Positions 1 to 64,000 of a DNA stretch of 64,000 bases are shown here, in pieces. The notes below the pieces were generated by a model. That model had not been told where the DNA came from and did not search any database. It saw only the letters and a program-made list of their open reading frames with translations. Each line of letters opens with the position of its first letter. Positions within the stretch are counted from its first letter, which is position 1. Source of the DNA: Acidobacteriota bacterium (GTDB taxonomy: Bacteria; Acidobacteriota; Terriglobia; Acidiferrales; UBA7541); the NCBI GenBank assembly GCA_003225295.1, contig QHYZ01000067.1:1-64000 (forward strand), given 5' to 3'. The translations under genes and the position numbers were made by a program.

Positions 1-485
1 GCAAGCGAGCGGCCGGATCTCCTTTAGCACCGTACCAGTTCATCTCGTTGTAGTATTACACCAAGAATGTGCCTTGTCTAGGCCATTTCTTCGCTGGGGG
101 AATTTGCGCAGGGCACCGACGCAGAGATCTTCAATCCCTACGCGGCATTACGGGCTTGGGCCGGAACCCCTGTCCGAAATGTGTTCCCAAGAAGTGACCA
201 GCAGGCAAATTTGCATGGGGCTCTTCACCAGAGACGGCCAGCGGGTCTCTGGTTCCGAGGACCCGCGCGTCGCGCGTCTTTGGAAGCCGGGTCAAGGCGG
301 TGCACGTCGTGACTCAGCCAGTGTAAGCACCACGCGCCTGTGAAGGCGCCCCGCTACAAGAGCACTAGCTCGGGAAATACCCAGCCAAGGGCCACTACTG
401 GGCGGGCCAATTAAGGAAGGAATCTGCTCCGGCCTCCGGGACCGCAGGCCGTGGGAGTGACTCGCGCATTGGTCCACTTAGGAAC
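1..485. other. left-edge region with no convincing gene
   Basis: No coding sequence here looks protein-like; the open frames have arginine- and proline-rich random composition. On the minus strand an ATG at 43 opens a 14-codon frame (MNWYGAKGDPAARL) that runs off the window edge. It could be the beginning of a truncated gene but is too short to call. Just downstream of lspA, GGCCT at 431-435 pairs with AGGCC at 446-450, a possible weak hairpin without a T-run. Confidence 0.3.
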
Positions 486-980
486 TTATTTTGATGTTTC
501 GGGCCGCCGTCCAAATAATATGTCAAGAAGGATGAGGGCGGCGCCAATGGCGATGGCAGAGTCGGCGACGTTGAACGCGGGGTAGCGGTAGGTGCCAAAC
601 CACACTTCGAAGAAATCCGTCACCGCGCCATAGACGATCCGATCGGTGACGTTGCCGGTCGCGCCACCCAGCAACAGAGCGAGACCGGCGACGGCAAGAG
701 CGCCGCTACTCTGGCTCGTGACTAGCAGCCAGGCAAGTACGGCGATGACCGCGATGGACCCCAGAATCAAAACGATGCGCGTGCCCGCGGAGGCGGAATC
801 CGACAGGATGCCGAAAGCAAGACCGGGATTGCGGCTGTGTACAAGATAAACAAAGTTGTGGATCAACTCGTGTCGCCAGCCTTCCAGTGTTTGCGTTTCG
901 AACCAGGCTTTGGTGGCGCGGTCCAGGAGAACGATGGCTAGCGTGAGCCAAAGCCAGCGGAGTCTTGCGGGGACCGTCAA
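486..980 (-). CDS. lspA: lipoprotein signal peptidase (signal peptidase II)
   Basis: Inner-membrane aspartic protease that removes the signal peptide from prolipoproteins after diacylglyceryl modification. The 164-residue product has four hydrophobic segments and the two family blocks: GNVTDR...VTDFFEV, which holds the first catalytic aspartate, and FNVADS, which holds the second. I start it at the TTG at 978-980 because GGAGAG sits six bases upstream; an in-frame ATG at 1008-1010 gives ten extra residues. It lies 87 bases downstream of ileS on the same strand, the common ileS-lspA arrangement, so the two are probably co-transcribed. Confidence 0.95.
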   Translation of the reverse strand: MTVPARLRWLWLTLAIVLLDRATKAWFETQTLEGWRHELIHNFVYLVHSRNPGLAFGILSDSASAGTRIVLILGSIAVIAVLAWLLVTSQSSGALAVAGLALLLGGATGNVTDRIVYGAVTDFFEVWFGTYRYPAFNVADSAIAIGAALILLDILFGRRPETSK

Positions 981-1067
981 GTGTTGCTCTCCTAGTCGTG
1001 CAGCGCGCAATTTACTGACCTACCCGGATCGCCCAGGCGCACCGCTTAAAGGCTGTGCCTCTAGCGG

Positions 1068-3920
1068 CTAGGCGCCGCTAGATGCCTGGCCCAGGGAACC
1101 CTCGATTTCGGCGAGGGCTTCGGAACAGCGCTCGCAGACGGTCGGATAGCGGGAATTTTCGCCGACGCGCTCGGAATAGTTCCAGCAGCGCTCGCATTTT
1201 GAGCCGTCGGCGCGTTCGATCCTGATCGCCAGGCCCGGAAACGTTTCGGCTGGAATAGATCCGGCGATGGCGGATGGCTGGACCGCGACCTGAGAAACGA
1301 TGAAAAGGGCGGGTAGTACAGCCTGTTTTTCCTCGAGCAGCCTCTCAAGGCCCGCCGCTGGGGGTCCCGCGTGAAGTTGGACTTTCGCTTCCAGGCCGCC
1401 GCCGATAGTCTTCGCAGCACGGGCTTGCTCGAGGGCCACCAGCACGGCGGAGCGCACCTGCGCGAGCCGTTCCCACTTTTCCGCCGCGTCTTTGGCGATT
1501 CCGCAAGCAAGCGCGTCCGCTTCTGGAAACAATGTCATATGCACGCTTTCGCACTCGCTTTGCGCTTTCGGCAAATACTTCCAGATCTCCTCGGCCGTAA
1601 AAACAAGGATGGGCGCGGCCAGGCGAACCAGCGCGCTGCTGATCTTCCACACCGCGGTTTGCGCCGAGCGCCGAGATTTATTTCTGGTTGCCTTGGTGTA
1701 CAGGCGATCCTTCAGAACGTCGAAATAGAAAGCGCTGAGATCCACGACGCAGTAATCGTGGATAGCATGGTAGACGCGGTGGAATTCGTAATTCGCGTAC
1801 CATTCACGGCATTTCCTGAGGAGCTCGGCGGTGCGGTCGAGCATCCAGCGATCGATTTCCTCGAGTTGCTCGTTCGAAAGCACGTCGCGTGACGGATCGA
1901 AATCACCGAGGTTGCCCAGGGCGAAGCGAAACGTGTTGCGAATTTTCCGGTACGCTTCGCTGAGCTGCGTCATCACGCGCTCGCTCATTTTTACGTCGGC
2001 CTGGTATTCCACCGAGCCAACCCAGAGGCGAAGCAAATCCGCTCCCCACTTCTCGCAAATTTCGATAGGATACAGCGCGTTGCCCAGCGACTTGGACATC
2101 GGCCGGCCCTGTTCGTCAAGCGTCCAGCCGTGCGTGACCACCCCTCGGTAGGGCGAAGCGTCGCGCACCCCCGTCGCCACAAGCAACGAACTGTGGAACC
2201 AGCCGCGATATTGATCGGGCCCCTCGAGGTAAACATCCGCCGGCCACTCCGCGCCCTTGAGCACCGACAGATTCGAAGAACCTGAATCGAACCACACGTC
2301 CAGAATGTCGTTTTCCTTGCGCCACTGCGAACCTCCGCACGCGCACTTGGTATCGGCGGGCAGCAATTCTTCGGGGGTGTGTTGGTACCACGCGTCCGCG
2401 CCTTCCCTTTCGAACCACTTCACGACGTTGCGCAGGGCCTTGAAGTCCTCCAGCCGCTTTCCGCAACCCTGGCAATAGAAAACAATGATGGGCACGCCCC
2501 AGAACCGCTGGCGCGAGACACACCAGTCTGGGCGTTTCTCGATCATTTCGTACATGCGGTCTTCGCCCCAGGCGGGGAACCATTTTACCCGGTGAATCTC
2601 TTGGAGCGCTTCTTGTCGCAGCGTTTTCTCTCTGCCATGCGCGGCCTGGTCCATCTTGATGAACCATTGTTCCGTGGCGCGGAAGATCACTGGATTGTGG
2701 CAGCGCCAGCAGTGCGGGTAGCTGTGCTTGTACTCGTGGTGACCCAGCAGCGCGCCGCGATCGCCGAGCAATTTCACGATGATCGGATTCGCGGTGAAAA
2801 CATCCTTGCCCCGGTATTCCGGCAACCCCTCAAGATAGACGCCCTTGTCGTCGATCGGCGCATAAATCTCCAATCCATATTTCTGCCCGGAATAAAAATC
2901 GTCGGCGCCATGTCCCGGAGCCGTGTGAACGATGCCGCTGCCCTGATCGAGCGTGACATAATCGGCGAGAATGCCCGGCACCTGAATGGGCAGGAAGGGG
3001 TGCTGAAATATCATCCCCTCGAAATCGCGTCCCTTAAACGTGGCGCGCACGCGAGCTTCCTTGATGCCGCACTCGGCTTTGAAAGCGGCGACGCGGTCGG
3101 CGGCCAGCAGCAGCGCGCCCTTTTCGGTTTCGACGACGGCATATTCGAAATCCGGATGAAACGCGAGCGCGCGATTGTGAGGAATCGTCCAGGGCGTGGT
3201 CGTCCATATCACCGCGCTGACATCGCTCCCAATCTTTTGTTCAAGTGGCACTTTGCCGCCGCCCACAACTCCAAATTTCACCCAGATCGATGGGCTGGAG
3301 TGATCTTCATACTCCACTTCCGCTTCCGCCAGTGCCGTGCTGTCGTAGATGCACCAGTAGACCGGCTTGCGCCCTCGGTAGACGTAGCCTTTCTCCATAA
3401 AATCCAGAAACGCGCCCGCGATGGTGGCTTCGTACTCATGGCTCATCGTCAGATAAGGATCGTTCCATCGCCCGAAAATGCCCAACCGCTTGAAATCTTT
3501 CTTGTGCTGCTCGACGTAACGCACTGCGAATTGGCGGCACAGTTTACGAAATTCCGCTGGCGGCACTTTTCCTTTTCCGCCCAGCTCTTTTTCCACTTGC
3601 GTTTCGATCGGCAGACCATGGCAATCCCACCCCGGCACGTAAGGCGCGTAATGCCCGGCCATGCTCTTGGTCTTGACGACGAGATCCTTGAGGATTTTGT
3701 TCAGGCCGGTGCCCAGATGAATTTCACCGGTAGGGTATGGCGGTCCGTCATGCAAGACAAAGAGCGGCTTGCCTTTGCGGGTCTCCAGAATGCGCTCGTA
3801 GAGGTTTCCTCCATACCAGGCTTCGAGCTGCTTCGGCTCGTTCAGCGGCAGGCCGGCCTTCATCGGAAAATCCGTTTTCGGCAGGTTCAGTGTCTTTTTC
3901 AGTTCGAGTGGTTCGGCCAT
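1068..3920 (-). CDS. ileS: isoleucyl-tRNA synthetase
   Basis: Class I aminoacyl-tRNA synthetase that charges tRNA-Ile, with an editing domain that clears misactivated valine. The protein is 950 residues, the usual length. The HIGH-type signature appears as GEIHLGTGLNK near residue 68, with T in place of the second H. The KMSKS loop reads GRPMSKSLGN. The C-terminal zinc module shows CERCWNY and CERCSEAL. It starts with ATG at 3918-3920 and leads into lspA. A long open frame on the opposite strand (2379-3926) is a codon-bias shadow. Confidence 0.97.
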   Translation of the reverse strand: MAEPLELKKTLNLPKTDFPMKAGLPLNEPKQLEAWYGGNLYERILETRKGKPLFVLHDGPPYPTGEIHLGTGLNKILKDLVVKTKSMAGHYAPYVPGWDCHGLPIETQVEKELGGKGKVPPAEFRKLCRQFAVRYVEQHKKDFKRLGIFGRWNDPYLTMSHEYEATIAGAFLDFMEKGYVYRGRKPVYWCIYDSTALAEAEVEYEDHSSPSIWVKFGVVGGGKVPLEQKIGSDVSAVIWTTTPWTIPHNRALAFHPDFEYAVVETEKGALLLAADRVAAFKAECGIKEARVRATFKGRDFEGMIFQHPFLPIQVPGILADYVTLDQGSGIVHTAPGHGADDFYSGQKYGLEIYAPIDDKGVYLEGLPEYRGKDVFTANPIIVKLLGDRGALLGHHEYKHSYPHCWRCHNPVIFRATEQWFIKMDQAAHGREKTLRQEALQEIHRVKWFPAWGEDRMYEMIEKRPDWCVSRQRFWGVPIIVFYCQGCGKRLEDFKALRNVVKWFEREGADAWYQHTPEELLPADTKCACGGSQWRKENDILDVWFDSGSSNLSVLKGAEWPADVYLEGPDQYRGWFHSSLLVATGVRDASPYRGVVTHGWTLDEQGRPMSKSLGNALYPIEICEKWGADLLRLWVGSVEYQADVKMSERVMTQLSEAYRKIRNTFRFALGNLGDFDPSRDVLSNEQLEEIDRWMLDRTAELLRKCREWYANYEFHRVYHAIHDYCVVDLSAFYFDVLKDRLYTKATRNKSRRSAQTAVWKISSALVRLAAPILVFTAEEIWKYLPKAQSECESVHMTLFPEADALACGIAKDAAEKWERLAQVRSAVLVALEQARAAKTIGGGLEAKVQLHAGPPAAGLERLLEEKQAVLPALFIVSQVAVQPSAIAGSIPAETFPGLAIRIERADGSKCERCWNYSERVGENSRYPTVCERCSEALAEIEGSLGQASSGA

Positions 3921-4132
3921 GATTAGAGCGCTTGTAAACCCCTTCTATGCCGTCCGTCCTTGTGTACAGGTATCCGGCGGGAAACATCGGAAAGCAGTGT
4001 AAGTACGTATGTTACAATGAATGGCGGTCGGTGTCAGCCGCTCGGGGCGCGCAACCTTTCCCGTCCAGAGCGAATCTTATTGGCTGGGTACACCGAACGT
4101 AGGGAATCTGCGTCTAATTGAAGAGGTAACCG

Positions 4133-5353
4133 GTGCCGGACAAAATTATCAATCTTCTGTCCCCTGAAATCACAAGACCGAAAGTGTCTGCAGCCGGCCG
4201 TGAGTCGGCGGTTCCGGTACCCGCCTCGGCTGTACCCAAATTCGATGCACCAGCCATTCTCATCCCCGATAATTTTTGGTCCAACCTGAGGCAATTCCTC
4301 ACGGAGCGCCCTGTCAGAGTGCGCGAGCGCAAGGATGCGCCCTTCACGCAGACATCCTTTGGTACCGGCGTCGGCGATAACCTGAAGGACTTTTTCAGCT
4401 CCAGCCCGGCCGCCAAGGGACCGGTGAATAGCAAACTGGCGGTAGCGTGGGGATCGAATTTTGGCGGCTTCGGCACCCGCATCAAGGAATTTTTCTCGCC
4501 TCCGAAGCAGGCACCCTTGCCCTTCGCCGTCAAGCCGATCAAAGTGAAGGACATCTGGTCCAAGGATGAAAACTTCGGCTGGAGTCAAGTGATCGCGGTT
4601 GGCCTGCACGTGGCGGTGATCGCACTGCTGGTCATTCCCATTTTTACGAATGTCCTGCCCGCCTCAACGGAAGCAAAGAACAAGCTGGTCGGCGTAGTGC
4701 CGCTCGACATTTCGCCTTACATGGCCAAGCTACCCTCGGGCGCGAACAAAGCCGGCGGCGGCGGCGGCGGAAATAACCATACCCTGACCCCCACCTCAAA
4801 GGGGAAGCTCCCCAAGTTCCAGTGGACGCAGTTCACGCCGCCCCAGGCGAAGATTCAGAATCTGAATCCCAAGCTGGCAATGGACCCCTCTCTGCTCGGT
4901 CCGCCGGACCTGAAAGTCCCCAGTCCCAATATGGCAAACTTCGGTGATCCTCTGGCCAAGAGCGTCACCGATTCTCTCGGAAATGGCAATGGCACGGGTA
5001 TCGGAAGCGGTTCCGGCGGAGGTCTTGGCCCCGGCGAGGGCGGCGGCACGGGCGGCGGACTTTTCCGCGCTGGCCTGAACGGCGTCGGTTCGCCGCAATG
5101 CATCTACTGCCCGCAGCCGGAGTACTCCGACGAAGCGCGTAAGGCCAAATATCAGGGCACCGTGTTGCTCGACGTAACGGTTACCGCCGATGGGCGCGTG
5201 ATTAGTCCGAACGTTATCAAAGGCCCCGGCCTGGGTTTGGAAGAAAAGGCCCTCTCCCAAGTGAAGAATTGGAAGATGCGCCCCGCCCTTGGTCCCAGCG
5301 GCAAGCCGGTAAATTGCCGCGTGCAAATCGAAGTCACTTTCCACCTCTACTAG
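4133..5353 (+). CDS. TonB-family energy-transducer protein, first of two tandem copies
   Basis: Probable periplasm-spanning link between the proton motive force and outer-membrane TonB-dependent receptors. The GTG-started 406-residue protein has a cytoplasmic-type N-terminal stretch of about 150 residues, one membrane segment at roughly 151-174, a Gly/Pro-rich linker with poly-Gly runs, and a TonB C-terminal domain at about 323-406 that begins with C-I-Y-C-P. The long segment before the anchor is unlike classical TonB and fits the diverse TonB-like proteins of Acidobacteriota. A second copy follows downstream. The window also contains a large TonB-dependent receptor at 51392-54832, but no link to it can be shown. 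Confidence 0.85.
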   Translation: MPDKIINLLSPEITRPKVSAAGRESAVPVPASAVPKFDAPAILIPDNFWSNLRQFLTERPVRVRERKDAPFTQTSFGTGVGDNLKDFFSSSPAAKGPVNSKLAVAWGSNFGGFGTRIKEFFSPPKQAPLPFAVKPIKVKDIWSKDENFGWSQVIAVGLHVAVIALLVIPIFTNVLPASTEAKNKLVGVVPLDISPYMAKLPSGANKAGGGGGGNNHTLTPTSKGKLPKFQWTQFTPPQAKIQNLNPKLAMDPSLLGPPDLKVPSPNMANFGDPLAKSVTDSLGNGNGTGIGSGSGGGLGPGEGGGTGGGLFRAGLNGVGSPQCIYCPQPEYSDEARKAKYQGTVLLDVTVTADGRVISPNVIKGPGLGLEEKALSQVKNWKMRPALGPSGKPVNCRVQIEVTFHLY

Positions 5354-5651
5354 CGCGCTGTCCCGCAAATAGCGTTGAAAGGTTTTGCTGCGCCTGGGGC
5401 TCTCTGTCGTGAGCCTTCTCGTGTTTCCCAACCGCACCTTTGCGGGCAACCAATCTGCCGCGCTCCGCTTCTCACCACCCATTCGCCGCCCGTCTCGTCG
5501 AGGAGCGTGGCTCAATCTGAGGTGGGCGCGGAGGCCTCCCATGCGCCAATCCTGCCTGCGTTCCTTGTTTTCCTCAGCAAGCTCAGGAGGCGGTTTCATC
5601 AAACGCATCCGCGGAAACTTTGCTGTCGCCTTGACTTCAGAGAAATGGCAG

Positions 5652-6488
5652 ATGAGTTCCGCGAACGGTGCGCCGTTGCATCTCTTGCGTTTCGATAGGC
5701 CGCGGCAGTCGAGCCGCGCGCAGGCTATTTCTTTCCTGACGCATGCGGCTGTGATCGCGGCACTAGCGCTGATTGCCATGCATCCTTTCAAGACTGCGAA
5801 AACTCCAGACCCTACCGCGGCAAGAGTCCTGGAAAGACTTAGGTTTCCGTCGCACTTCTTCTCCTCGAGCACCAGCGCCGCACCGGATCCCGGAGCAGGC
5901 AGCGGAGGTGGCCGGGTGCAGATTCCCACGACGGCTGGAAACCTGTTGCCGCTTGCTTCGATTCAGTTGGTCCGGCCGTCGCTTCCTCCCCAACAAGACG
6001 CACACATGCCGGTACCGCCGACGATATTCGATGCGGCCACAGCGCCAGTTTTGACTCCAGTCGACAAAATCGGCCTCCCGTGGATGAAGGAAGAGTCTAA
6101 CTCGCCAGGGCCGGGTGATTCCGACACCATCGGCAGCGGTCCCGGGCACACCATCGGCGATGGGCCGCGCGACGGACCGGGCGGGCAAGGTGAGTCCCCA
6201 TGGAGATACCGTGCCGGGGTTACACTTCCTAGCTGCGCCTATTGCCCCGATCCCCAATACACCGACGAAGCCCGCGAGGCCAAGCTACAGGGAAAGGTCA
6301 CGCTGCAAGTTTTGGTTGGCGCCGACGGGCGCGCCGCGCAAATCCGTATCGTTCAGGGCATCGGGTTGGGGCTCGATGAACGCGCCGCGCAGGCCATTCG
6401 CGGCTGGAAGTTTGTGCCGGCGCATGACGCCGCGCGCCGCGTGGTTCCGGCCTGGGTCGTCGTCGAAGCTGTCTTCCGCCTGTTCTAG
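5652..6488 (+). CDS. TonB-family energy-transducer protein, second tandem copy
   Basis: About 278 residues from an ATG at 5652. The frame is open back to a TTG at 5385, but that extension (5385-5651) looks like non-coding translation, so 5354-5651 is left as intergenic. A single hydrophobic anchor (ISFLTHAAVIAALALIAM) follows a short basic N-terminus, then a Pro/Gly-rich linker, then a TonB C-terminal domain that starts with C-A-Y-C-P-D-P-Q-Y. The paired cysteines sit exactly where the upstream copy has CIYC, so the two genes look like a duplication that kept the C-terminal domain while the N-termini diverged. The start is the least certain part. Confidence 0.75.
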   Translation: MSSANGAPLHLLRFDRPRQSSRAQAISFLTHAAVIAALALIAMHPFKTAKTPDPTAARVLERLRFPSHFFSSSTSAAPDPGAGSGGGRVQIPTTAGNLLPLASIQLVRPSLPPQQDAHMPVPPTIFDAATAPVLTPVDKIGLPWMKEESNSPGPGDSDTIGSGPGHTIGDGPRDGPGGQGESPWRYRAGVTLPSCAYCPDPQYTDEAREAKLQGKVTLQVLVGADGRAAQIRIVQGIGLGLDERAAQAIRGWKFVPAHDAARRVVPAWVVVEAVFRLF

Positions 6489-6522
6489 ACAGTCTTTCAG
6501 CAACGGAGTAGCATTTTCTGCC

Positions 6523-6762
6523 GTGCCCTGCGAGTTTGCCGAAAACGAACATGAACTTGACCCGCAGGCCTCCTCTACCCGCGGCGGCGGTCCTCCGCCT
6601 AAACGAACCGGGATCGGCGTTTTGGATCCGCCGTTTCCTCCGAAGAGGCCGCCCGGTCCAATCCCTGCCGCGCCGACAAGCTTGCTCTGGCGCATGGCTG
6701 CCGCGTTGCTGCTCACCGGGCTCGCTGCCGCGATTCTTCTCCTGCTACTCGGCAAACGCTGA
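6523..6762 (+). CDS. small hypothetical protein with C-terminal membrane segment
   Basis: A GTG-started frame of 79 residues. The first half is polar and rich in Gly/Pro (GGGPPPKRTGIG), and the end is one strongly hydrophobic stretch (MAAALLLTGLAAAILLLLLG) followed by KR, so it may be tail-anchored. The same frame is open further upstream, but that part overlaps the TonB-like gene and is a shadow. No function is recognised. It follows the TonB pair on the same strand and could belong to that unit. Confidence 0.45.
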   Translation: MPCEFAENEHELDPQASSTRGGGPPPKRTGIGVLDPPFPPKRPPGPIPAAPTSLLWRMAAALLLTGLAAAILLLLLGKR

Positions 6763-7016
6763 ACGAGTAATGAACACGGCAAGAATCGCCCTACCGCTCC
6801 TGTACCTGCTGCCGCTTTGGCGACGAACAAGGGCCACCGGGCTCTTGCGAATTGGATTGCTTCAATCCGCAGAGCAACTTCTTCTTGAGGCTGCACATCA
6901 GTTCTCCGAACGCTTCCGACCGCATCCTCAGCGCGCACAAAATCCGGTCGGCGACAACTTGCTTCACCCCAACCGCGCGTCGATCGGTTCGATTCCCATC
7001 CAATCCGGAGGCCGGT

Positions 7017-7388
7017 ATGCTTGAAACTAGGCGCGTGTTTGTCTTGGCCATGGCCGCGGCGGCCGGCTTTCTTGCGGCGGAGGATGGCTGGCCATTCGCC
7101 CAATATCCGCCAACTCCGCCGCCGCCGCCGCGGCCCGCGGAGACTCCGAACCCTGCAGAAATTCATTCCAACCCGCAAGCCACTGCCGCCGCAAAACGAG
7201 CCTGGTTGCAGCAAAACGAGAAGGAATTTCGCGAAGGGGTGGAGCGGCTTTACCAACTTACCGGCCAACTTCGCGAAGAACTCCAGAAAACCACGACCAC
7301 CGAGGTGTTCTCCGTGCGCATGGTCAAGAAAACCGAAGAAATTGAAAAGCTCGCCAAGCTCCTGAAGAACAGAGCCAAGGGTGGATAG
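7017..7388 (+). CDS. small secreted hypothetical protein
   Basis: Starts at ATG 7017 with GGAG about eight bases upstream. The 123-residue product has an N-terminal signal-like segment (VFVLAMAAAAGFLAAEDG), a proline-rich stretch (PPTPPPPPRP), then an alpha-helical, charged C-terminal half with heptad-like spacing (EKEFREGVERLYQL, ending EIEKLAKLLKNRAKGG). It is probably periplasmic with a coiled-coil-like end. The function is unknown. In-frame sequence upstream of the chosen ATG lacks coding character. Confidence 0.6.
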   Translation: MLETRRVFVLAMAAAAGFLAAEDGWPFAQYPPTPPPPPRPAETPNPAEIHSNPQATAAAKRAWLQQNEKEFREGVERLYQLTGQLREELQKTTTTEVFSVRMVKKTEEIEKLAKLLKNRAKGG

Positions 7389-7502
7389 GCCCAGTCAGAA
7401 CTAGTCCCCCGCCTGCCGAAGGACCTGCCCTGAGCACGCCGATCGGACTCGGTCGGGAAAGAGACCCGTCCTTGTTCCTTCCCGCTCGTTCCCGCACGCG
7501 CG

Positions 7503-7712
7503 CTAGCGGCGCACGCTGACCAGTGCAGGATCGGCTTCATAACCCTCATCCTGCACAGTCTTCTGCGCCGCGGCGCCAATCGCCTGTTCGTCCGCATCCT
7601 TCGGCAATTTGCAATAGCGCCGAATCACCTCTTCCCCATTCACAATGCGAACCAGCCACTTGGCCTTGCCCGCATCCCAGGAAACTTCCACTTGATCGGC
7701 ACGCATGGCCAC
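7503..7712 (-). CDS. small conserved-looking hypothetical protein
   Basis: A 69-residue cytoplasmic protein beginning MAMRADQVEVSWDAGKAKW, with balanced composition, clear alternating beta-strand character and a tidy end. It resembles short Acidobacteriota hypotheticals from memory, but I cannot name a family. It stands alone on the minus strand between two plus-strand genes. Confidence 0.6.
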   Translation of the reverse strand: MAMRADQVEVSWDAGKAKWLVRIVNGEEVIRRYCKLPKDADEQAIGAAAQKTVQDEGYEADPALVSVRR

Positions 7713-8187
7713 CTCCCACTGCCTCTAGGCATCCTTCTTATACCACCGCCCTTGTGGCACAGCCACTTCATCCTTTCATGTAGACCTCCGCTTCCACGCA
7801 TAGAGTGTTCTCACGGAGTCCTTTGGAAAAACACGCGGGCTCAGCCACGAAGACCTTTGGGCCTCTGGCACTTCACGCCTTGTTTGCGCGAAAAATTGAG
7901 ACGTAGGAAAAACACTCAGCGTGCGCAATTTTGATGCCTACATCAGCCCTTCAGAATGAGCGTATAGAATACGCAGGCTCTGGGGGTGTCAATATCGACC
8001 AGCGGACCTCGCCATTCGGTCGCTTGTCCCCGCAGCCTCTATCCTAGGTGCCGTTTTTTTCGGCGCTGTCGGTTCTTCCCGCCGCCCATCCGCTTACCCG
8101 TAGGGCCGTAAAGCCCCGGACTCTAGGCCAAGAAACAAGCTTCTCGTTCGCGAGCCACACCTTGCCGCAATCTGCTACGATTCGGCC
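7713..8187. other. intergenic region without recognisable features
   Basis: About 475 bases between a minus-strand small gene and the secreted protein at 8188. Short frames on both strands have arginine- and proline-rich random composition and no start signals. It should hold the promoters of both flanking genes, but I could not assign clear -35/-10 boxes, and I see no RNA gene or repeat. Confidence 0.4.
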
Positions 8188-9042
8188 ATGAGAAAAATGG
8201 CCATTCTTAGCCTCGGCATCGCGCTGTGCGCTCTTTCCTTGGGGAGCGGGGCACGGGCACAGAAGGACGCCGGCGCCATCGAGATCATGGCCCGCATCAC
8301 GCCGACGGGGGCGCGCCCGGAGCCCGTGCGCCAATTCACGTTTTACATTCTCACCAAGAGCTACTCGGAGATCGTCAAGGAAGTAGAAGAGAAAGACCCC
8401 ATCCCGGCACGCGATCAGTTTATCGATGGCCTCAAGGTATCTCCCGAGCTGCGTGCTTGGCTCAAGGGCCATGACACTCTCGACCTTACGGAGCCGGACC
8501 TCGACAAGCTCCTTACTCCGGATGACATCCTCAACGTTCCGGAATTCCTGCTGGCCTACCAGCGCTCGAACAGCGGCGGCGTAACCAACGGCCTGCCAAA
8601 ACCAAAATATACGGAAGCTGACAAGACGGAACATCCAGAGAAATACGAGAAACTGAAGCAAGACTATCTGTTCGGCCTCAAGAAATTCATCCGCTCGCGT
8701 CCCGAGACCGTTTCCGGTGTTGAGCTCGAACTGGACGGCGTCAACCCGCTGCGCAAGTGGGCCGCGCTCCAGAACGACCGTCGCAAGCGCGTCCAACGCG
8801 TCGCCCCGGACGTGGCCCAGCTCAAGTTTCTCGCCGCCAAGGCGGACACCGATCTCGAAGGGCGCGCCTCGCTATCGGGTGTTGCCCCCGGCGATTATTG
8901 GATCAGCTCGCTCAATCTGGACGCCGACGCCGGCGATATGCGCGTGCGCTGGGATGTTCCCGTAAAAATTGAACGCGGCAAAACCATCCGCATCGAACTG
9001 TCGAATTTGAACTCCATCGACGCGCGCAGCTCCACTCCCTAG
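8188..9042 (+). CDS. secreted hypothetical protein with C-terminal carboxypeptidase-regulatory-like fold
   Basis: 284 residues with a signal peptide (about residues 1-24, ending in ...SGARAQ). The middle is charged and helical. The last about 70 residues (DLEGRASLSGVAPGDYWISS...VPVKIERGKTIRIELSN) resemble the beta-sandwich carboxypeptidase-regulatory-like modules abundant in this lineage (established for the family, inferred here). It lies 15 bases before the TerC gene on the same strand and could be co-transcribed. Its specific role is unknown. Confidence 0.7.
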   Translation: MRKMAILSLGIALCALSLGSGARAQKDAGAIEIMARITPTGARPEPVRQFTFYILTKSYSEIVKEVEEKDPIPARDQFIDGLKVSPELRAWLKGHDTLDLTEPDLDKLLTPDDILNVPEFLLAYQRSNSGGVTNGLPKPKYTEADKTEHPEKYEKLKQDYLFGLKKFIRSRPETVSGVELELDGVNPLRKWAALQNDRRKRVQRVAPDVAQLKFLAAKADTDLEGRASLSGVAPGDYWISSLNLDADAGDMRVRWDVPVKIERGKTIRIELSNLNSIDARSSTP

Positions 9043-9057
9043 CTTGCGAGCGCCGCC

Positions 9058-9975
9058 ATGGGCACGTCCCTCAACTGGATTGCGTTCAACCTTTTCATCG
9101 TTATTGCGATCGCACTAGATCTTCGCGTTTTCCACCGCCGCCCGCACAAAATCGGAATTCGCGAAGCGGCCCTCGCCAGTTTCGGCTGGATCGCAGTCTC
9201 CGTCCTCTTTGGGCTTGGGGTGTTCTATTTCCGCGGCCCCCAGCCGGCCCTGGAATTCTTTACCGGCTACCTGATCGAAAAAGCCCTCAGCGTTGACAAT
9301 CTGTTTCTCTTTCTGGTGATCTTTCGCGCGTTTGCCGTGGATGAGCGCCTACAGCATCGCCTTCTAGAATGGGGAGTGGTAGGCGCGCTGGTCATGCGCG
9401 GAGTGATCATCGCGCTGGGCGCGGAATTGATCGAACATTTCTCTTGGATCATGTACGCGCTGGGCGCATTCCTCGTCTATGCCGGCGGGCGCATGCTCCT
9501 CGCCCATCGGGGAGAAGTCCACCCGGAACAAAACAAAATCTTCCGCTTCGCCAGCCGCCATCTTCGCGTCAGCCATGACTACCACGGCGAACATTTTTTT
9601 GTGCGCACCGCGGGCCGCTTGTTCGCCACTCCGTTGTTTCTCGTCCTGCTCGTCGTGGAAATCACGGACGTCACTCTGGCCGTCGATTCCATCCCGGCGG
9701 TGTTCGGCATTACCGAGGATCCCTTCATTGTGTACACGTCGAATGTGCTCGCGATTCTGGGGCTCCGCGCCCTGTACTTCCTGCTGGCGGGAGTCATCGA
9801 CCGTTTGCGTTTTCTGGATGAGGGGCTGGCAGTCGTGCTGTTGTTTATCGGCGGAAAAATGATCGGCGAGCGGTGGCTGCACATTCCCGTGGCTGTGTCT
9901 CTCGGCGTTGTAGGAGGCGTACTGCTGGTGGCGCTGCTGGCGTCGCTACTCTTTCCGCCGAGGAACAAAACGTGA
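9058..9975 (+). CDS. TerC-family integral membrane protein
   Basis: 305 residues with about nine hydrophobic segments, matching the TerC/Alx family of inner-membrane proteins linked to metal (manganese) export and tellurite or pH stress. Signature stretches include the acidic membrane segments EKALSVDNLFLF and VEITDVTLAVDSIPAVFGIT, and the late block LDEGLAVVLLFIGGKM. The specific ion cannot be read from sequence. The gene ends three bases before the converging zinc-finger gene. Confidence 0.9.
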   Translation: MGTSLNWIAFNLFIVIAIALDLRVFHRRPHKIGIREAALASFGWIAVSVLFGLGVFYFRGPQPALEFFTGYLIEKALSVDNLFLFLVIFRAFAVDERLQHRLLEWGVVGALVMRGVIIALGAELIEHFSWIMYALGAFLVYAGGRMLLAHRGEVHPEQNKIFRFASRHLRVSHDYHGEHFFVRTAGRLFATPLFLVLLVVEITDVTLAVDSIPAVFGITEDPFIVYTSNVLAILGLRALYFLLAGVIDRLRFLDEGLAVVLLFIGGKMIGERWLHIPVAVSLGVVGGVLLVALLASLLFPPRNKT

Positions 9976-9978
9976 AAT

Positions 9979-10245
9979 TTATTCTTCCTCGAACATCAGG
10001 TCGTCGACGTAGCACCACATCCAGTTTTCTCCCGGCTCTTGCGACCGCACAATGGGGTGCTTGGTGGCGTGAAAATGTTTTGTGGCGTGTTTGTTTTTTG
10101 AGGAGTCGCAACAGCCGACATGGCCGCAGCTCAAACACAAACGCAAGTGCAACCAGCCGTCGCCCATCTTCAGGCACTCTTCGCAGCCTTTGGTCTTTGG
10201 CTTCACGCGTTTGATTTGATCGAGGTGAGTGCAGTTTTTGGTCAT
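9979..10245 (-). CDS. UBP-type zinc-finger protein
   Basis: 88 residues from the internal ATG (MTKNCTHLDQ); a seven-residue N-terminal extension is possible. It is a free-standing ZnF-UBP domain with the expected Cys/His ligands: C-x-H near the start, C-x2-C (GCEECL), C-x2-C (CLSCGHVGCC) and the H-rich KHATKHFHATKHP. In eukaryotes this fold binds the ubiquitin C-terminus; bacterial versions are largely uncharacterised. It is the last gene of a three-gene minus-strand unit, 17 bases after the kinase, which suggests a role in that signalling or redox module. Confidence 0.85.
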   Translation of the reverse strand: MTKNCTHLDQIKRVKPKTKGCEECLKMGDGWLHLRLCLSCGHVGCCDSSKNKHATKHFHATKHPIVRSQEPGENWMWCYVDDLMFEEE

Positions 10246-10262
10246 GGTGGTCTCCCGCGAAA

Positions 10263-11672
10263 TCACAGCGCTGCTTGAATTGGAATTCGAACCTGGAATC
10301 GCGTATCTCCCGAAACCGATTTTACGGTGATCAGCCCGCGCATTTTTCTTACGATGCGATGCACGACGTCCAAGCCGAGCCCGGTTCCCTCCCCTACGGC
10401 CTTGGTCGTAAAAAACGGCTCAAAAATTCGTGATTGCACGCCGGGCGGAATTCCCGGACCGTCGTCGGCGATCTCCACTAGCACGTAATCATTTTCGCGC
10501 ACGACGCGCACCAGAAGTTTTCCTTTTTCCTTCATTGCGTCGACGGCGTTGTCGATCAGGTTTGTCCACACCTGATTCAACTCGCTTCCGTAGGCCATCA
10601 CCTTCGGAAGGTTCGCTTCATATTCGCGCGTCACCACAATGCCGCGCTTCAGTTTGTGATGCATGATGGTCAGAGTTGTTTCCAGGCTGCTCTTGATGTC
10701 CACTTCCTGGAGCGGCGCCTGGTCCATGTAGGAATATTCTTTGATCGCTTTGATGAGATCCGAAATGCGGGCGGTGCTGTGTTCGAGCTCGGCGGCAATG
10801 CGCTCCATTTCGAGGAGGGTGCCGAATCGCGTCAGCTCAGGGCCCAAGGAAGCGCCTGCGGCGGCCGCAAAGCTTTCTAGTTGCGCGTCCGTTAAGTTGT
10901 CCTCAGCCAGAAGCGGCGCCAGTTTCCAGGCCTCGGTAACACCGCGCCCTTCCAGCCAGCTTTGAATCGCTTCTTCTCGCTCGACACGCGCGAACTCATC
11001 TTTGTATGGAGCGGGCTTCAGCGCGGAGCGAATCTCCTCTTCGCGCTTCGCCAGCAGGCCGCAGTCTTCCGGACCCAGGCTTGTGCTGCGTCCGGCAACG
11101 CGCAAGCGCTGGAGGCAATCCCGCAGCGAGGCAGCCGAGCGGCGGGCGGCAGCAGAAGGATTGTTCAGTTCGTGCGCGAGGCCGGCCGACAATTTTCCCA
11201 GCGCTGCCAGTTTTTCCCTTTGCTGCTCTTCGCGCGTGACGTTTCGAACGCGATCGGTCAACAATCCAACAAGGCGCTGGGAAAGCTCGGGCATGCGCTG
11301 AAAAAGTTCGGGAAACTTGCCGGCAGGAAACGCCAGCGCGCGAACCGGAAGCACCGCGCGTCCAGTCACACTAAACGTTTTCATTCTGGAAAAAGGCAAG
11401 ACCCCAGTGACTTCGCCGGCGCGAGCGGTAAAAACCGGGCCATCCTGCGGACCATTCTCCCGCCGCGCCCGCAATTCTCCTTCGAGCATCACAAACATCG
11501 TGTCTGCCGGAGTATCTTCGCGGACGGAGACTTCGCCCACGCCGACGCGGCGTTCCTCGGATTGCGCGACAAACCATTCGAGATCGGCCTGGGGCTGGTC
11601 CACAAAAGCAGGCACCTTGCGCAAATCCGCAATCAGAGCTTCAATCCGTGCTTGCTCCGGCGCGTCGCTCAT
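10263..11672 (-). CDS. histidine kinase with N-terminal cyclic-nucleotide-binding-like domain
   Basis: 469 residues from ATG 11672; in-frame sequence further upstream overlaps the preceding gene and is spurious. Residues about 15-145 look like a cNMP-binding/Crp-type beta-barrel. A dimerisation helix follows with the phospho-acceptor H167 in GLAHELNNPSAAA. The C-terminal ATPase domain has NLIDNAVDAM (N box), DDGPGIPP (G1), FEPFFTTK (F box) and GTGLGL (G2). There is no transmembrane segment, so it is a soluble kinase. It starts 28 bases after the response-regulator/reductase fusion, its probable partner. Confidence 0.88.
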   Translation of the reverse strand: MSDAPEQARIEALIADLRKVPAFVDQPQADLEWFVAQSEERRVGVGEVSVREDTPADTMFVMLEGELRARRENGPQDGPVFTARAGEVTGVLPFSRMKTFSVTGRAVLPVRALAFPAGKFPELFQRMPELSQRLVGLLTDRVRNVTREEQQREKLAALGKLSAGLAHELNNPSAAARRSAASLRDCLQRLRVAGRSTSLGPEDCGLLAKREEEIRSALKPAPYKDEFARVEREEAIQSWLEGRGVTEAWKLAPLLAEDNLTDAQLESFAAAAGASLGPELTRFGTLLEMERIAAELEHSTARISDLIKAIKEYSYMDQAPLQEVDIKSSLETTLTIMHHKLKRGIVVTREYEANLPKVMAYGSELNQVWTNLIDNAVDAMKEKGKLLVRVVRENDYVLVEIADDGPGIPPGVQSRIFEPFFTTKAVGEGTGLGLDVVHRIVRKMRGLITVKSVSGDTRFQVRIPIQAAL

Positions 11673-11700
11673 GGGCGTTCCGCTCCCCGCGTCTTTTCGC

Positions 11701-13374
11701 TCATTGGACCTTCGCCAGATACTGGTGCATGAACTGCACGACGACGGCGCCTTCGCCAACGCCGGAAGCCACGCGCTTGACGGAACCGTGGCGCACGTCG
11801 CCGACGACAAAAATTCCGGGCACGTTGGTTTCAAGCAATCCCGGGTCGCGATCGAGCGTCCACGATGGCGGTCTCTTTCCGCCGCGGAGGAGGTCCGGGC
11901 CAGAAAGAATGAATCCGCGCTCGTCGCGCTCAATCAAGCCGCCGAGCCATTCCGTGCGCGGTTGCGCGCCGATGAAAATGTACAGGCTGGTAGCCGGCAC
12001 ATTTTCCTTTTCACCAGTGAGTGAACGCAGGATGGTGAGTCCGGTGAGCCGTGATTCCCCGTGAACCTCGACCACGCTGCTACGCGTCTGGACTTCGATG
12101 TTGGGCGTCTTTTCGATTTGCTCGATCAAGTAATGCGACATGGTGCTCGCGAGGGATTCGCCGCGCACCAGCATGACAACTTTAACGGCGAACTTGGAAA
12201 AGTGCATGGCGGCCTGCCCGGCGGAATTCGCGCCCCCAATGATGTGCACGGTCTCGCCTTTGCAGGCCATGGCTTCGGTGGTTCCGCCGCCGTAATAGAC
12301 CCCCGCGCCCTGCAGGCGCTCGATCCCGGGCACCTCCAGCGTCCGCCACTGAACGCCCATCGCCAGAAGAAGCGCATGACAGGAAATCTCAAACCCATCC
12401 GCCAGTTTCAGGAAGCGATACGGACCTTCCGCCCGAAGGCTGACGGCTTCCTGCGGAGCGAGAATTTCCACTCCAAATCGCCGGGCCTGGGCCACGGCGC
12501 GGCGGGCGAGATCGTTGCCGCTGAGCCCGGCAGGAAAACCGAGGTAGTTCTCGATGCGAGAGCTGAGCCCGGCCTGACCGCCGGGCGCTTCGCGTTCGAT
12601 CATCACCGTGTGCAAGCCTTCGCTGGCGCCATAGACGGCGGCAGCGAGACCGGCGGGGCCGCCTCCGACAATGGCGAGGTCGTAGAAGCTGGTTTGCGTG
12701 TGCGTGCGGAGACCGATCTTGTCGGCAACCGCAGGCAGAGGCGGCTCGGCAAGCCGCGCGCCGTCGGGAAAAAGAATCAGAGGAAGCGTTTCGGCTTCGG
12801 GTCCGAGCGAATCGACCAACCCGCGCACTTCAGGATCGGTTTGCGCCAGCTCCACGTCGATCCATTGGTAAGGCACTTGATTTCGAGCGAGAAAATCGCG
12901 CAACTCATAGGAGCGGGTTGACCAGCGCGTGCCGAGGACGCGAATTCCTTCATACGGCGGGCGAAACGTCGCGGTCCAATCGTGCAGCAGGTCGTCGAGA
13001 GCGGGAAAGAGTTTTTCCTCGGGCGGATCCCACGGCTTCATCAAATAGTAGTGCACGCGGGCTTCGTTGATGGCATCGATGGCGGCGTTGGTATCCGCGT
13101 AGGCGGTGAGCAGGGCGCGCTTGGCGAGCGGGTGCATCTCCATGGCTTCGGAAAGGAAGTTAACGCCGTCCATTTGGGGCATGCGCTGATCCGCAAGCAG
13201 TAGGGCCACAGGATTGTTGCGCGCTTTTAATTCCCGCAGGGTGGTGAGGCCGGCGCTTCCGGAATTCGCGCGCATGACACGGTAGCGATCCGCATAGCGG
13301 CTGCGCAGGTCGCGCTCAATCGCTCGCAGGACTTCCGGGTCGTCATCCACGGTTAATAAAACTGGCTTTGGCAT
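11701..13374 (-). CDS. response regulator fused to a thioredoxin-reductase-like flavoprotein
   Basis: 557 residues in three parts. Residues 1-125 are a receiver domain with acidic D10-D12, phospho-acceptor D62 (LLLADQRMPQMDG) and K113 (LMKPW). Residues about 143-220 resemble a thioredoxin/glutaredoxin fold (WSTRSYELRDFL) without a CxxC. Residues 229-557 form a two-domain FAD/NADPH oxidoreductase with GGGPAG at 237-242, GGANSAG at 380-386 and FVVGDVR near the end. Where thioredoxin reductase carries its redox-active C-x-x-C there is GVYYGGGTTEAMAC (358-371), so classical disulfide reduction is unlikely. Paired with the adjacent kinase, it may be a flavin output switched by phosphorylation. Confidence 0.9.
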   Translation of the reverse strand: MPKPVLLTVDDDPEVLRAIERDLRSRYADRYRVMRANSGSAGLTTLRELKARNNPVALLLADQRMPQMDGVNFLSEAMEMHPLAKRALLTAYADTNAAIDAINEARVHYYLMKPWDPPEEKLFPALDDLLHDWTATFRPPYEGIRVLGTRWSTRSYELRDFLARNQVPYQWIDVELAQTDPEVRGLVDSLGPEAETLPLILFPDGARLAEPPLPAVADKIGLRTHTQTSFYDLAIVGGGPAGLAAAVYGASEGLHTVMIEREAPGGQAGLSSRIENYLGFPAGLSGNDLARRAVAQARRFGVEILAPQEAVSLRAEGPYRFLKLADGFEISCHALLLAMGVQWRTLEVPGIERLQGAGVYYGGGTTEAMACKGETVHIIGGANSAGQAAMHFSKFAVKVVMLVRGESLASTMSHYLIEQIEKTPNIEVQTRSSVVEVHGESRLTGLTILRSLTGEKENVPATSLYIFIGAQPRTEWLGGLIERDERGFILSGPDLLRGGKRPPSWTLDRDPGLLETNVPGIFVVGDVRHGSVKRVASGVGEGAVVVQFMHQYLAKVQ

Positions 13375-13479
13375 ATTCCTCAGATGCGGCGCAGGTGATT
13401 TCGTTGCGTCTTACCAGGACTGCTGTACGGCTTCAGCTACTCTTCCGGCCGCCCTCAAGCTACAATTCCTGACGCTCCC

Positions 13480-14058
13480 ATGTCCAGCCCTCTCGCTCAA
13501 TCCATCGCGGACCTGTCATCCGCCGATCGATCCAAGAGGCTCGCGGCCGCGGGCGAAATCTACCGCTTGGGCCGGGCGGCCGCAGGATCTGCTATTTCTA
13601 ACTGGTGGGCCGAGGGTGAGCTCTCCGGGCTGCTACTTGGACCCCATCCCGCCATAACGGTTGGACTAGCGGTCGAACGCGATACGTTTGGGCGGATTCG
13701 CATTGCCAATGGCACGCCCAGACTAGCCGACGTGCCGGCGGATCAGGATGCCGAGGAATTCGAACTTCGTTTCGCTGATGACGTGTTTCTGGATGTGCTG
13801 ACAACGCGGGAGCCCGGCGGCTCCGGGGCCATCGCAAAATACCTGGCCAAGTTTGGAGAGGGCGTGCAACAAGTGGAATATCGCTGCACCAATGTCGACC
13901 GCGCCACCCAAATACTGAAAGACAAATTCGGAGTTGTTCCTGTTTATCCTGCCACGCGGCCTGGCGCGGATGGCACGCGAATCAATTTTTTCCTCGTCGT
14001 CTCTCCCGATGGCGGCAAGGTGCTCATCGAACTGTACGAATCACAGTCTGGCAGATAG
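13480..14058 (+). CDS. VOC-fold (glyoxalase/methylmalonyl-CoA epimerase-like) hypothetical protein
   Basis: 192 residues. The N-terminal half (RLGRAAAGSAISNWW, then a beta-rich section) is not recognised. The C-terminal half, about residues 115-188 (GEGVQQVEYRCTNVDRATQILKDKFGV through KVLIELYE), follows the betaalphabetabetabeta pattern of one vicinal-oxygen-chelate module and resembles the closing half of methylmalonyl-CoA epimerase. Metal ligands are not complete enough to predict chemistry. It is a single-gene unit convergent with the debranching enzyme. Confidence 0.6.
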   Translation: MSSPLAQSIADLSSADRSKRLAAAGEIYRLGRAAAGSAISNWWAEGELSGLLLGPHPAITVGLAVERDTFGRIRIANGTPRLADVPADQDAEEFELRFADDVFLDVLTTREPGGSGAIAKYLAKFGEGVQQVEYRCTNVDRATQILKDKFGVVPVYPATRPGADGTRINFFLVVSPDGGKVLIELYESQSGR

Positions 14059-14077
14059 ATATTCGAATTCAGCGATA

Positions 14078-16105
14078 CTAAATGCTTCTAACTGAATCAG
14101 CTTTCTTTCCGCCCATTATTTCCTTCCAAGCCCGCAACACTTCGGCGACGGTCCAGGCCTGGGCAATGCAGCCGCGTGGTGTGAAGGGGGCATCGCCATC
14201 GAATATTTCGCTTAACGTGCCGAGGCCGCTCGCGTAAATCTGGCGACCGAGCGGCTCGAGGAAACGCAAGGCCGCCTCGCGATCGTGGTAGACGCGATAG
14301 TGCGCGAGAGCGAACGGTCCGAGCAGCCAGCCCCACACGGTGCCTTGATGATAGGCGCTGTCACGATCGCGGGGGCTACCACCGTAATGGCCGGCATATC
14401 CGGCTTCGCCCGGCGCGAGACTCCGCAGTCCGTGCGAGGTCAAGAGGTGCCGCGCGCAAACGTCGACGACCGCCTTTTGCTGCTCGGGGGTGAGCGGGCT
14501 TACCGGCAAAGACACGGCAAGAATCTGATTCGGGCGAAGCGCGGCATCATTTCCGATTCCCGGCGAATCGATGACGTCCCAGCAGCAGTTACGCGCCGGG
14601 TTCCAGAATCTCGGAAAACTTTTCTTTGCTTGGGCCGCGAGTTTTTCGTAATCGTTGCCAGGTTTCGCAAGCAACCGAGCAAGTCCGGCGATCGTTTCGA
14701 GCGCGTTGATCCACAGCGCATTAATCTCCACGGGCTTTCCCGTGCGGGGCGTCACCACCCAGTCGCCGATTTTAGCATCCATCCAAGTGAGTTGGACTCC
14801 CGGACCACCGGCATAGAGCAGCCCGTCGGCCGGGTCCGCGTGGATGCTGTAGCGGGTGCCCGCGATGTGCGCCTCGATCATGGCGGCGAGAACCGGGAAA
14901 AGTTTTTGCAGCGTCACGGCATCTTGCGTCGCTTCGAAATACTGCCGGACGGATTCGATATACCACAGCGCGGCATCGACGGTGTTGTATTCTGGTTGGC
15001 CCCCGATGTCAGGGAAATTGTTGGGGAGCATCCCGCCGTCAACGTAGCGAGAAAAAGCCAGAAGGATTTGCCTGGCAACGGCAGTCCGGCCGGTCGCGAG
15101 CGTCAGTCCCGGCAGCGCAATCATGGTGTCACGGCCCCAATCGCCGAACCAGTGATAGCCGGCGATGATGCTGCGGCCGTCCGGCTCTTCCGGAAGGCTG
15201 CGCTTTACGATGAATTGGTCGGCGGCCAGGATGAGCTGCCAAAGCCAGGTGGGCGCTTCTTCGGAGAGCGCCTCGTTTTTTGCTTGCCAGTCATGGAACA
15301 GTTTCACTTCGTAATTCGGTCGCTCCGCGCGGGCGGTTTCAATATCGAGCGAGGCTGCTGCTTCCGTGGTCGCCACCAGCGTAATGCTCGAACCGGCTTC
15401 TAGTTTTGCGCGGAACAGCGCGGCAAAAAGGCGATCTTCGCGGTCATCAAGGCCGCGCGCAGTTTCTTCCCCCAAGAAGCAGCCAAGGTACCAATCGTGG
15501 CGCGGCTGGCAGGTCGCGGTGCTGCTTTTCAGATAAAAGGGCCTCGCTCCATCGAGGGCCAGCACCTTCACGCCGTGCTCGACCGGCTCGATATGCATGC
15601 GCCAATCACCTGCATGAGTCAAGGAATGGAAGTCGCGATAATTCACGAGCGCTTTCAGTTCCATTTCGAGGGCCGCGCTTCCCCTCACCAGGGTGTACTG
15701 AATGAAGGTGGTGTTTTCGCCCTGGCGCATCCACACGCGCTTTTCCACAAGCGCATCGGCCAGCGCGTAAGTCCACACGGGAGTCGAACCTTCCAGGTGA
15801 AAATCCTCGAGGAGTAGAAAGCCTTGCGGATCGACGGCACCGCTGGCCCAGCGATGGGTGGCGAGAAAAAAATCCGACCCGGCGTAGTGCACGATTTCGT
15901 CGATATTGGAGACCAGCTGGGTGCGGCCCACGGGTGGCTGCAGGGCGGCGATCAGCACTCCGTGGTAGCGCCGCGTCTGGCTTCCGGCAACGGTGCCGGA
16001 GGCGTATCCGCCGATTCCATTGGTGACCAGCCACTCGCGCGATTCGGCCGCGACGAGGTCGCCACAGATCTCGCGGCCAAACTGAACTTCCCCCTGTTCC
16101 GGCAC
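14078..16105 (-). CDS. glycogen-debranching-type amylo-alpha-1,6-glucosidase
   Basis: About 675 residues, starting at GTG 16105 with AAGGAG six bases upstream; the frame continues to 16159. The N-terminal beta-rich domain begins REWLVTNGIGGYASGT, typical of the bacterial/archaeal debranching family. The C-terminal (alpha/alpha)6 barrel carries YHWFGDWGRDTMIALPG and the closing AQAWTVAEVLRAW. Expected activity is hydrolysis of alpha-1,6 branch glucosyl residues in glycogen or related alpha-glucans. It is the last gene of a minus-strand cluster with SDR, GNAT and a GH63-like enzyme. Confidence 0.88.
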   Translation of the reverse strand: MPEQGEVQFGREICGDLVAAESREWLVTNGIGGYASGTVAGSQTRRYHGVLIAALQPPVGRTQLVSNIDEIVHYAGSDFFLATHRWASGAVDPQGFLLLEDFHLEGSTPVWTYALADALVEKRVWMRQGENTTFIQYTLVRGSAALEMELKALVNYRDFHSLTHAGDWRMHIEPVEHGVKVLALDGARPFYLKSSTATCQPRHDWYLGCFLGEETARGLDDREDRLFAALFRAKLEAGSSITLVATTEAAASLDIETARAERPNYEVKLFHDWQAKNEALSEEAPTWLWQLILAADQFIVKRSLPEEPDGRSIIAGYHWFGDWGRDTMIALPGLTLATGRTAVARQILLAFSRYVDGGMLPNNFPDIGGQPEYNTVDAALWYIESVRQYFEATQDAVTLQKLFPVLAAMIEAHIAGTRYSIHADPADGLLYAGGPGVQLTWMDAKIGDWVVTPRTGKPVEINALWINALETIAGLARLLAKPGNDYEKLAAQAKKSFPRFWNPARNCCWDVIDSPGIGNDAALRPNQILAVSLPVSPLTPEQQKAVVDVCARHLLTSHGLRSLAPGEAGYAGHYGGSPRDRDSAYHQGTVWGWLLGPFALAHYRVYHDREAALRFLEPLGRQIYASGLGTLSEIFDGDAPFTPRGCIAQAWTVAEVLRAWKEIMGGKKADSVRSI

Positions 16106-16190
16106 CGACCGCTCCTTGGCCGCCAGAGGATGGCACCTGGCCCGGCCATCCACGGCCACTTAATTCGGATTCACGTCTTGAACGAAGGTT

Positions 16191-16910
16191 TCAGCTATCT
16201 CCATAAACGGGGATGGCGGCGCCATGAATGACCCTGGCGTCGTCGCTGCATAAAAACAGGATGACCCGCGCGATGTCCTCGGGTTTCGGCCACTTCGCAA
16301 AGTCCGCTTTGGGCATGGCCTTGCGGTTGGCCTCGGTATCGATGATGCTGGGGAGAATGGAGTTCACGCGAACGCCGCTCCCTTTTAAGTCCGCAGCCAG
16401 CGAATCCAGTAGCGCCACCGCGGCCGATTTTGAAGCCGCGTAAGCGGCTGCGCCAGCAGCGTGATCAACCGCCGCTTTTGCGGCGACGTTTACGATGGCT
16501 CCATGGCCTTCTTTCAACATCGCTCTTACCGCCGCCCGCGACAGCGCATATCCCGAGCAAAGATTCAGCGCCAGCATCTGTTCGAAGACTTTGGTCTCCA
16601 GTTCCCACAACTTCGTGCCGCCCGCATAACCACCTACGGTGCTGACCATGGCGTCCAATCGGCGATACTTCCCCACGATTTTCTCCATCAACTGGCGCAC
16701 GGCAGCTTCATCCGTGACATCGACCGCGTGTCCTTCTAGTCTCGATCCGTTTGCCCCCGCCGCACTTTTCAAAGCATCGAATTCTCCCAGCGCACGATAG
16801 GTAACCACGACCTGGGCGCGTTCCTCAAGGAACGCCCGGGTCACGGCGCGCCCCAATCCACCTGTGCCGCCAGCCACGAGAACGACTCTATCCTCGAATT
16901 TCGCACTCAT
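16191..16910 (-). CDS. short-chain dehydrogenase/reductase
   Basis: 239 residues from ATG 16910, preceded by GGAGG nine bases upstream. The Rossmann motif VLVAGGTGGLGRAV (TGxxxGxG type) is at the N-terminus. The catalytic YxxxK is AAYAASKSAA, with an upstream NVAAKAAVDHA strand whose usual catalytic serine position reads A or K. The missing serine could mean altered or weak catalysis. The substrate is unknown. It sits between the GNAT gene and the debranching enzyme. Confidence 0.85.
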   Translation of the reverse strand: MSAKFEDRVVLVAGGTGGLGRAVTRAFLEERAQVVVTYRALGEFDALKSAAGANGSRLEGHAVDVTDEAAVRQLMEKIVGKYRRLDAMVSTVGGYAGGTKLWELETKVFEQMLALNLCSGYALSRAAVRAMLKEGHGAIVNVAAKAAVDHAAGAAAYAASKSAAVALLDSLAADLKGSGVRVNSILPSIIDTEANRKAMPKADFAKWPKPEDIARVILFLCSDDARVIHGAAIPVYGDS

Positions 16911-16926
16911 TAGCGCGCGCCTCCGA

Positions 16927-17397
16927 TCATTGAGCTTCGCCATTCAGCCACTTGGTCATCAAGAAACGATCATGATCCTGATATCCCGCTCGCCGGTAGA
17001 GTTCGCATGCGGGATCGTTTCCCCGATCAACTTCGAGATGGATGGCATTCACGCCCATCTCATGGGCCCTCTTTTCGACAAAGGCAACTGCCTGACGGCC
17101 ATATCCGCGTCGCCGGAAGGCGGCCTCGATGTGCAATTCGTCGATGAATGCGTCGTGGCCGTGGAACTCAAAGCTGAAGCCCAGCGTCAGGACGACATAG
17201 CCGACTGGTTTCGACCCTGCACAGAGAAGCCAAGCTTTCCCGAAGGCAGGCACCGACAGGAACCTCCCGCGAACCGCAGGCTCGTCAAATTTGATGGCTC
17301 CCGGCTGTTGTTCCGCCAATTTGCGCATCATGGGGAGGAGTTGGGCTTCGTCCGCGAGAGTTGCCTCTCGAATGGCCAAGGGGGACACCTCATTCAC
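16927..17397 (-). CDS. GNAT-family N-acetyltransferase
   Basis: About 156 residues, using the GTG at 17397; a TTG at 17409 is also open. The acetyl-CoA-binding core is clear: [27 protein letters not shown], with the R/Q-x-x-G-x-G/A loop as RRRGYGRQ, then the terminal [18 protein letters not shown]. The acceptor substrate cannot be predicted. The start overlaps the stop of the upstream glycosidase by a few bases, which implies translational coupling. Confidence 0.85.
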
Positions 17398-20125
17398 CGC
17401 TTTGTTCAATTAGTTTTGCGACCAGACCAGTCCAGCCCGTTTGATGGCTGGCGCCGATGCCGGCGCCGTTGTCGCCATGAAAATATTCGTGGAAGAGGAT
17501 CAGATCCCTCCAGTGCGGATCGCTTTGAAAGAGTTCCAATCCCCCGGCCACCGGGCGCCGCCCGTCCGGTCCCCGCAAGAAAATATGCGTGAGCCGGCGG
17601 GATATTTCCGCGGCTACCTGCCAGAGGTCGGATTCCGCTGGAGCATGTGTCGGGCATTCCACTTTGAAGTCTTCGCCGTAGTAGTGATGAAATTTTTGCA
17701 GAGATTCGACCAGCAGATAATTGACGGGAAACCAGATCGGCCCGCGCCAGTTCGAATTTCCGCCGAATAGGCCGGTGGTGGATTCGCCCGGCTCGTAGTC
17801 AACCCGGTTTACGTGTCCGTTCACGTGAACTTCGTAAGGATGGTCTTTGTGGAAGCGCGAAAGGGCGCGCACGCCATACGGCGAAAGAAATTCCGTCTCA
17901 TCCAGCATGCGGCCGAGCACGCGCTTGAGTTGTTTACGGTTCACGAGCGAGAGGAGCCGGCGCACGCCGCGCGCGGAGCGCTGCGTCATTTCAATGTGTT
18001 CGGGCACGTCCGGATGATTGTCGATGAACCATTGCATACGGCGCTTGAAGCCCGGAAGGCAATCGACGATTTCTGGCTCGAGGGTCTCGACGGCGAAAAG
18101 CGGGATCAATCCTACCATCGAGCGGATTTTCAGGAAATGTTCTTCGCCGTTGGGGAGTTTTAATACGTCGTAATAAAAACCATCCACATCGTCCCATAGC
18201 GACTGCCCGCCAGTGCCGAAATCGTTCATGGCCCGGGCGATGTACACGAAATGCTCGAAAAACTTGCTGGCGACGTCTTCATAGGCAGGGTCTTCTTTGG
18301 CCAGCTCCAGTGCGATCGCCAGCATGTTCAGACAATACATGCCCATCCAGCTGGTGCCGTCGGATTGCTCCAGGTGGCCTCCGGTGGGGAGCGGCGCGGA
18401 ACGGTCAAAAACTCCGATGTTATCGAGGCCCAGGAAGCCGCCCTGAAAAATATTTGCGCCGTCCGGGTCCTTGCGGTTCACCCACCAGGTGAAATTCAGG
18501 AGCAGCTTGTGAAAAACTTTCTCGAGGAATCCACGATCGGCGACGCCACGCACGCGGCGCTCGATTTTGTAGACGCGCCAGGCGGCCCAGGCATGAACAG
18601 GTGGATTCACATCGCCAAAGGCCCATTCGTAGGCGGGTAATTGACCGTTGGGGTGCATGTACCACTCGCGGACAAGAAGGATGAGCTGCTCTTTCGCGAA
18701 ATCGGGATCGACGAGTGCGAGCGGAATGCAATGAAACGCCAAGTCCCAGGCCGCGTACCACGGATATTCCCATTTATCCGGCATGGAAATAATGTCGTCG
18801 TTATAAAGATGGGTCCAATCCTTGTTGCGGCCGTTCCAGCGCTCGTCAGGTGGTTTGGGGCCAGCGGGATCGCCTTCGAGCCAGGTGCGCACGTCGTAGT
18901 GATAAAACTGCTTCGACCAGAGCATTCCTGAAAAGGATTGCCGCATGACCGCTTTGGCATCGTCGGAAAGCTCTTTTGATATTCTTGTAGCGTAGAATTC
19001 TTCGGCTTCTTTTTGGCGCGTCACGAACAGGCCGTCGAATCCAGCGCCAAAGTCGTTGGTGCCGGGAACGCCTTCGGCGCGCTCGGCTTGTCCGGGCGAG
19101 GCCATGGTGCCGACTTTTCCGGAGTTGAAATCCATTCCGCCGAGCGGCTCGATATCGGTGAGTCGCAGCTTGAGCGTGACGGGCTGACCGGAATCAAGTT
19201 GCAGCGGGTAATACGGGGCTACCTTGGTTCCCATTTGTTGAGGATTGACCGCCGCTTTGTTGCCGCGAATCACATATTCGTGGAAAGCGTCTTTTACGTA
19301 CGGTGAACGATTGCTCCCGCCAAAGAGGCGCGCGCTGTTGGTTTCGTTTTCCGTGAAAAACAGCTCCGGCTGACCGGCGCACAGCAGCCAGCGCTTGCCG
19401 TACTGCCAATGCTGCAATTCGACCGACGTGCTTCCGGGCGCGCCCGTTGCTTGGCGCGCCACCGGGCGCCGCAAGTCCCGGCCCCAGGACCAGGTATTGC
19501 GAAACCAAAGTTGCGGAAGAATGTGCAAGGTGGCCGCTTCCGGCCCGCGATTCACCGCGGTGATACGAATGAGGATGTCTTCGACATCAGCTTTTGCGTA
19601 TTCCACGAAAATATCGAAGTAGCGATTGCCGGTAAATGCACCGGTATCGAGCAATTCGAATTCTGGATCGACCCGGCCGCGCCCGCGATTCTCTTCTACA
19701 AGTGATTCATAGGGAAATTCGGACTGCGGATATTTGTAAAGCATGCGCATGTAGCTGTGTGTGGGGGTTGCATCAAGGTAGAAATAATACTCCTTCACGT
19801 CCTCGCCGTGATTGCCCTGATTCCCGGTCAGCCCAAAGAAGCGCTCTTTCAAAATGGTGTCGCGGCCATTCCATAACGCCAGCCCGAAACAAATCATCTG
19901 GTGACGGTCGCAGATGCCGCCGATGCCGTCTTCCCCCCAGCGATACGCTCGGGAGCGAGCGTGGTCGTGTGGAAAAAATTCCCAGGCCGTGCCTCCGGGA
20001 CTGTAATCCTCGCGGACGGTTCCCCACTGCCGCTCGGAGAGATAGGGCCCCCAGCGCTTCCAATGCTTTTTTCGCGTGCGCGCTTCTTCGAGCCGGCGGT
20101 CTTCGGTGGTCTGGATTCGTGGCAT
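17390..20125 (-). CDS. GH63-like glucosidase
   Basis: 911 residues from ATG 20125 ([19 protein letters not shown]); 37 further in-frame codons upstream look non-coding. The N-terminal beta-sandwich region carries [16 protein letters not shown]. The C-terminal (alpha/alpha)6 barrel carries [14 protein letters not shown], the likely catalytic Asp region, and [20 protein letters not shown]. These fit clan GH-G/GH63-type exo-glucosidases, including bacterial enzymes acting on glucosylglycerate-type or alpha-glucoside substrates. There is no signal peptide, so it is cytoplasmic. Its neighbour, the debranching enzyme, suggests internal alpha-glucan or compatible-solute turnover. Confidence 0.85.
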
Positions 20126-20415
20126 GCTTGGACGGCCCCCGGCCGAAAGTTTCAGGCTATGGTCGCATTTTTCCTGGATTACAGCAGCGCTGACCTCCGA
20201 CCGCGTGCCTGTTCCGGCAAGTCCCGCGGGCTTCACCCTGACCTCATCGATGGGATGCAGGAAAACGCATTTTGGGTGGCAGTTTTTAAAGAGTTGCTAC
20301 TGACGAGGCCTCTTGCTGATGCCGGGGTGAAACCCGGGGACCAAGCCATTCGTTGTACTCTCGGGGGCCTAGCAAGCATCCATTCGATTGAGGGTAGTTC
20401 TCTAGGAGACCAGCC

Positions 20416-21882
20416 ATGTCCGAGTCCAGTAGCCGGCCCATGATCAGCCCGCGTTTGGCGCTGCGCCTTTTCCGTGCGCTCTCTAGCGCGTTATTTCTGC
20501 TGGTCCATTTGCCAGCCGCAAACGGACAAGCCCAAGATCATTCCACCGATGCGCTGCGAAAGTTCAACGAATCCGTGGATGCACTGATCAGGAGAGTTTC
20601 GCCCAGCGTGGTGCAGATTCTGGTGACCGGTTATGGCCCGCTCGAAGAAGGTGAGCACGGAAACACCAACACGCTGATCGGCAGGCAACGGGCGATCGGC
20701 TCCGGATTTGTGATTGATCCCAGCGGCTACATTGTGACCAACGCGCATGTGGTGAAGGGTGCGCAGCGGGTCCAGGTAGTGCTGCCGTCCGCGAGTGCCG
20801 ATGGGTCCGTGGATGCCGCGCTCTCGACTCGAACCACAATTGTACCAGCGCGGATTGTTGGAGCGTCCAGCGAGATCGATCTCGCAGTGATCAAAGTCGA
20901 CGCAGGAACGCTTCCCGCACTCCCACTCGCTTCGTATCGCAAACTGGGCCAGGGAGAAATCGTATTTGCTTTCGGGAGTCCGGGAGGACTGCGCAACACG
21001 GTCACCATGGGAGTGGTTTCGGCCGTCGCGCGGCAAACCGATCTTGATTCGCCGATGGTGTACATTCAGACCGATGCCCCGATCAATCCGGGAAATTCCG
21101 GCGGACCACTCGTGACTGTGAACGGCGAAGTGGCTGGTGTAAACACTTTTATCCTCTCGCAATCGGGCGGGAACGAAGGGTTGGGATTCGCGATTCCCAG
21201 CGGCGTGGTCAACGTTGCGTTTCAGCAGTTGCGCAAGTTCGGTCACCTGCACCGCGCCGAAATTGGCATTGGAATCCAGACGATTACGCCATCCATGGCG
21301 GCGGCGCTGATGCTCCCGCGAACGTACGGGGTGGTCGTCTCCGACGTATTGCCGGGCAGCCCGGCGGAAGCGGCAGGCGTCGAGATCGGAGACGTTCTGG
21401 CGAGCGTCGACGGGAAGGCAGCGGACAGTCTGCCGTTGGTGGCATTTCATTTCTATTTGCTGGAGACGGGAGACAAAGTCCATCTCGAAGTCCTTCGCGG
21501 AAAAGACCGGCTGGTTTTCAACGTCTCGGTGATGGAGCCGCCGCGCGATATGGACCAGGTCACCGGACTGGCCGACCCGGAGAAAAATCTTGTGCCCACG
21601 CTGGGGATTCTGGGCGTGGAGATTGACAAGAAGATCGCCTCGATGGCGGCGGATTTGCGCGATCCGTTTGGGATCATCGTTGCCGCTCGCTCGGCGGGCG
21701 CCGGCGTGGAAGTGCCATTGAACGCCGGAGACGTGATTCGCATGCTCAATGGTCAGCCCATGACCACGCTGGATCGTCTGCGCGGTGCGCTCAAGGCTCT
21801 GCCACCGGGAGCGCCCGTTGCCCTACAGATTCAGCGCGACCAGAAGCTGCTGTTCGTTTCGTTCACGCTTGACCAGCCATAA
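20416..21882 (+). CDS. HtrA/Deg-type S1C serine protease with two PDZ domains
   Basis: 488 residues, ATG preceded by TAGGAGA. An N-terminal hydrophobic segment (about 14-36) acts as signal or anchor, so the protease is periplasmic. The catalytic triad is visible: H111 in VTNAHVV, D155 in EIDLAVIK and S228 in GNSGGP. Two PDZ modules follow: about 270-370, with VVVSDVLPGSPAEAAGVEIGD, and about 390-485, with a more divergent copy. The role is probably envelope protein quality control. It is a monocistronic gene between divergent or convergent neighbours. Confidence 0.92.
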   Translation: MSESSSRPMISPRLALRLFRALSSALFLLVHLPAANGQAQDHSTDALRKFNESVDALIRRVSPSVVQILVTGYGPLEEGEHGNTNTLIGRQRAIGSGFVIDPSGYIVTNAHVVKGAQRVQVVLPSASADGSVDAALSTRTTIVPARIVGASSEIDLAVIKVDAGTLPALPLASYRKLGQGEIVFAFGSPGGLRNTVTMGVVSAVARQTDLDSPMVYIQTDAPINPGNSGGPLVTVNGEVAGVNTFILSQSGGNEGLGFAIPSGVVNVAFQQLRKFGHLHRAEIGIGIQTITPSMAAALMLPRTYGVVVSDVLPGSPAEAAGVEIGDVLASVDGKAADSLPLVAFHFYLLETGDKVHLEVLRGKDRLVFNVSVMEPPRDMDQVTGLADPEKNLVPTLGILGVEIDKKIASMAADLRDPFGIIVAARSAGAGVEVPLNAGDVIRMLNGQPMTTLDRLRGALKALPPGAPVALQIQRDQKLLFVSFTLDQP

Positions 21883-21917
21883 GACTGTTTTGGAACAGGA
21901 AGCGGGAAGCAATATTT

Positions 21918-22511
21918 TTACTGGGCTGGTAGTTGCGCAGGCGCCGTGGCCAGGGGTTTGGTGTAAGAGCGGAGGAGGGTTATCTTGGTGCCTATCTCGT
22001 CGAGGGCCAGCTCGACAACGCGAATCTGATCGCCGCGTTCACCGACGAAGGCAATATCATCATCGGAAATATGCGCGTTGCGGAGGGCTTCGGGTAACTT
22101 CTTCGGGCCGCTGTCCTGGCGCGCGAATTCCGGACTCAAGTGCTCCAGATACCAGGTGGCGACATATTCGCGGGACGTGTTGGTATGATAAGTGCTGCTA
22201 AGGACCTGGGGCTGATCGTCACTCAGCGGGAGATGCGCGGCCGCCGAGCCGGCAAGCACTAGCGTCGCTGCCGGATAAACCGGCAGGCCAGGGCCGACTT
22301 CCTTGGCCTTTTCAAGACGGAATTCGCCGAGAGGGGTGCGCACGGTCGTCTTGTCACTGCCAGCGCGGAGCCCGAGAGCATTGATCACCCGGGAAGCCAT
22401 CAGCAAGCCGCCGCTAAGAAGAACGCAGAACCCGCACGTCAGGGCGATCATCATGAACAGGAGCGACCGGGAGGAGGAACCTCCGCCAGAAGCTGAATAA
22501 GATTTCGCCAT
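21918..22511 (-). CDS. membrane-anchored hypothetical protein
   Basis: 197 residues with a Ser/Gly-rich cytoplasmic tip, one membrane segment at about 16-44 (LLFMMIALTCGFCVLLSGGLLM), and an extracytoplasmic domain of about 150 residues. That domain (GLPVYPAATLVLAG... and REYVATWYLEHLSPEFAR) has the look of a small alpha/beta sensor or stability domain. I do not recognise a family. It is convergent with the Deg protease and lies upstream of nothing obvious. Confidence 0.7.
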   Translation of the reverse strand: MAKSYSASGGGSSSRSLLFMMIALTCGFCVLLSGGLLMASRVINALGLRAGSDKTTVRTPLGEFRLEKAKEVGPGLPVYPAATLVLAGSAAAHLPLSDDQPQVLSSTYHTNTSREYVATWYLEHLSPEFARQDSGPKKLPEALRNAHISDDDIAFVGERGDQIRVVELALDEIGTKITLLRSYTKPLATAPAQLPAQ

Positions 22512-22751
22512 AACGTGCTTCCCTCCCCTCAGTGGACGACCGCGCCGAGTCTCTGATCATTTCGCCGAAGACGGTTCCGGAGACGCCGCAGCAACTAACC
22601 GTGACGAGGAACCCAGCAATCCGCGTACAAACCTAGACCCCGTGTATCTAAACTCGGCTCGCCGAACTTAACCCGCTCCACACAACCCTTGCCGATCCTG
22701 CCGAATGAAGGCGACCCGGTGGATGGGGGCCGCACGCTGCACAACTGCCGA

Positions 22752-25631
22752 TCACTGGGTTGGCAGAAGGAGTTGCGTGAATCCTGTCGTGTTGATGTCG
22801 CGGAACATCGGCGTCCGCGGCGGCAGCAGCGTAGGATTCAGGAAGTTCACGTCGAACTGGTAGCCGCGGGTTGGCGGGCTGTAATTGTTTCCACCGGAAT
22901 TGAACAGCCCGGTCGCCTGGCGGGCATAGAACAAACTGACGATAGAGCCCTCATAGAACAGGGTTCCATTCCACCTTTCCAAGAAGCGCAGGAAGTTGTG
23001 GACGCCGCCGTCAGTACCGAAGTCCTGGCTGCCATCGATCGCGGTGGTATCCCAACCGGGTATCTGGAATGAAACTTGCTTGCCTGCGATAACTGCCGTT
23101 CGGATATAGGTCGTTGCCCCGGTGCGCGGGAAGGCATTGTTGAACGGGGCAGCGAACGAATTGACGTCGTTCCAGTTGACCGAGAGAATCGTAATCGCAT
23201 CGGCACCCACGGAGGTGGCCACGCTGGCGTTCGCAAAGCCGCCACCGGCGGAGTTCGCGTTGAAGTCGCCTTGGATGTAGATAGGGTTTTCCGTAGTGAT
23301 GCTCAGACCGCAGGGTATACCGCCCGGGCACACGGGCAAGCTAATGAGGCTGCCATTTACGACCTTGACAGCCCGGCGGAACAGGGCATTGGGATTTTCG
23401 CGGCCGTCGTTGGCCTGCTTCAGGAAGGATCTTGGCCATGGGCTGATGCCCCCAGAGCCGGTGGCGCAGAGCGGATCGGCTTGCACCGCAGCATTGGGCA
23501 AGTTCGAAAAGAGTGTACTGGCCGTGGTGACGCCGGTGCTGTCGACAAGAGTGTTTGGAAATGTATTTTCACCGTACCTGGCAAGGACACCAGCGCCGGC
23601 AGGATCCTCGGCCGAGGGTCCCCCGGTAGCCGGGATGGGCTCGATCTTGTTGTCCGGGCAGCCTTTGATGTCGGCTGAATTGACTAGGTCAAAGTAGCCA
23701 TATTCCCCGGTCTCGTGCGTGGAGGGCGAGAGGGGAGGCCAGGTGCCGACCGCCGTCCCGGTGGGGAGATAGTTGCCTCGGCGGTCGGAGATATAAACAA
23801 CGAAGTTGTTGGGCGCCACACTGGGGTCCTGGGTGCTCGGACCAGAAGCGCCGATGGTTCCGCTGAACCACTTGGCGACGTTCTTAACGTCGAGCTCGAT
23901 GTAGTTCATAATCCCGCCCAACGTAACTTGGCTGTTGAGGGCGGGGGTGGGCTGGCGGTTGTACCCTTCGCGTGTGTCATAGAGGGCGTTCGGCCAATAG
24001 TCGGAAGGGTTCGGCGGGGCGAGCGTTGCAGTGACGCCGCAGGGCCCTGTCGCGCTTGCGTAGTTCGACGGATTATCGCGAACACGTTCGAGGCGAATTA
24101 CGGCGTTGGGATGGGGGTCGAGACAAACGGAAGGGCCGACCTGGGCGCCGGGAAGTCCCGGCAACGTGGGAGGGGCCAGCGACACGGGAAACAAGTTGCG
24201 TCCTGCGTAGCCGAGGCTCAAGATTTCTTTGGTCACGTCGATGTAAGTGCCGCAGGGGCTGCCGTAGGAGGTCTGGGCGTCAATTTTGATGAAGCCGGTG
24301 ATGATCGGAGTTCCGTAAGTGGGGGGCGTGGCGGTACCCGTGGGCCCTACCTGCCAATAGCCGTCGGCTGAATTATAGCCCGCCGCCACCGTCTGGCCGG
24401 CAGCGCCGGAGGCCGCCAGTGGCAATAAGGTTGTGCCAGCAGCAGTCATGGCCGCTTTCAGGGCTGTGGCATTCGCCGTGGACCAGTTCCCGACGGGGAG
24501 AGCGAGGTCCGCCAGGTTGAATGGGGCCGTGCCGCTGACGCAGTCCAAGCCGGTGATGTCAGCCGCATTGTCGGAAAGCAGAATCCGCAGGCTGGCCTGT
24601 GAAAAATAACGCTCGCCGAGTACGCCGGGATTTGCTGCCCTTTCGCCGCCCAAGGGGCGGCGTAGCATGTCGATGGGCTTAGAACTTCCGTTGCCAAGCA
24701 GCACGATCGTCAAGTTCAGTGGCTTCACCCCGCTACGGAGGTTGCCATTATAGGCCGCCGAGATAGACGACCAGCTGCCGTTACTGCCCGAACCCAAGCA
24801 TGAGTTCAAGCTTCCTTGGCCGAATCCAAGCGCCCGGAGGGAACCACCAGTGGTGATCTCAACGCTGCCGGGATGTCGACCGGTGGCGGATTCGGGGTTC
24901 GAATTGGAGAGACAGTCACGGAGGATATCCTTGCTGGCCGTGACGGGACTCCTTAGCCACAATTGGACCGTGCTGGTTTGCGTGGGGGTCGCGCCGGCGG
25001 GTCCGCCGCTGTCGAGGAAAAGGTTGCCATTGGTGTGTACACGGCCTCCGAAGTCAAAGTTGGGACCCGGGAAAAAACTCAGGTCGGTGTCCGAGTATAT
25101 GCCGAACTGGAAGAGCGGAATTCCGACAGTCTGTGTAGTGCGCACCAGTTTAGCTTCGCCGCCGGTTACAGTGCGAGCCGCGACAGTCAGGGTATAGGTC
25201 GTTTCGAGAGCATTCATTCCTTGAAACGCACTGGAGCCCGATTTGATCTGGGCAAACTGAGCCAGGGGGTTACCTCTGGCGTCCCTGGCATAGGCAATGG
25301 AGTACGTGCTGGCGCCGAGAACATCCACGTAGGAAACTCCGGTGCTCGAAGGAAGAACCGGGGGCTGCGTTGCCAGGGCATCAACTTGTGCCGCGGATGG
25401 GGCATAGGTCGTGGCGAAGAGCGTGCCCAGGTCTGCAGTGAGCTTCTCCATACCGGATTCGGCACCGTAGAAGGCTCGGCTTTGCTCGTTGTTCATGCCG
25501 GAGAGTCTTTGACCCTCGGTCACCAGGAGCATGAATCCCACCACCATGGCAGACATCAGCAGGAGCAAAAGAAGCGTGGTGATGAGCGCAATGCCTGATT
25601 GTTCTCGCATGGTTGTTTTCAGCGATCTCAT
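22752..25631 (-). CDS. pilX: very large PilX-type minor pilin
   Basis: 959 residues from ATG 25631 with GAGGAG upstream; the 54 open codons before it are spurious. The N-terminus REQSGIALITTLLLLLLMSAMVVGFMLL matches the PilX leader and hydrophobic helix: cleavage after G, then I-A-L, with no Glu at position +5, which is normal for PilX/GspK-like pilins. The next helix, RAFYGAESGMEKL, is also typical. About 850 residues of Gly/Asn/Thr-rich, beta-type sequence follow, far longer than the usual 170-200 residue PilX. It is the last gene of the minor-pilin operon, which has no pilY1, so it may carry a tip-adhesin function itself. Confidence 0.85.
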   Translation of the reverse strand: MRSLKTTMREQSGIALITTLLLLLLMSAMVVGFMLLVTEGQRLSGMNNEQSRAFYGAESGMEKLTADLGTLFATTYAPSAAQVDALATQPPVLPSSTGVSYVDVLGASTYSIAYARDARGNPLAQFAQIKSGSSAFQGMNALETTYTLTVAARTVTGGEAKLVRTTQTVGIPLFQFGIYSDTDLSFFPGPNFDFGGRVHTNGNLFLDSGGPAGATPTQTSTVQLWLRSPVTASKDILRDCLSNSNPESATGRHPGSVEITTGGSLRALGFGQGSLNSCLGSGSNGSWSSISAAYNGNLRSGVKPLNLTIVLLGNGSSKPIDMLRRPLGGERAANPGVLGERYFSQASLRILLSDNAADITGLDCVSGTAPFNLADLALPVGNWSTANATALKAAMTAAGTTLLPLAASGAAGQTVAAGYNSADGYWQVGPTGTATPPTYGTPIITGFIKIDAQTSYGSPCGTYIDVTKEILSLGYAGRNLFPVSLAPPTLPGLPGAQVGPSVCLDPHPNAVIRLERVRDNPSNYASATGPCGVTATLAPPNPSDYWPNALYDTREGYNRQPTPALNSQVTLGGIMNYIELDVKNVAKWFSGTIGASGPSTQDPSVAPNNFVVYISDRRGNYLPTGTAVGTWPPLSPSTHETGEYGYFDLVNSADIKGCPDNKIEPIPATGGPSAEDPAGAGVLARYGENTFPNTLVDSTGVTTASTLFSNLPNAAVQADPLCATGSGGISPWPRSFLKQANDGRENPNALFRRAVKVVNGSLISLPVCPGGIPCGLSITTENPIYIQGDFNANSAGGGFANASVATSVGADAITILSVNWNDVNSFAAPFNNAFPRTGATTYIRTAVIAGKQVSFQIPGWDTTAIDGSQDFGTDGGVHNFLRFLERWNGTLFYEGSIVSLFYARQATGLFNSGGNNYSPPTRGYQFDVNFLNPTLLPPRTPMFRDINTTGFTQLLLPTQ

Positions 25632-25647
25632 TGGCAGCTCCTCATTA

Positions 25648-26790
25648 TCAATAGGTATTGAAATAGGCCATGCTGCGGAGAGCAACTTGGGTGGCCAAGT
25701 TAGTGCGGACGTATTTGCCAGTGGTTGCCGCGGTGGTGGTGGAACGCGCGCCGAGGTAAACGTTGACGGAACGGATCTGGTTTTCATTGTCACCCCCGGG
25801 AGCCGGCAGCGTCGGAACCGTAAATTGGTTCACCGGAGCAGGCGTGGTGCCATCCGCAAAATTGAAAGAAAACTGAAGGTTTTCAAGAGTCTCGGCTACC
25901 GGTTGCGGGGTGTTAAAATTCACCGCGCGCATAAGCATGGGATGTTTGGGATCGGTAGTAGCGTCCAGAAAGTAGGTGATCATCCACACGCGCGTGCATG
26001 AGGTGGCAGGATAGTTGCCGTTCGGCGCTGCTGGCGCTCCGGGGTCCTGAAGGGTCAAGATCGTTCCGGAAGTTTCCGATGCCGTCCGCCCGTTGAGGTT
26101 AAATGCGTCGCCGGCGTCAAATTTCACGATTTGGCCAGCGACCGAACTGACGGTTTGCAGGATGCCATTGGGATTATGAGCGTTGAAGAGCATCAGCAGG
26201 TCGCCGGGATTGACCGGAATGCCCGCCGCACCGAGAGTCACGCAGCCTGGAGAGGTACCAAAGTTAATCTGGGATCCATCCGCGAAAATTGCTCCCGTCG
26301 GACAGGTCGGGCCAGTGATGGGCCTCTGATCGAGCGCCAGGGTGTTGTCGGCGTACAGGATAGTGATGATGTCAGTTGCCGGACTGGAAGTCCCATCGGG
26401 GCTGGTGACCGCAGGACCCAAACCATTGCCAGGTTCGACGGCCGGGAGAACAACGTTGCAGCCCTTGTTCGCAGAATTGGGTCCCTGGAAAGTCAGGTTC
26501 AATACCGTGGGAGGCCGCTTAACTGGTAGGCCAACGTTGCAGCCTGACGCGTTGATGGTGTTGGGGATGGAAATACCGCCGGTGGGAATGCCGGTTCCTG
26601 TTTGAATCAGATCCTGGACGATCAGATTGAGTCCCGCGCGCATGTTGTCGCTCATGTCCGAAGTCTGCGTGACATTGGTGTTGGCCTTGGTGGAATCGCG
26701 GAACATCAGCACCGCGGCCGCCAACGCAACCATGGTGACGGCCATTCCGACAATCAATTCCACGAGCGTGAAACCTGACTTTTTCTTCAT
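25648..26790 (-). CDS. pilW: PilW-type minor pilin
   Basis: 380 residues with a class III prepilin signal: MKKKSG then FTLVELIVGMAVTMVALAAAVL, with Glu at +5 for assembly and methylation. The globular part is long and rich in Pro/Thr/Gly, with several cysteines. It ends 16 bases before pilX. AGGAG precedes its ATG. It is probably part of the initiation complex of type IV pili or a related secretion pseudopilus; no assembly ATPase or secretin is in the window. Confidence 0.88.
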   Translation of the reverse strand: MKKKSGFTLVELIVGMAVTMVALAAAVLMFRDSTKANTNVTQTSDMSDNMRAGLNLIVQDLIQTGTGIPTGGISIPNTINASGCNVGLPVKRPPTVLNLTFQGPNSANKGCNVVLPAVEPGNGLGPAVTSPDGTSSPATDIITILYADNTLALDQRPITGPTCPTGAIFADGSQINFGTSPGCVTLGAAGIPVNPGDLLMLFNAHNPNGILQTVSSVAGQIVKFDAGDAFNLNGRTASETSGTILTLQDPGAPAAPNGNYPATSCTRVWMITYFLDATTDPKHPMLMRAVNFNTPQPVAETLENLQFSFNFADGTTPAPVNQFTVPTLPAPGGDNENQIRSVNVYLGARSTTTAATTGKYVRTNLATQVALRSMAYFNTY

Positions 26791-26811
26791 GAGCTGCTCC
26801 TCAATACACGA

Positions 26812-27375
26812 TCACGAGAATTGCGCGATAAAGCTGACCAGGGTGTACTGCCGCGACATGGAACCGACGGTGTAGGTTATGGTGATGCTGATTTGCCGCA
26901 GACCCGATTCACCTGGAACATCAATGATGTTGATCGTGCGGGTCATGTTCTTGAGAGACATCACCACGTCATCCGCGGTACCCAGAATCTTGTCGGGGCC
27001 GGCACTCATGATCACTGTGTCTGGGTTGGCGGGGTCGTCATCCGCCGTGCCGTAGAGCCCATCGGGGCCGGCGGCAAGGAGCGGTTGCGGAGGAACCAGA
27101 AAAACACCGTCAGTGGTGCCGCCCGACCCGGTGGCGTTGCGAATGTTGGTCCACAGGAGCAACTTGGAGTCGCGGGCCGCAAAAATCGTCTCCACGGCTT
27201 CTTCAGCCTTCTTTTCGGCGATGTAATCCATCTGGGTCATGTTCGCTACCTGGATGCCCTGCGCATAGACGGCGGCCAGAGACAAGATGCCGAAGGACAG
27301 AATCACGATGGCAATCATCGCTTCGAGCAGCGTGAAGCCCGACTGTGGATTGCGGTGCCGTCTATTTCGCGACAT
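26812..27375 (-). CDS. pilV: PilV-type minor pilin with two GPDxxxGTADD motifs
   Basis: 187 residues from ATG 27375 behind a GGGGG ribosome site; an ATG two codons upstream is also possible. The prepilin signal is NPQSG-FTLLEAMIAIVILSFGILSLAAVYAQG, the PilV subtype with GxLxxAxxQ. Residues 103-113 and 126-136 repeat G-P-D-x-x-x-G-T-A-D-D, aspartate-rich loops that resemble calcium-binding repeat motifs (inference). The gene sits second in the minor-pilin operon between fimT and pilW, with gaps of 10-21 bases. Confidence 0.87.
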   Translation of the reverse strand: MSRNRRHRNPQSGFTLLEAMIAIVILSFGILSLAAVYAQGIQVANMTQMDYIAEKKAEEAVETIFAARDSKLLLWTNIRNATGSGGTTDGVFLVPPQPLLAAGPDGLYGTADDDPANPDTVIMSAGPDKILGTADDVVMSLKNMTRTINIIDVPGESGLRQISITITYTVGSMSRQYTLVSFIAQFS

Positions 27376-27385
27376 GATCATCCCC

Positions 27386-27964
27386 CTATTCCTGCCACTG
27401 GCTGCCGTCCCAGTGGTATTCACGCACACGGCCCGTGGCCCCAAGGATGGAGATGGCGCGGGCCGTCGAGGGCCTGCCGGGAATGCCCATGAAGACCGTG
27501 CCGTTTACTAGCGTGTTTCCTCCGTCGACAAGCGCACCAGTCGTCGAGAATTTCATGATCGGCGGACCACCGGAGACTCCCCCGAAGTAGACGGGGGCGG
27601 TATTTCCAAAATTGAAGGGCGCCGGAAGATCCGGAACGCCGGGCAAGATTATGTACTGAGCCCCACCCTCGAATGACACGGTGCTCGCGGGAGGCGCCGT
27701 ACCGAGGAGCCAGATTTCAGTAATGGTCAGTTGGTTCGTTCCCACAAATTGGACCTGGACCTCGCGGCGATGAGCGATGGCCCTTTCGCGAGCCGAACGC
27801 AACTGATAGAGGAGTTGGTCCATGGCCGAGTTGGCCCTGAAATTCGGCAGGATGTTGCCGTAGTTGAGCAACGCCATCCCCAGAATGACGGAGATGATGG
27901 CCACTGCGACGAGAAGCTCCATCAGGGAGAAACCTAGTTGCAATCGGTTTGGGTGCTGTCTCAT
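27386..27964 (-). CDS. fimT: FimT/GspH-type minor pseudopilin
   Basis: 192 residues. The prepilin signal reads RLQLG-FSLMELLVAVAIISVILGMAL, with Glu at +5. The GspH/FimT helix follows as FRANSAMDQLLYQLRSARERAIAHRREVQVQF. The ATG has GGAG eight bases upstream. It is the first gene of the pilin operon, so its promoter should lie in the space between it and boxD. Confidence 0.88.
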   Translation of the reverse strand: MRQHPNRLQLGFSLMELLVAVAIISVILGMALLNYGNILPNFRANSAMDQLLYQLRSARERAIAHRREVQVQFVGTNQLTITEIWLLGTAPPASTVSFEGGAQYIILPGVPDLPAPFNFGNTAPVYFGGVSGGPPIMKFSTTGALVDGGNTLVNGTVFMGIPGRPSTARAISILGATGRVREYHWDGSQWQE

Positions 27965-28092
27965 GCGCGAGCTCCATCAAATCTGCTGGGTCGAGCGCAA
28001 CCTGGCGCTCTTAAAACAGCACGTGCGCACCCAACGGGTCATCGTAACTAAGATATTTAGATTGAATGGGTTAGACGGAGGCGTTGGGGGGC

Positions 28093-28157
28093 CAGTACGA
28101 GAGTACTGTAACGAAAGGTTACAAATTGCGCCGCCGCCTCAGTACTCGCGGTAGTAC
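28093..28157. repeat. three small inverted repeats between boxD and the pilin operon
   Basis: Three adjacent stem-loops lie in 65 bases. They are CAGTAC-GAGA-GTACTG (28093-28108, GNRA-type loop), GTAAC-GAAAG-GTTAC (28108-28122) and GTACT-CGCGGT-AGTAC (28142-28157). They follow the stop of boxD on the minus strand and precede fimT, so they may end the boxD transcript, although no T-run follows. The AGTAC core recurs in the first and third repeats, which could equally be protein-binding sites. Confidence 0.4.
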
Positions 28158-28175
28158 ATGATGATTATCAATCGA

Positions 28176-29750
28176 TTAGCATAAGGAAGCGGCGTCGACG
28201 CACCATTCCGACAATTGCGTGATGCCAGCGGCCGGTCCCTGCACGACGAAACGGCGATGGTAAAGCAACAAGGCGCGCAATCCGGCGAGTTCCTCACCTC
28301 CTCCAGCCCTTCCCGGACCGCCGTGCAGACAACTGGGCACCACGTTGCCGTGGCCGGTGTGCTCCTGGCCAACGTTCGAATCCACGACTAACACTCTTCC
28401 ATGGAGGTCGCCGATACCAAGCACGGTGTCGCGGGTGAAATTCGCATCGTTCGAAAAGACCGAGGCAACCAGTGAACCTAGCCCTCGCCGGGTGATGGCG
28501 ATGAGTTCCTCGCGAGTGTCATAAGCCACGAGCGTGGCCACCGGGCCGAAAACCTCGAGGTCATGCACATATTTTGCAGCAAGTCCATTCTTCGAGGAGA
28601 GAAGCGCCGGTTGCACAAAGGCGGACTTATGCCGATCGGCATCGAGCGGCTGGAAATTCTTGTCACCGCCGAAGAGGACCTCCGATTCTTCCTTCAACTT
28701 GGCCAGCCCTTCCAGGCAGGAGGACTGCTGCGCTTTGTTCACGACCGGCCCTACCTTTACTTCGGAGTTCCGCGGATTGCCGACTTTCATGGAACTCAAA
28801 CTTGCCGTCACGGCCTCGCCAAAGGCTTTGAGCAGTTCGCGTGGAACCAGGACGCGCCGGATGGTCGTGCATTTCTGACCGGCTTTCAGGGTCATTTCGC
28901 GGACCACCTCTTTCACTAGCAGGTCGAACAAGTCCGTGCCGGAAGCCACATCCGGCCCGAGAATCGCGCAGTTAAGGCTATCCGCTTCGATGTTCACGCG
29001 AACGGAACGGCGGAGGACGTTGGCATGGGAGCGAATGCGCGCAGCGGTATCGGCCGAGCCCGTAAAACAAACGATGTCCTCTTCTCGAACGTGGCCCAAC
29101 AGTTCGCGAGCGGAGCCGCAGATGATGGAAATCGCACCCGGCGGCAAAATACCCGCCTTTACGATATCTTCCACCATCCGGTGCGTCAGCCAAGCCGTGG
29201 GGGAAGCTGGCTTCACCACGATAGGGACGCCGGAGAGCAGCGCAGGCGCAGCCTTCTCGCAGAAACCCCAGGCGGGAAAGTTGAATGCATTGATGAAGAC
29301 TGCAACGCCCTTGGTGGGCATCAGAAAATGCTGCCCGACAAACGTATTGCTCTTCGAGAGCGCCACCAGGGCGCCTTCCTTCAGCATTTTTCCTTCTGCC
29401 AGGGCTCGCCCGATTTTCGCGTAGTACTTCATGGTGTAAATGGCACCGTCCACATCAAACGAAGCATCCGCCGGGGTAGCGCCCAGGTTGACGAGAGAGA
29501 GCCGAAAGTATTCGTCACGATTTGCAGCCAGGGCCTCGGCGATCTTGGCCAGCAGATCCGCCCTTTGGGTATAGGTTAGCTGCCGGAGCGCAGGTCCGCC
29601 GTGAGCGCGTGCAAACTGAAGAGCTGCCTCCAGATCCATGCCCTCTGAAGAGATGCTCACCAGCTCGTCTCCAGTCACTGGATCGACGAGCAGTTCTCCG
29701 CTGCCTAGGCCTTCACCCCACCGGCCAGAAACATAGTTAGGTAGCCTCAT
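28176..29750 (-). CDS. boxD: 3,4-dehydroadipyl-CoA semialdehyde dehydrogenase (BoxD-type aldehyde dehydrogenase)
   Basis: 524 residues from ATG 29750 with GGGAGG upstream; the open frame before it is spurious. It belongs to the aldehyde dehydrogenase branch related to the PaaZ N-terminal domain: NAFNFPAWGFCEKAAPALLSG, catalytic Cys in LKAGQKCTTIRRVLVP, and the C-terminal VPSCLHGGPGRAGGGEELAG typical of BoxD/PaaZ. In the box pathway it oxidises the semialdehyde released by BoxC to the dicarboxylic acyl-CoA. It is divergent from boxR, boxC and boxB across a control region holding a palindromic operator. Confidence 0.88.
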   Translation of the reverse strand: MRLPNYVSGRWGEGLGSGELLVDPVTGDELVSISSEGMDLEAALQFARAHGGPALRQLTYTQRADLLAKIAEALAANRDEYFRLSLVNLGATPADASFDVDGAIYTMKYYAKIGRALAEGKMLKEGALVALSKSNTFVGQHFLMPTKGVAVFINAFNFPAWGFCEKAAPALLSGVPIVVKPASPTAWLTHRMVEDIVKAGILPPGAISIICGSARELLGHVREEDIVCFTGSADTAARIRSHANVLRRSVRVNIEADSLNCAILGPDVASGTDLFDLLVKEVVREMTLKAGQKCTTIRRVLVPRELLKAFGEAVTASLSSMKVGNPRNSEVKVGPVVNKAQQSSCLEGLAKLKEESEVLFGGDKNFQPLDADRHKSAFVQPALLSSKNGLAAKYVHDLEVFGPVATLVAYDTREELIAITRRGLGSLVASVFSNDANFTRDTVLGIGDLHGRVLVVDSNVGQEHTGHGNVVPSCLHGGPGRAGGGEELAGLRALLLYHRRFVVQGPAAGITQLSEWCVDAASLC

Positions 29751-29975
29751 TTGCCAACCTCCCCGGTCCCAGGCCCGAGAGACTCGAAAACCGTGAACAG
29801 GCAACCAACTTGGAATAATACTGCATATCCCTACAAAATTGAAAACTACCTCCTTCCTCAATGCTAGCCGTAATGCGATCTCGAATGACAATGAAAACAA
29901 ATGTCTTAAATACGATCGAGCTGGCCCAGACCCCGGTTGAGGCTTGCTGGATGTCGGGCCAGTGCTACATCCCTC

Positions 29976-30032
29976 TTGACCGTCCGGTGCTCGCATGTAT
30001 TATAATGCATACTTCACTCCTGAAGGCATGCA
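29976..30032 (+). promoter_or_regulatory. boxR promoter with BzdR/BoxR-like TGCA palindrome
   Basis: TTGACC at 29976-29981 and TATTAT at 29998-30003 (16-base spacing) form a good sigma70 promoter reading into boxR. Overlapping its 3' edge is the inverted repeat TGCAT-A-CTTCA, four-base centre, TGAAG-GC-ATGCA (30006-30032). Known BzdR operators are built from TGCA boxes, so this is a strong candidate autoregulatory site. Its right arm contains the ATG at 30028, so the transcript would have almost no leader. A lone TGCATA half-site lies at 29822-29827, nearer boxD. Confidence 0.6.
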
Positions 30033-30933
30033 CACTCACACCCATTCCAAAGTTGCCAGTCTAGATCGGGTGACGCCGAGTGCGGATGGGGATTTCCTGC
30101 TTTTTCTCGGCAAGCGCGTTCGCCAGCTACGCCACCTAGGAGGGATGACCCGCAAGATGGTGGCGCGGGAAGCGGATGTGTCTGAACGCCACCTGGCGCA
30201 GCTCGAATCGGGCGAGGGAAATGTATCGATCGTGCTGCTGCGCAGGATTGCCAGCGCACTCGATGTTTCTCTTGTCGAGTTGTTCGCTCCGGAGGTTCGA
30301 GAGCCGGGCGAAAAACACTTAATTCAGCGATTTCTCGAACGCCTCCCCAATCATCGCCTGGAAGACGTGGTGTTCCGGCTGATGCGTGACTTCAGTCCCG
30401 GAGAAAAGTCGCGTCGGAAGCGCATCGCGCTGATTGGGTTGCGCGGAGCCGGCAAGTCTACGCTGGGATCCAAACTGGCGTCTGAGAAGCGCGTCCCCTT
30501 CATCGAACTGGATGGTGAAATTGAGAAGGATACGGGAATGCCGCTCGGAGAAATATTCTCGCTCTACGGGCAATCCGGCTATCGAGCGATTGAGCGGCGC
30601 ACGCTGACGAGAGTGCTTGCGGAGCATGAGTGCGCAGTGCTGTCGGTGGGAGGAGGCGTGGTATCTGAAAAGGAGACTTTTGACTACCTGGTCTCGCATT
30701 GCTACACCATTTGGATAAAAGCGCAGCCGGAGGAGCACATGTCACGGGTGCTGGAGCAGGGGGATTTTCGCGCCATGGCCGGAAATGACCAGGCCATGGA
30801 AGACTTGCGACGGATCCTGGAGGCCCGGGAACCGCTCTACCGGCAAGCGGATATGGAGCTCGACACATCGGGCAGTTCCGTGGAAGCTAGTTTTTCGAGA
30901 CTCAAAACAACATTGCAGGCTAATTTCGAGTAG
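30028..30933 (+). CDS. boxR: benzoyl-CoA-responsive regulator (XRE helix-turn-helix plus shikimate-kinase-like domain)
   Basis: 301 residues from ATG 30028, close to the roughly 298 of BzdR. An in-frame ATG at 29995 lies upstream of the -10 box and is not used in this model. Residues about 29-84 are an XRE helix-turn-helix (MTRKMVAREADVSERHLAQLE). The C-terminal domain is shikimate-kinase-like with Walker A GLRGAGKST at 137-145 and FIELDGEIEKDTG. In BzdR/BoxR this domain senses benzoyl-CoA and releases DNA (family knowledge). It starts the boxR-boxC-boxB transcript, nine bases before boxC, and faces boxD. Confidence 0.92.
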   Translation: MHTHTHSKVASLDRVTPSADGDFLLFLGKRVRQLRHLGGMTRKMVAREADVSERHLAQLESGEGNVSIVLLRRIASALDVSLVELFAPEVREPGEKHLIQRFLERLPNHRLEDVVFRLMRDFSPGEKSRRKRIALIGLRGAGKSTLGSKLASEKRVPFIELDGEIEKDTGMPLGEIFSLYGQSGYRAIERRTLTRVLAEHECAVLSVGGGVVSEKETFDYLVSHCYTIWIKAQPEEHMSRVLEQGDFRAMAGNDQAMEDLRRILEAREPLYRQADMELDTSGSSVEASFSRLKTTLQANFE

Positions 30934-30942
30934 GAGGATCTC

Positions 30943-32625
30943 GTGGACGTTGTCGCGACGCAAGAATCCCAGGGAAAGATGGAAGCGGTGGACTTCCAAA
31001 CAGATCCTTCGCGCTACAAACACTGGCGGCTCTCCTTCGATGCTCCCGTGGCCACGCTGACCATGGATGTGGCTGAGGACGGTGGGATCCGCCCGGGGTA
31101 CAAATTGAAACTGAATTCTTACGATCTCGGAGTGGACATTGAGCTGCATGACGCGCTGCAGCGCATTCGATTTGAACATCCGGAGATTCGTTCGGTCATC
31201 ATCACCAGCGCCAAGAACCGCATTTTTTGTTCCGGGGCCAACATCTACATGCTTGGGCTTTCCTCGCATGCCTGGAAAGTGAATTTCTGCAAGTTCACAA
31301 ACGAAACACGCAATGGGATCGAGGATGCCAGCGCGCATTCCGGTCTCAAATTCCTGGCCGCCTGTAACGGAACAACGGCTGGCGGAGGGTACGAGCTGGC
31401 GCTCGCTTGCGATGAAATCATTCTGGTTGACGACCGCTCCTCCGCGGTTAGCTTGCCGGAGCTTCCGTTGCTGGGCGTTCTGCCGGGAACGGGTGGGCTG
31501 ACGCGTGTGACCGACAAGCGCAAAGTTCGCAGAGACCAGGCCGACATGTTCTGCACGAATCCGGACGGCGTCCGGGGGCAAAGAGCGAAGGATTGGCGGC
31601 TCGTCGACGAGGCCATCAAACCCCAGCAGTTTGCCGAGCATGTGAAGCAGCGCGCCCTGAAGCTCGCGGGGCAGAGCGACCGACCTCCGAACGCCAAGGG
31701 AGTGGTGCTTACGCCCTTGAAGCGATCGGTCGATGAAGCGGGACTGCATTACCATCACCTGGATGTCGCATGGGATCGCCATGCGCGCACCGCAACATTT
31801 AGGGTGCGCGGTCCGGGCTCCGTCGCCGAAGACAGTTTGGAAAAGGTGCTGGCTGCCGGAGCGAACTGGTGGCCGCTAGAAATGGCGCGCGCGCTGGACG
31901 ATGCCATCCTGACTTTGCGCACCGAGGAACTGGACTTAGGCTTGTGGATTTTCAAAACGGCGGGGAATCCCGACACTGTTCTGGCCGTCGACGAACTCAT
32001 TTTAAAGCACCAAGACAATTGGTTCGTTCGCGAGGTGCTGGGAATGATGCGGCGGACGTTCGCGCGGATCGACGTCACCTCCCGTTCCATTTATGCCATT
32101 GTCGAGCCGGGTTCCTGCTTTGCCGGAACACTGCTCGAATTGGCGCTCGCTGCCGACCGCATCTACATGCGCGACACCCAGGAGGGCGAAAACGCGGCCG
32201 CGCTGGCGCTCTCGAAAATGAATTTCGGGCCGCTTCCGATGGTGAATCATCTTTCGCGGGTGGCGGCGCGGTTTTACCGGGATGAGGCGCAAATGGAAGG
32301 ATTGCGCACCGCGATGGGGAAAAAGCTTACCGCTCGCGAGGCCCTCGACGCGGGACTCGTTACCGCCGCACCGGATGATCTCGACTGGGAAGACGAAATT
32401 CGCCAGGCCATGGAGTCCCGCGCCGCGCAATCCCCCGACGCTCTCACCGGGCTCGAGGCGAATCTGCGTTTTGGATCCAGCGAGACGCTGGAAACGCGAG
32501 TTTTTGGCCGCCTTTCGGCTTGGCAGAACTGGATTTTCGTCCGCCCGAACGCCGTTGGCACGAGCGGCGCGCTCAAAGTGTACGGCACGGGCGCACCCGT
32601 AAAATTCAATTGGGAAAGAGTTTAG
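30943..32625 (+). CDS. boxC: 2,3-epoxybenzoyl-CoA dihydrolase
   Basis: 560 residues, the family length, with a GTG start right behind TAGGAGG. BoxC hydrolyses the 2,3-epoxide of benzoyl-CoA, opening the ring to 3,4-dehydroadipyl-CoA semialdehyde and formate. It is an enoyl-CoA-hydratase relative: the first crotonase-like core includes KNRIFCSGANIYML and ACNGTTAGGGYELALACDE, and ELPLLGVLPGTGGLTR follows. A second, degenerate core follows (IVEPGSCFAGTLLELALAADRIYM). Located between boxR and boxB. Confidence 0.95.
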   Translation: MDVVATQESQGKMEAVDFQTDPSRYKHWRLSFDAPVATLTMDVAEDGGIRPGYKLKLNSYDLGVDIELHDALQRIRFEHPEIRSVIITSAKNRIFCSGANIYMLGLSSHAWKVNFCKFTNETRNGIEDASAHSGLKFLAACNGTTAGGGYELALACDEIILVDDRSSAVSLPELPLLGVLPGTGGLTRVTDKRKVRRDQADMFCTNPDGVRGQRAKDWRLVDEAIKPQQFAEHVKQRALKLAGQSDRPPNAKGVVLTPLKRSVDEAGLHYHHLDVAWDRHARTATFRVRGPGSVAEDSLEKVLAAGANWWPLEMARALDDAILTLRTEELDLGLWIFKTAGNPDTVLAVDELILKHQDNWFVREVLGMMRRTFARIDVTSRSIYAIVEPGSCFAGTLLELALAADRIYMRDTQEGENAAALALSKMNFGPLPMVNHLSRVAARFYRDEAQMEGLRTAMGKKLTAREALDAGLVTAAPDDLDWEDEIRQAMESRAAQSPDALTGLEANLRFGSSETLETRVFGRLSAWQNWIFVRPNAVGTSGALKVYGTGAPVKFNWERV

Positions 32626-32663
32626 AAGACCGGCGCGGTTCCGTCCGGCTCCAGGAGATGGCC

Positions 32664-34088
32664 ATGATCAATTACACCGAGAAGATTCCCAATAACGTCG
32701 ATTTGGGCAGAGACCGGATCCTGCAGCGAGCCCTGGAACATTGGCAGCCCGCGTACATGGGCTGGTGGTATGACATGGGACCGAACGAGAGCCACAACTA
32801 CGAGGTGTACCTGCGAACGGCCATCAGCGTGGAACCCGACGGCTGGGCGCAGTTCGGCTACGTGAAGATGCCGGATTACCGCTGGGGAATTTTCCTGCAG
32901 CCGCGTGACGAGAAGCGCGAAGTGAATTTCGGAATTCACAAAGGCCAGGCGGCTTGGCAAGAGGTGCCCGGCGAATACCGCTCGACTCTGCGTCGCGTAA
33001 TTGTCACTCAGGGAGATACCGAACCAGCTTCCGTGGAACAACAGCGAATGCTGGGCACGTCTTGTCCGTCGATGTACGATCTGCGGAACATTTTTCAGGT
33101 GAACGTGGAAGAGGGGCGCCACTTGTGGGCCATGGTGTACTTGTTGCACCGTTACTTCGGACGGGACGGCCGCGAGGAGGCGGAATCTTTGCTCGCGCGG
33201 CGATCCGGAGACGCCGATAATCCGCGCATTCTCGGCGCGTTCAATGAGGCGACGCCGGATTGGCTGGCCTTCTACATGTTCACTTTCTTCACCGACCGGG
33301 ATGGCAAGTTCCAGCTCTGCGCCCTGGCGGAGTCCGGCTTCGATCCCCTAGCGCGAACCTGCCGGTTCATGCTGACCGAGGAAGCACATCATATGTTTGT
33401 CGGCGAGACGGGAGTCAGCCGCATTATTCAGAGGACTTGCGAGGTGATGAAGGAAAACAAGGTCGAAGATCCGGCGGATGTGCGGGCGCTCGGTGTAATT
33501 GACTTACCGACGATCCAGAGATACTTGAACTTTCACTACAGCGTCACGCTCGACCTTTACGGCTCGGATGTTTCCTCGAACGCCGCAAATTATTACACCA
33601 GCGGGCTGAAAGGGCGCTTCCGGGAAACCAAGCTGGATGACGATCACGTGCTGACGGAGGCGGAATACCCCGTTTCTGAAGTTGTGGGCGGTAAGATCAT
33701 CACCAAAAGCGTGCCGGCGTTGACGGCGTTGAACGAGCGCTTACGCGATGACTACATCGATGAGATTGCCGATGGAGTTGGCCGCTGGCAGCGGGTGATT
33801 GATAATGCCGGCATGCCCTTCCGGCTGACCTTGCCGCACAAAGGTTTCCATCGCGAGATCGGCAATTTCGCGGGGCAGTTTATAAGCCCCGATGGAGAAG
33901 TTTTGAGCGAAGAAGCATGGAAGAACCACGAGTTCGAATGGCTCCCGAGCTCCAAGGATTATGCCTATGTCCAGTCGCTGATGAGCGGACGAGTCGTGGA
34001 GCCTGGCAGGTTTGCGAATTGGATTGCTCCGCCGGCGCGCGGGATTAACAATCAACCTCTAAATTTCGAATACGTTCGATTCAATTAG
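32664..34088 (+). CDS. boxB: benzoyl-CoA 2,3-epoxidase, oxygenase component
   Basis: 474 residues from ATG 32664, with AGGAG ahead. BoxB is a class I di-iron enzyme that uses O2 and electrons from BoxA to epoxidise benzoyl-CoA. With this start, the carboxylate and histidine ligands fall at E120, E150, H153, D211, E240 and H243, the same numbering I recall for the Azoarcus enzyme, which supports both the start and the activity. The E240-H243 segment is FMLTEEAHHMFVGETG. No boxA is visible in the window, so the reductase must come from elsewhere. Confidence 0.95.
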   Translation: MINYTEKIPNNVDLGRDRILQRALEHWQPAYMGWWYDMGPNESHNYEVYLRTAISVEPDGWAQFGYVKMPDYRWGIFLQPRDEKREVNFGIHKGQAAWQEVPGEYRSTLRRVIVTQGDTEPASVEQQRMLGTSCPSMYDLRNIFQVNVEEGRHLWAMVYLLHRYFGRDGREEAESLLARRSGDADNPRILGAFNEATPDWLAFYMFTFFTDRDGKFQLCALAESGFDPLARTCRFMLTEEAHHMFVGETGVSRIIQRTCEVMKENKVEDPADVRALGVIDLPTIQRYLNFHYSVTLDLYGSDVSSNAANYYTSGLKGRFRETKLDDDHVLTEAEYPVSEVVGGKIITKSVPALTALNERLRDDYIDEIADGVGRWQRVIDNAGMPFRLTLPHKGFHREIGNFAGQFISPDGEVLSEEAWKNHEFEWLPSSKDYAYVQSLMSGRVVEPGRFANWIAPPARGINNQPLNFEYVRFN

Positions 34089-34131
34089 TCGACCGGGTGA
34101 AGGCCGAAGCTTCGGCGAAGGGCGGCGATCT

Positions 34132-34980
34132 CTGGAACCGATCATAGACATCCATGTCCACATCATGCCGTACCACATGGTGAAACCGTCAGCGCTGGAT
34201 TTGATCAAGCAGGGGCGCAAAGACTACGCCGATGTGGAGCGATACTCGGCCGATCCAAGGGCATTTCTCGCCTTTCTGGACACTCTCGGAGTGGAACGCG
34301 CGGGGCTGATCAACTACGTGGCCCCAAAAATCATCGGATTCACGCCGGAAGTGAATGATTGGAGCGCCAAGTATTGCAGCGTGGCGCCGGATCGTCTTAT
34401 CGCCTTCGGTGGAGTGCTTCCCGGGACGGTACGCGATCCGGGCGCGGAAGTGGATCGCCTGCTAAAGCTCGGGATTCGCGCCATCAAAATGCATCCCTCG
34501 CATCAGGTGCTTTCTCCCAACGATTACATGGACGGCAACCGTGGCCTGGCAGCGGTCTACGAGCGGGCCCAGGCAAACAACCTGCCGATCATGATTCACA
34601 CCGGGACTTCCATCTTCCCAGGCGCGAGAAATCTGCACGCGCAACCGATGCTTTGCGATGATGTGTGCATTGACTATCCCCACCTGGTGGTCATCCTCGC
34701 GCATGGCGGCAGACCGCTGTGGATGAACGAGGCGTTTTTCCTTATTCGCCGTCATAAAAACATGTACATGGATATCTCTGGCATTCCGCCGCAGAAATTG
34801 ATGGAATACTTTCCGCGAATCGAAGACGTGGCAGATAAAGTTTTGTGGGGCACAGACTGGCCCGGGCCGGGTGTTCCAGCGATCAAGGGCAACATAGAGA
34901 AGTTCAACGCTCTGCCCATCGGGGCCGCGGCGAAGCGCAAGATTTTGTACCACAATGCGGCGCGGTTGTTTCCCCGATGA
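34132..34980 (+). CDS. amidohydrolase-2 (ACMSD-like) family metal-dependent hydrolase or decarboxylase
   Basis: The family H-x-H metal motif is encoded as IIDIHVHIMP just before the first in-frame ATG (34165), so translation must begin upstream. The only candidate I find is CTG 34132 (LEPIIDIHVH); no in-frame ATG, GTG or TTG exists there. Later motifs are IMIHTG, VILAHGGRPLW (metal His) and KVLWGTDWPGPG (metal Asp). This branch includes ACMSD-type decarboxylases and ring-derived lactone or acid hydrolases. Lying 43 bases after boxB and followed directly by a CoA ligase, it likely serves the same pathway, but its reaction is unknown. Confidence 0.7.
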   Translation: MEPIIDIHVHIMPYHMVKPSALDLIKQGRKDYADVERYSADPRAFLAFLDTLGVERAGLINYVAPKIIGFTPEVNDWSAKYCSVAPDRLIAFGGVLPGTVRDPGAEVDRLLKLGIRAIKMHPSHQVLSPNDYMDGNRGLAAVYERAQANNLPIMIHTGTSIFPGARNLHAQPMLCDDVCIDYPHLVVILAHGGRPLWMNEAFFLIRRHKNMYMDISGIPPQKLMEYFPRIEDVADKVLWGTDWPGPGVPAIKGNIEKFNALPIGAAAKRKILYHNAARLFPR

Positions 34981-35055
34981 GTGTCTCTTGGTGAGTGTTG
35001 GAGATTCGCCGCCGTTGATTTTGCATCTCCCGGTTCTCGGCAACGAACAAAACTC

Positions 35056-36375
35056 ATGCCATTCTTCGACCAAGCCATCGAAACAGCCCCACGGGAACGG
35101 TTGCAAGCGCTTCAGTTTCAGAAGTTACAAAGACTTCTTGGCCAGGTTTCCGGTCGCAACCGGTTCTACACCAAGAAATGGAACGACGCCGGGATCGTAC
35201 CCGGTAACATCCGGTTATTGTCCGACCTCCAGAAGTTCCCCTTTACATCCAAATGGGAGCTGGTGCGCGCGCAAGAAGAAGCGCCGCCATTTGGCACCAA
35301 TGCGACTTTCCCCGTGGAAGCTTACACGCGCGTTCATCAGACATCCGGAACCACGGGCACCCCGCTGCGGGTCGTGGACACCCCGGAAAGCTGGGAATGG
35401 TGGGGAGACTGTTGGGGACATGTTTTGAAAGCCGCCGGTGTGACGGCAGCGGATCGCGTGTTCCTGGCCTTTTCGTTTGGCCCTTTCATCGGCTTTTGGG
35501 CCACCGTCGAGGGAGCAAGGAAAATAGGCGCGATGGTGATTCCCGGCGGCGGCTGGGATTCCCTCCAGCGCTTGCACATGATGCGCGAACTAGGAGCGAC
35601 CGTGGTGTGCTGCACCCCGACGTATGCGTTGCGGCTCGCGGAGGTTGCCCGCCAGGAACACTTCGACATGCGATCGATTCAGGTTCGCACGCTGATCCAT
35701 GCGGGAGAGCCGGGAGCAAATGTGGCGCGAACAAAGTCGCGCATTGAAAAGGAGTGGAACGCGAAGTGCTTCGATCACGCCGGCGCTTCCGAAGTTGGTG
35801 CTCACAGCTTTGAATGCGAAGTTCAGCCCGGGGGAATTCACCTCATTGAAAGCGAGTTCATCGCTGAAGTGCTCGAGCCGCAAACCGGCGAGGAAGTACC
35901 CTCCGGCGAAGTAGGAGAACTGGTGATCACAAATTTGGGGCGGGCAGGGTTTCCCGTTATCCGCTATCGGACGGGAGATCTAGTGCGCCCAAATTTGTCC
36001 ATGTGCGCTTGCGGGCGTACCTTCGCGCGCTTCGACGGAGGACTGCTGGGCCGGAGCGACGACATGGTGACGATCCGGGGTGTGAACGTGTACCCTACGG
36101 CGATCGAAAACGTAATCCGTCAGTTCGGCAGTGTGAACGAGTTCCAGGTGACCGTGACAACTGTGCACGAGATGCACCACCTCGAGGTGCAAATCGAAGT
36201 TGCATCCGGCAATGATGCTGACGAGGTACGGGCGCACATGGAGCAGGCCATCTACCACGCCCTTTCGCTGCGCGCCACGGTCAAAGTGGCAGCACCGGGC
36301 ACTCTCACCCATTTCGAGATGAAAGCCCGCCGGTTCCGCCGCCTGGATCACCCTTCGGGGAGCCCCTCCTCATAG
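35056..36375 (+). CDS. PaaK-type aryl-CoA ligase
   Basis: 439 residues from ATG 35056; a GTG at 34981 directly after the amidohydrolase stop is also open. This is the phenylacetate-CoA ligase branch of the adenylate-forming family: VHQTSGTTGTPLRVVDT (P-loop), FDHAGASEVG (adenine loop), YRTGDLVRP and the C-terminal LGRSDDMVTIRGVNVYPTAIENVI. Members activate phenylacetate, benzoate, hydroxybenzoates or related aryl acids with ATP and CoA. Within the box/hcr cluster, benzoate, 4-hydroxybenzoate or an aroylacetate are all plausible substrates; sequence alone does not decide. Confidence 0.88.
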   Translation: MPFFDQAIETAPRERLQALQFQKLQRLLGQVSGRNRFYTKKWNDAGIVPGNIRLLSDLQKFPFTSKWELVRAQEEAPPFGTNATFPVEAYTRVHQTSGTTGTPLRVVDTPESWEWWGDCWGHVLKAAGVTAADRVFLAFSFGPFIGFWATVEGARKIGAMVIPGGGWDSLQRLHMMRELGATVVCCTPTYALRLAEVARQEHFDMRSIQVRTLIHAGEPGANVARTKSRIEKEWNAKCFDHAGASEVGAHSFECEVQPGGIHLIESEFIAEVLEPQTGEEVPSGEVGELVITNLGRAGFPVIRYRTGDLVRPNLSMCACGRTFARFDGGLLGRSDDMVTIRGVNVYPTAIENVIRQFGSVNEFQVTVTTVHEMHHLEVQIEVASGNDADEVRAHMEQAIYHALSLRATVKVAAPGTLTHFEMKARRFRRLDHPSGSPSS

Positions 36376-36433
36376 CAGATATTTCGTCAACCTTCCCGAG
36401 AAACATGAGCCGTGCTTGGTCTTGAAGTTTCCT

Positions 36434-36468
36434 GAACAGCCGTTCTATTTCTGAACAATTGTTCAGAA
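36434..36468. promoter_or_regulatory. perfect 20-bp palindrome, probable TetR operator
   Basis: CTGAACAATTGTTCAG with TT/AA flanks forms a perfect 20-base inverted repeat at 36449-36468. A degenerate copy, TGAACAGCCGTTC, lies at 36433-36445, about 18 bases upstream. A TTGACA hexamer at 36473-36478 follows directly, so a bound repressor would block the promoter. The TetR gene starts about 75 bases downstream and precedes hcrCAB, which fits autoregulation plus control of the reductase genes. Confidence 0.65.
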
Positions 36469-36543
36469 CTTATTGACATCAGCGATTTGAAGGCGGACAC
36501 TATGCTGCGGGCTGCCGCTGCAACCGGTCTTGGAGGAAGCCCA

Positions 36544-37257
36544 TTGGCGAACATGGTCACCGACCGTCAGCGTAATGGCCGCTTGAAGCGACGCTATCTT
36601 GCGCGCCGGCTGGAAATCCTGCGCGCCGCAGGCAGGGAATTTCGCGTGCGCGGGTTCGCGGAAACCGGCATGCGCGATATCGCTGCGGCAGCGTCTCTCT
36701 CTCCGGCGAATCTCTACAACTATTTTCGTGGCAAGCACGATATTCTCTTCTTTTGCCAGGACAATTCGCTTGATCGAATGATCGCCGCGCTCGACAAAGC
36801 TCGCCGGATGAGAACAAGCGCGGCGGCCAAGCTTCGCATGGTGATGGCCTCGCATTTGCGATGTTTGCTCGACGAAGTGGAGGGATCGGCGGCACATCTA
36901 TTAACCGCTCGATTGCCACCTCGCCAGCAGCGCTTCCTCATAGCAAAACGCGACCGCTATGAAGCAGGGGTGCGCAAGCTGATCGCCGCTGGCGTTCGGA
37001 CGGGAGAGTTCGTTCCCGGTGACGCGGCTCTCGTGGTACGCGCGATTCTAGGCAGCCTCAATTGGAGCGTCCAGTGGTTCAAGGCGGAAGGACCGCTGAC
37101 GGCCGCACAGGTCGCGGATGGATTTGCAGACTACCTGATCCGCGGATTGTTGGCCAAGCCGGGTGTGTTCCGGCGGAATTCCTGGGAGCGAGAGGCGGTT
37201 CCCATTACCCGCGAGAGCGCTTCAGTAGAGCAGAGGAAGCGCTCCTCAGCCAGATAA
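36544..37257 (+). CDS. TetR-family transcriptional regulator
   Basis: 237 residues, starting at TTG 36544 because GGAGGA sits six bases upstream. ATG 36553 is the alternative; ATG 36502 lies close to the promoter. The N-terminal helix-turn-helix reads LRAAGREFRVRGFAETGMRDIAAAASLSPANLYNYFRGKHDIL. The ligand-binding part resembles the KstR2-type C-terminal domain (LNWSVQWFKAEGPLTAAQVADGFADYLIRGLL), whose members often sense acyl-CoA thioesters. It leads hcrCAB with no gap large enough for another promoter. Confidence 0.9.
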   Translation: MANMVTDRQRNGRLKRRYLARRLEILRAAGREFRVRGFAETGMRDIAAAASLSPANLYNYFRGKHDILFFCQDNSLDRMIAALDKARRMRTSAAAKLRMVMASHLRCLLDEVEGSAAHLLTARLPPRQQRFLIAKRDRYEAGVRKLIAAGVRTGEFVPGDAALVVRAILGSLNWSVQWFKAEGPLTAAQVADGFADYLIRGLLAKPGVFRRNSWEREAVPITRESASVEQRKRSSAR

Positions 37258-37278
37258 TTGTCTTCGAGGTGCCTGAAC

Positions 37279-37794
37279 GTGAGCCCACTGCCTATCGCAT
37301 CGCAGAAAACGTCGCAGATACGATTCACGCTGAACGGCGAAGAAACCGATGTCTCCTTCGCGCCCTATAAGACTTTGCTGGAAGTACTGCGCGAGGATCT
37401 CTTTCATACCGGCACGAAACACGGCTGTGAACTGGGAGAGTGCGGCGCTTGCGCCGTTCTTCTCGACGGCCAACCAGTGCTTTCCTGCCTGGTGCTGGCC
37501 CTCGAATGTGGCGGAAGGCAAGTACTCACCGTCGAAGGGCTCGGAGAAGATGGACACCTGCATCCCTTGCAAGATGCTTTTGCCGATCTCGGAGCGGCGC
37601 AATGCGGCTATTGCACGCCGGCAATTCTGGTCACGGCCAAGGCTTTGCTGGATCAAAACCCGCACCCCACACGCGATCAGATTCGCGCAGCGATTTCCGG
37701 AAACCTGTGCCGGTGCACCGGCTACTTGCAGATTTTCGAAGCCGTGGAAGCCGCCATGCTCAAGATCGCAGACCAAAAAAGTAAAGTGCGGTAA
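37279..37794 (+). CDS. hcrC: 4-hydroxybenzoyl-CoA reductase-type [2Fe-2S] subunit
   Basis: 171 residues from GTG 37279; TTG 37258, touching the tetR stop, is another option. Two [2Fe-2S] clusters are evident: the plant-type ferredoxin set GCELGECGACAVLLDGQPVLSC, and the helical set CGYCTPAILVTAKALL with GNLCRCTGY. It passes electrons from the FAD subunit to the molybdenum subunit in the xanthine-oxidase family. Context with an HcrB-type FAD/[4Fe-4S] subunit favours the 4-hydroxybenzoyl-CoA reductase subgroup over generic aldehyde or CO dehydrogenases. Confidence 0.88.
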   Translation: MSPLPIASQKTSQIRFTLNGEETDVSFAPYKTLLEVLREDLFHTGTKHGCELGECGACAVLLDGQPVLSCLVLALECGGRQVLTVEGLGEDGHLHPLQDAFADLGAAQCGYCTPAILVTAKALLDQNPHPTRDQIRAAISGNLCRCTGYLQIFEAVEAAMLKIADQKSKVR

Positions 37795-37841
37795 CGTAAA
37801 TTGTACCGCGAGGGCGCGGACAGCCCACCCAGGGAGGGCGC

Positions 37842-40358
37842 ATGCCGGATGAAAAAGACTCGCGAACGACACCCGCTGATGCTCCAGAGGCCAACGGGAA
37901 TAAGCTTCGCGTGATCGGCGTCCCTCGGCGCAGAGTCGATGCCCGCGCGAAGGTGACCGGCCAAACGCGGTTCGCCGACGACATTTTCCTGCCTAGAATG
38001 GCGCACTGCAAGCTGCTGCGGTCTCCCCATCCTCACGCGCGCATCCGAAAAATCGACACCTCGCGCGCCGCCGCACACCCAGGAGTGTATGTGGTGCTGA
38101 CGGGGAAAGACGTTCCTATCCAGTACGGGATTCTTCCTGTCAGCCAGGACGAGCAAGCCCTTTGTGTTGACCGCGTTAGACACGTGGGAGATCCCGTCGC
38201 TGCCGTCGTGGCGCGTGAGGAACTAACAGCATTTGAAGCGCTGGACTTGATCGATGTCGACTATGAAATCCTGACCACCATCTCCGATCCCCAGGAAGCC
38301 CTGACGACTCCCGAGCCGCGCATCCACGAATACGGCGAAGAGGGGAACATCCACAAACTCGTGGCTCTGGAATTCGGCAACGTGGAAGAAGGCTTTGCCG
38401 AAGCAGATGAAATCTTCGAAGACACGTTTTTCTTCCAAGGAAACACTCATCTTCCCATTGAGCAGCACGCTTCGGTTGCCATCAAGGATCCGGAGGGAAA
38501 GCTGACCGTGTGGTCCAGCACGCAGACCCCTCATTATCTCCATCGTGCGCTAGCCAAGGTGCTGGAACTGCCGGCCGCGCATATTCGCGTGATCGCCACT
38601 CCCAACGGGGGGGCCTTCGGAGGAAAGAGCGACCCGTTCAATCATGAAATCGTGGTGGCCAAGGCCGCACTCTTGCTCGATCGGCCCGTCAAGATCTGTT
38701 TGACGCGTGAGGAAGTTTTTTATTGTCACCGCGGGCGCCATCCGGTGCTGATGAAATTCAAAACTGGTGTGAAAAGGGACGGCGCGATTACTGGAATGCA
38801 TCTCCAGACGTTGATCGACGGTGGCGCGTATGGCTCGTACGGGGTCGCCAGCACGTTCTACGCTGGCGCATTGCAAACCACCACGTATCATATTCCGCGC
38901 TATCGCTATCAAGGCTGTCGCACCTTCACAAACAAACCACCCTGCGGACCCAAGCGCGGGCATGGCACTCCACAACCGCGCTTCGGTCAGGAAGTCCAAC
39001 TCGACAAGATCGCGGAGAGACTCAAGATTGATCCGGCGGATCTGCGGCTCCGCATCGTGGAATCCTCAAACTCCGTGACGGCAAATTTCCTCCAGCTGGG
39101 AACGGTCAATCTCGCCGAATGCATCCGCCGCGTCGCCAAAGTGTCCAATTGGAAAGAAAAATTCCGCAACCTTCCGGAGGGCCACGGCGTCGGTCTGGCT
39201 TGCTCCGCTTATCTGACCGGGGCGGGCCTTCCCATTTACTGGAACAAAATGCCGCACTCGGGAGTGCAACTGAAATTCGACCGCAGCGGCGGCGTAACGA
39301 TTTTCTGCGGGGCTACAGAGATCGGACAGGGATCGGATGATGTTCTCGCCGGAATTGTTGCCGAGGTTCTGGGCATCGACACGTTTGACATTCGGCTGTT
39401 CACCGGCGACACGGACCTCGGGCCAGTGGACCTGGGATCGTATTCGAGCCGCGTCACACTGATGGCCGGAAACGCAGCACTCCAAGCCGCGGAACGCGGA
39501 AAGGCCATCCTTCGAGAAGCCGCGGCGGAAAAACTCCAAGTACCAAAAGAACGGCTGTGCTTTGCTGGGAAACGGGTGTTCGATTCCGCCGCACCGGAAA
39601 AGGGCCTCACCTTCCAGGAAGCTGTTTGCCTGGCCGAAGCTCGTTTCGGCACGATTGGCACGGTGGGCTCCTACACTCCGCCGACGTCTCCCGCGCTATA
39701 CAAGGGCGGCGGTGTAGGGCCGTCTCCGACCTACTCTTATTCCGCTGCCGTCGTCCAAGTGGAAGTAAATTCAGTGACCGGCTGGGTCACCGTTCCCAAG
39801 GTCTGGATTGCGCATGATATCGGCCGCGCGCTGAACCCGACGCTGGTGCGCGGTCAGGTCGAAGGCAGTGTCTACATGGGTCTCGGTGAGGCGCTCATGG
39901 AAGAGCAGGAGTTCCGGCGCCTTCCGAAAAAACTTTCTCACGCGCTCGTTCATAAATTTCCTTCCATCCTGGAATACAAGAGCCCCACCTCGCTAGATAT
40001 GCCCGAGGTTGTCACCGAGCTGATCGAGGAACCTGATCCTCGCGGCCCTTATGGAGCGAAAGAAGTCGGTCAGGGTCCGCTTCTCCCGATCATGCCCGCA
40101 GTCGCCAACGCCGTCTACGACGCCGTCGGTGTGCGGATTGATGAGATTCCCGTCACTCCGGAAAAAATTCTGAAAGCCCTTGCCGAAAAGAAAGCGGGAC
40201 GTGACCCGCGTTTTGGACCGACCGATTTTCCGCATATCCATTGGCCGGAAGCCTTGCGCGTTCCTCCTCCATGGGAAGGGGGCGACGGCCATGCGGTGAA
40301 CGAGGTTCCCCGCCGGCAAAAATCTCGCCAGGAGAAAGAGAAGGTACTCGCTTCATGA
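37842..40358 (+). CDS. hcrA: 4-hydroxybenzoyl-CoA reductase-type molybdopterin subunit
   Basis: 838 residues. It belongs to the xanthine-oxidase family large subunit: GGAFGGKSDPFNHEI (Moco contact), PPCGPKRGHGTPQPRFG in the substrate/Moco loop, GATEIGQGSDDVL, and the C-terminal GPYGAKEVGQGP with the catalytic glutamate. The loop P-P-C-G-P-K-R-G-H-G matches what I recall for HcrA and differs from the RGFG of xanthine dehydrogenase. Expected reaction: reductive removal of the para-hydroxyl of 4-hydroxybenzoyl-CoA to give benzoyl-CoA. Its stop overlaps the start of hcrB (ATGA). Confidence 0.87.
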   Translation: MPDEKDSRTTPADAPEANGNKLRVIGVPRRRVDARAKVTGQTRFADDIFLPRMAHCKLLRSPHPHARIRKIDTSRAAAHPGVYVVLTGKDVPIQYGILPVSQDEQALCVDRVRHVGDPVAAVVAREELTAFEALDLIDVDYEILTTISDPQEALTTPEPRIHEYGEEGNIHKLVALEFGNVEEGFAEADEIFEDTFFFQGNTHLPIEQHASVAIKDPEGKLTVWSSTQTPHYLHRALAKVLELPAAHIRVIATPNGGAFGGKSDPFNHEIVVAKAALLLDRPVKICLTREEVFYCHRGRHPVLMKFKTGVKRDGAITGMHLQTLIDGGAYGSYGVASTFYAGALQTTTYHIPRYRYQGCRTFTNKPPCGPKRGHGTPQPRFGQEVQLDKIAERLKIDPADLRLRIVESSNSVTANFLQLGTVNLAECIRRVAKVSNWKEKFRNLPEGHGVGLACSAYLTGAGLPIYWNKMPHSGVQLKFDRSGGVTIFCGATEIGQGSDDVLAGIVAEVLGIDTFDIRLFTGDTDLGPVDLGSYSSRVTLMAGNAALQAAERGKAILREAAAEKLQVPKERLCFAGKRVFDSAAPEKGLTFQEAVCLAEARFGTIGTVGSYTPPTSPALYKGGGVGPSPTYSYSAAVVQVEVNSVTGWVTVPKVWIAHDIGRALNPTLVRGQVEGSVYMGLGEALMEEQEFRRLPKKLSHALVHKFPSILEYKSPTSLDMPEVVTELIEEPDPRGPYGAKEVGQGPLLPIMPAVANAVYDAVGVRIDEIPVTPEKILKALAEKKAGRDPRFGPTDFPHIHWPEALRVPPPWEGGDGHAVNEVPRRQKSRQEKEKVLAS

Positions 40359-41383
40359 TGCGGCTGCCGGTTTTCGAATTTCGCGCGCCGCGCACGCTCC
40401 AAGAAGCCGCGCGCATTCTAGACGGCGAGAGGGCCAATGCCATGCCGCTCGCTGGCGGCACGGACCTGCTTCCCAACATGAAACGGCGGCAACAGGTTCC
40501 TCGGACGCTGATGAGCCTCCGTCACATTCAGAGCTTGAGCGATATTGAATTGAGCCCTTCCGGCTTGCGGCTCGGTGCGTGCCTCACGCTCGCCGCTATA
40601 GCGGGAGACCCGCGTTTTCGGAATGGCTTGACGGCGCTGGCGCAAGCGGCTTCTTTGGTGGCCACTCCGCAGATCCGCAACTTAGCGACGCTCGGTGGAA
40701 ATGTCTGTCTGGATACGCGCTGCAATTACTACGACCAAAGCTATGAGTGGAGAAAGTCGATCAACTTCTGCCTGAAAAAAGACGGCACGACCTGCTGGGT
40801 TGCTCCGGGAAGTTCAAAGTGCATGGCCGTGTCCTCGACAGACACGGGTCCGGCGCTGATGGCGCTCGGGGCGCGGGTCCGTCTGGTGTCGCACTCGGGA
40901 GAGCGCGAGGTTCTTCTCTCCGATCTGTACAACAATGATGGGATCGACTACATCAAGCGCAGACCGGATGAAATTCTGGCGGAAGTATTGCTGGATTCTT
41001 TGCAGGGATGGAAGAGCACCTACTGGAAACTTCGCCGCCGCGGCTCGTTCGACTTTCCCGTGCTCTCCGTCGCGGCAGCGGCGCGCCTCTCCAGAGATAA
41101 AGTGGTCGAGGGGGCGCACATTGTCGTGGGCGCGGCAGCCTGCCAACCGCTGGCCGCTCGGGAGGCGGCCAACTCGCTGCTAGGCCGCCCGTTGAATCAG
41201 CCGGCCATCGAAGAAGCCGCCGCACTCGCGGCCCGCATTGCCAAGCCGCTGGACAACACGGATTTCGACATGACCTGGCGCAAGAGAGTTACCGCCGAAT
41301 TCGTGGGCTATGCCCTGCGCGAGCTGCGCGGAGACGATGTGCGGTCCGAGCGCGAGAGCTTCACGCGCTATGCTTTCGACTGA
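40355..41383 (+). CDS. hcrB: 4-hydroxybenzoyl-CoA reductase-type FAD/[4Fe-4S] subunit
   Basis: 342 residues from ATG 40355, overlapping the hcrA stop. The FAD-binding signature PLAGGTDLLPNMK and ATLGGNVCLDTRCN are present. The subgroup-defining insertion carries four cysteines at 123, 139, 147 and 156 (spacing 16, 8, 9), the same spacing as the [4Fe-4S] ligands I recall in Thauera HcrB (122, 138, 146, 155). That extra cluster lets the enzyme run in the reductive direction and is absent from ordinary xanthine-oxidase relatives, so this assignment is the strongest evidence for the complex. Confidence 0.9.
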   Translation: MMRLPVFEFRAPRTLQEAARILDGERANAMPLAGGTDLLPNMKRRQQVPRTLMSLRHIQSLSDIELSPSGLRLGACLTLAAIAGDPRFRNGLTALAQAASLVATPQIRNLATLGGNVCLDTRCNYYDQSYEWRKSINFCLKKDGTTCWVAPGSSKCMAVSSTDTGPALMALGARVRLVSHSGEREVLLSDLYNNDGIDYIKRRPDEILAEVLLDSLQGWKSTYWKLRRRGSFDFPVLSVAAAARLSRDKVVEGAHIVVGAAACQPLAAREAANSLLGRPLNQPAIEEAAALAARIAKPLDNTDFDMTWRKRVTAEFVGYALRELRGDDVRSERESFTRYAFD

Positions 41384-41465
41384 TCCTGATTTCCAAATCT
41401 GCCTTTCTCTGCCATCGTTCGGCTGAAATCCTGAAACAAACACTTTCACTCGCTGCCCGGCCATT

Positions 41466-42710
41466 TCAATTCGGATTCTCGAGGAGCACCGCAATTCCTT
41501 GCCCACCGCCAATGCAGGCCGCGGCGATTCCATAGCGCAGTTTCGAGTGACGGAGTTCACGCGAGAGCGTAAGAGCGAGCCTGATGCCGGTGGCCGCCAG
41601 CGGATGCCCAATCGCAATCGCGCCGCCATTCACATTGAGTTTGTTGCGGTCGATCCGCAGCTCGCGCTCCACAGCGATGAGCTGCGCGGCAAACGCTTCG
41701 TTGATCTCGAATCGATCGATCTGACCTAAGGTGAGCCCGGCGTCACCGATCAGCTTTCGAATCGCCGGCGCCGGCCCCATGCTCATGATCTCCGGTCGCA
41801 AGCCTACCGTGGCTACACTCGCGATACGCGCGAGCGGCTGGATTCCCTTCGATTTTGCATAAGCGCCTGATCCGACTAACGCCGCTGCCGCACCATCCAC
41901 GATAGCGGAACTGTTTCCTCCCGTCTGAACCCCGCCAAAAGCAGGCGGTATCTTCGAGAGCGCTTCGAAAGAAGACGGACGAACGTGAGTATCCACCGTG
42001 AGACTCGCCACTCCCTTGGGCAGCTGAATGCCACGCGGCCGGTAGCCGCTGAGTTCGAAAGTTTCGCTGACCAGGGAAACGATTTCTCCCGACAGAAAAC
42101 AACTCTTTTGCGCCGCGACCGCGCGCGAAAAACTCAATTCGGCAAATCGGTCCACGTCTTCGCGCGTAATCTTATACGTCCCGGCAACCGTTTCCGCGGT
42201 TTCCCCCATGGTGACGCCCGGAGCGGTATCGAGCAGCGCTTCCCACAAGAAATCCTTGAACTCCACCTGGCCCATGCGAAAGCCACTGCGATGAGTAAAA
42301 GCAGCGACAGGATTGCGGCTCATGGATTCCGCACCGACGCAAAGACCAAGTTCGATCTTCTTTAGCGTGATGGCATCGGCAGCCTGGCTGATTGCTTCGA
42401 TGCCCGTGCCGCACACGCGCTGCACGAGCAGCGCCGGGCGGTCGGTGGGAACGCCGGAGTAAAGCCCGATGTGACGCGGCAGGACGTAAGCGTCAAAGCT
42501 GGTTTGCGCCACGCTTCCGGCGGTGACGGAGCCTACATCCGGTGGGGCAATCTTGGTGCGTTCGAATAGCGCACGCGCCACTTTGATGCCCAGGTCGATC
42601 GGCGAGACAAGACCCAACGCCCCACAATAGTCCACAAAAGGCGTCCTGACCCCGTCCAGCAGCCAGATATCCTCGTAGGCGATGAAAAGCCCACTCGTTC
42701 CCGTACTCAT
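41466..42710 (-). CDS. thiolase (acyl-CoA acetyltransferase)
   Basis: 414 residues. Nucleophile C100 is in RVCGTGIEAIS; H369 in GHPLAATG and C399 in AAACIGGGQG complete the active site; NEAFAAQ is the usual NEAF motif. It is the last gene of the minus-strand carboxylase operon, 64 bases after the URO-D-like gene. A thiolase in this place would cleave the aroylacetyl-CoA formed after ketone carboxylation into aroyl-CoA and acetyl-CoA (inference from the known acetophenone pathway). A general beta-oxidation role cannot be excluded. Confidence 0.9.
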   Translation of the reverse strand: MSTGTSGLFIAYEDIWLLDGVRTPFVDYCGALGLVSPIDLGIKVARALFERTKIAPPDVGSVTAGSVAQTSFDAYVLPRHIGLYSGVPTDRPALLVQRVCGTGIEAISQAADAITLKKIELGLCVGAESMSRNPVAAFTHRSGFRMGQVEFKDFLWEALLDTAPGVTMGETAETVAGTYKITREDVDRFAELSFSRAVAAQKSCFLSGEIVSLVSETFELSGYRPRGIQLPKGVASLTVDTHVRPSSFEALSKIPPAFGGVQTGGNSSAIVDGAAAALVGSGAYAKSKGIQPLARIASVATVGLRPEIMSMGPAPAIRKLIGDAGLTLGQIDRFEINEAFAAQLIAVERELRIDRNKLNVNGGAIAIGHPLAATGIRLALTLSRELRHSKLRYGIAAACIGGGQGIAVLLENPN

Positions 42711-42774
42711 GACGTACTTCCCTCGTGCATGGGGAGTCGGCGCGAAACGCTGGTGGCCATCCTTTATACAATAG

Positions 42775-43806
42775 CTAAACCGCGCGCCGAACCCCTTCGA
42801 AAACTTTGATCAGATGCTTCATATCGGTCGTAATCGGAACATCACCAACGGTGGTGACAATACCAGGACGCAGATCCGAGATCCAAGTTGGGATATCCAG
42901 AAAAGCGGGCTTACCGCGTGCCTGTTCCGTTCGAAACGCCTCCAGCGGCAGGGCCATACAAAGGGGGAGGTCACCAGTTGCTCTTGCAACCTCCCGTTGG
43001 CGCAAGGCCATGACCTCCGCAGGCGCGCATTTGACGCAATCCCAGTGCTGTCGAAAGACCAGGTCCCAGTCGAGTTGAGGACGGGGAGCACCGGGGAGAT
43101 GGAGCAGAGGAAGCGCTTCATAGAAGCGCACCACATTGATTGTGGGCGCGAGCAGATTCGCCCAGATATCGCAGCTCTCCACTGAGAGAGCTGGCACAAT
43201 TTCTTCCTGGACGATGATCATTTCCGCTCCGGCCTCCAAGAATGCGGAGGCCATCTGCGTTACGACCGAAGCCGCCAATTCCTGCGCGGCGTCGGATAAG
43301 TCCTCGCTCCGCAAAGTTTCTTTGTGCTCCAACCGGGTGATCCGCGTTGCGAGAGTCAACGGACCGGTGACGCCAGCCATGAGCAGGAAATCGCGGTTCG
43401 GGAGTGCCTTCATCCTTCGGATCACTTCGACAGCGACCGGCACCCGCCCTTTCTTGGCGGCTTCTTCCGGCACGTGCAGGCCCGCTGGCAATTCTCCCAA
43501 CGGCGCGGGACGAGGCCAGTGAATTGTGGGCGCTTGGTCATCCGTTATCCGTTGCAGCGTTGCCCCCAGGGCTTCTACTTCAAGGTAGGGATCGAAGTAG
43601 CAGGCCACCCCGTCGGAGCGCAGATGCGTTCGCATTTGTCTGAGAGCACTTGAAATCTTTGTAGGATTGCCCAGAAATGTGCCCAGTGGGACATTTTCCA
43701 CTTTGGCGCCGAGAGAGAACACAATCGGCAAAAAGAGCGGTCGAGACGGGACAATCCCACTCAGCAGCCCTTTGGCCATCTGCCGGGGAGTGGGACTCTG
43801 TTCCAT
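42775..43806 (-). CDS. uroporphyrinogen decarboxylase-fold protein in the apc5 position
   Basis: 343 residues resembling the URO-D/MetE-like TIM-barrel superfamily: LFLPIVFSLGAKVENV at the start, RDFLLMAGVTGPLTLATRI, AGAEMIIVQEEIVP and the terminal GIVTTVGDVPITTDM. Haem synthesis is unlikely given the context. It begins three bases after the HyuB-like gene, so the two are co-expressed. It holds the place of apc5 in acetophenone carboxylase operons and is close to that subunit in size (about 37 kDa), but I cannot confirm homology. A methyltransferase-like role is another possibility; no corrinoid protein is nearby. Confidence 0.7.
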   Translation of the reverse strand: MEQSPTPRQMAKGLLSGIVPSRPLFLPIVFSLGAKVENVPLGTFLGNPTKISSALRQMRTHLRSDGVACYFDPYLEVEALGATLQRITDDQAPTIHWPRPAPLGELPAGLHVPEEAAKKGRVPVAVEVIRRMKALPNRDFLLMAGVTGPLTLATRITRLEHKETLRSEDLSDAAQELAASVVTQMASAFLEAGAEMIIVQEEIVPALSVESCDIWANLLAPTINVVRFYEALPLLHLPGAPRPQLDWDLVFRQHWDCVKCAPAEVMALRQREVARATGDLPLCMALPLEAFRTEQARGKPAFLDIPTWISDLRPGIVTTVGDVPITTDMKHLIKVFEGVRRAV

Positions 43807-43809
43807 CAG

Positions 43810-45870
43810 CTACGGCCTGAAAACCGGTCCAGTCGCCTTGGCATCTGGCCAGGTTCCATAGAATTGCAGTGCTTCCTTCGGTGGAGTCTTCTTGTTCCAC
43901 TCCTGGTGGAAACGATCGAACGATACCCCGCGCGCCAGTCGGGCATTTCTCTCTTCCAGGCGCTGTTGCTTGGTCTTTTCCACATCGATTTTGCGGCGCT
44001 CGGGTTCATAGGCTATCTTGTAGATGTTCTCGGCTGTCCAATCCGAAATGATGCTCTTTTTCAGATCCTCCATCACGGATTCGGCATCTCGTTCTAGTGG
44101 ATCACCGTAGCCAGGGCCCCCACCACTGAACCCGAAGAGTAAATCACCCTCCTGATAGACCTTGGGAGTGCGCGCCACGAGCTCGTATTTCCAATCACCT
44201 TGAATGGTGTTTTTCTGCAGCATATCCAGGAGATCCATGGTGAGCGGAGAATCCGCTTTTTTCATTTCGTCCAGCAGACCGGGCTTGCGCACGCTGATTC
44301 CAGGAATCGTCGAAGAGGCATATCCCCCGAAAAGAGGCTGGCCCAGCGGCACCTTGCTTCCGTTTCCCATGCACATGGACACCATATCGCTGACTTTGTG
44401 GATCATCCACTGCTGGACAGCACCCGATCCGCCCCGATGATGCCCGTGGCCGCAGGAGTCTTTCCAGTGCTGGGAGAGCATCACGGTCAGAGGCAATTCA
44501 CTCTCAACCTGCTCCGAGTCCGGAGCACGGCCAAACGCACACCAGGCGAACCCGTAGGAATCCATGCCATCGTTGGCCGCTCGCCCGCCCTGTCCCTGAG
44601 TGTTGAGGGAGAAAGAGAGGACGTCGGAAACCGCCAGTTTCCACTGCGAGAGGCCCGCGCAAATCTGCGCGGTGTGTTGACTGCCCGGTGCAGCGGTCAC
44701 CTGCTGCCAAAGCCCCGCGCAGGAGAAGGCCATCTTGGCGAAACTGTTGTGCGTGGCGTTGCGACACTGCATTCCGATATAGACGCAACAGCTGGTCGCC
44801 GCGGATTTGTCGGGATTGAGGATGATGTTGGGCGGAAAAATGAAATCGATGGAGGCAAATGTGGAGCTGCAAATGGGCAGGTCGTGAAAAACATATTCGT
44901 ACATGAAATTCGCGATGTGTCCAACCACCGCCTGCGAATGAACGTTGTATGAAGACGGATTTTCCGGAGAAGTCCCTTCGAAATCGAAAATGAGCTTCTC
45001 GCCTTTCTTGGTCAACGTGAGGTAGCATGCTCGCACAAGAGCCGGTGTCCAGCCGATGGCATCGTTGAAGAGGACGGCGCGAAACTTCCCTTCCGGCAAA
45101 GATTTGATTTTCTGACGGGCGCCGGACTCCGCAGTTTCGAGCATCTTGCGAAGCAAACCGACGAGATACTCTTCGCCGCGCTTCTCGACCAATTCGAGCA
45201 ATCGCATGCGGACTCTGTCTGCCGTGGTACACCTAGCGCGCAAGTCGGAGATAAACATCGCCGGCGCACGAAGACCATACACTGAATAAAATTCCAGAAA
45301 GTCATTCCGCAGTTGATAGTTTTCCCCGATCTTGATGGGTGGCAGGTTCAGCCCCTCTTCGAATCGTGACTTGGCGCTAACCGGCATGCCGCCAGGTTCA
45401 ATCGCACCGGTTTCCGTGGTGTGCAAAGCAGCGGTCGTCCATGCCAATAGCTTGCCCTTATGGAAGACCGGCATCAGCGCCACCTGGTCCGGATTATGAA
45501 TACCTCCATAGAGGGCGTCATTGGTGTACCAGATGTCGCCAGCGTGAATCCCCGGATTTTGCGAGTAATACTTGAGAATAAATTTGATGACGATCGGCTG
45601 GATGATGGCATGCAGATAGGTGCCGCAAGCCGCGTTGATCAGATCCCCTCCCGCCGTGAAAATCGCCACCATGGAATCGCCCGACACCCCAAAGTAGCTT
45701 CGCGAAGACCGGATGAAAATCTCCATGGCCTCATCCAGGATGTCGTTGGTGACCTGCACGCCGATCTCATAGTCGCCTTGACGGAGGGTCTTCGCGCAAT
45801 GCTCCTCGTGGGAAGAAACCTTCGCCGGCTTCAGCCATTCCAGTTTTTCGGCTAAGGTGGGTATGGGCAT
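43810..45870 (-). CDS. acetone/acetophenone carboxylase-type HyuB subunit
   Basis: 686 residues (about 76 kDa), HyuB superfamily. The stretch GDIWYTNDALYGGIHNPDQ has the YGGIHNPDQ variant associated with acetone/acetophenone carboxylases, not the GGTHLPD variant of hydantoinases and oxoprolinases. Other blocks are SSYNVHSQAVVGHIANF, KDSCGHGHHRGGSGAVQQW and GFSGGGPGYGDPLERD. In the carboxylase this subunit is thought to join the enol-phosphate to activated CO2. Size and position match Apc4 (beta). It sits 26 bases after the HyuA-like gene. Confidence 0.85.
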   Translation of the reverse strand: MPIPTLAEKLEWLKPAKVSSHEEHCAKTLRQGDYEIGVQVTNDILDEAMEIFIRSSRSYFGVSGDSMVAIFTAGGDLINAACGTYLHAIIQPIVIKFILKYYSQNPGIHAGDIWYTNDALYGGIHNPDQVALMPVFHKGKLLAWTTAALHTTETGAIEPGGMPVSAKSRFEEGLNLPPIKIGENYQLRNDFLEFYSVYGLRAPAMFISDLRARCTTADRVRMRLLELVEKRGEEYLVGLLRKMLETAESGARQKIKSLPEGKFRAVLFNDAIGWTPALVRACYLTLTKKGEKLIFDFEGTSPENPSSYNVHSQAVVGHIANFMYEYVFHDLPICSSTFASIDFIFPPNIILNPDKSAATSCCVYIGMQCRNATHNSFAKMAFSCAGLWQQVTAAPGSQHTAQICAGLSQWKLAVSDVLSFSLNTQGQGGRAANDGMDSYGFAWCAFGRAPDSEQVESELPLTVMLSQHWKDSCGHGHHRGGSGAVQQWMIHKVSDMVSMCMGNGSKVPLGQPLFGGYASSTIPGISVRKPGLLDEMKKADSPLTMDLLDMLQKNTIQGDWKYELVARTPKVYQEGDLLFGFSGGGPGYGDPLERDAESVMEDLKKSIISDWTAENIYKIAYEPERRKIDVEKTKQQRLEERNARLARGVSFDRFHQEWNKKTPPKEALQFYGTWPDAKATGPVFRP

Positions 45871-45896
45871 GAGTCTCCTGGCTTCCCGCCGATGGC

Positions 45897-48017
45897 CTAA
45901 CCTTCCAGAATCCCAAGACCGCGTTCGTCCACGGTGAAGGTCATCGGAGACGGCACGACCAGCGTCGTGTATTCTCCTTCGACCACCGCCGGCCCTTCGA
46001 TCACATTGCCGGGACGCAAGGACTCGTACGCGTAAATCGGTGTGGTCTTAAAGGATCTTGCCTCCGGCCAGAACACCGGCCTTTGGCCCTTTCGCGCGCC
46101 GCCGGGATCGCTTCCTTCAACCTTCATCCTAGGCATTTCGACTTTCTTCGTCGGAACGATGGCCTTCAATATGAAACTCTCGATAAAAACTCCGCCTTCG
46201 GGATTCACGACGAAGGGACTGAAGGCCTCGCTGAATTCCTTTTCGAAAGCCGCACAGAGAGCGTGAACGTCTTCCTGGCCACAGAGCGCCAGCAGCGGAG
46301 AGAGCGTACGCTTCACATGAAATTGCCCTCCATAAAGCATGTCGAGTTCGAGCACAAAAGCTGCCCCCGGAATGTCTAGCCCATCCGCCAGCAGATCCCG
46401 CTTCGCCTGTTCCATTAGATTTTCGACCGTGCCATTAAATGTAGAGAACTCCTCGGTAGGTTTCTGCGTCCCCGGCTCCAGCAAAGTAATTTTCTTCGAG
46501 GCTTCATAGACATGCATGATGTCCATGGTGGAAGACCCGAAAGCGCAGAAGACCGGAGAGAAATGGAAGACCACGGCTTTTCCTACGTCGCCCTTGTATC
46601 CCTCGACGTGTGTCGCACCCGCTCCGCCGCCAACGAACAAAACAAAATCTTCCGGACTGTACCCGCGCAAATGAACTTCCTTCATGATGGCAGAGGCCAT
46701 ATTTCCATTCACGATCTTTCGAATGACCTCCGCAGCCCGCTCGCTATCGATCCCCAGCGGCTTGGCAATCTTGTCCCGGATGGCCTGGACTGCAGCATTC
46801 TTATTCAACCGTATCCTGCCGCCAAAATAATATTCGGGGTTGATGTAGCCAAGCACCACATCCGCATCCGTAACGGTCGGTTCTTTTCCTCCACGGTTAA
46901 AGCAGGCCGGCCCCGGCATCGAGCCAGCGCTTTTCGGTCCGACCTGCAACTGATTCTGCAACAGCTTGTTCGGCCAGGCGATCGATCCCCCGCCTGCCCC
47001 GATCGACAGCGTCTTGATCATGGTGATGCCCACCATCCACTTATCGATGATCGGCCGGAAATCATAACTTCGCACGCTGTCCTTCACCACCAGTCCGACG
47101 TCAAAGCTGGTACCTCCCATATCCGTCATGATCACGTTCTGATAGCCAAGCGTTTTTGCGACGTGATGCGCGCCCATCAGCCCCGACACGGGACCGCTGT
47201 TAAATGTCCGGCTTGCCGTGGTGCGAAATACCTCCGCAATCCCACCGGAACTCTGAATCATCAACAATGGCTTCTTGTAACCGCGCTCGCGCAGCTTATC
47301 CCACATGGCGGACAGTTCGATCTGCATGGAGCGCTGCAAGTATGCGTCGAGAATCGCCGCGAGGGTCCGCTCATATTCGCCCAGCTTGCCCACCACTTGC
47401 CCCGCAAGCACCACCGGCAGATAGCCAATGTGAAACTCCTTGTACTCGTCCCGAATGATCTCCTTCACGCGCTTTTCGTGCGCGGGATTCAGAAACCCCC
47501 AAAGCAGCGACACCACAAATCCCCTTGCGCCACGATTCACCAAATAGCGGACTTTCCTCCGCAGATCGTTTTCATCCAGAACTCGAACCACGCTGCCGCG
47601 AGAGTCGATGCGCTCTTTCACGCCCACAATCATGTCGCGCGGAATCAGCGGCTCTGGTTTTTTCTGGATCGCCAGGTTCCGCCGTTCGGCCACCCGCGTT
47701 CCATCGATCCACTGGGCACCGCGGCCGATCAGCACCACATCCTCATGACCCTCGGTGGTGATCAACCCCAACCGCGGCCCTTTCCTCTCAATGAGGCGAT
47801 TCATCGCAATCGTGGTGGAATACCGAATCATGTCGATGGAAGGAAGCAGCTCCACCATCTTGAGGCTGAGCGCGCTCGCGCCTTCTTCAATCACCCTCGA
47901 GAAGCAAACGGAAAGATCGTACGGCGTGGTAGGAACTTTCTTGATCAGAGTTTTCCCGCCGAAATTGAGCACCAGATCAGTAAACGTCCCGCCTACGTCG
48001 ATATCAATGGAATTCAT
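45897..48017 (-). CDS. acetophenone carboxylase-like HyuA subunit (apc3 position)
   Basis: 706 residues (about 77 kDa), HyuA superfamily with an actin-like ATPase fold: SIDIDVGGTFTDLVL at the N-terminus (phosphate 1), YSTTIAMNRLIERKGPRLGLITTEGHED, MTDMGGTSFDVGLV (phosphate 2), GPACFNRGGKEPTVTDADVVLG and LFVGGGAGATHVEG. It probably phosphorylates the ketone enolate or bicarbonate at ATP expense. Its start overlaps the stop of the small zinc subunit by four bases (ATGA), implying coupled translation and a stoichiometric complex. Confidence 0.88.
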   Translation of the reverse strand: MNSIDIDVGGTFTDLVLNFGGKTLIKKVPTTPYDLSVCFSRVIEEGASALSLKMVELLPSIDMIRYSTTIAMNRLIERKGPRLGLITTEGHEDVVLIGRGAQWIDGTRVAERRNLAIQKKPEPLIPRDMIVGVKERIDSRGSVVRVLDENDLRRKVRYLVNRGARGFVVSLLWGFLNPAHEKRVKEIIRDEYKEFHIGYLPVVLAGQVVGKLGEYERTLAAILDAYLQRSMQIELSAMWDKLRERGYKKPLLMIQSSGGIAEVFRTTASRTFNSGPVSGLMGAHHVAKTLGYQNVIMTDMGGTSFDVGLVVKDSVRSYDFRPIIDKWMVGITMIKTLSIGAGGGSIAWPNKLLQNQLQVGPKSAGSMPGPACFNRGGKEPTVTDADVVLGYINPEYYFGGRIRLNKNAAVQAIRDKIAKPLGIDSERAAEVIRKIVNGNMASAIMKEVHLRGYSPEDFVLFVGGGAGATHVEGYKGDVGKAVVFHFSPVFCAFGSSTMDIMHVYEASKKITLLEPGTQKPTEEFSTFNGTVENLMEQAKRDLLADGLDIPGAAFVLELDMLYGGQFHVKRTLSPLLALCGQEDVHALCAAFEKEFSEAFSPFVVNPEGGVFIESFILKAIVPTKKVEMPRMKVEGSDPGGARKGQRPVFWPEARSFKTTPIYAYESLRPGNVIEGPAVVEGEYTTLVVPSPMTFTVDERGLGILEG

Positions 48018-48400
48018 AGAGCGACCTCGAGACGCTGCGCACGAATAAACAATTCGCCCTTCCGCAGCCTCTCTTTCAAGCTGTCCAGATCAATCTCAAT
48101 GTCCCAGGTGATGGGGTGCCCCGGCGGAAGGTATTCCGTCTCGATCTGCGTGCCGCAACCAGGACAGTAAATCTCCACAATCCGCACCCAAAGCGGGTCC
48201 GGAGAAAAGTTGAATTCAGCTAAAACCAGCGGTGGATGAATTTCCCGCGGGTCGCGGTCATATAGCAAACAGCCCTTCTTGTAATTCTCCCGCGCGGGCC
48301 CAATTTCATGCCCGCAGCGGTTACACAGCCACCGCTCCTGTTGAACATCCAAATCAAGGTATTCTGTGACCCGGATGCGGCTCTGCTCGTCGGACGCCAT
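48014..48400 (-). CDS. acetone carboxylase gamma-like zinc subunit (apc2 position)
   Basis: 128 residues (about 15 kDa) from ATG 48400 with GAGGG upstream; the longer open frame is spurious. Two C-x2-C pairs, C26/C29 (CNRCGHEIG) and C79/C82 (CPGCGTQIE), form a zinc-ribbon-like site. The segment GCLLYDRDPREIHPP resembles acetone carboxylase gamma. Its presence between two HyuA-type genes is what separates a carboxylase operon from a hydantoinase operon, and its mass fits the 15-kDa Apc2. Confidence 0.82.
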   Translation of the reverse strand: MASDEQSRIRVTEYLDLDVQQERWLCNRCGHEIGPARENYKKGCLLYDRDPREIHPPLVLAEFNFSPDPLWVRIVEIYCPGCGTQIETEYLPPGHPITWDIEIDLDSLKERLRKGELFIRAQRLEVAL

Positions 48401-48447
48401 CGCGTTTCCCTCGTTTCCGTCAAGGTGTACTGCCAAATCTCTTTTTT

Positions 48448-50445
48448 CTAACGTCTGTTCAGTTTCGCGTTTCCGAATTGGTCGACCACTAGTGTCCATC
48501 CTTCCGGAACAAAATAAGTGCTGTTGGCCCCTTCGAGCACCGCGCAGCCTTCCACACGATTCCCTGGCTGCAGCAACTCCCAGTGAAAAAGCTGCGCTTC
48601 GCCCTTCGAACTTCCCCACGCAACTCTTCTAGCCCCTTTGATCGCGTGGGTCGAATCGGTTCCCTGTAGAGGCCTTTCCACAAGGGCCGGCTTGGGCATA
48701 GCTTTGCGAATTTGAACGCGCAGCAAGTCAATCACCATCAAGTCAGCAGCAACCCCAGTTTTTGCCTCGCACATGGCGCGAAGATTTCCGCCGTCTCCAA
48801 TGGACGCTTCAGAAAGGACGATCGCCCCAGCCGTCTTGCCGGGAACAGCGACTTCGAGCTCTATCGAGTATTCGATTCCGTCCGGTTTGATCCCCTCACC
48901 GAGCAGATCTCTCAGGCTCTCCGCCTTGATCTCCTGAATCATGCCATTGAGTCCGTCCGCGGCAGCATTCGAAATCGAACTGATCGGCGGCGTACGCTCA
49001 TACACATGAGAAATGTCGGAAACGGAGGATCCGAACGCGCTGAACACGGGGCCAAGCGAAAAGAAATAAGCCTGCTCCAGTCCAACCCTCTCCGCAACGC
49101 CGCACGCAAACAGCCCACCGTTTCCGCCATAGGCAAAAAGCGTGTAGCCGGCAAGATTTTGCCGCAACTCCGTACCGGCATGCCCAATCAGATTGGCCAC
49201 GGCGGTGAACGCTATCCCGATGACTTTCCGGCAAGCTTCCTCAATCGATATTTTCAGCGGCCCCGCCACCAGCTCCTGAATCACACCGCGCGCTGCGTCC
49301 CCTTGAATCGCTTTCGTGCCTCCAAGAAAATACTCCGGATTGATAAGCCCCGAAGCCACGAATGCATCCGTGAGGGTGGGCCTGACTCCCCCGAGGCCAT
49401 AGCAAGCCGGCCCGGGAAGCGATCCCATACTCTCGGGCCCCAGCGTTATTTCTCCAGACTCGCCGTTTTCCCGAGCCTTGACCACGCTCCCACCGCCAAG
49501 GGCCATGGAGCGCAGAAACGGAAGTGAAATCTCGACGGGAATGCCAAAAATATCCGAAGGCTTCCTTTGCACCGCCTCCGAATCTCGCAACACGCTCACT
49601 TTCGCCGTGGTGCCTCCAACATCCAGCGCAATGACGTCGCCTGTCTTGTAAACTTTGGCAAGATGCGCGCTGCCGTGAATCCCGAGAATCGGACCGGACT
49701 CAATCGTATCGATCGCCTTGGTCTTGGCAATCCCCGCAACGCCTCCGTTGATGTGGCTCACCAGAAACGTTCCGATGTAGCCGTGCTCTTGCCGCAGATC
49801 GTCTTCTGCTTTAAAAAGCGTAGCCGCCAGCGCGCCGTGCGTGTAGGCATTGATGATCGCGCAATAGGTTCGCGTCGCGTCGTCGGCGCTTTTTGAAATA
49901 TCACTTCCGGCCAAGACGGGAACGGAGCCTAGGAAGTGATCCGGGTACTGCTGATCAATGATGCGTTTGATTTGCATCTCCCGTTCCGGACTGCGGTGCG
50001 CGCCCTCGAGACTGACGCAGATGCGCCGCACTCCGCCTTCCAAGAGTGCGCGCACGCTGTTCATGATCTCCGTCTCGCTGGTGGAAACGGCCACTCCAAT
50101 CACGTCGCGTTCGGAGAGTATCCCTTTCAGCACCACGCTGTGCGCGTCCGGTGCGTACAGATTTTTTTCGTGACCGCGCGAAACCAGTAATCCAATCCTC
50201 GGTCCCCGGGATTCCGCGAGTACGTTGGAAGTAATCGTGGTGGACCAGCGGATAAGCTCGAGGTTCTCTAGGAAGGCGTCCACATCGGAGTAACCCAGCT
50301 GGGTAGCTCCCTCTCTGAGGCATTCGAACAGGCACACCGTCAAGTCGTGCGGCGTAGTGTCAACCTTCACGCACACCAGCTTCTGGCCATCGATGAAAAT
50401 CCCGTCCGTCAAGGTTCCGCCGATGTCGATATCCGCGGTCAGCAT
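48448..50445 (-). CDS. acetophenone carboxylase-like HyuA subunit (apc1 position)
   Basis: 665 residues (about 71 kDa), a second, divergent HyuA paralogue: ADIDIGGTLTDGIFI, RWSTTITSNVLAESRGPRIGLL, VIALDVGGTTAKVSVL, GPACYGLGGVRPTLTDAFVASG and LFAYGGNGGLFACG. Two different HyuA-type subunits in one operon are typical of acetophenone carboxylase (alpha and alpha-prime). Forty-seven bases separate it from the zinc subunit. ATG 50445 starts eight bases after the isochorismatase-like stop. Confidence 0.87.
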   Translation of the reverse strand: MLTADIDIGGTLTDGIFIDGQKLVCVKVDTTPHDLTVCLFECLREGATQLGYSDVDAFLENLELIRWSTTITSNVLAESRGPRIGLLVSRGHEKNLYAPDAHSVVLKGILSERDVIGVAVSTSETEIMNSVRALLEGGVRRICVSLEGAHRSPEREMQIKRIIDQQYPDHFLGSVPVLAGSDISKSADDATRTYCAIINAYTHGALAATLFKAEDDLRQEHGYIGTFLVSHINGGVAGIAKTKAIDTIESGPILGIHGSAHLAKVYKTGDVIALDVGGTTAKVSVLRDSEAVQRKPSDIFGIPVEISLPFLRSMALGGGSVVKARENGESGEITLGPESMGSLPGPACYGLGGVRPTLTDAFVASGLINPEYFLGGTKAIQGDAARGVIQELVAGPLKISIEEACRKVIGIAFTAVANLIGHAGTELRQNLAGYTLFAYGGNGGLFACGVAERVGLEQAYFFSLGPVFSAFGSSVSDISHVYERTPPISSISNAAADGLNGMIQEIKAESLRDLLGEGIKPDGIEYSIELEVAVPGKTAGAIVLSEASIGDGGNLRAMCEAKTGVAADLMVIDLLRVQIRKAMPKPALVERPLQGTDSTHAIKGARRVAWGSSKGEAQLFHWELLQPGNRVEGCAVLEGANSTYFVPEGWTLVVDQFGNAKLNRR

Positions 50446-50452
50446 GATGGCC

Positions 50453-51133
50453 TCATGGCTTTGTTGTTTTGATGGCCCTTACAAATTCTTCCGCGCGAAT
50501 CGTCCACCCAAAGAAATTCTCGACGTTGAAAAGGGTCGCTTCATGCAGCGTCGCCGGACCCGCTGGCATGGCGCCATCCGCAATCAAGATCGGCCAGTAA
50601 TCCTGGAAATAGGCGTCCCGCAGAGTGGACTCCACGCAAACGTTTGTAGCAATGCCCACGAAAAAAAGATACCGGATGCCCCGCGTCCGCAGTTGAGAAT
50701 CCAGCGTCGTGCCGGCAAACCCGCTGTACCTCGTTTTGATCACCACCAGGTCCCCGGGCTCCGGGTTCAGGTCTTCCACGATGGCGAAATCCCAGGTGCC
50801 TTCCGTCAGGAGTTTCCCTTTCAGCTCCGGTCGGCAACGCATCAGATGCATGGCCAGTTCTTTATGCCAATTCGGAGAATGCGGCCCTCCGCTGTTGCTC
50901 AAGTCCGGTTTGTATCCCATCTGAACATAGACAATCGGGACGCTGGCCTGCCGCGCCGCGTTCACCACGGTCTTGATGGAGCTGACAACACGCGGGGCAT
51001 TGGAAATGTCCACCCCCGCGAGGTCCAGCATCCCGCCCTTCGAGGCAAACGCATTCTGCATGTCCACGACAACGACCGCGCACTTGGTCAGCTCAACCTC
51101 AATCGGCTCCGGCTTCGAATCTAGCTTCAGCAT
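50453..51133 (-). CDS. isochorismatase-family cysteine hydrolase
   Basis: 226 residues with the family triad D24 (VVVDMQNAF), K133 (VVIKTRYSGFAGT) and C166 (GIATNVCVEST) and the usual cis-peptide region before the cysteine. The family includes N-carbamoylsarcosine amidase, biuret hydrolase and nicotinamidase, so an amide or carbamoyl substrate is more likely than isochorismate. It is the first gene of the seven-gene operon. It has no counterpart in the acetophenone carboxylase operon I recall, so it may remove a carbamoyl or carboxyl-phosphate side product or process a different substrate. Confidence 0.87.
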   Translation of the reverse strand: MLKLDSKPEPIEVELTKCAVVVVDMQNAFASKGGMLDLAGVDISNAPRVVSSIKTVVNAARQASVPIVYVQMGYKPDLSNSGGPHSPNWHKELAMHLMRCRPELKGKLLTEGTWDFAIVEDLNPEPGDLVVIKTRYSGFAGTTLDSQLRTRGIRYLFFVGIATNVCVESTLRDAYFQDYWPILIADGAMPAGPATLHEATLFNVENFFGWTIRAEEFVRAIKTTKP

Positions 51134-51391
51134 TTCATTCTCTGGTTATCGAAAAAAGCTAGCCCGCCCGTAGGTACCACCTGTGGCCCACCTTCATTCG
51201 TGGCTTTCTTTTTGGCTGCCTTGCCGTTCTTCTCCAGGGAAACACTGCTGTTGCGGAGAACTGAATCTCGTCCCCGGAGCGACCGTAGCCCTGAAGACCA
51301 AGGACAACAGCAAACACCACAACAGGTTCTAAAGCAGAAGCCTGGAGAGCAGAGTAGCTGGCCGGAGTACCGGCCACTCTGTCTGGCGAGA

Positions 51392-54300
51392 TTAGAACGT
51401 GTACCTGAATGACAGCTGGAACTGACGCGCGTTAAATACCTTTCTCGGCTTGCCGAAGTCCGGATTGGGGAAGGGAACGCCGCCAGAGCAAGTTCCGATA
51501 AACGAGAGCGGGCTGTTCTGAATTTTTTTTGAGACGGCATCGTTGTAACTGTGAGGCGCCGCGCCGCAGAAGTCAGGCGAGGTATATACGGAGTCCACCT
51601 CGTCAACGTTATCCCGGTTCATGATGTTGAAGGCGTCCGCCGCTAACTCCAATTTATGGTGCTCGCGGAGCGAGAACGCGCGCGAAAAGCGTAGGTCAAC
51701 GGTCTTCAACTTGTCCCCCCAGTAGGTATTGCGGCCGGCCAGCCCGACCCGGTCGGTAACCGGATTGGTATCATTATTGGCGTCATGTCCGACGAAAATG
51801 GTGAAAGGGCGAGCGCCCTGAAGAGTAATGATGCCGCTGACCTCCCAATCCCTCAAGGCCATATTGGTATCCTTGGATTTTGAGGCCGCGACGGTGAAGT
51901 TCGCCAGGAATCGATGGCGAACGTCCTGGTTGGAATTCGCGCGCTCCAAAGATCGGTGGTAGAGATCTTGGGGCGTACTGACAAAGGTGGTAAAGGTTCC
52001 ATCGTCCAGCGTCTTTGAGAACGTGTAGTTGGCGTTGAGCCGGAAATACTGCCCCACCTTCTCGGTGGCCGAGAGCGTCAAGCCATGGTAAACGCTGTTA
52101 CCGCTGTTGTCGGTGTAGTAGAGCAGACCGACCGGGATGAGCACGCTCTGGAAGTAGCTCTTGCCGGCGGTCCAATCGGCGGGCGGCGGAGTGAAGTTGC
52201 CGAATGCATTCGATCCGCACTGATACCAGCCCGTTGTCGCGCTGGGGCTGGCCCCGCCACTCGTGTTTTCCGGGCAAACGTTCAAGTTCTCGGCACGGAC
52301 TTGGTGGTGCGCGGAAACGAAAAGATAGCCGGCGTTGACCACCAGACCATGTCCAAGCTCGCGGTCAATCTCGAGGCTTCCCTGCTCGGCATACGGCATC
52401 TTGCTTCCGGTTTCGACAGTTCCGTCACCCACAGTGGAAAACTCCCCATTGGGGAATTTGGCGGTGGGGAAGGGATTCGTCTCGAGGGCCACAGGCGTGT
52501 AGGTCCCGTTTAATAGCAAGGCGGTGGCCGCATCCGCCGGCTCCTTGCCAAAGGGCGACGGTGGCGGAACAAACGGTAGCTGGTTCAGGGCGTACGTGGC
52601 ATTGTATCCACCCTGTCGAATGCCCGGCAGGGGGTAAAAGCTGGTGCAAGGATCTGCCGGGACCAGGCAGAATTTTGTCGGCCGCTGCGGATGCGTGACG
52701 AAGAAGAACCCAATGTTGTAGCGGTCGCTGAACAGACCGAACCCAGCGCGAATCACCGTGTGTTTGTCCGGAGAATACGCGAGGCCGACTCTCGGCTGGA
52801 AGGCCTTGTAGTAGTTGTTAACGGTATCGCCGAGCCCGGTCTCATAATCCCAGCGCACTCCATAGTTCAAGGTGAATTTGGAAGTCACGCGCCACTGGTC
52901 TTCGACGAAAAGTCCGACATAGCCGTGATTCCGGTCCGAAAAGTAGTTGGGAGTCTCGTTGGGCAGGTAGGCGTTATTCCAGGTCAGCGGCGAGGGAAAG
53001 GTTGGTGCCGTGGCCGCCGTACCATCAACAACAGAGGTGTCTCCCGATCCGAGGGGAGACGGCCAGAACACCACTGGTACGCCATTCAGGAAATCCGCAG
53101 GATTGGGACCCGCCAGGGCAGGGATCGGCGGCAGATTCAGCGGGGGGCCATTCTGGGCACCGAGTGCCAGAGGACATGGTCCCTCACCGGGATTCGAAGG
53201 CAGGTAACTGGGGTCCCCGGGGAGGAGCGCCGGATTCCTAACGTGCTGCACATAGTTGGCAAAATCCACCAGGCAATTAACTCCAGGGAGGACGATGCGC
53301 ATGGGAGAGAAACCCGGCCAGATGATGTGATCGTTGATGCGGTTATAGTCGACGCCAAATTTAATCAGGTGCGAGCCCTTCACCCAATATAGAGAGTCGG
53401 CAAATTGTCCGCGGCTCTCATAAGTGGCATCAAAGACACCGAAGTTATGGCCCATCATGACCTCGTTCACCAGGTCCAGGTTCGGCTGTCCGGTCGCGCC
53501 AGGGAAAGTCGAGTGACGCCGCGCGTACTGCCCCAGCGCGGTGTTCACCAGGCTGGGCGTTACTTGCGAAGACACAATGCCCACGAGAGACTGATCGCGC
53601 AAGAAGTTATGATGCCCGCTCGAGGAAGCCGCGAGACCGCCCCCATCCAGGGTGTCGCCGACCAGCACATTAAGGCTGCGCGCATCCTCGATGCTGTAGC
53701 GCAGCGAGAGGCGATTGTCCTTGTTGATCTGCTGGTCGAGTTTGAAGAAACCTCTGTCGGAATCCTGTGTCTTTAGGGTGCTTTCCTGCTCCGGAGCAAT
53801 TCCAAGCAGGGCTTTCGCCTGGTTAATCAAATTGAAATTTCTGAGCAAGCTCGGGGATTGGATGGCCGCTTCCCCGCGCCGCTGCCCTTCGTAATTCACA
53901 AAGAAGAAGGTCTTGTCCTTCTTGATGGGACCGCCAAGCGTGCCGCCGAACTGGTTTTGCCGGAGCGTATTCGGCACCCCATTTCCAGAGACGGGCAAGA
54001 TCCCCTGTTGCAGGAGGTTATGCGCGTTGAGAGCACTGTTCTCTACATAATCGTAAAGCGAACCGTGCAGGTCGTTGGTTCCGGATTTGGTGATGATGTT
54101 GACGATGCCGCCCAAGGCGCGGCCCTGCTCGGCCCCGAAGCCGTTATTGACCACGCGAAATTCGCTGACCGCTTCCTGGGAAGGAGTGGCACGCTGGGAG
54201 CCGGTAGCGGTGTTGATGGTGTCCGCGCCATCCACGGTGACCAGATTGCTGAAGTCGCGCATGCCGCCGAAGGAGATGCGCGTGACTTCAGATTCAGTAA

Positions 54301-54832
54301 AGGTCGACTGGAGACTGGTGCGGCCGGTGGTGACGCCAGGAGTCAGCAGAACGAAATCGGTGAACAACCGGCCACTGATGGGCAGCGACTCAATCTGCGT
54401 GGTGCTGATCACCTGGCTGACCTCCGTCCGCGTCGGCTCTACGGGCGGCGTCTCGGTCGTCACAATCACCTTTTCCGCGCTCGATGCGACTTTCACGGTG
54501 ACATCAATGGTGGCGGCTTGTCCGACGGTCAGAACGATACCGGTCTGGGTCGACTTCGCAAACCCGGAGGCTTCGGTCGTCAATTCGTATCGTCCGGGGG
54601 GAAGGCTGGCAAGGACATACAATCCGTTCTCATTCGAAACGGCCGTGTAGGTGCGATTCGTTTCCGTCTCTCGCGCCGTGATGGTAGCTTTCGCGACCGT
54701 GCCTCCGCTCTCGTCTCGTACCGACCCGTTCAGCTGCGCCACGCTGGCGCCGACTTGCGAGAAGGATGGTTTGGCCAAAGCGGCGAAAATGGCCACCCCC
54801 AGGACGGTCAATAAACATAGACGTCGCCTCAT
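51392..54832 (-). CDS. TonB-dependent outer-membrane receptor with carboxypeptidase-regulatory-like domain
   Basis: 1146 residues. A signal peptide of about 25 residues is followed by a carboxypeptidase-regulatory-like module (LNGSVRDESGGTVAKATITA... LPPGRYELTTEASGF, about 33-120). Next come a plug domain (ISTTQIESLPISGRLFTDF, FGGMRDFSNLVTVDGADT, GGIVNIITKSGTN) and a long beta-barrel that ends in aromatic FQLSFRYTF. This is the Oar-like class expanded in Acidobacteriota. The substrate is unknown. It lies 258 bases downstream of the carboxylase operon's first gene and on the same strand upstream of it, so co-regulation is possible. Confidence 0.92.
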   Translation of the reverse strand: MRRRLCLLTVLGVAIFAALAKPSFSQVGASVAQLNGSVRDESGGTVAKATITARETETNRTYTAVSNENGLYVLASLPPGRYELTTEASGFAKSTQTGIVLTVGQAATIDVTVKVASSAEKVIVTTETPPVEPTRTEVSQVISTTQIESLPISGRLFTDFVLLTPGVTTGRTSLQSTFTESEVTRISFGGMRDFSNLVTVDGADTINTATGSQRATPSQEAVSEFRVVNNGFGAEQGRALGGIVNIITKSGTNDLHGSLYDYVENSALNAHNLLQQGILPVSGNGVPNTLRQNQFGGTLGGPIKKDKTFFFVNYEGQRRGEAAIQSPSLLRNFNLINQAKALLGIAPEQESTLKTQDSDRGFFKLDQQINKDNRLSLRYSIEDARSLNVLVGDTLDGGGLAASSSGHHNFLRDQSLVGIVSSQVTPSLVNTALGQYARRHSTFPGATGQPNLDLVNEVMMGHNFGVFDATYESRGQFADSLYWVKGSHLIKFGVDYNRINDHIIWPGFSPMRIVLPGVNCLVDFANYVQHVRNPALLPGDPSYLPSNPGEGPCPLALGAQNGPPLNLPPIPALAGPNPADFLNGVPVVFWPSPLGSGDTSVVDGTAATAPTFPSPLTWNNAYLPNETPNYFSDRNHGYVGLFVEDQWRVTSKFTLNYGVRWDYETGLGDTVNNYYKAFQPRVGLAYSPDKHTVIRAGFGLFSDRYNIGFFFVTHPQRPTKFCLVPADPCTSFYPLPGIRQGGYNATYALNQLPFVPPPSPFGKEPADAATALLLNGTYTPVALETNPFPTAKFPNGEFSTVGDGTVETGSKMPYAEQGSLEIDRELGHGLVVNAGYLFVSAHHQVRAENLNVCPENTSGGASPSATTGWYQCGSNAFGNFTPPPADWTAGKSYFQSVLIPVGLLYYTDNSGNSVYHGLTLSATEKVGQYFRLNANYTFSKTLDDGTFTTFVSTPQDLYHRSLERANSNQDVRHRFLANFTVAASKSKDTNMALRDWEVSGIITLQGARPFTIFVGHDANNDTNPVTDRVGLAGRNTYWGDKLKTVDLRFSRAFSLREHHKLELAADAFNIMNRDNVDEVDSVYTSPDFCGAAPHSYNDAVSKKIQNSPLSFIGTCSGGVPFPNPDFGKPRKVFNARQFQLSFRYTF

Positions 54833-55083
54833 GATTCACCCCTTAGAGAAACGATTCGAATCGACAATTCCTGGAAACAAAATTTCAGCTACACCCCAAC
54901 TGACGAGCAGGTCTAACGCCGCCGCCGCCGGCTTGTCAAGCCTTTAATCGAGCAATTGTGCGAATATCGGTCAGCGTTTCTCTCCTCGAATCGTGCCCCA
55001 TCGATCCCGTTCCGGAATTTGTCCTCCACAAGACAAAACAGCATTCGAAGTCCTGCGCCGCACACCACCATCGCTGGTATCCG

Positions 55084-56064
55084 CTAGACTGTGGCGGCTT
55101 GCCGGGAGACCACGGATTTCACCGCTGACACAATTTTCTCTTCGTTGGGGAGCACATAATTTTCCAGCGGTTCGCTGAATGGAATTGAAGTGTCCAAGGC
55201 CGTCACCAATTTGATGGGTGCCTTTAGGGCCTTGCTTCCGTGCTCGGCGATCTCTGCGGCGATGATTGCGGCTGCGGAAGCATGGCGCGTCGCCTGGTCC
55301 ACCAGCACGAGCCCTCCGGTCTTATGAACTGAATTTATGATCGTTTTAATATCCAACGGGGCCAGCGTGCGCGGATCGATCACTTCAGCGTTGATTCCCT
55401 GCTGCGACAGCACTTCCGCCGCCGCCAGCGATTTCTTCACCATCCATCCGGTGGCCACGATGGTGACGTCGGAGCCCTCGCGCTTCACGTCCGCGACGCC
55501 GAAGGGAATCACATACTCGTCTTCCGGCACCGCCCCTTTATCAAGCGTTAGCATGTAGTGGTGCAAATACACCACGGGATTGTCGTCGCGAATCGCCGCG
55601 GCCATTAATCCTTTGGCGTCCGCAGCGGTCGAAGGCAGCGCAATCTTCAAGCCGGGAATTCCCATCATGGTGTGATAGATGCAATTGGAATGCTGTCCTG
55701 CCCATCCGGCCGCGAAGCCATAGCCCGCTTTGAAAACCAGCGGCACTTTGACTTGCCCGCCCGACATGTAGCGCAGCCGCGGCGCTTCGTTGATCAACTG
55801 GTCGAAAGCCACGAGCATGAACTCGCTCATCCATAGCTCGACGATCGGACGAAGTCCGGTGATCGCTGCTCCGACGGCGACTCCCATCTCCGCAGTTTCT
55901 GAAATGGGCGCAATACGGACGCGTTTCTTGCCGAACTTTCTCAGCATGGGATCACGCTCGGTCATAGCCAGATTCTGGCCGTACAGGACCACGCCTGAAT
56001 CGCGCTGCATTTCCTCGGTCATGGCCGCGCCGATCGCTTCGCCGTACATCATTTCACGCGCCAT
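55084..56064 (-). CDS. 2-oxoacid dehydrogenase E1 component, beta subunit
   Basis: 326 residues, E1-beta of the branched-chain/acetoin/pyruvate type: MMYGEAIGAAMTEEMQRDSGVVLYGQ, MGVAVGAAITGLRPIVELW, QHSNCIYHTMMGIPGLKIALPSTAADAKG and IDPRTLAPLDIKTI. It pairs with the E1-alpha gene, from which it is separated by 12 bases behind GAGGAG. Together they perform TPP-dependent decarboxylation of a 2-oxoacid or acetoin and acyl transfer to a lipoyl domain. Last gene of its operon. Confidence 0.93.
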   Translation of the reverse strand: MAREMMYGEAIGAAMTEEMQRDSGVVLYGQNLAMTERDPMLRKFGKKRVRIAPISETAEMGVAVGAAITGLRPIVELWMSEFMLVAFDQLINEAPRLRYMSGGQVKVPLVFKAGYGFAAGWAGQHSNCIYHTMMGIPGLKIALPSTAADAKGLMAAAIRDDNPVVYLHHYMLTLDKGAVPEDEYVIPFGVADVKREGSDVTIVATGWMVKKSLAAAEVLSQQGINAEVIDPRTLAPLDIKTIINSVHKTGGLVLVDQATRHASAAAIIAAEIAEHGSKALKAPIKLVTALDTSIPFSEPLENYVLPNEEKIVSAVKSVVSRQAATV

Positions 56065-56076
56065 AGCTCCTCCTCG

Positions 56077-57108
56077 TTATGCGTACACGTACTTGACCGC
56101 TTCTGCGGGTGTCGGATGCGGGCTGGCCAGCGCGAATTGCACAGCGTCTTCCATTTCTGCTTGGGCTTCGGATTCAATCCGCTTCGCATCCGCGATGCGC
56201 AACACGCCCTTTCGAATGAGGGCCGCGCGAAAACGAGGAATTGGGTCTTTCTTCTTCGCCGCCGCGTATTCCGCCTTTCTTCCGTACACTTCCACCGCTT
56301 CGTGCTCCGGGAACTGCGTCGGCACCGGGGGCACGGTGATGGCGTTGCCGTGCGCGCTCAAGCGATAGAACTTCGCTTCAATCAGGCTTGGCCCCTTTCC
56401 GCTGCGAGCGCGCTCCGCAGCCGTCCGCACTGCCGCGTAGACTTTGAGCGGATCGGTGCCATCCACGGTCACGCCCGGCATGCTAAACGCCTGTGCTTTT
56501 TGGGAGAGCGGGTCACCCGCGATGCAGTTGGCATCTTCGAGGCTGATGTGCGTGTAGGCCTGGTAGTGGTTGTTTTCCAGGATGTAAACGATGGGCAGCC
56601 TCCACACGGCCGCGAGGTTCAAAGATTCGTAGAAAGCTCCCTGTTTGGTCGAACCGTCGCCGAAGAAACAGTGAACGACCTGGCCGGTATCTTTCACCTG
56701 CGCAGTTAGCGCCGCGCCAGTCGCGTGTGCGATGGCCTGCCCGATGATTCCCGATGTGCCGGGAAAATGATGTTCCGGGTCAGCCAGATGCATGGAGCCG
56801 CCAAAGCCGCCGCACAGTCCGTCTTTTCGTCCATAGATCTCCGCCATGATCTTTCGCGGCGAGGTGCCGAGCACCAGTGGGTAGCCGTGGCAGCGGTAAC
56901 TGGGCATCGCGGGATCGTTCATCGCGCGCGTCGCGAGCGCGCCGACGATGGTGGCTTCCGCGCCATCGCCGAGGTGCGTGTGTCCGCGAATCACTCCCGG
57001 GTGTTCGACGAACGTGCGCTTGACGCGCTCTTCAAATTCTCGGATGCGCACCATCTGCGCGTACATCCAGATCAGTCGATCCTTCGTGAGGGCTTTTTTC
57101 TTTCGCAT
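56077..57108 (-). CDS. 2-oxoacid dehydrogenase E1 component, alpha subunit
   Basis: 343 residues with AAGGAG before ATG 57108. The TPP/Mg2+ motif is GDGSTKQGAFYESLNLAAVWRLPIVYILENN, and GGSMHLADPEHHFPGTSGIIG and RCHGYPLVLG are typical of the acetoin/pyruvate E1-alpha group. It lies 18 bases after a free-standing lipoyl-domain gene and 12 before E1-beta. No E2 acyltransferase or E3 gene is nearby. Acetoin, pyruvate or a branched or aryl 2-oxoacid are possible substrates. Confidence 0.93.
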   Translation of the reverse strand: MRKKKALTKDRLIWMYAQMVRIREFEERVKRTFVEHPGVIRGHTHLGDGAEATIVGALATRAMNDPAMPSYRCHGYPLVLGTSPRKIMAEIYGRKDGLCGGFGGSMHLADPEHHFPGTSGIIGQAIAHATGAALTAQVKDTGQVVHCFFGDGSTKQGAFYESLNLAAVWRLPIVYILENNHYQAYTHISLEDANCIAGDPLSQKAQAFSMPGVTVDGTDPLKVYAAVRTAAERARSGKGPSLIEAKFYRLSAHGNAITVPPVPTQFPEHEAVEVYGRKAEYAAAKKKDPIPRFRAALIRKGVLRIADAKRIESEAQAEMEDAVQFALASPHPTPAEAVKYVYA

Positions 57109-57126
57109 GGTTGCAGTCTCCTTGCT

Positions 57127-57390
57127 TCAAAACTCCGGAAGAGTTTCTCCGAGCCGGCCGATGCAACCGAGCGGATCACCAACGGGCACTTCCGCATCGA
57201 CGGCGGCAACGATCTTGAGCAATATACCCGCGGCAGGCGAATCGAGCTCGTAGTTGACCTTGTCGGTCTCCAGTTCCACGACCGGCTCGCCTTGCGTGAC
57301 CTTGCTGCCTTCTTTTTTGAACCAGCGCACCACTCGCACTTTGGTGGTCGGAATTCCACCCGACTTCGGAACTCGTAAAATCGTAGCGAT
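57127..57390 (-). CDS. stand-alone lipoyl-domain protein with probable ATC start codon
   Basis: 87 residues covering only one lipoyl domain: (M)ATILRVPKSGG... VVRWFKKEGSKVTQGEPVVE, lipoyl-lysine K44 in ETDKVNYE, and GILLKIVAAVDAEVPVGDPL. The first ATG/GTG in frame (GTG at 57337-57339) would delete the first beta strand. The full domain begins at ATC 57388-57390, which lies six bases after GAGGAG exactly where homologues begin MAT, and an in-frame TGA lies further upstream. No acyltransferase domain follows. It serves as the swinging-arm carrier for E1. Confidence 0.78.
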   Translation of the reverse strand: MATILRVPKSGGIPTTKVRVVRWFKKEGSKVTQGEPVVELETDKVNYELDSPAAGILLKIVAAVDAEVPVGDPLGCIGRLGETLPEF

Positions 57391-57438
57391 GGCGCCCTCC
57401 TCGATCGCGATCGATGATTTTTCCCTCTCGGTCCAAAA

Positions 57439-59007
57439 TCAATGCACCGCGCGATCCGCTCCCGCCCAAAACGGTTTGCGGATGGTTCTTTTGTCCGTTT
57501 TTCCTGCAGGAGTCTTCGGAATATCCAACCGGAAGTCCACCGATTTCGGCGACTTCACACCGCCCAGGCGCGTTTTGCAGTGCGCAATGACCGCTTCTTC
57601 CCCCAGGGATTCACCATCGCGGAGCACGACGATGGCTTTCACCGCTTCGCCCCATTTTTCGTCCGGCACGCCGATCACGGCGCATTCGCGGACTTGCGAA
57701 AGCTCCATCACGCAAGCCTCGACTTCCGCGCAGTAAACGTTGAAGCCGCCGGTAATGATCAAGTCCTTTTGGCGATCGACGATGTAGAAAAAACCATCGT
57801 CGTCCCTGTATCCGACGTCACCCGTGTGATGCCATCCGTGGGCCTGCATTTCCGCCGTCGCTTCCGGAAAATTGTAATAGCCCGCGCCTACAAGTGCGCC
57901 GCGTGCCACGATCTCGCCGGTCTCCAATGGGGGAAGGAGTTTGCCGTTGTCATCCATGATCGCTAGCCGCACCGCCAGCGTCGGTTTGCCGCAACTTCGC
58001 AAGCGCTCCGGATGATCGCCCGCGGCCGCCGCCGCGACCGTCGGGGGATCGAGAAAGGTCATGTACATGGGCGCTTCGGTTTGCCCGTAGGATTGGCACA
58101 GGCACGGGCCAAATACTTCAATGCCCTTTTTGAATTTGTCCGGTGAGACCGGCGCCGCGGCGATTAAGAGCCGGCGCAGGCTCGCATAGTTGAAGTCGCG
58201 GACCTTCGGATGGGCAAGCAGCGCGTAATACGCGGTGGGTGGAAGGAAAATGTGTGTGACGCGAAAACGCTCGATACTCTCGAGCACTTCCAGAGCGTCG
58301 AAGGCCGGTAACACCACGTTGGTGGCTCCGAGCGAGAACATCGCGAAGGCCACCACTCCCGCCGCATGCGAAAGAGGCGCGGTGCTTAGGCAGATGGGCT
58401 CGCTGCCTTCGCAGCGCAGATTTTGATGAGCCAGCTCGGTCATCGTTCCCCAGGAGAGGTTGGTCACCATCACGCCTTTCGCGGGGCCGGTCGTGCCGCC
58501 CGTGGGCACCAGACCAGCAAGCCGCTCTAGATTACCGCGTGCGTCGCCCCAGTCGATCTCCTCTGTGCCTTCGCCTTGTTGCATGAAAGACTCCAATGAG
58601 GGATCGCCGTCCGTTTCCGCATCAATGCAGACGAAGTGGCGCAGCGCTGGCACGAGCGATTTGATCTGGCGCACCTGCTCCTGAAAACTGCTGTGATAAA
58701 GAAGCCAGGACGTGAGCGAATAGTTCAGGAATTGCACGTTGGCATCCAGAGCGTTCCGGTAATTGATGGGGACCCACACTCCACCGGCACGCATCAGCCC
58801 CAGCATGCAAAGCAAGACTCGACCGTCGTTAGGAGAGAAAATTGCGACGCGTTCCTCGCCGCGCAACCCTGCGGCCCACATGGCCTTCGCGATGCGCCGG
58901 CTGGCCTCCCGGGCCTGGCCATAGGAATACTCGGTCGTGCGATCGATGATCGCGACTCTGCCGGGAAACGCTTCCGCTCCCTTGTCGAAGTAATCGATCG
59001 CCCGCAT
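57439..59007 (-). CDS. class I acyl-CoA synthetase (AMP-forming)
   Basis: 522 residues of the fatty-acid/aryl-CoA ligase family: VPTGGTTGPAKGVMVT (P-loop), CQSYGQTEAPMY, WHHTGDVGYRDDDGFFYIVDRQKDLIITGGFNVY and the terminal catalytic lysine region PKTPAGKTDKR. It follows the saccharopine-like oxidoreductase by 15 bases and precedes the lipoyl gene by 48. An acyl or aryl acid substrate is likely. It is also a candidate for the missing aroylacetate-CoA ligase of the carboxylase pathway. Confidence 0.9.
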   Translation of the reverse strand: MRAIDYFDKGAEAFPGRVAIIDRTTEYSYGQAREASRRIAKAMWAAGLRGEERVAIFSPNDGRVLLCMLGLMRAGGVWVPINYRNALDANVQFLNYSLTSWLLYHSSFQEQVRQIKSLVPALRHFVCIDAETDGDPSLESFMQQGEGTEEIDWGDARGNLERLAGLVPTGGTTGPAKGVMVTNLSWGTMTELAHQNLRCEGSEPICLSTAPLSHAAGVVAFAMFSLGATNVVLPAFDALEVLESIERFRVTHIFLPPTAYYALLAHPKVRDFNYASLRRLLIAAAPVSPDKFKKGIEVFGPCLCQSYGQTEAPMYMTFLDPPTVAAAAAGDHPERLRSCGKPTLAVRLAIMDDNGKLLPPLETGEIVARGALVGAGYYNFPEATAEMQAHGWHHTGDVGYRDDDGFFYIVDRQKDLIITGGFNVYCAEVEACVMELSQVRECAVIGVPDEKWGEAVKAIVVLRDGESLGEEAVIAHCKTRLGGVKSPKSVDFRLDIPKTPAGKTDKRTIRKPFWAGADRAVH

Positions 59008-59022
59008 TCTGTCAGACTCTCT

Positions 59023-60132
59023 TTATGAACTGAGTTTCGCTTTCGAAAGACCGAAATTCTCCAAGGCCTGGAGAAGTTCTCGATGCCCAAAAGCCTCGCA
59101 CGGCGAAGCAAATCCAACCTTGCGAGGCGCGGCCAGCGCAAGATGATGCGCCGCAAACGCCTGCACCAGTCCAGTCTGCCGGTACGCGCAGGTTCCAAAC
59201 ATCGTGCACTGCACGGAGTTGGTGGTTCCCCGTCCGACAACCACATCGATGGTGCGATGCACGCGCGTGTTTTCCCGCGGAGGAGTTCCTGCTTGCACAG
59301 AGTTCGCCATTTCCGCCAACTGGCGCTTTTGCTCCTGCTCAGGCAATGGGCGGATATTTTCCTCAAAGTGTTTTTCCGTGGCCGCCACGGTTTCCATGAT
59401 TTGGCGGTCGAGCAGTCCCCCCAGGGTCCTTACGTTGGCGATCTGGGGATGATCCTTGTACCAAACAGGGTGCGGAAAACCGCCCCATGGCAGTGCCAGG
59501 TGCGTCTGGATCGAGCCGGGCGCGAGAACTTCGTAAGCCTGTGCTCGTGGCCATACCTTATATTCGTTTTGTTCCAGGTAACAAGCTTCCGTCGGGATCA
59601 CCGCAAAAATCGTCTGCGTGGATCCGAACGTCGGCATCCCCTTGAACATCGAGAGGATTTCCAGCGTGTCGATTCCGCCTGCTTCTAGACAAAGACGCGA
59701 AGCGATGTCGCTCGCCGTTGACATGTACGCCGTGGCTGGCGCCGCGAGCAATCCCTTCTCGGCAAACTTCGGGCCCCAATTCTCAGCCACCTGCCGGATC
59801 CAGGCCTGCTCGCCACTGATGTCGATGTAGTGGCAACCAGCCTTCCAACTAGCCTCAATCACCTGCGGACCATAATAAATGAGCGGGCCAACCGCATTGC
59901 ACACCACTTTCGCACCGCTAAAGAGTTTTGTTAGCTGGTCCACCGATCCATCGACTTCGACGGTCTCGTGATCGGCCGTCTCGACGCCCGGCACGCGGCT
60001 GAGGACTTCCTGAATTCTTCCCCGGTTCCGGCCCGCGGCGATGAAGGGCACGTGGTATTCGCGGAGAAATTCCGCAACCAGGCGGCCGGAGAAGCCGCTG
60101 GCACCATACACGACAACGGGCCTTTTCTTCAT
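59023..60132 (-). CDS. saccharopine dehydrogenase-like NAD(P)-binding oxidoreductase
   Basis: 369 residues from ATG 60132, with GGAGGAG nine bases upstream; a TTG three codons earlier is open. The Rossmann motif is VVVYGASGFSGRLVAEFL. The fold and length match the saccharopine reductase / trans-acting enoyl reductase family, and CHYIDISGEQAWIRQV is characteristic. The substrate is unknown. First gene of the minus-strand operon that runs through the ligase, lipoyl domain and E1 subunits; its promoter faces the HxlR regulator. Confidence 0.82.
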   Translation of the reverse strand: MKKRPVVVYGASGFSGRLVAEFLREYHVPFIAAGRNRGRIQEVLSRVPGVETADHETVEVDGSVDQLTKLFSGAKVVCNAVGPLIYYGPQVIEASWKAGCHYIDISGEQAWIRQVAENWGPKFAEKGLLAAPATAYMSTASDIASRLCLEAGGIDTLEILSMFKGMPTFGSTQTIFAVIPTEACYLEQNEYKVWPRAQAYEVLAPGSIQTHLALPWGGFPHPVWYKDHPQIANVRTLGGLLDRQIMETVAATEKHFEENIRPLPEQEQKRQLAEMANSVQAGTPPRENTRVHRTIDVVVGRGTTNSVQCTMFGTCAYRQTGLVQAFAAHHLALAAPRKVGFASPCEAFGHRELLQALENFGLSKAKLSS

Positions 60133-60271
60133 CAACGTCAACTCCTCCGAAGTTCTTTCGGCCAGCTTTTCTAGTTTCCGCTTGCTTCGGTCCGCCGGCT
60201 GATATTAGGCTAAAGTTTCTTCCTTGCCAGTAGGCACCTTTCTGTAACCTGGTATCAGGAGCAACCCCAGA

Positions 60272-60598
60272 ATGGATTCTTTTAATTGTCCAGTTACTGT
60301 CACCACCCACATCATTGGTGGAAAGTGGAAACCGTCCATTTTGTTTTACCTGCAAGGCAGGATTCGCCGCTTCAGCGAGCTCCAGAAGCTCCTCTCGGGA
60401 CCGACCAAGAAGATGCTTACGCAGCAACTGAGAGAATTGGAGCGCGACGACATTATCCGCCGCAAGGTCTATGCCCAGGTGCCGCCGCGCGTCGAGTATT
60501 CGCTCACCCGACATGGCGAGAGCCTCCGCCCCATACTTCAATCGATGTCCGCCTGGGGAAGGAAACATCGCGCCCGCCACGGAGCGGCACGTATTTAG
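60272..60598 (+). CDS. HxlR-family winged-helix regulator
   Basis: 108 residues behind AGGAG. The MarR-like winged helix of the HxlR group is clear: IIGGKWKPSILFYLQGRIRRFSELQKLL, then KKMLTQQLRELERDDIIRRKVYAQVPPRVEYSLT. Cys6 (NCPVT) is at the position used by redox- or quinone-sensing members such as YodB/HypR. It is divergent from the saccharopine-like gene with a 139-base control region containing AGGCACC and TAACCT arms around 60232-60250, so it probably controls that operon. Confidence 0.9.
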   Translation: MDSFNCPVTVTTHIIGGKWKPSILFYLQGRIRRFSELQKLLSGPTKKMLTQQLRELERDDIIRRKVYAQVPPRVEYSLTRHGESLRPILQSMSAWGRKHRARHGAARI

Positions 60599-60649
60599 TT
60601 CATCTCGTTCTATCCCTTTGCCAGTGAGCTCCCATGGCAGTTCTCTCGT

Positions 60650-61888
60650 CTAGTCCGCAGCCGCCGGCTGCAAAACGGGGCGCGCGGCCCTCGCCAAATG
60701 AGTCTCTTTTAAACACAACGCAACTACAAAAACCAGGAGCGCTCCTCCCGCCGACATCCACATCGCGGCGGCAAGCCCGTAGGATTGGGCCACGGTCCCA
60801 GCAAGGATTGGCGCGAGCGTCGCCCCGATAATTTCCGCCGCCAATGTGGCGAGCCCGATGGCGGTAGCCGCAAATTGGGGCGGAACGCTTTCGGTGGGCA
60901 CGAGCACCAGGATAAGCGCCCCAATTCCCTGGCCGGCATTTGTCAAACAAACGATCGCCGCCAGAACCCAGGGGTGCGCGTAGAGCGGCGCGATCAGCAG
61001 CGCGAGCGGCACCATCGTGCTCATGGCGGCCATCACCAACAGAACCGGCTTGCGTCCGATGCGGTCGGACAAACGGGGAAAGAACAGTGCGAAGAAAAAA
61101 CTACCTAGACCGCTCGCACCCATCAAGAAACCGGCAGTCGTGGGCGCTTGATGCGCCACTTCGGTGATATACAACGGCGCGAAAATATTGTGGAGAAACA
61201 GCCACGACAAGAACCCCGCTGCACCCGCGCAGCACAGCCACATGTTGCGATAACGCAACAGGGAAAGAAAATCACGAATCTTCACCGGTTGGCCGGGAGA
61301 TCCCGAAGCATTTCCCCTCTCCGGCTCTCTTACGAATTTCCAGATCAGCAGCCCCAGCAAAAACCCAGGTACTCCTGAAACAAAGAACGCCCATCGCCAG
61401 CCCGCTCGCGCGGCCACTTGTGTTGTCAGCACCGGCGCGACCGCCAAACCGACCAGCGCCGCGGCGCTTACCACGATCCCGATATTCCGACCGCGCCGGG
61501 TGGGGTGCGACGATTCCTCGATCATCGCCGTCATGATCGACCACGCCGGTCCTTCCGCAATCCCCAGCAGCGCACGAACCAGGAGGAGCTGATGGAAACT
61601 GTGCACTATCCCGGAAATCCAGGACAGCGTGGAGAAGATAAACACCACTGGAACCAGAATTAGCTTTCGCCCGACGCGATCCGACAGCGCGCCAAAGAAA
61701 AGTGTCGACAAGGCCCAGGTAACCGCCACCACCGAACCCAGCATGCCGATCTGCTGGTGGCTCAAATGAAATTCAGGAGCGAAGTACGGAGCCAGATAGT
61801 GCTGCGATGTCCGATCAAGGAATACCGTGCCCCAAGAAAAGAAGAGGATGGCAACCAGAGTGTTCTCGTATCTTCTTGATATGTCCAT
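60650..61888 (-). CDS. major facilitator superfamily transporter
   Basis: 412 residues with 12 predicted membrane segments and two MFS A-motifs: GALSDRVGRKLI between segments 2 and 3, and PRLSDRIGRKPV in the second half. GGAGG precedes the ATG. It lies between the HxlR gene and the IclR regulator of the pca operon, so aromatic-acid uptake is a reasonable guess (inference). The substrate is not visible in the sequence. Confidence 0.9.
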   Translation of the reverse strand: MDISRRYENTLVAILFFSWGTVFLDRTSQHYLAPYFAPEFHLSHQQIGMLGSVVAVTWALSTLFFGALSDRVGRKLILVPVVFIFSTLSWISGIVHSFHQLLLVRALLGIAEGPAWSIMTAMIEESSHPTRRGRNIGIVVSAAALVGLAVAPVLTTQVAARAGWRWAFFVSGVPGFLLGLLIWKFVREPERGNASGSPGQPVKIRDFLSLLRYRNMWLCCAGAAGFLSWLFLHNIFAPLYITEVAHQAPTTAGFLMGASGLGSFFFALFFPRLSDRIGRKPVLLVMAAMSTMVPLALLIAPLYAHPWVLAAIVCLTNAGQGIGALILVLVPTESVPPQFAATAIGLATLAAEIIGATLAPILAGTVAQSYGLAAAMWMSAGGALLVFVVALCLKETHLARAARPVLQPAAAD

Positions 61889-61981
61889 GCGCCTCCCGAA
61901 TCCTCTTTGGCTTAGAATTCCAGATCACATCGATCGAATTCCCGGCGTGCTGCCCTGATTTCGTTTTGCAATATGCATCAG

Positions 61982-62851
61982 CTATTTCAAGAACATGCAA
62001 AGCTCCTGCGCCGCCGCTTTCAGATGCGGGAGAAAGCGCATCACCAGATCCTGGAGCGATATGCGTTGCGCGTGCGCGCCAACGTTGAGCGCGGCAACCA
62101 CTTTCCCGGCTGGATTTCGAATCGCTACGGCCATGGAGCGCAGCCCGTATTCCAATTCCTGATCGATGATGGAGTAACCGTTGCGTTGCACCATCCGCAG
62201 GATCTGCCGAAGCTTGTCCGCGGTGGTCACGGTGCGCTCGGTGTAGCGCGTAAACTCGATGCCGGCGAGCAACTGTTCGAGTTTTTCCGGCGGCAAGTCG
62301 GCGAGCAAGATTCGTCCCATGGAAGTACAAAATGCAGGCAAGCGGCTCCCGACACCAAGATCGATCGCCATGATGCGCGTCACGTTGGCTCGCGCGATGT
62401 ACACGATTTCGGGACCATCCAGCGTCGCAATCGAGCACGACTCGCGCAAAACATGACTGACGTGTTCCAGCACCGGCTGCGCGGCCACTGCCAGAGGCAT
62501 CGAAGAAATGTAGGAATGCCCGAGCGTCAAAACACGCGGCCGCAAATGAAAATGCCGGTTATCCTCGGAGCCCGCAAATCCCAGTTTCGAAAGCGTGTAA
62601 AGGCAACGCCGCACCGCGGCGCGCGAAAATCCCGTTTTGTCGCTGATCTGCGAAATCGTAAGTTGTCGCTTGGCTTGAGAGAACGCCTGAATCACTGCGA
62701 GGCCCCGGGCGAGCGAGGTCATAAAGTTGGGGTCGCCGTCCAGCTGGTCGTATTGAGGAACTGGCGTGGCCAAGGGTACGACCGGTGCTGCAGACGCAGC
62801 CACGGTGCGTGAGCGTTTTCTGAAACCAGCATTTGAACCGGCCACCGGCAT
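61982..62851 (-). CDS. IclR-family regulator of PcaR/PcaU/PobR type
   Basis: 289 residues from ATG 62851 behind GAGGGGG; 174 open codons upstream are spurious. The helix-turn-helix (TSLARGLAVIQAFSQAKRQLTISQISDKTGFSRAAVRRCLYTLSKLGF) and effector domain (LGVGSRLPAFCTSMGRILLADL; NGYSIIDQELEYGLRSMAV) match the PcaR/PcaU/PobR subgroup, which answers to beta-ketoadipate, protocatechuate or 4-hydroxybenzoate. It is divergent from pcaHG, and the intervening DNA contains PcaR-like sites. Confidence 0.9.
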   Translation of the reverse strand: MPVAGSNAGFRKRSRTVAASAAPVVPLATPVPQYDQLDGDPNFMTSLARGLAVIQAFSQAKRQLTISQISDKTGFSRAAVRRCLYTLSKLGFAGSEDNRHFHLRPRVLTLGHSYISSMPLAVAAQPVLEHVSHVLRESCSIATLDGPEIVYIARANVTRIMAIDLGVGSRLPAFCTSMGRILLADLPPEKLEQLLAGIEFTRYTERTVTTADKLRQILRMVQRNGYSIIDQELEYGLRSMAVAIRNPAGKVVAALNVGAHAQRISLQDLVMRFLPHLKAAAQELCMFLK

Positions 62852-62902
62852 AGGCGCCCCCTCAACTGCATCACTTGGAACGAAAGAGAATACACTGGTT
62901 TT

Positions 62903-62936
62903 GGCCGATAGACGCACGAGAAGTTCGATAATCGGC
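62903..62936 (+). promoter_or_regulatory. two PcaR-like operators in the pcaR-pcaH intergenic region
   Basis: GTTCGATAATCGGC at 62923-62936 matches the first 12 bases and C14 region of the PcaR consensus I recall from Pseudomonas putida (GTTCGATAATCGCAC). A second, weaker copy, GGCCGATAGACGCAC (11 of 15), lies at 62903-62917. Copy starts are 20 bases apart, about two helical turns, so two dimers could bind one DNA face. TTGACC at 62937-62942 directly follows and could be a -35 box. Confidence 0.7.
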
Positions 62937-63100
62937 TTGACCAGGAGGAATTCGCCTTCGTCGGGAGCGGGTTCAGATTGAGCGCAGTAGTAATGGAATC
63001 GAGCGGAGCGCGACCCTGCCCTATTTGCAGGTGGGCCTTCGAATGTGGCAGGTTGTGGACGCTGTGTTTTTGCGGAATCTAACAGAAGGAGAATCATCGG

Positions 63101-63805
63101 ATGACCAACATCGCGGGATACCAGCGGCCGGCCCCTGGTACACAGCCAAAGCATCTTCATCCTCCGTACGCGTCCTCCGTCAAACGTGCCCCTTCGAAAC
63201 CGTTGGTGTACATGCCGCACACGCTTACGGAGGTGACCGGGCCTTCGTTTGGAAAAGAAGCGATCGATGCGAAAGCCTGCGACCTTACGCGGCAGCACGC
63301 TGGAGAACCTGTAGGCGAGAGAATCATCGTCGGTGGGCGAGTTTTGGAGCAGAACGGGCGGCCGGTTCCGCATACGCTCATCGAAATCTGGCAGGCCAAT
63401 GCCGCGGGACGCTATTTACATAAGGTTGACCAGCACGACGCTCCGCTGGATCCGAATTTTACCGGGTGTGGTCACGCGCTTACGGACGGTGAAGGCCGCT
63501 ATCGCTTCGTCACGATCCGGCCGGGTGCGTATCCTTGGCGCAATCATCACAATGCCTGGCGCCCGGCACATATTCATTTCTCGCTCTTTGGGCCGGCTTT
63601 CGCCACGCGCCTGGTGACGCAAATGTATTTTCCAGGTGACGCTCTTATTCCCTTCGATCCCATTTTCAATTGCACTGCGGATGAACAGGCTCGCAACCGG
63701 CTGATTTCCGTTTTTGATTGGGGGAGCACCATCCCCGATCAGGCGTTGGGCTACCGATTCGACATCATTCTCAATGGCCGCGAGGCCACACCGATGGAGA
63801 GATGA
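63101..63805 (+). CDS. pcaH: protocatechuate 3,4-dioxygenase beta subunit
   Basis: 234 residues behind AAGGAG. This intradiol dioxygenase subunit carries the non-haem Fe(III) site. The four ligands Y105 (GRYLHK), Y144 (GAYPW), H157 and H159 (RPAHIHF) are all present, each shifted by three from the P. putida numbering. It cleaves protocatechuate to beta-carboxymuconate with PcaG. It is followed one base later by pcaG and preceded by a control region with PcaR-like sites. Confidence 0.95.
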   Translation: MTNIAGYQRPAPGTQPKHLHPPYASSVKRAPSKPLVYMPHTLTEVTGPSFGKEAIDAKACDLTRQHAGEPVGERIIVGGRVLEQNGRPVPHTLIEIWQANAAGRYLHKVDQHDAPLDPNFTGCGHALTDGEGRYRFVTIRPGAYPWRNHHNAWRPAHIHFSLFGPAFATRLVTQMYFPGDALIPFDPIFNCTADEQARNRLISVFDWGSTIPDQALGYRFDIILNGREATPMER

Positions 63806-63806
63806 G

Positions 63807-64000
63807 ATGAAACTGCAGGCAACTCCATCCCAAACCGTAGGTCCCTATTTCACGATCGGTCTCACGTGGTTGAGCAAAGTAGACCTCGTGGGACCGGGGG
63901 TCTCAGGGGAGAAGGTAACTATTGCGGGTCGCGTGCTCGATGGCGACGGGAAGCCCGTCCCAGACGCCCTACTTGAAATCTGGCAGGCGAACAGCCACGG
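63807..64000 (+). CDS. pcaG: protocatechuate 3,4-dioxygenase alpha subunit, cut by window end
   Basis: Partial: 64 complete codons before the window edge. ATG 63807 begins one base after the pcaH stop. The start KLQATPSQTVGPYFTIGL is characteristic of the alpha subunit, and VTIAGRVLDGDGKPVPDALLEIWQAN repeats the intradiol core seen in pcaH. The alpha subunit lacks iron ligands and completes the (alpha-beta) active site. Confidence 0.93.
   Translation, partial: MKLQATPSQTVGPYFTIGLTWLSKVDLVGPGVSGEKVTIAGRVLDGDGKPVPDALLEIWQANSH

Follow-up and report, generated by a model that had tools for sequence, protein, structure and literature searches.

The question raised by this locus is which ketone, if any, is carboxylated by the products of a seven-gene operon (41466-51133, minus strand) that lies within a stretch of 64,000 nucleotides, hereafter the window (contig QHYZ01000067.1, positions 1 to 64,000); the operon had been predicted, from its reading frames alone, to encode a relative of acetophenone carboxylase (Apc). 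Our reading, to which we give a probability of about 0.6, is that its genes specify all parts of a biotin-free, ATP-dependent Apc-type aromatic-ketone carboxylase whose most likely substrate is a 4-hydroxyphenyl ketone, with the reaction steps and the substrate being those that we infer from sequence. The predicted features of the locus are listed in Table 1.

Table 1. Predicted features of the operon and its surroundings, in window positions; scores are in bits.
Feature	Position	Strand	Basis
boxD, 3,4-dehydroadipyl-CoA semialdehyde dehydrogenase	28176..29996	-	PRK11903 777, above cut-off 444
BoxR-like regulator, HTH + shikimate-kinase domain	29995..30933	+	PRK08154 396, above cut-off 204
boxC, 2,3-epoxybenzoyl-CoA dihydrolase	30943..32625	+	TIGR03222 918, above cut-off 712
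boxB, benzoyl-CoA 2,3-epoxidase	32667..34088	+	TIGR03225 884.6, above cut-off 499
PaaK-type acyl-CoA ligase of box unit; candidate for CoA activation of aroylacetate or aroate	34981..36375	+	
hbcC, 2Fe-2S reductase subunit	37279..37794	+	TIGR03193 172, best of nine such genes in genome
hbcA, 4-hydroxybenzoyl-CoA reductase alpha-like (Mo subunit)	37842..40358	+	TIGR03194 794, below cut-off 994.6; best of 13 models
hbcB, 4-hydroxybenzoyl-CoA reductase beta-like	40355..41383	+	TIGR03195 256, below cut-off 404.6
thiolase, 414 aa	41466..42710	-	TIGR01930 358, above cut-off
apcE, epsilon subunit, URO-D fold, 343 aa	42775..43806	-	PDB 9fou 3.4e-15; AlphaFold2 model
apcD, beta subunit, metal site + carboxylation pocket, 686 aa	43810..45870	-	NF042976 896; PDB 5l9w_A 1.5e-252
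apcC, alpha subunit, ASKHA kinase, 706 aa	45897..48017	-	NF042975 1056; PDB 5l9w_B 1e-294
apcB, small zinc-finger gamma subunit, 128 aa	48014..48400	-	NF042974 187.5; PDB 5l9w_C 4e-49
apcA, alpha-prime subunit, second ASKHA kinase, 665 aa	48448..50445	-	NF042960 650; PDB 5l9w_b 3e-161
isochorismatase-family cysteine hydrolase (RutB-like), operon gene 1, 226 aa	50453..51133	-	PF00857 136.6; RutB model 297.5, below cut-off 378
large outer-membrane TonB-receptor-like protein	51392..54832	-	assigned by reading sequence; no NCBIfam match
FadD-like acyl-CoA ligase; second candidate to activate aroylacetate	57439..59007	-	homologue near apc in relatives

The seven reading frames are open and co-directional, at the sizes originally reported, and are separated, in operon order, by 7, 47, -4, 26, 3 and 64 bases; their Pfam matches (Hydantoinase_A/B 173-266 bits, Acetone_carb_G 123, thiolase 150-168, isochorismatase 137 and URO-D 51) all lie far above the cut-offs, and the gene layout of the original prediction thus stands. 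The arrangement is not due to chance, because it is kept in about 20 acidobacterial genomes. The relatives of the operon are found in MAGs of the Terriglobia and Candidatus Acidiferrales, some of which have contigs in common with members of the GTDB genus and family of the window genome; these relatives identify the source genome as acidobacterial, as had been suspected.

As judged by homology, the operon encodes all five subunits of an Apc-type enzyme, in the order apcABCDE, plus a thiolase. Among the curated models, the two HyuA proteins, the zinc protein and the HyuB protein match ApcA/ApcC, ApcB and ApcD best, well ahead of caprolactamase. Among solved structures, each of them matches a chain of the four-chain Apc core from Aromatoleum (5l9w) best, whereas the CapAB caprolactamase/hydantoinase reaches just 97-331 bits; the identity to Aromatoleum Apc is 61% for ApcC, 42% for ApcA, 62% for ApcB, 51% for ApcD and 25% for ApcE. 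Membership of the Apc branch has been assessed by the criteria of Weidenweber et al. (PMC5214803), by which the beta subunit of Apc is about 50 aa shorter than that of acetone carboxylase (Acx) and the gamma subunit has about 128, not 168, aa. In the window, the genes follow the Apc order apcA-B-C-D(-E), an epsilon subunit is present, the beta subunit has 686 aa (776 in Acx) and the gamma subunit 128 aa (168 in Acx), and the R/KERiDsxG fingerprint occurs in the alpha subunit (KERIDSRG at ApcC 134) and is absent from the alpha-prime subunit, ApcA. The sites of the enzyme are conserved as well: the ATP sites are intact in both kinases, with E248/D274/K281 also retained in ApcA, the residues of the bicarbonate site are kept, all four zinc cysteines are found in ApcB, and the metal ligands D65/H125/D128/H150 are found in ApcD. 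The operon corresponds neither to the two-subunit hydAB layout of hydantoinases and oxoprolinases, which has no gamma, alpha-prime or epsilon subunit, nor to the three-subunit acxABC layout of acetone carboxylase with its long subunits; the former agrees with the argument, made at the outset, that a hydantoinase or oxoprolinase would need neither a zinc subunit nor a second HyuA.

The phylogenetic comparison with hydantoinases and oxoprolinases that had been proposed as a check has been run as a quick maximum-likelihood tree of 111 proteins, whose outgroup is just two proteins plus a divergent pair from one locus (L132). Within the Apc clade, ApcC and ApcA are each grouped in an acidobacterial branch (support 99 and 100, respectively), i.e. 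with Apc and not with Acx or Hyd, and each of these branches also includes one MAG labelled Deltaproteobacteria; acetone carboxylase and caprolactamase are placed outside the clade. The predicted kinship with acetophenone carboxylase is borne out by this placement, together with the matches of the five subunits to Apc models. No subunit reaches the cut-off of its NCBIfam equivalog model (NF042960/74/75/76/77; 650/187/1056/896/70 bits against 1250/250/1500/1500/450 bits), and we therefore class the enzyme as Apc-type, and not as acetophenone carboxylase proper, which in the strict sense acts on acetophenone and converts 2 ATP to 2 ADP in each carboxylation.

The fifth subunit had been listed in the original prediction as a URO-D-like gene, which is indeed present, but was left unrecognised as a subunit. 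By sequence, the PDB entry that it matches best is the ApcE of Aromatoleum (9fou, 3.4e-15), and a fold search with its AlphaFold2 model (24 relatives in the input; pLDDT 89.5) also returns 9fou first (E 2e-17), followed by MtaA and uroporphyrinogen decarboxylases; the alignment includes a Panacagrimonas homologue that scores above the cut-off of the ApcE equivalog, NF042977. By sequence and predicted fold, the gene is thus assigned as the epsilon subunit ApcE, and since it is the fifth subunit, the operon codes for the whole enzyme. A role as methyltransferase or decarboxylase has been rejected, since ApcE is the best match by both sequence and fold; for an MtaA-like role, the HxC zinc motif of MtaA reads HLP here.

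Apc-grade operons occur in 19 of the 95 genomes of the order and in 4 of the 36 genomes of the genus, and an NF042976 search across 396 genomes of the phylum has given no further Apc-grade match (next best 247 bits); being present in 19/95 genomes of the order and in none of 395 others across the phylum, the operon is patchy within one order. In the roughly 20 acidobacterial MAG loci that carry it, ApcC is 76-85% identical to that of the window.

The acidobacterial clade is set apart by remodelled residues in both mapped substrate pockets, which we report here as a new feature, as read from the alignments. In ApcC, the seven published pocket positions are retained except for L81M, which is also common outside the clade, and Q344K; every acidobacterial sequence has K344, which elsewhere occurs solely in one locus (L013) that groups with them. 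In ApcD, whose pocket has been mapped through a low-identity alignment to the caprolactamase pocket (PMC8453981), the acidobacterial sequences carry Y or F for M362 (Y in the window), M for T365, Q for G395, V for M414 and M for I498. At these ApcD positions (G395 being listed apart), Apc does not vary among the Aromatoleum-type, actinobacterial, gammaproteobacterial, chloroflexal and archaeal sequences; together with position 344 of ApcC, the positions are nearly constant in other phyla. The ApcD changes affect 5 of the 12 positions of the pocket, compared with 44 of 679 columns overall (hypergeometric p 0.0005, a value that ignores kinship and depends on the low-identity mapping).

An indication of the ring substituent, likewise reported here as new, comes from the relatives. 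In five of them, from three genera (L002, L006, L117, L123 and L131), the operon runs on with thiolase, thioesterase and PobA, the 4-hydroxybenzoate 3-monooxygenase (in L006, 613 bits against a subfamily cut-off of 351, and 534 against an equivalog cut-off of 539); in L006, the ligase, thiolase, thioesterase and PobA all lie downstream of apcE. PobA is beside apc in 0 of 38 non-acidobacterial loci, and it is absent from the window genome; within the order it is enriched in apc genomes (15/19 against 24/76, p 0.0004), an association that is confounded by clade relatedness. Because the relatives carry PobA, and because the window operon abuts genes for a 4-hydroxybenzoyl-CoA reductase and the box pathway, the thiolase product would be 4-hydroxybenzoyl-CoA, and the likely substrate is therefore a 4-hydroxyphenyl methyl ketone of the 4-hydroxyacetophenone type, and probably not acetophenone itself.

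The alpha and beta subunits of the reductase are identified as the best matches by model, and the gamma subunit is assigned by position. HbcB carries an extra cysteine loop (C123, C139, C147, C156), which we take to be the counterpart of the 4Fe-4S loop of the Thauera reductase. The match of boxD starts at residue 83, and its true start is probably inside the reading frame; a search of the window genome for BoxA has given no match. The box and reductase genes form a unit that the genus also conserves where apc is missing, and in the order boxB shows no enrichment in apc genomes (7/19 against 32/76); the position of the unit next to the operon is therefore suggestive at most and could be accidental. 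For the same reasons, we do not accept the box genes as proving that benzoyl-CoA is the product.

The thiolase, rightly described from the start as built into the operon, is 77-81% identical in the same operon of five relatives (L002, L006, L009, L018 and L117), and its predicted reaction is the cleavage of aroylacetyl-CoA into aroyl-CoA and acetyl-CoA. Relatives have a CoA ligase inside or upstream of their operons, which is missing from that of the window, and a search of the window genome for a copy of the in-operon ligase of L006 has given distant matches only; the only PaaK-type protein related to the apc-linked ligase that the window genome has yielded is the ligase of the box unit (33% identity), while the FadD-like ligase has homologues, 66-70% identical, near apc in L003, L014 and L016.

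In the proposed reaction, ApcC would phosphorylate the enol of an aryl methyl ketone and ApcA would make carboxyphosphate, thereby activating bicarbonate; ApcD, acting together with ApcB and with ApcE as the docking subunit, would join the two to give an aroylacetate, which would be activated by a CoA ligase encoded nearby and cleaved by the operon thiolase to aroyl-CoA and acetyl-CoA. In the window genome, the resulting 4-hydroxybenzoyl-CoA would be dehydroxylated by the adjoining reductase and degraded through the adjoining box genes; in relatives, it would be hydrolysed and then hydroxylated by PobA.

Other substrates have to be weighed against a 4-hydroxyphenyl ketone. Among characterised enzymes, acetophenone carboxylase from Aromatoleum is the nearest, the full boxB/boxC/boxD/boxR set adjoins the operon and most of the published ApcC ketone pocket is retained, so that acetophenone (e.g. 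from ethylbenzene) might be converted to benzoyl-CoA for the box genes, with the reductase being unrelated; we consider this unlikely, however, as both mapped pockets are altered at positions that are nearly constant in other Apc, the operon of relatives ends in an enzyme that acts on 4-hydroxybenzoate, and many apc genomes of the order have no boxB. From the original prediction, ketone carboxylation of the Apc type is thus upheld, while acetophenone as the substrate is improbable, given the altered pockets and the PobA-bearing operons. The polar changes leave the accepted ring substituents unfixed, and genes of methyltransferase type (Meth_synt_2, MTHFR, AprA-type) adjoin apc in L004, L018, L021, L047 and L053, both of which would suit acetovanillone, pungenol (3,4-dihydroxyacetophenone) or an aryl ketone with a longer chain; yet PobA and 4-hydroxybenzoyl-CoA reductase are both specific to a 4-hydroxy ring without further substituents, and no O-demethylase has been identified within the window, and we regard these ketones as rather improbable substrates.

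Less probable still is an ATP-dependent hydrolase of amides or lactams (hydantoinase/oxoprolinase type), with the isochorismatase-family hydrolase cleaving an N-carbamoyl product. The superfamily is the same, QS replaces HN at positions 264-265 in ApcC of the acidobacterial clade, as in caprolactamase, and isochorismatase-family amidohydrolases act after hydantoinases in creatinine degradation; against this, the operon has conserved versions of all three subunits that occur in Apc only (ApcA, ApcB and ApcE), the tree puts ApcC and ApcA in the Apc clade, and a thiolase, CoA ligase, thioesterase and PobA fit no such pathway, while hydantoinases have two subunits only (PMC5214803).

Returning to carboxylation of a 4-hydroxyphenyl ketone, the closest known system is ApcABCDE of Aromatoleum aromaticum (5l9w core, 9fou epsilon), the single Apc enzyme characterised to date (PMC5214803), which shares the five subunits, the gene order, the motifs and the zinc and metal sites; the window enzyme differs in its separate acidobacterial branch and changed pocket residues, in having a thiolase in place of the bal ligase, plus an isochorismatase gene, and in the link of its operon type to 4-hydroxybenzoate metabolism. 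Acetone carboxylase AcxABC is likewise an ATP-dependent ketone carboxylase with a four-cysteine gamma subunit, but has three longer subunits in the order acxABC and lies outside the Apc clade; CapAB shares the alpha and beta subunit folds and the metal site, but has two subunits and hydrolyses amides. Hydroxyacetophenones, which are lignin products and defence compounds of spruce needles (PMC9618137; PMC6935585), are degraded by kinases and a biotin carboxylase (PMC9618137): HpeHI-HpeCBA of Rhodococcus rhodochrous GD02, as well as Acv of SYK-6 and XccABC of Aromatoleum, reach the same end, in that a hydroxyphenyl methyl ketone is carboxylated and 4-hydroxybenzoate released (PMC9618137), but do so by phosphorylating the phenol and by means of a biotin-dependent carboxylase from a different family. 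We see even odds that an Apc clade, so far acidobacterial, carboxylates free plant ketones of the 4-hydroxyacetophenone type with ATP, without biotin or phenol phosphorylation, and feeds 4-hydroxybenzoyl-CoA either to a thioesterase and PobA or to 4-hydroxybenzoyl-CoA reductase and the box pathway; uncultured soil acidobacteria would then gain a hydroxyacetophenone route with chemistry unlike that of the biotin-dependent Hpe pathway. Among the papers searched, we have found none on Apc in acidobacteria, on the combination of the reductase with box genes, or on Acidobacteria with boxB. A second, deeply branching Apc clade whose pocket has changed would reveal what determines the choice of substrate in the family, and also whether an epsilon subunit is a general feature. 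In A. aromaticum, Apc serves the use of acetophenone whether or not oxygen is present, and the benzoylacetyl-CoA thiolase of this species has been described as 'so far unknown' (PMC4729919); the operon thiolase is a candidate for this step.

Two further observations concern the genes upstream of apcA. The isochorismatase gene occurs at this position in about half of the acidobacterial loci and is without a place in the proposed carboxylase pathway; a homologue of the TonB-receptor-like protein precedes apc in many relatives.

The genes on the far side of the apc operon may belong with it to one catabolic island, because several of them have homologues that adjoin apc in related loci (L003, L006, L014, L015 and L016). 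The box-reductase unit beside the operon is also conserved, being found again across the genus at loci L135-L140, L143 and L144; unusually, it combines an O2-dependent epoxidase with a reductase of a typically anaerobic type. The search of the own genome returned no match for the BoxA reductase, despite strong BoxB and BoxC.

Features in and around the apc operon and in a congener
Feature	Location	Content
Far-side catabolic genes	window 55084-63373	TPP-dependent E1 alpha/beta, FadD-like ligase, DUF5938/saccharopine-dehydrogenase-like protein, MFS transporter, IclR regulator
Box-reductase unit	window 28176-41383	boxD/R/C/B - amidohydrolase - (PaaK ligase) - TetR - three-subunit 4-hydroxybenzoyl-CoA-reductase-like set
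RutB-like cysteine hydrolase	window 50453-51133	first operon gene
Second, divergent Apc-like system	L132:3711-12402 (G428:C2), congener	thiolase - ApcE-like - HyuA - ApcB - ApcC (44%) - ApcD (36%)

Roughly half of the acidobacterial loci conserve the RutB-like hydrolase in this leading position; the proposed pathway has no role for the enzyme. E1-type genes are located close to the divergent system of the congener.

Two records are probably mis-binned or mislabelled MAGs: L013, labelled Deltaproteobacteria, has an ApcC of 79% identity and clusters with acidobacteria, and L025, labelled Klebsiella (ApcC 60%), clusters with Gammaproteobacteria MAGs. In some relatives (L004, L018, L021, L047 and L053), Meth_synt_2, MTHFR, AprA-type methyltransferase and PQQ-dehydrogenase genes are neighbours of apc; these neighbours may be a sign that the precursors are methoxylated compounds or alcohols.
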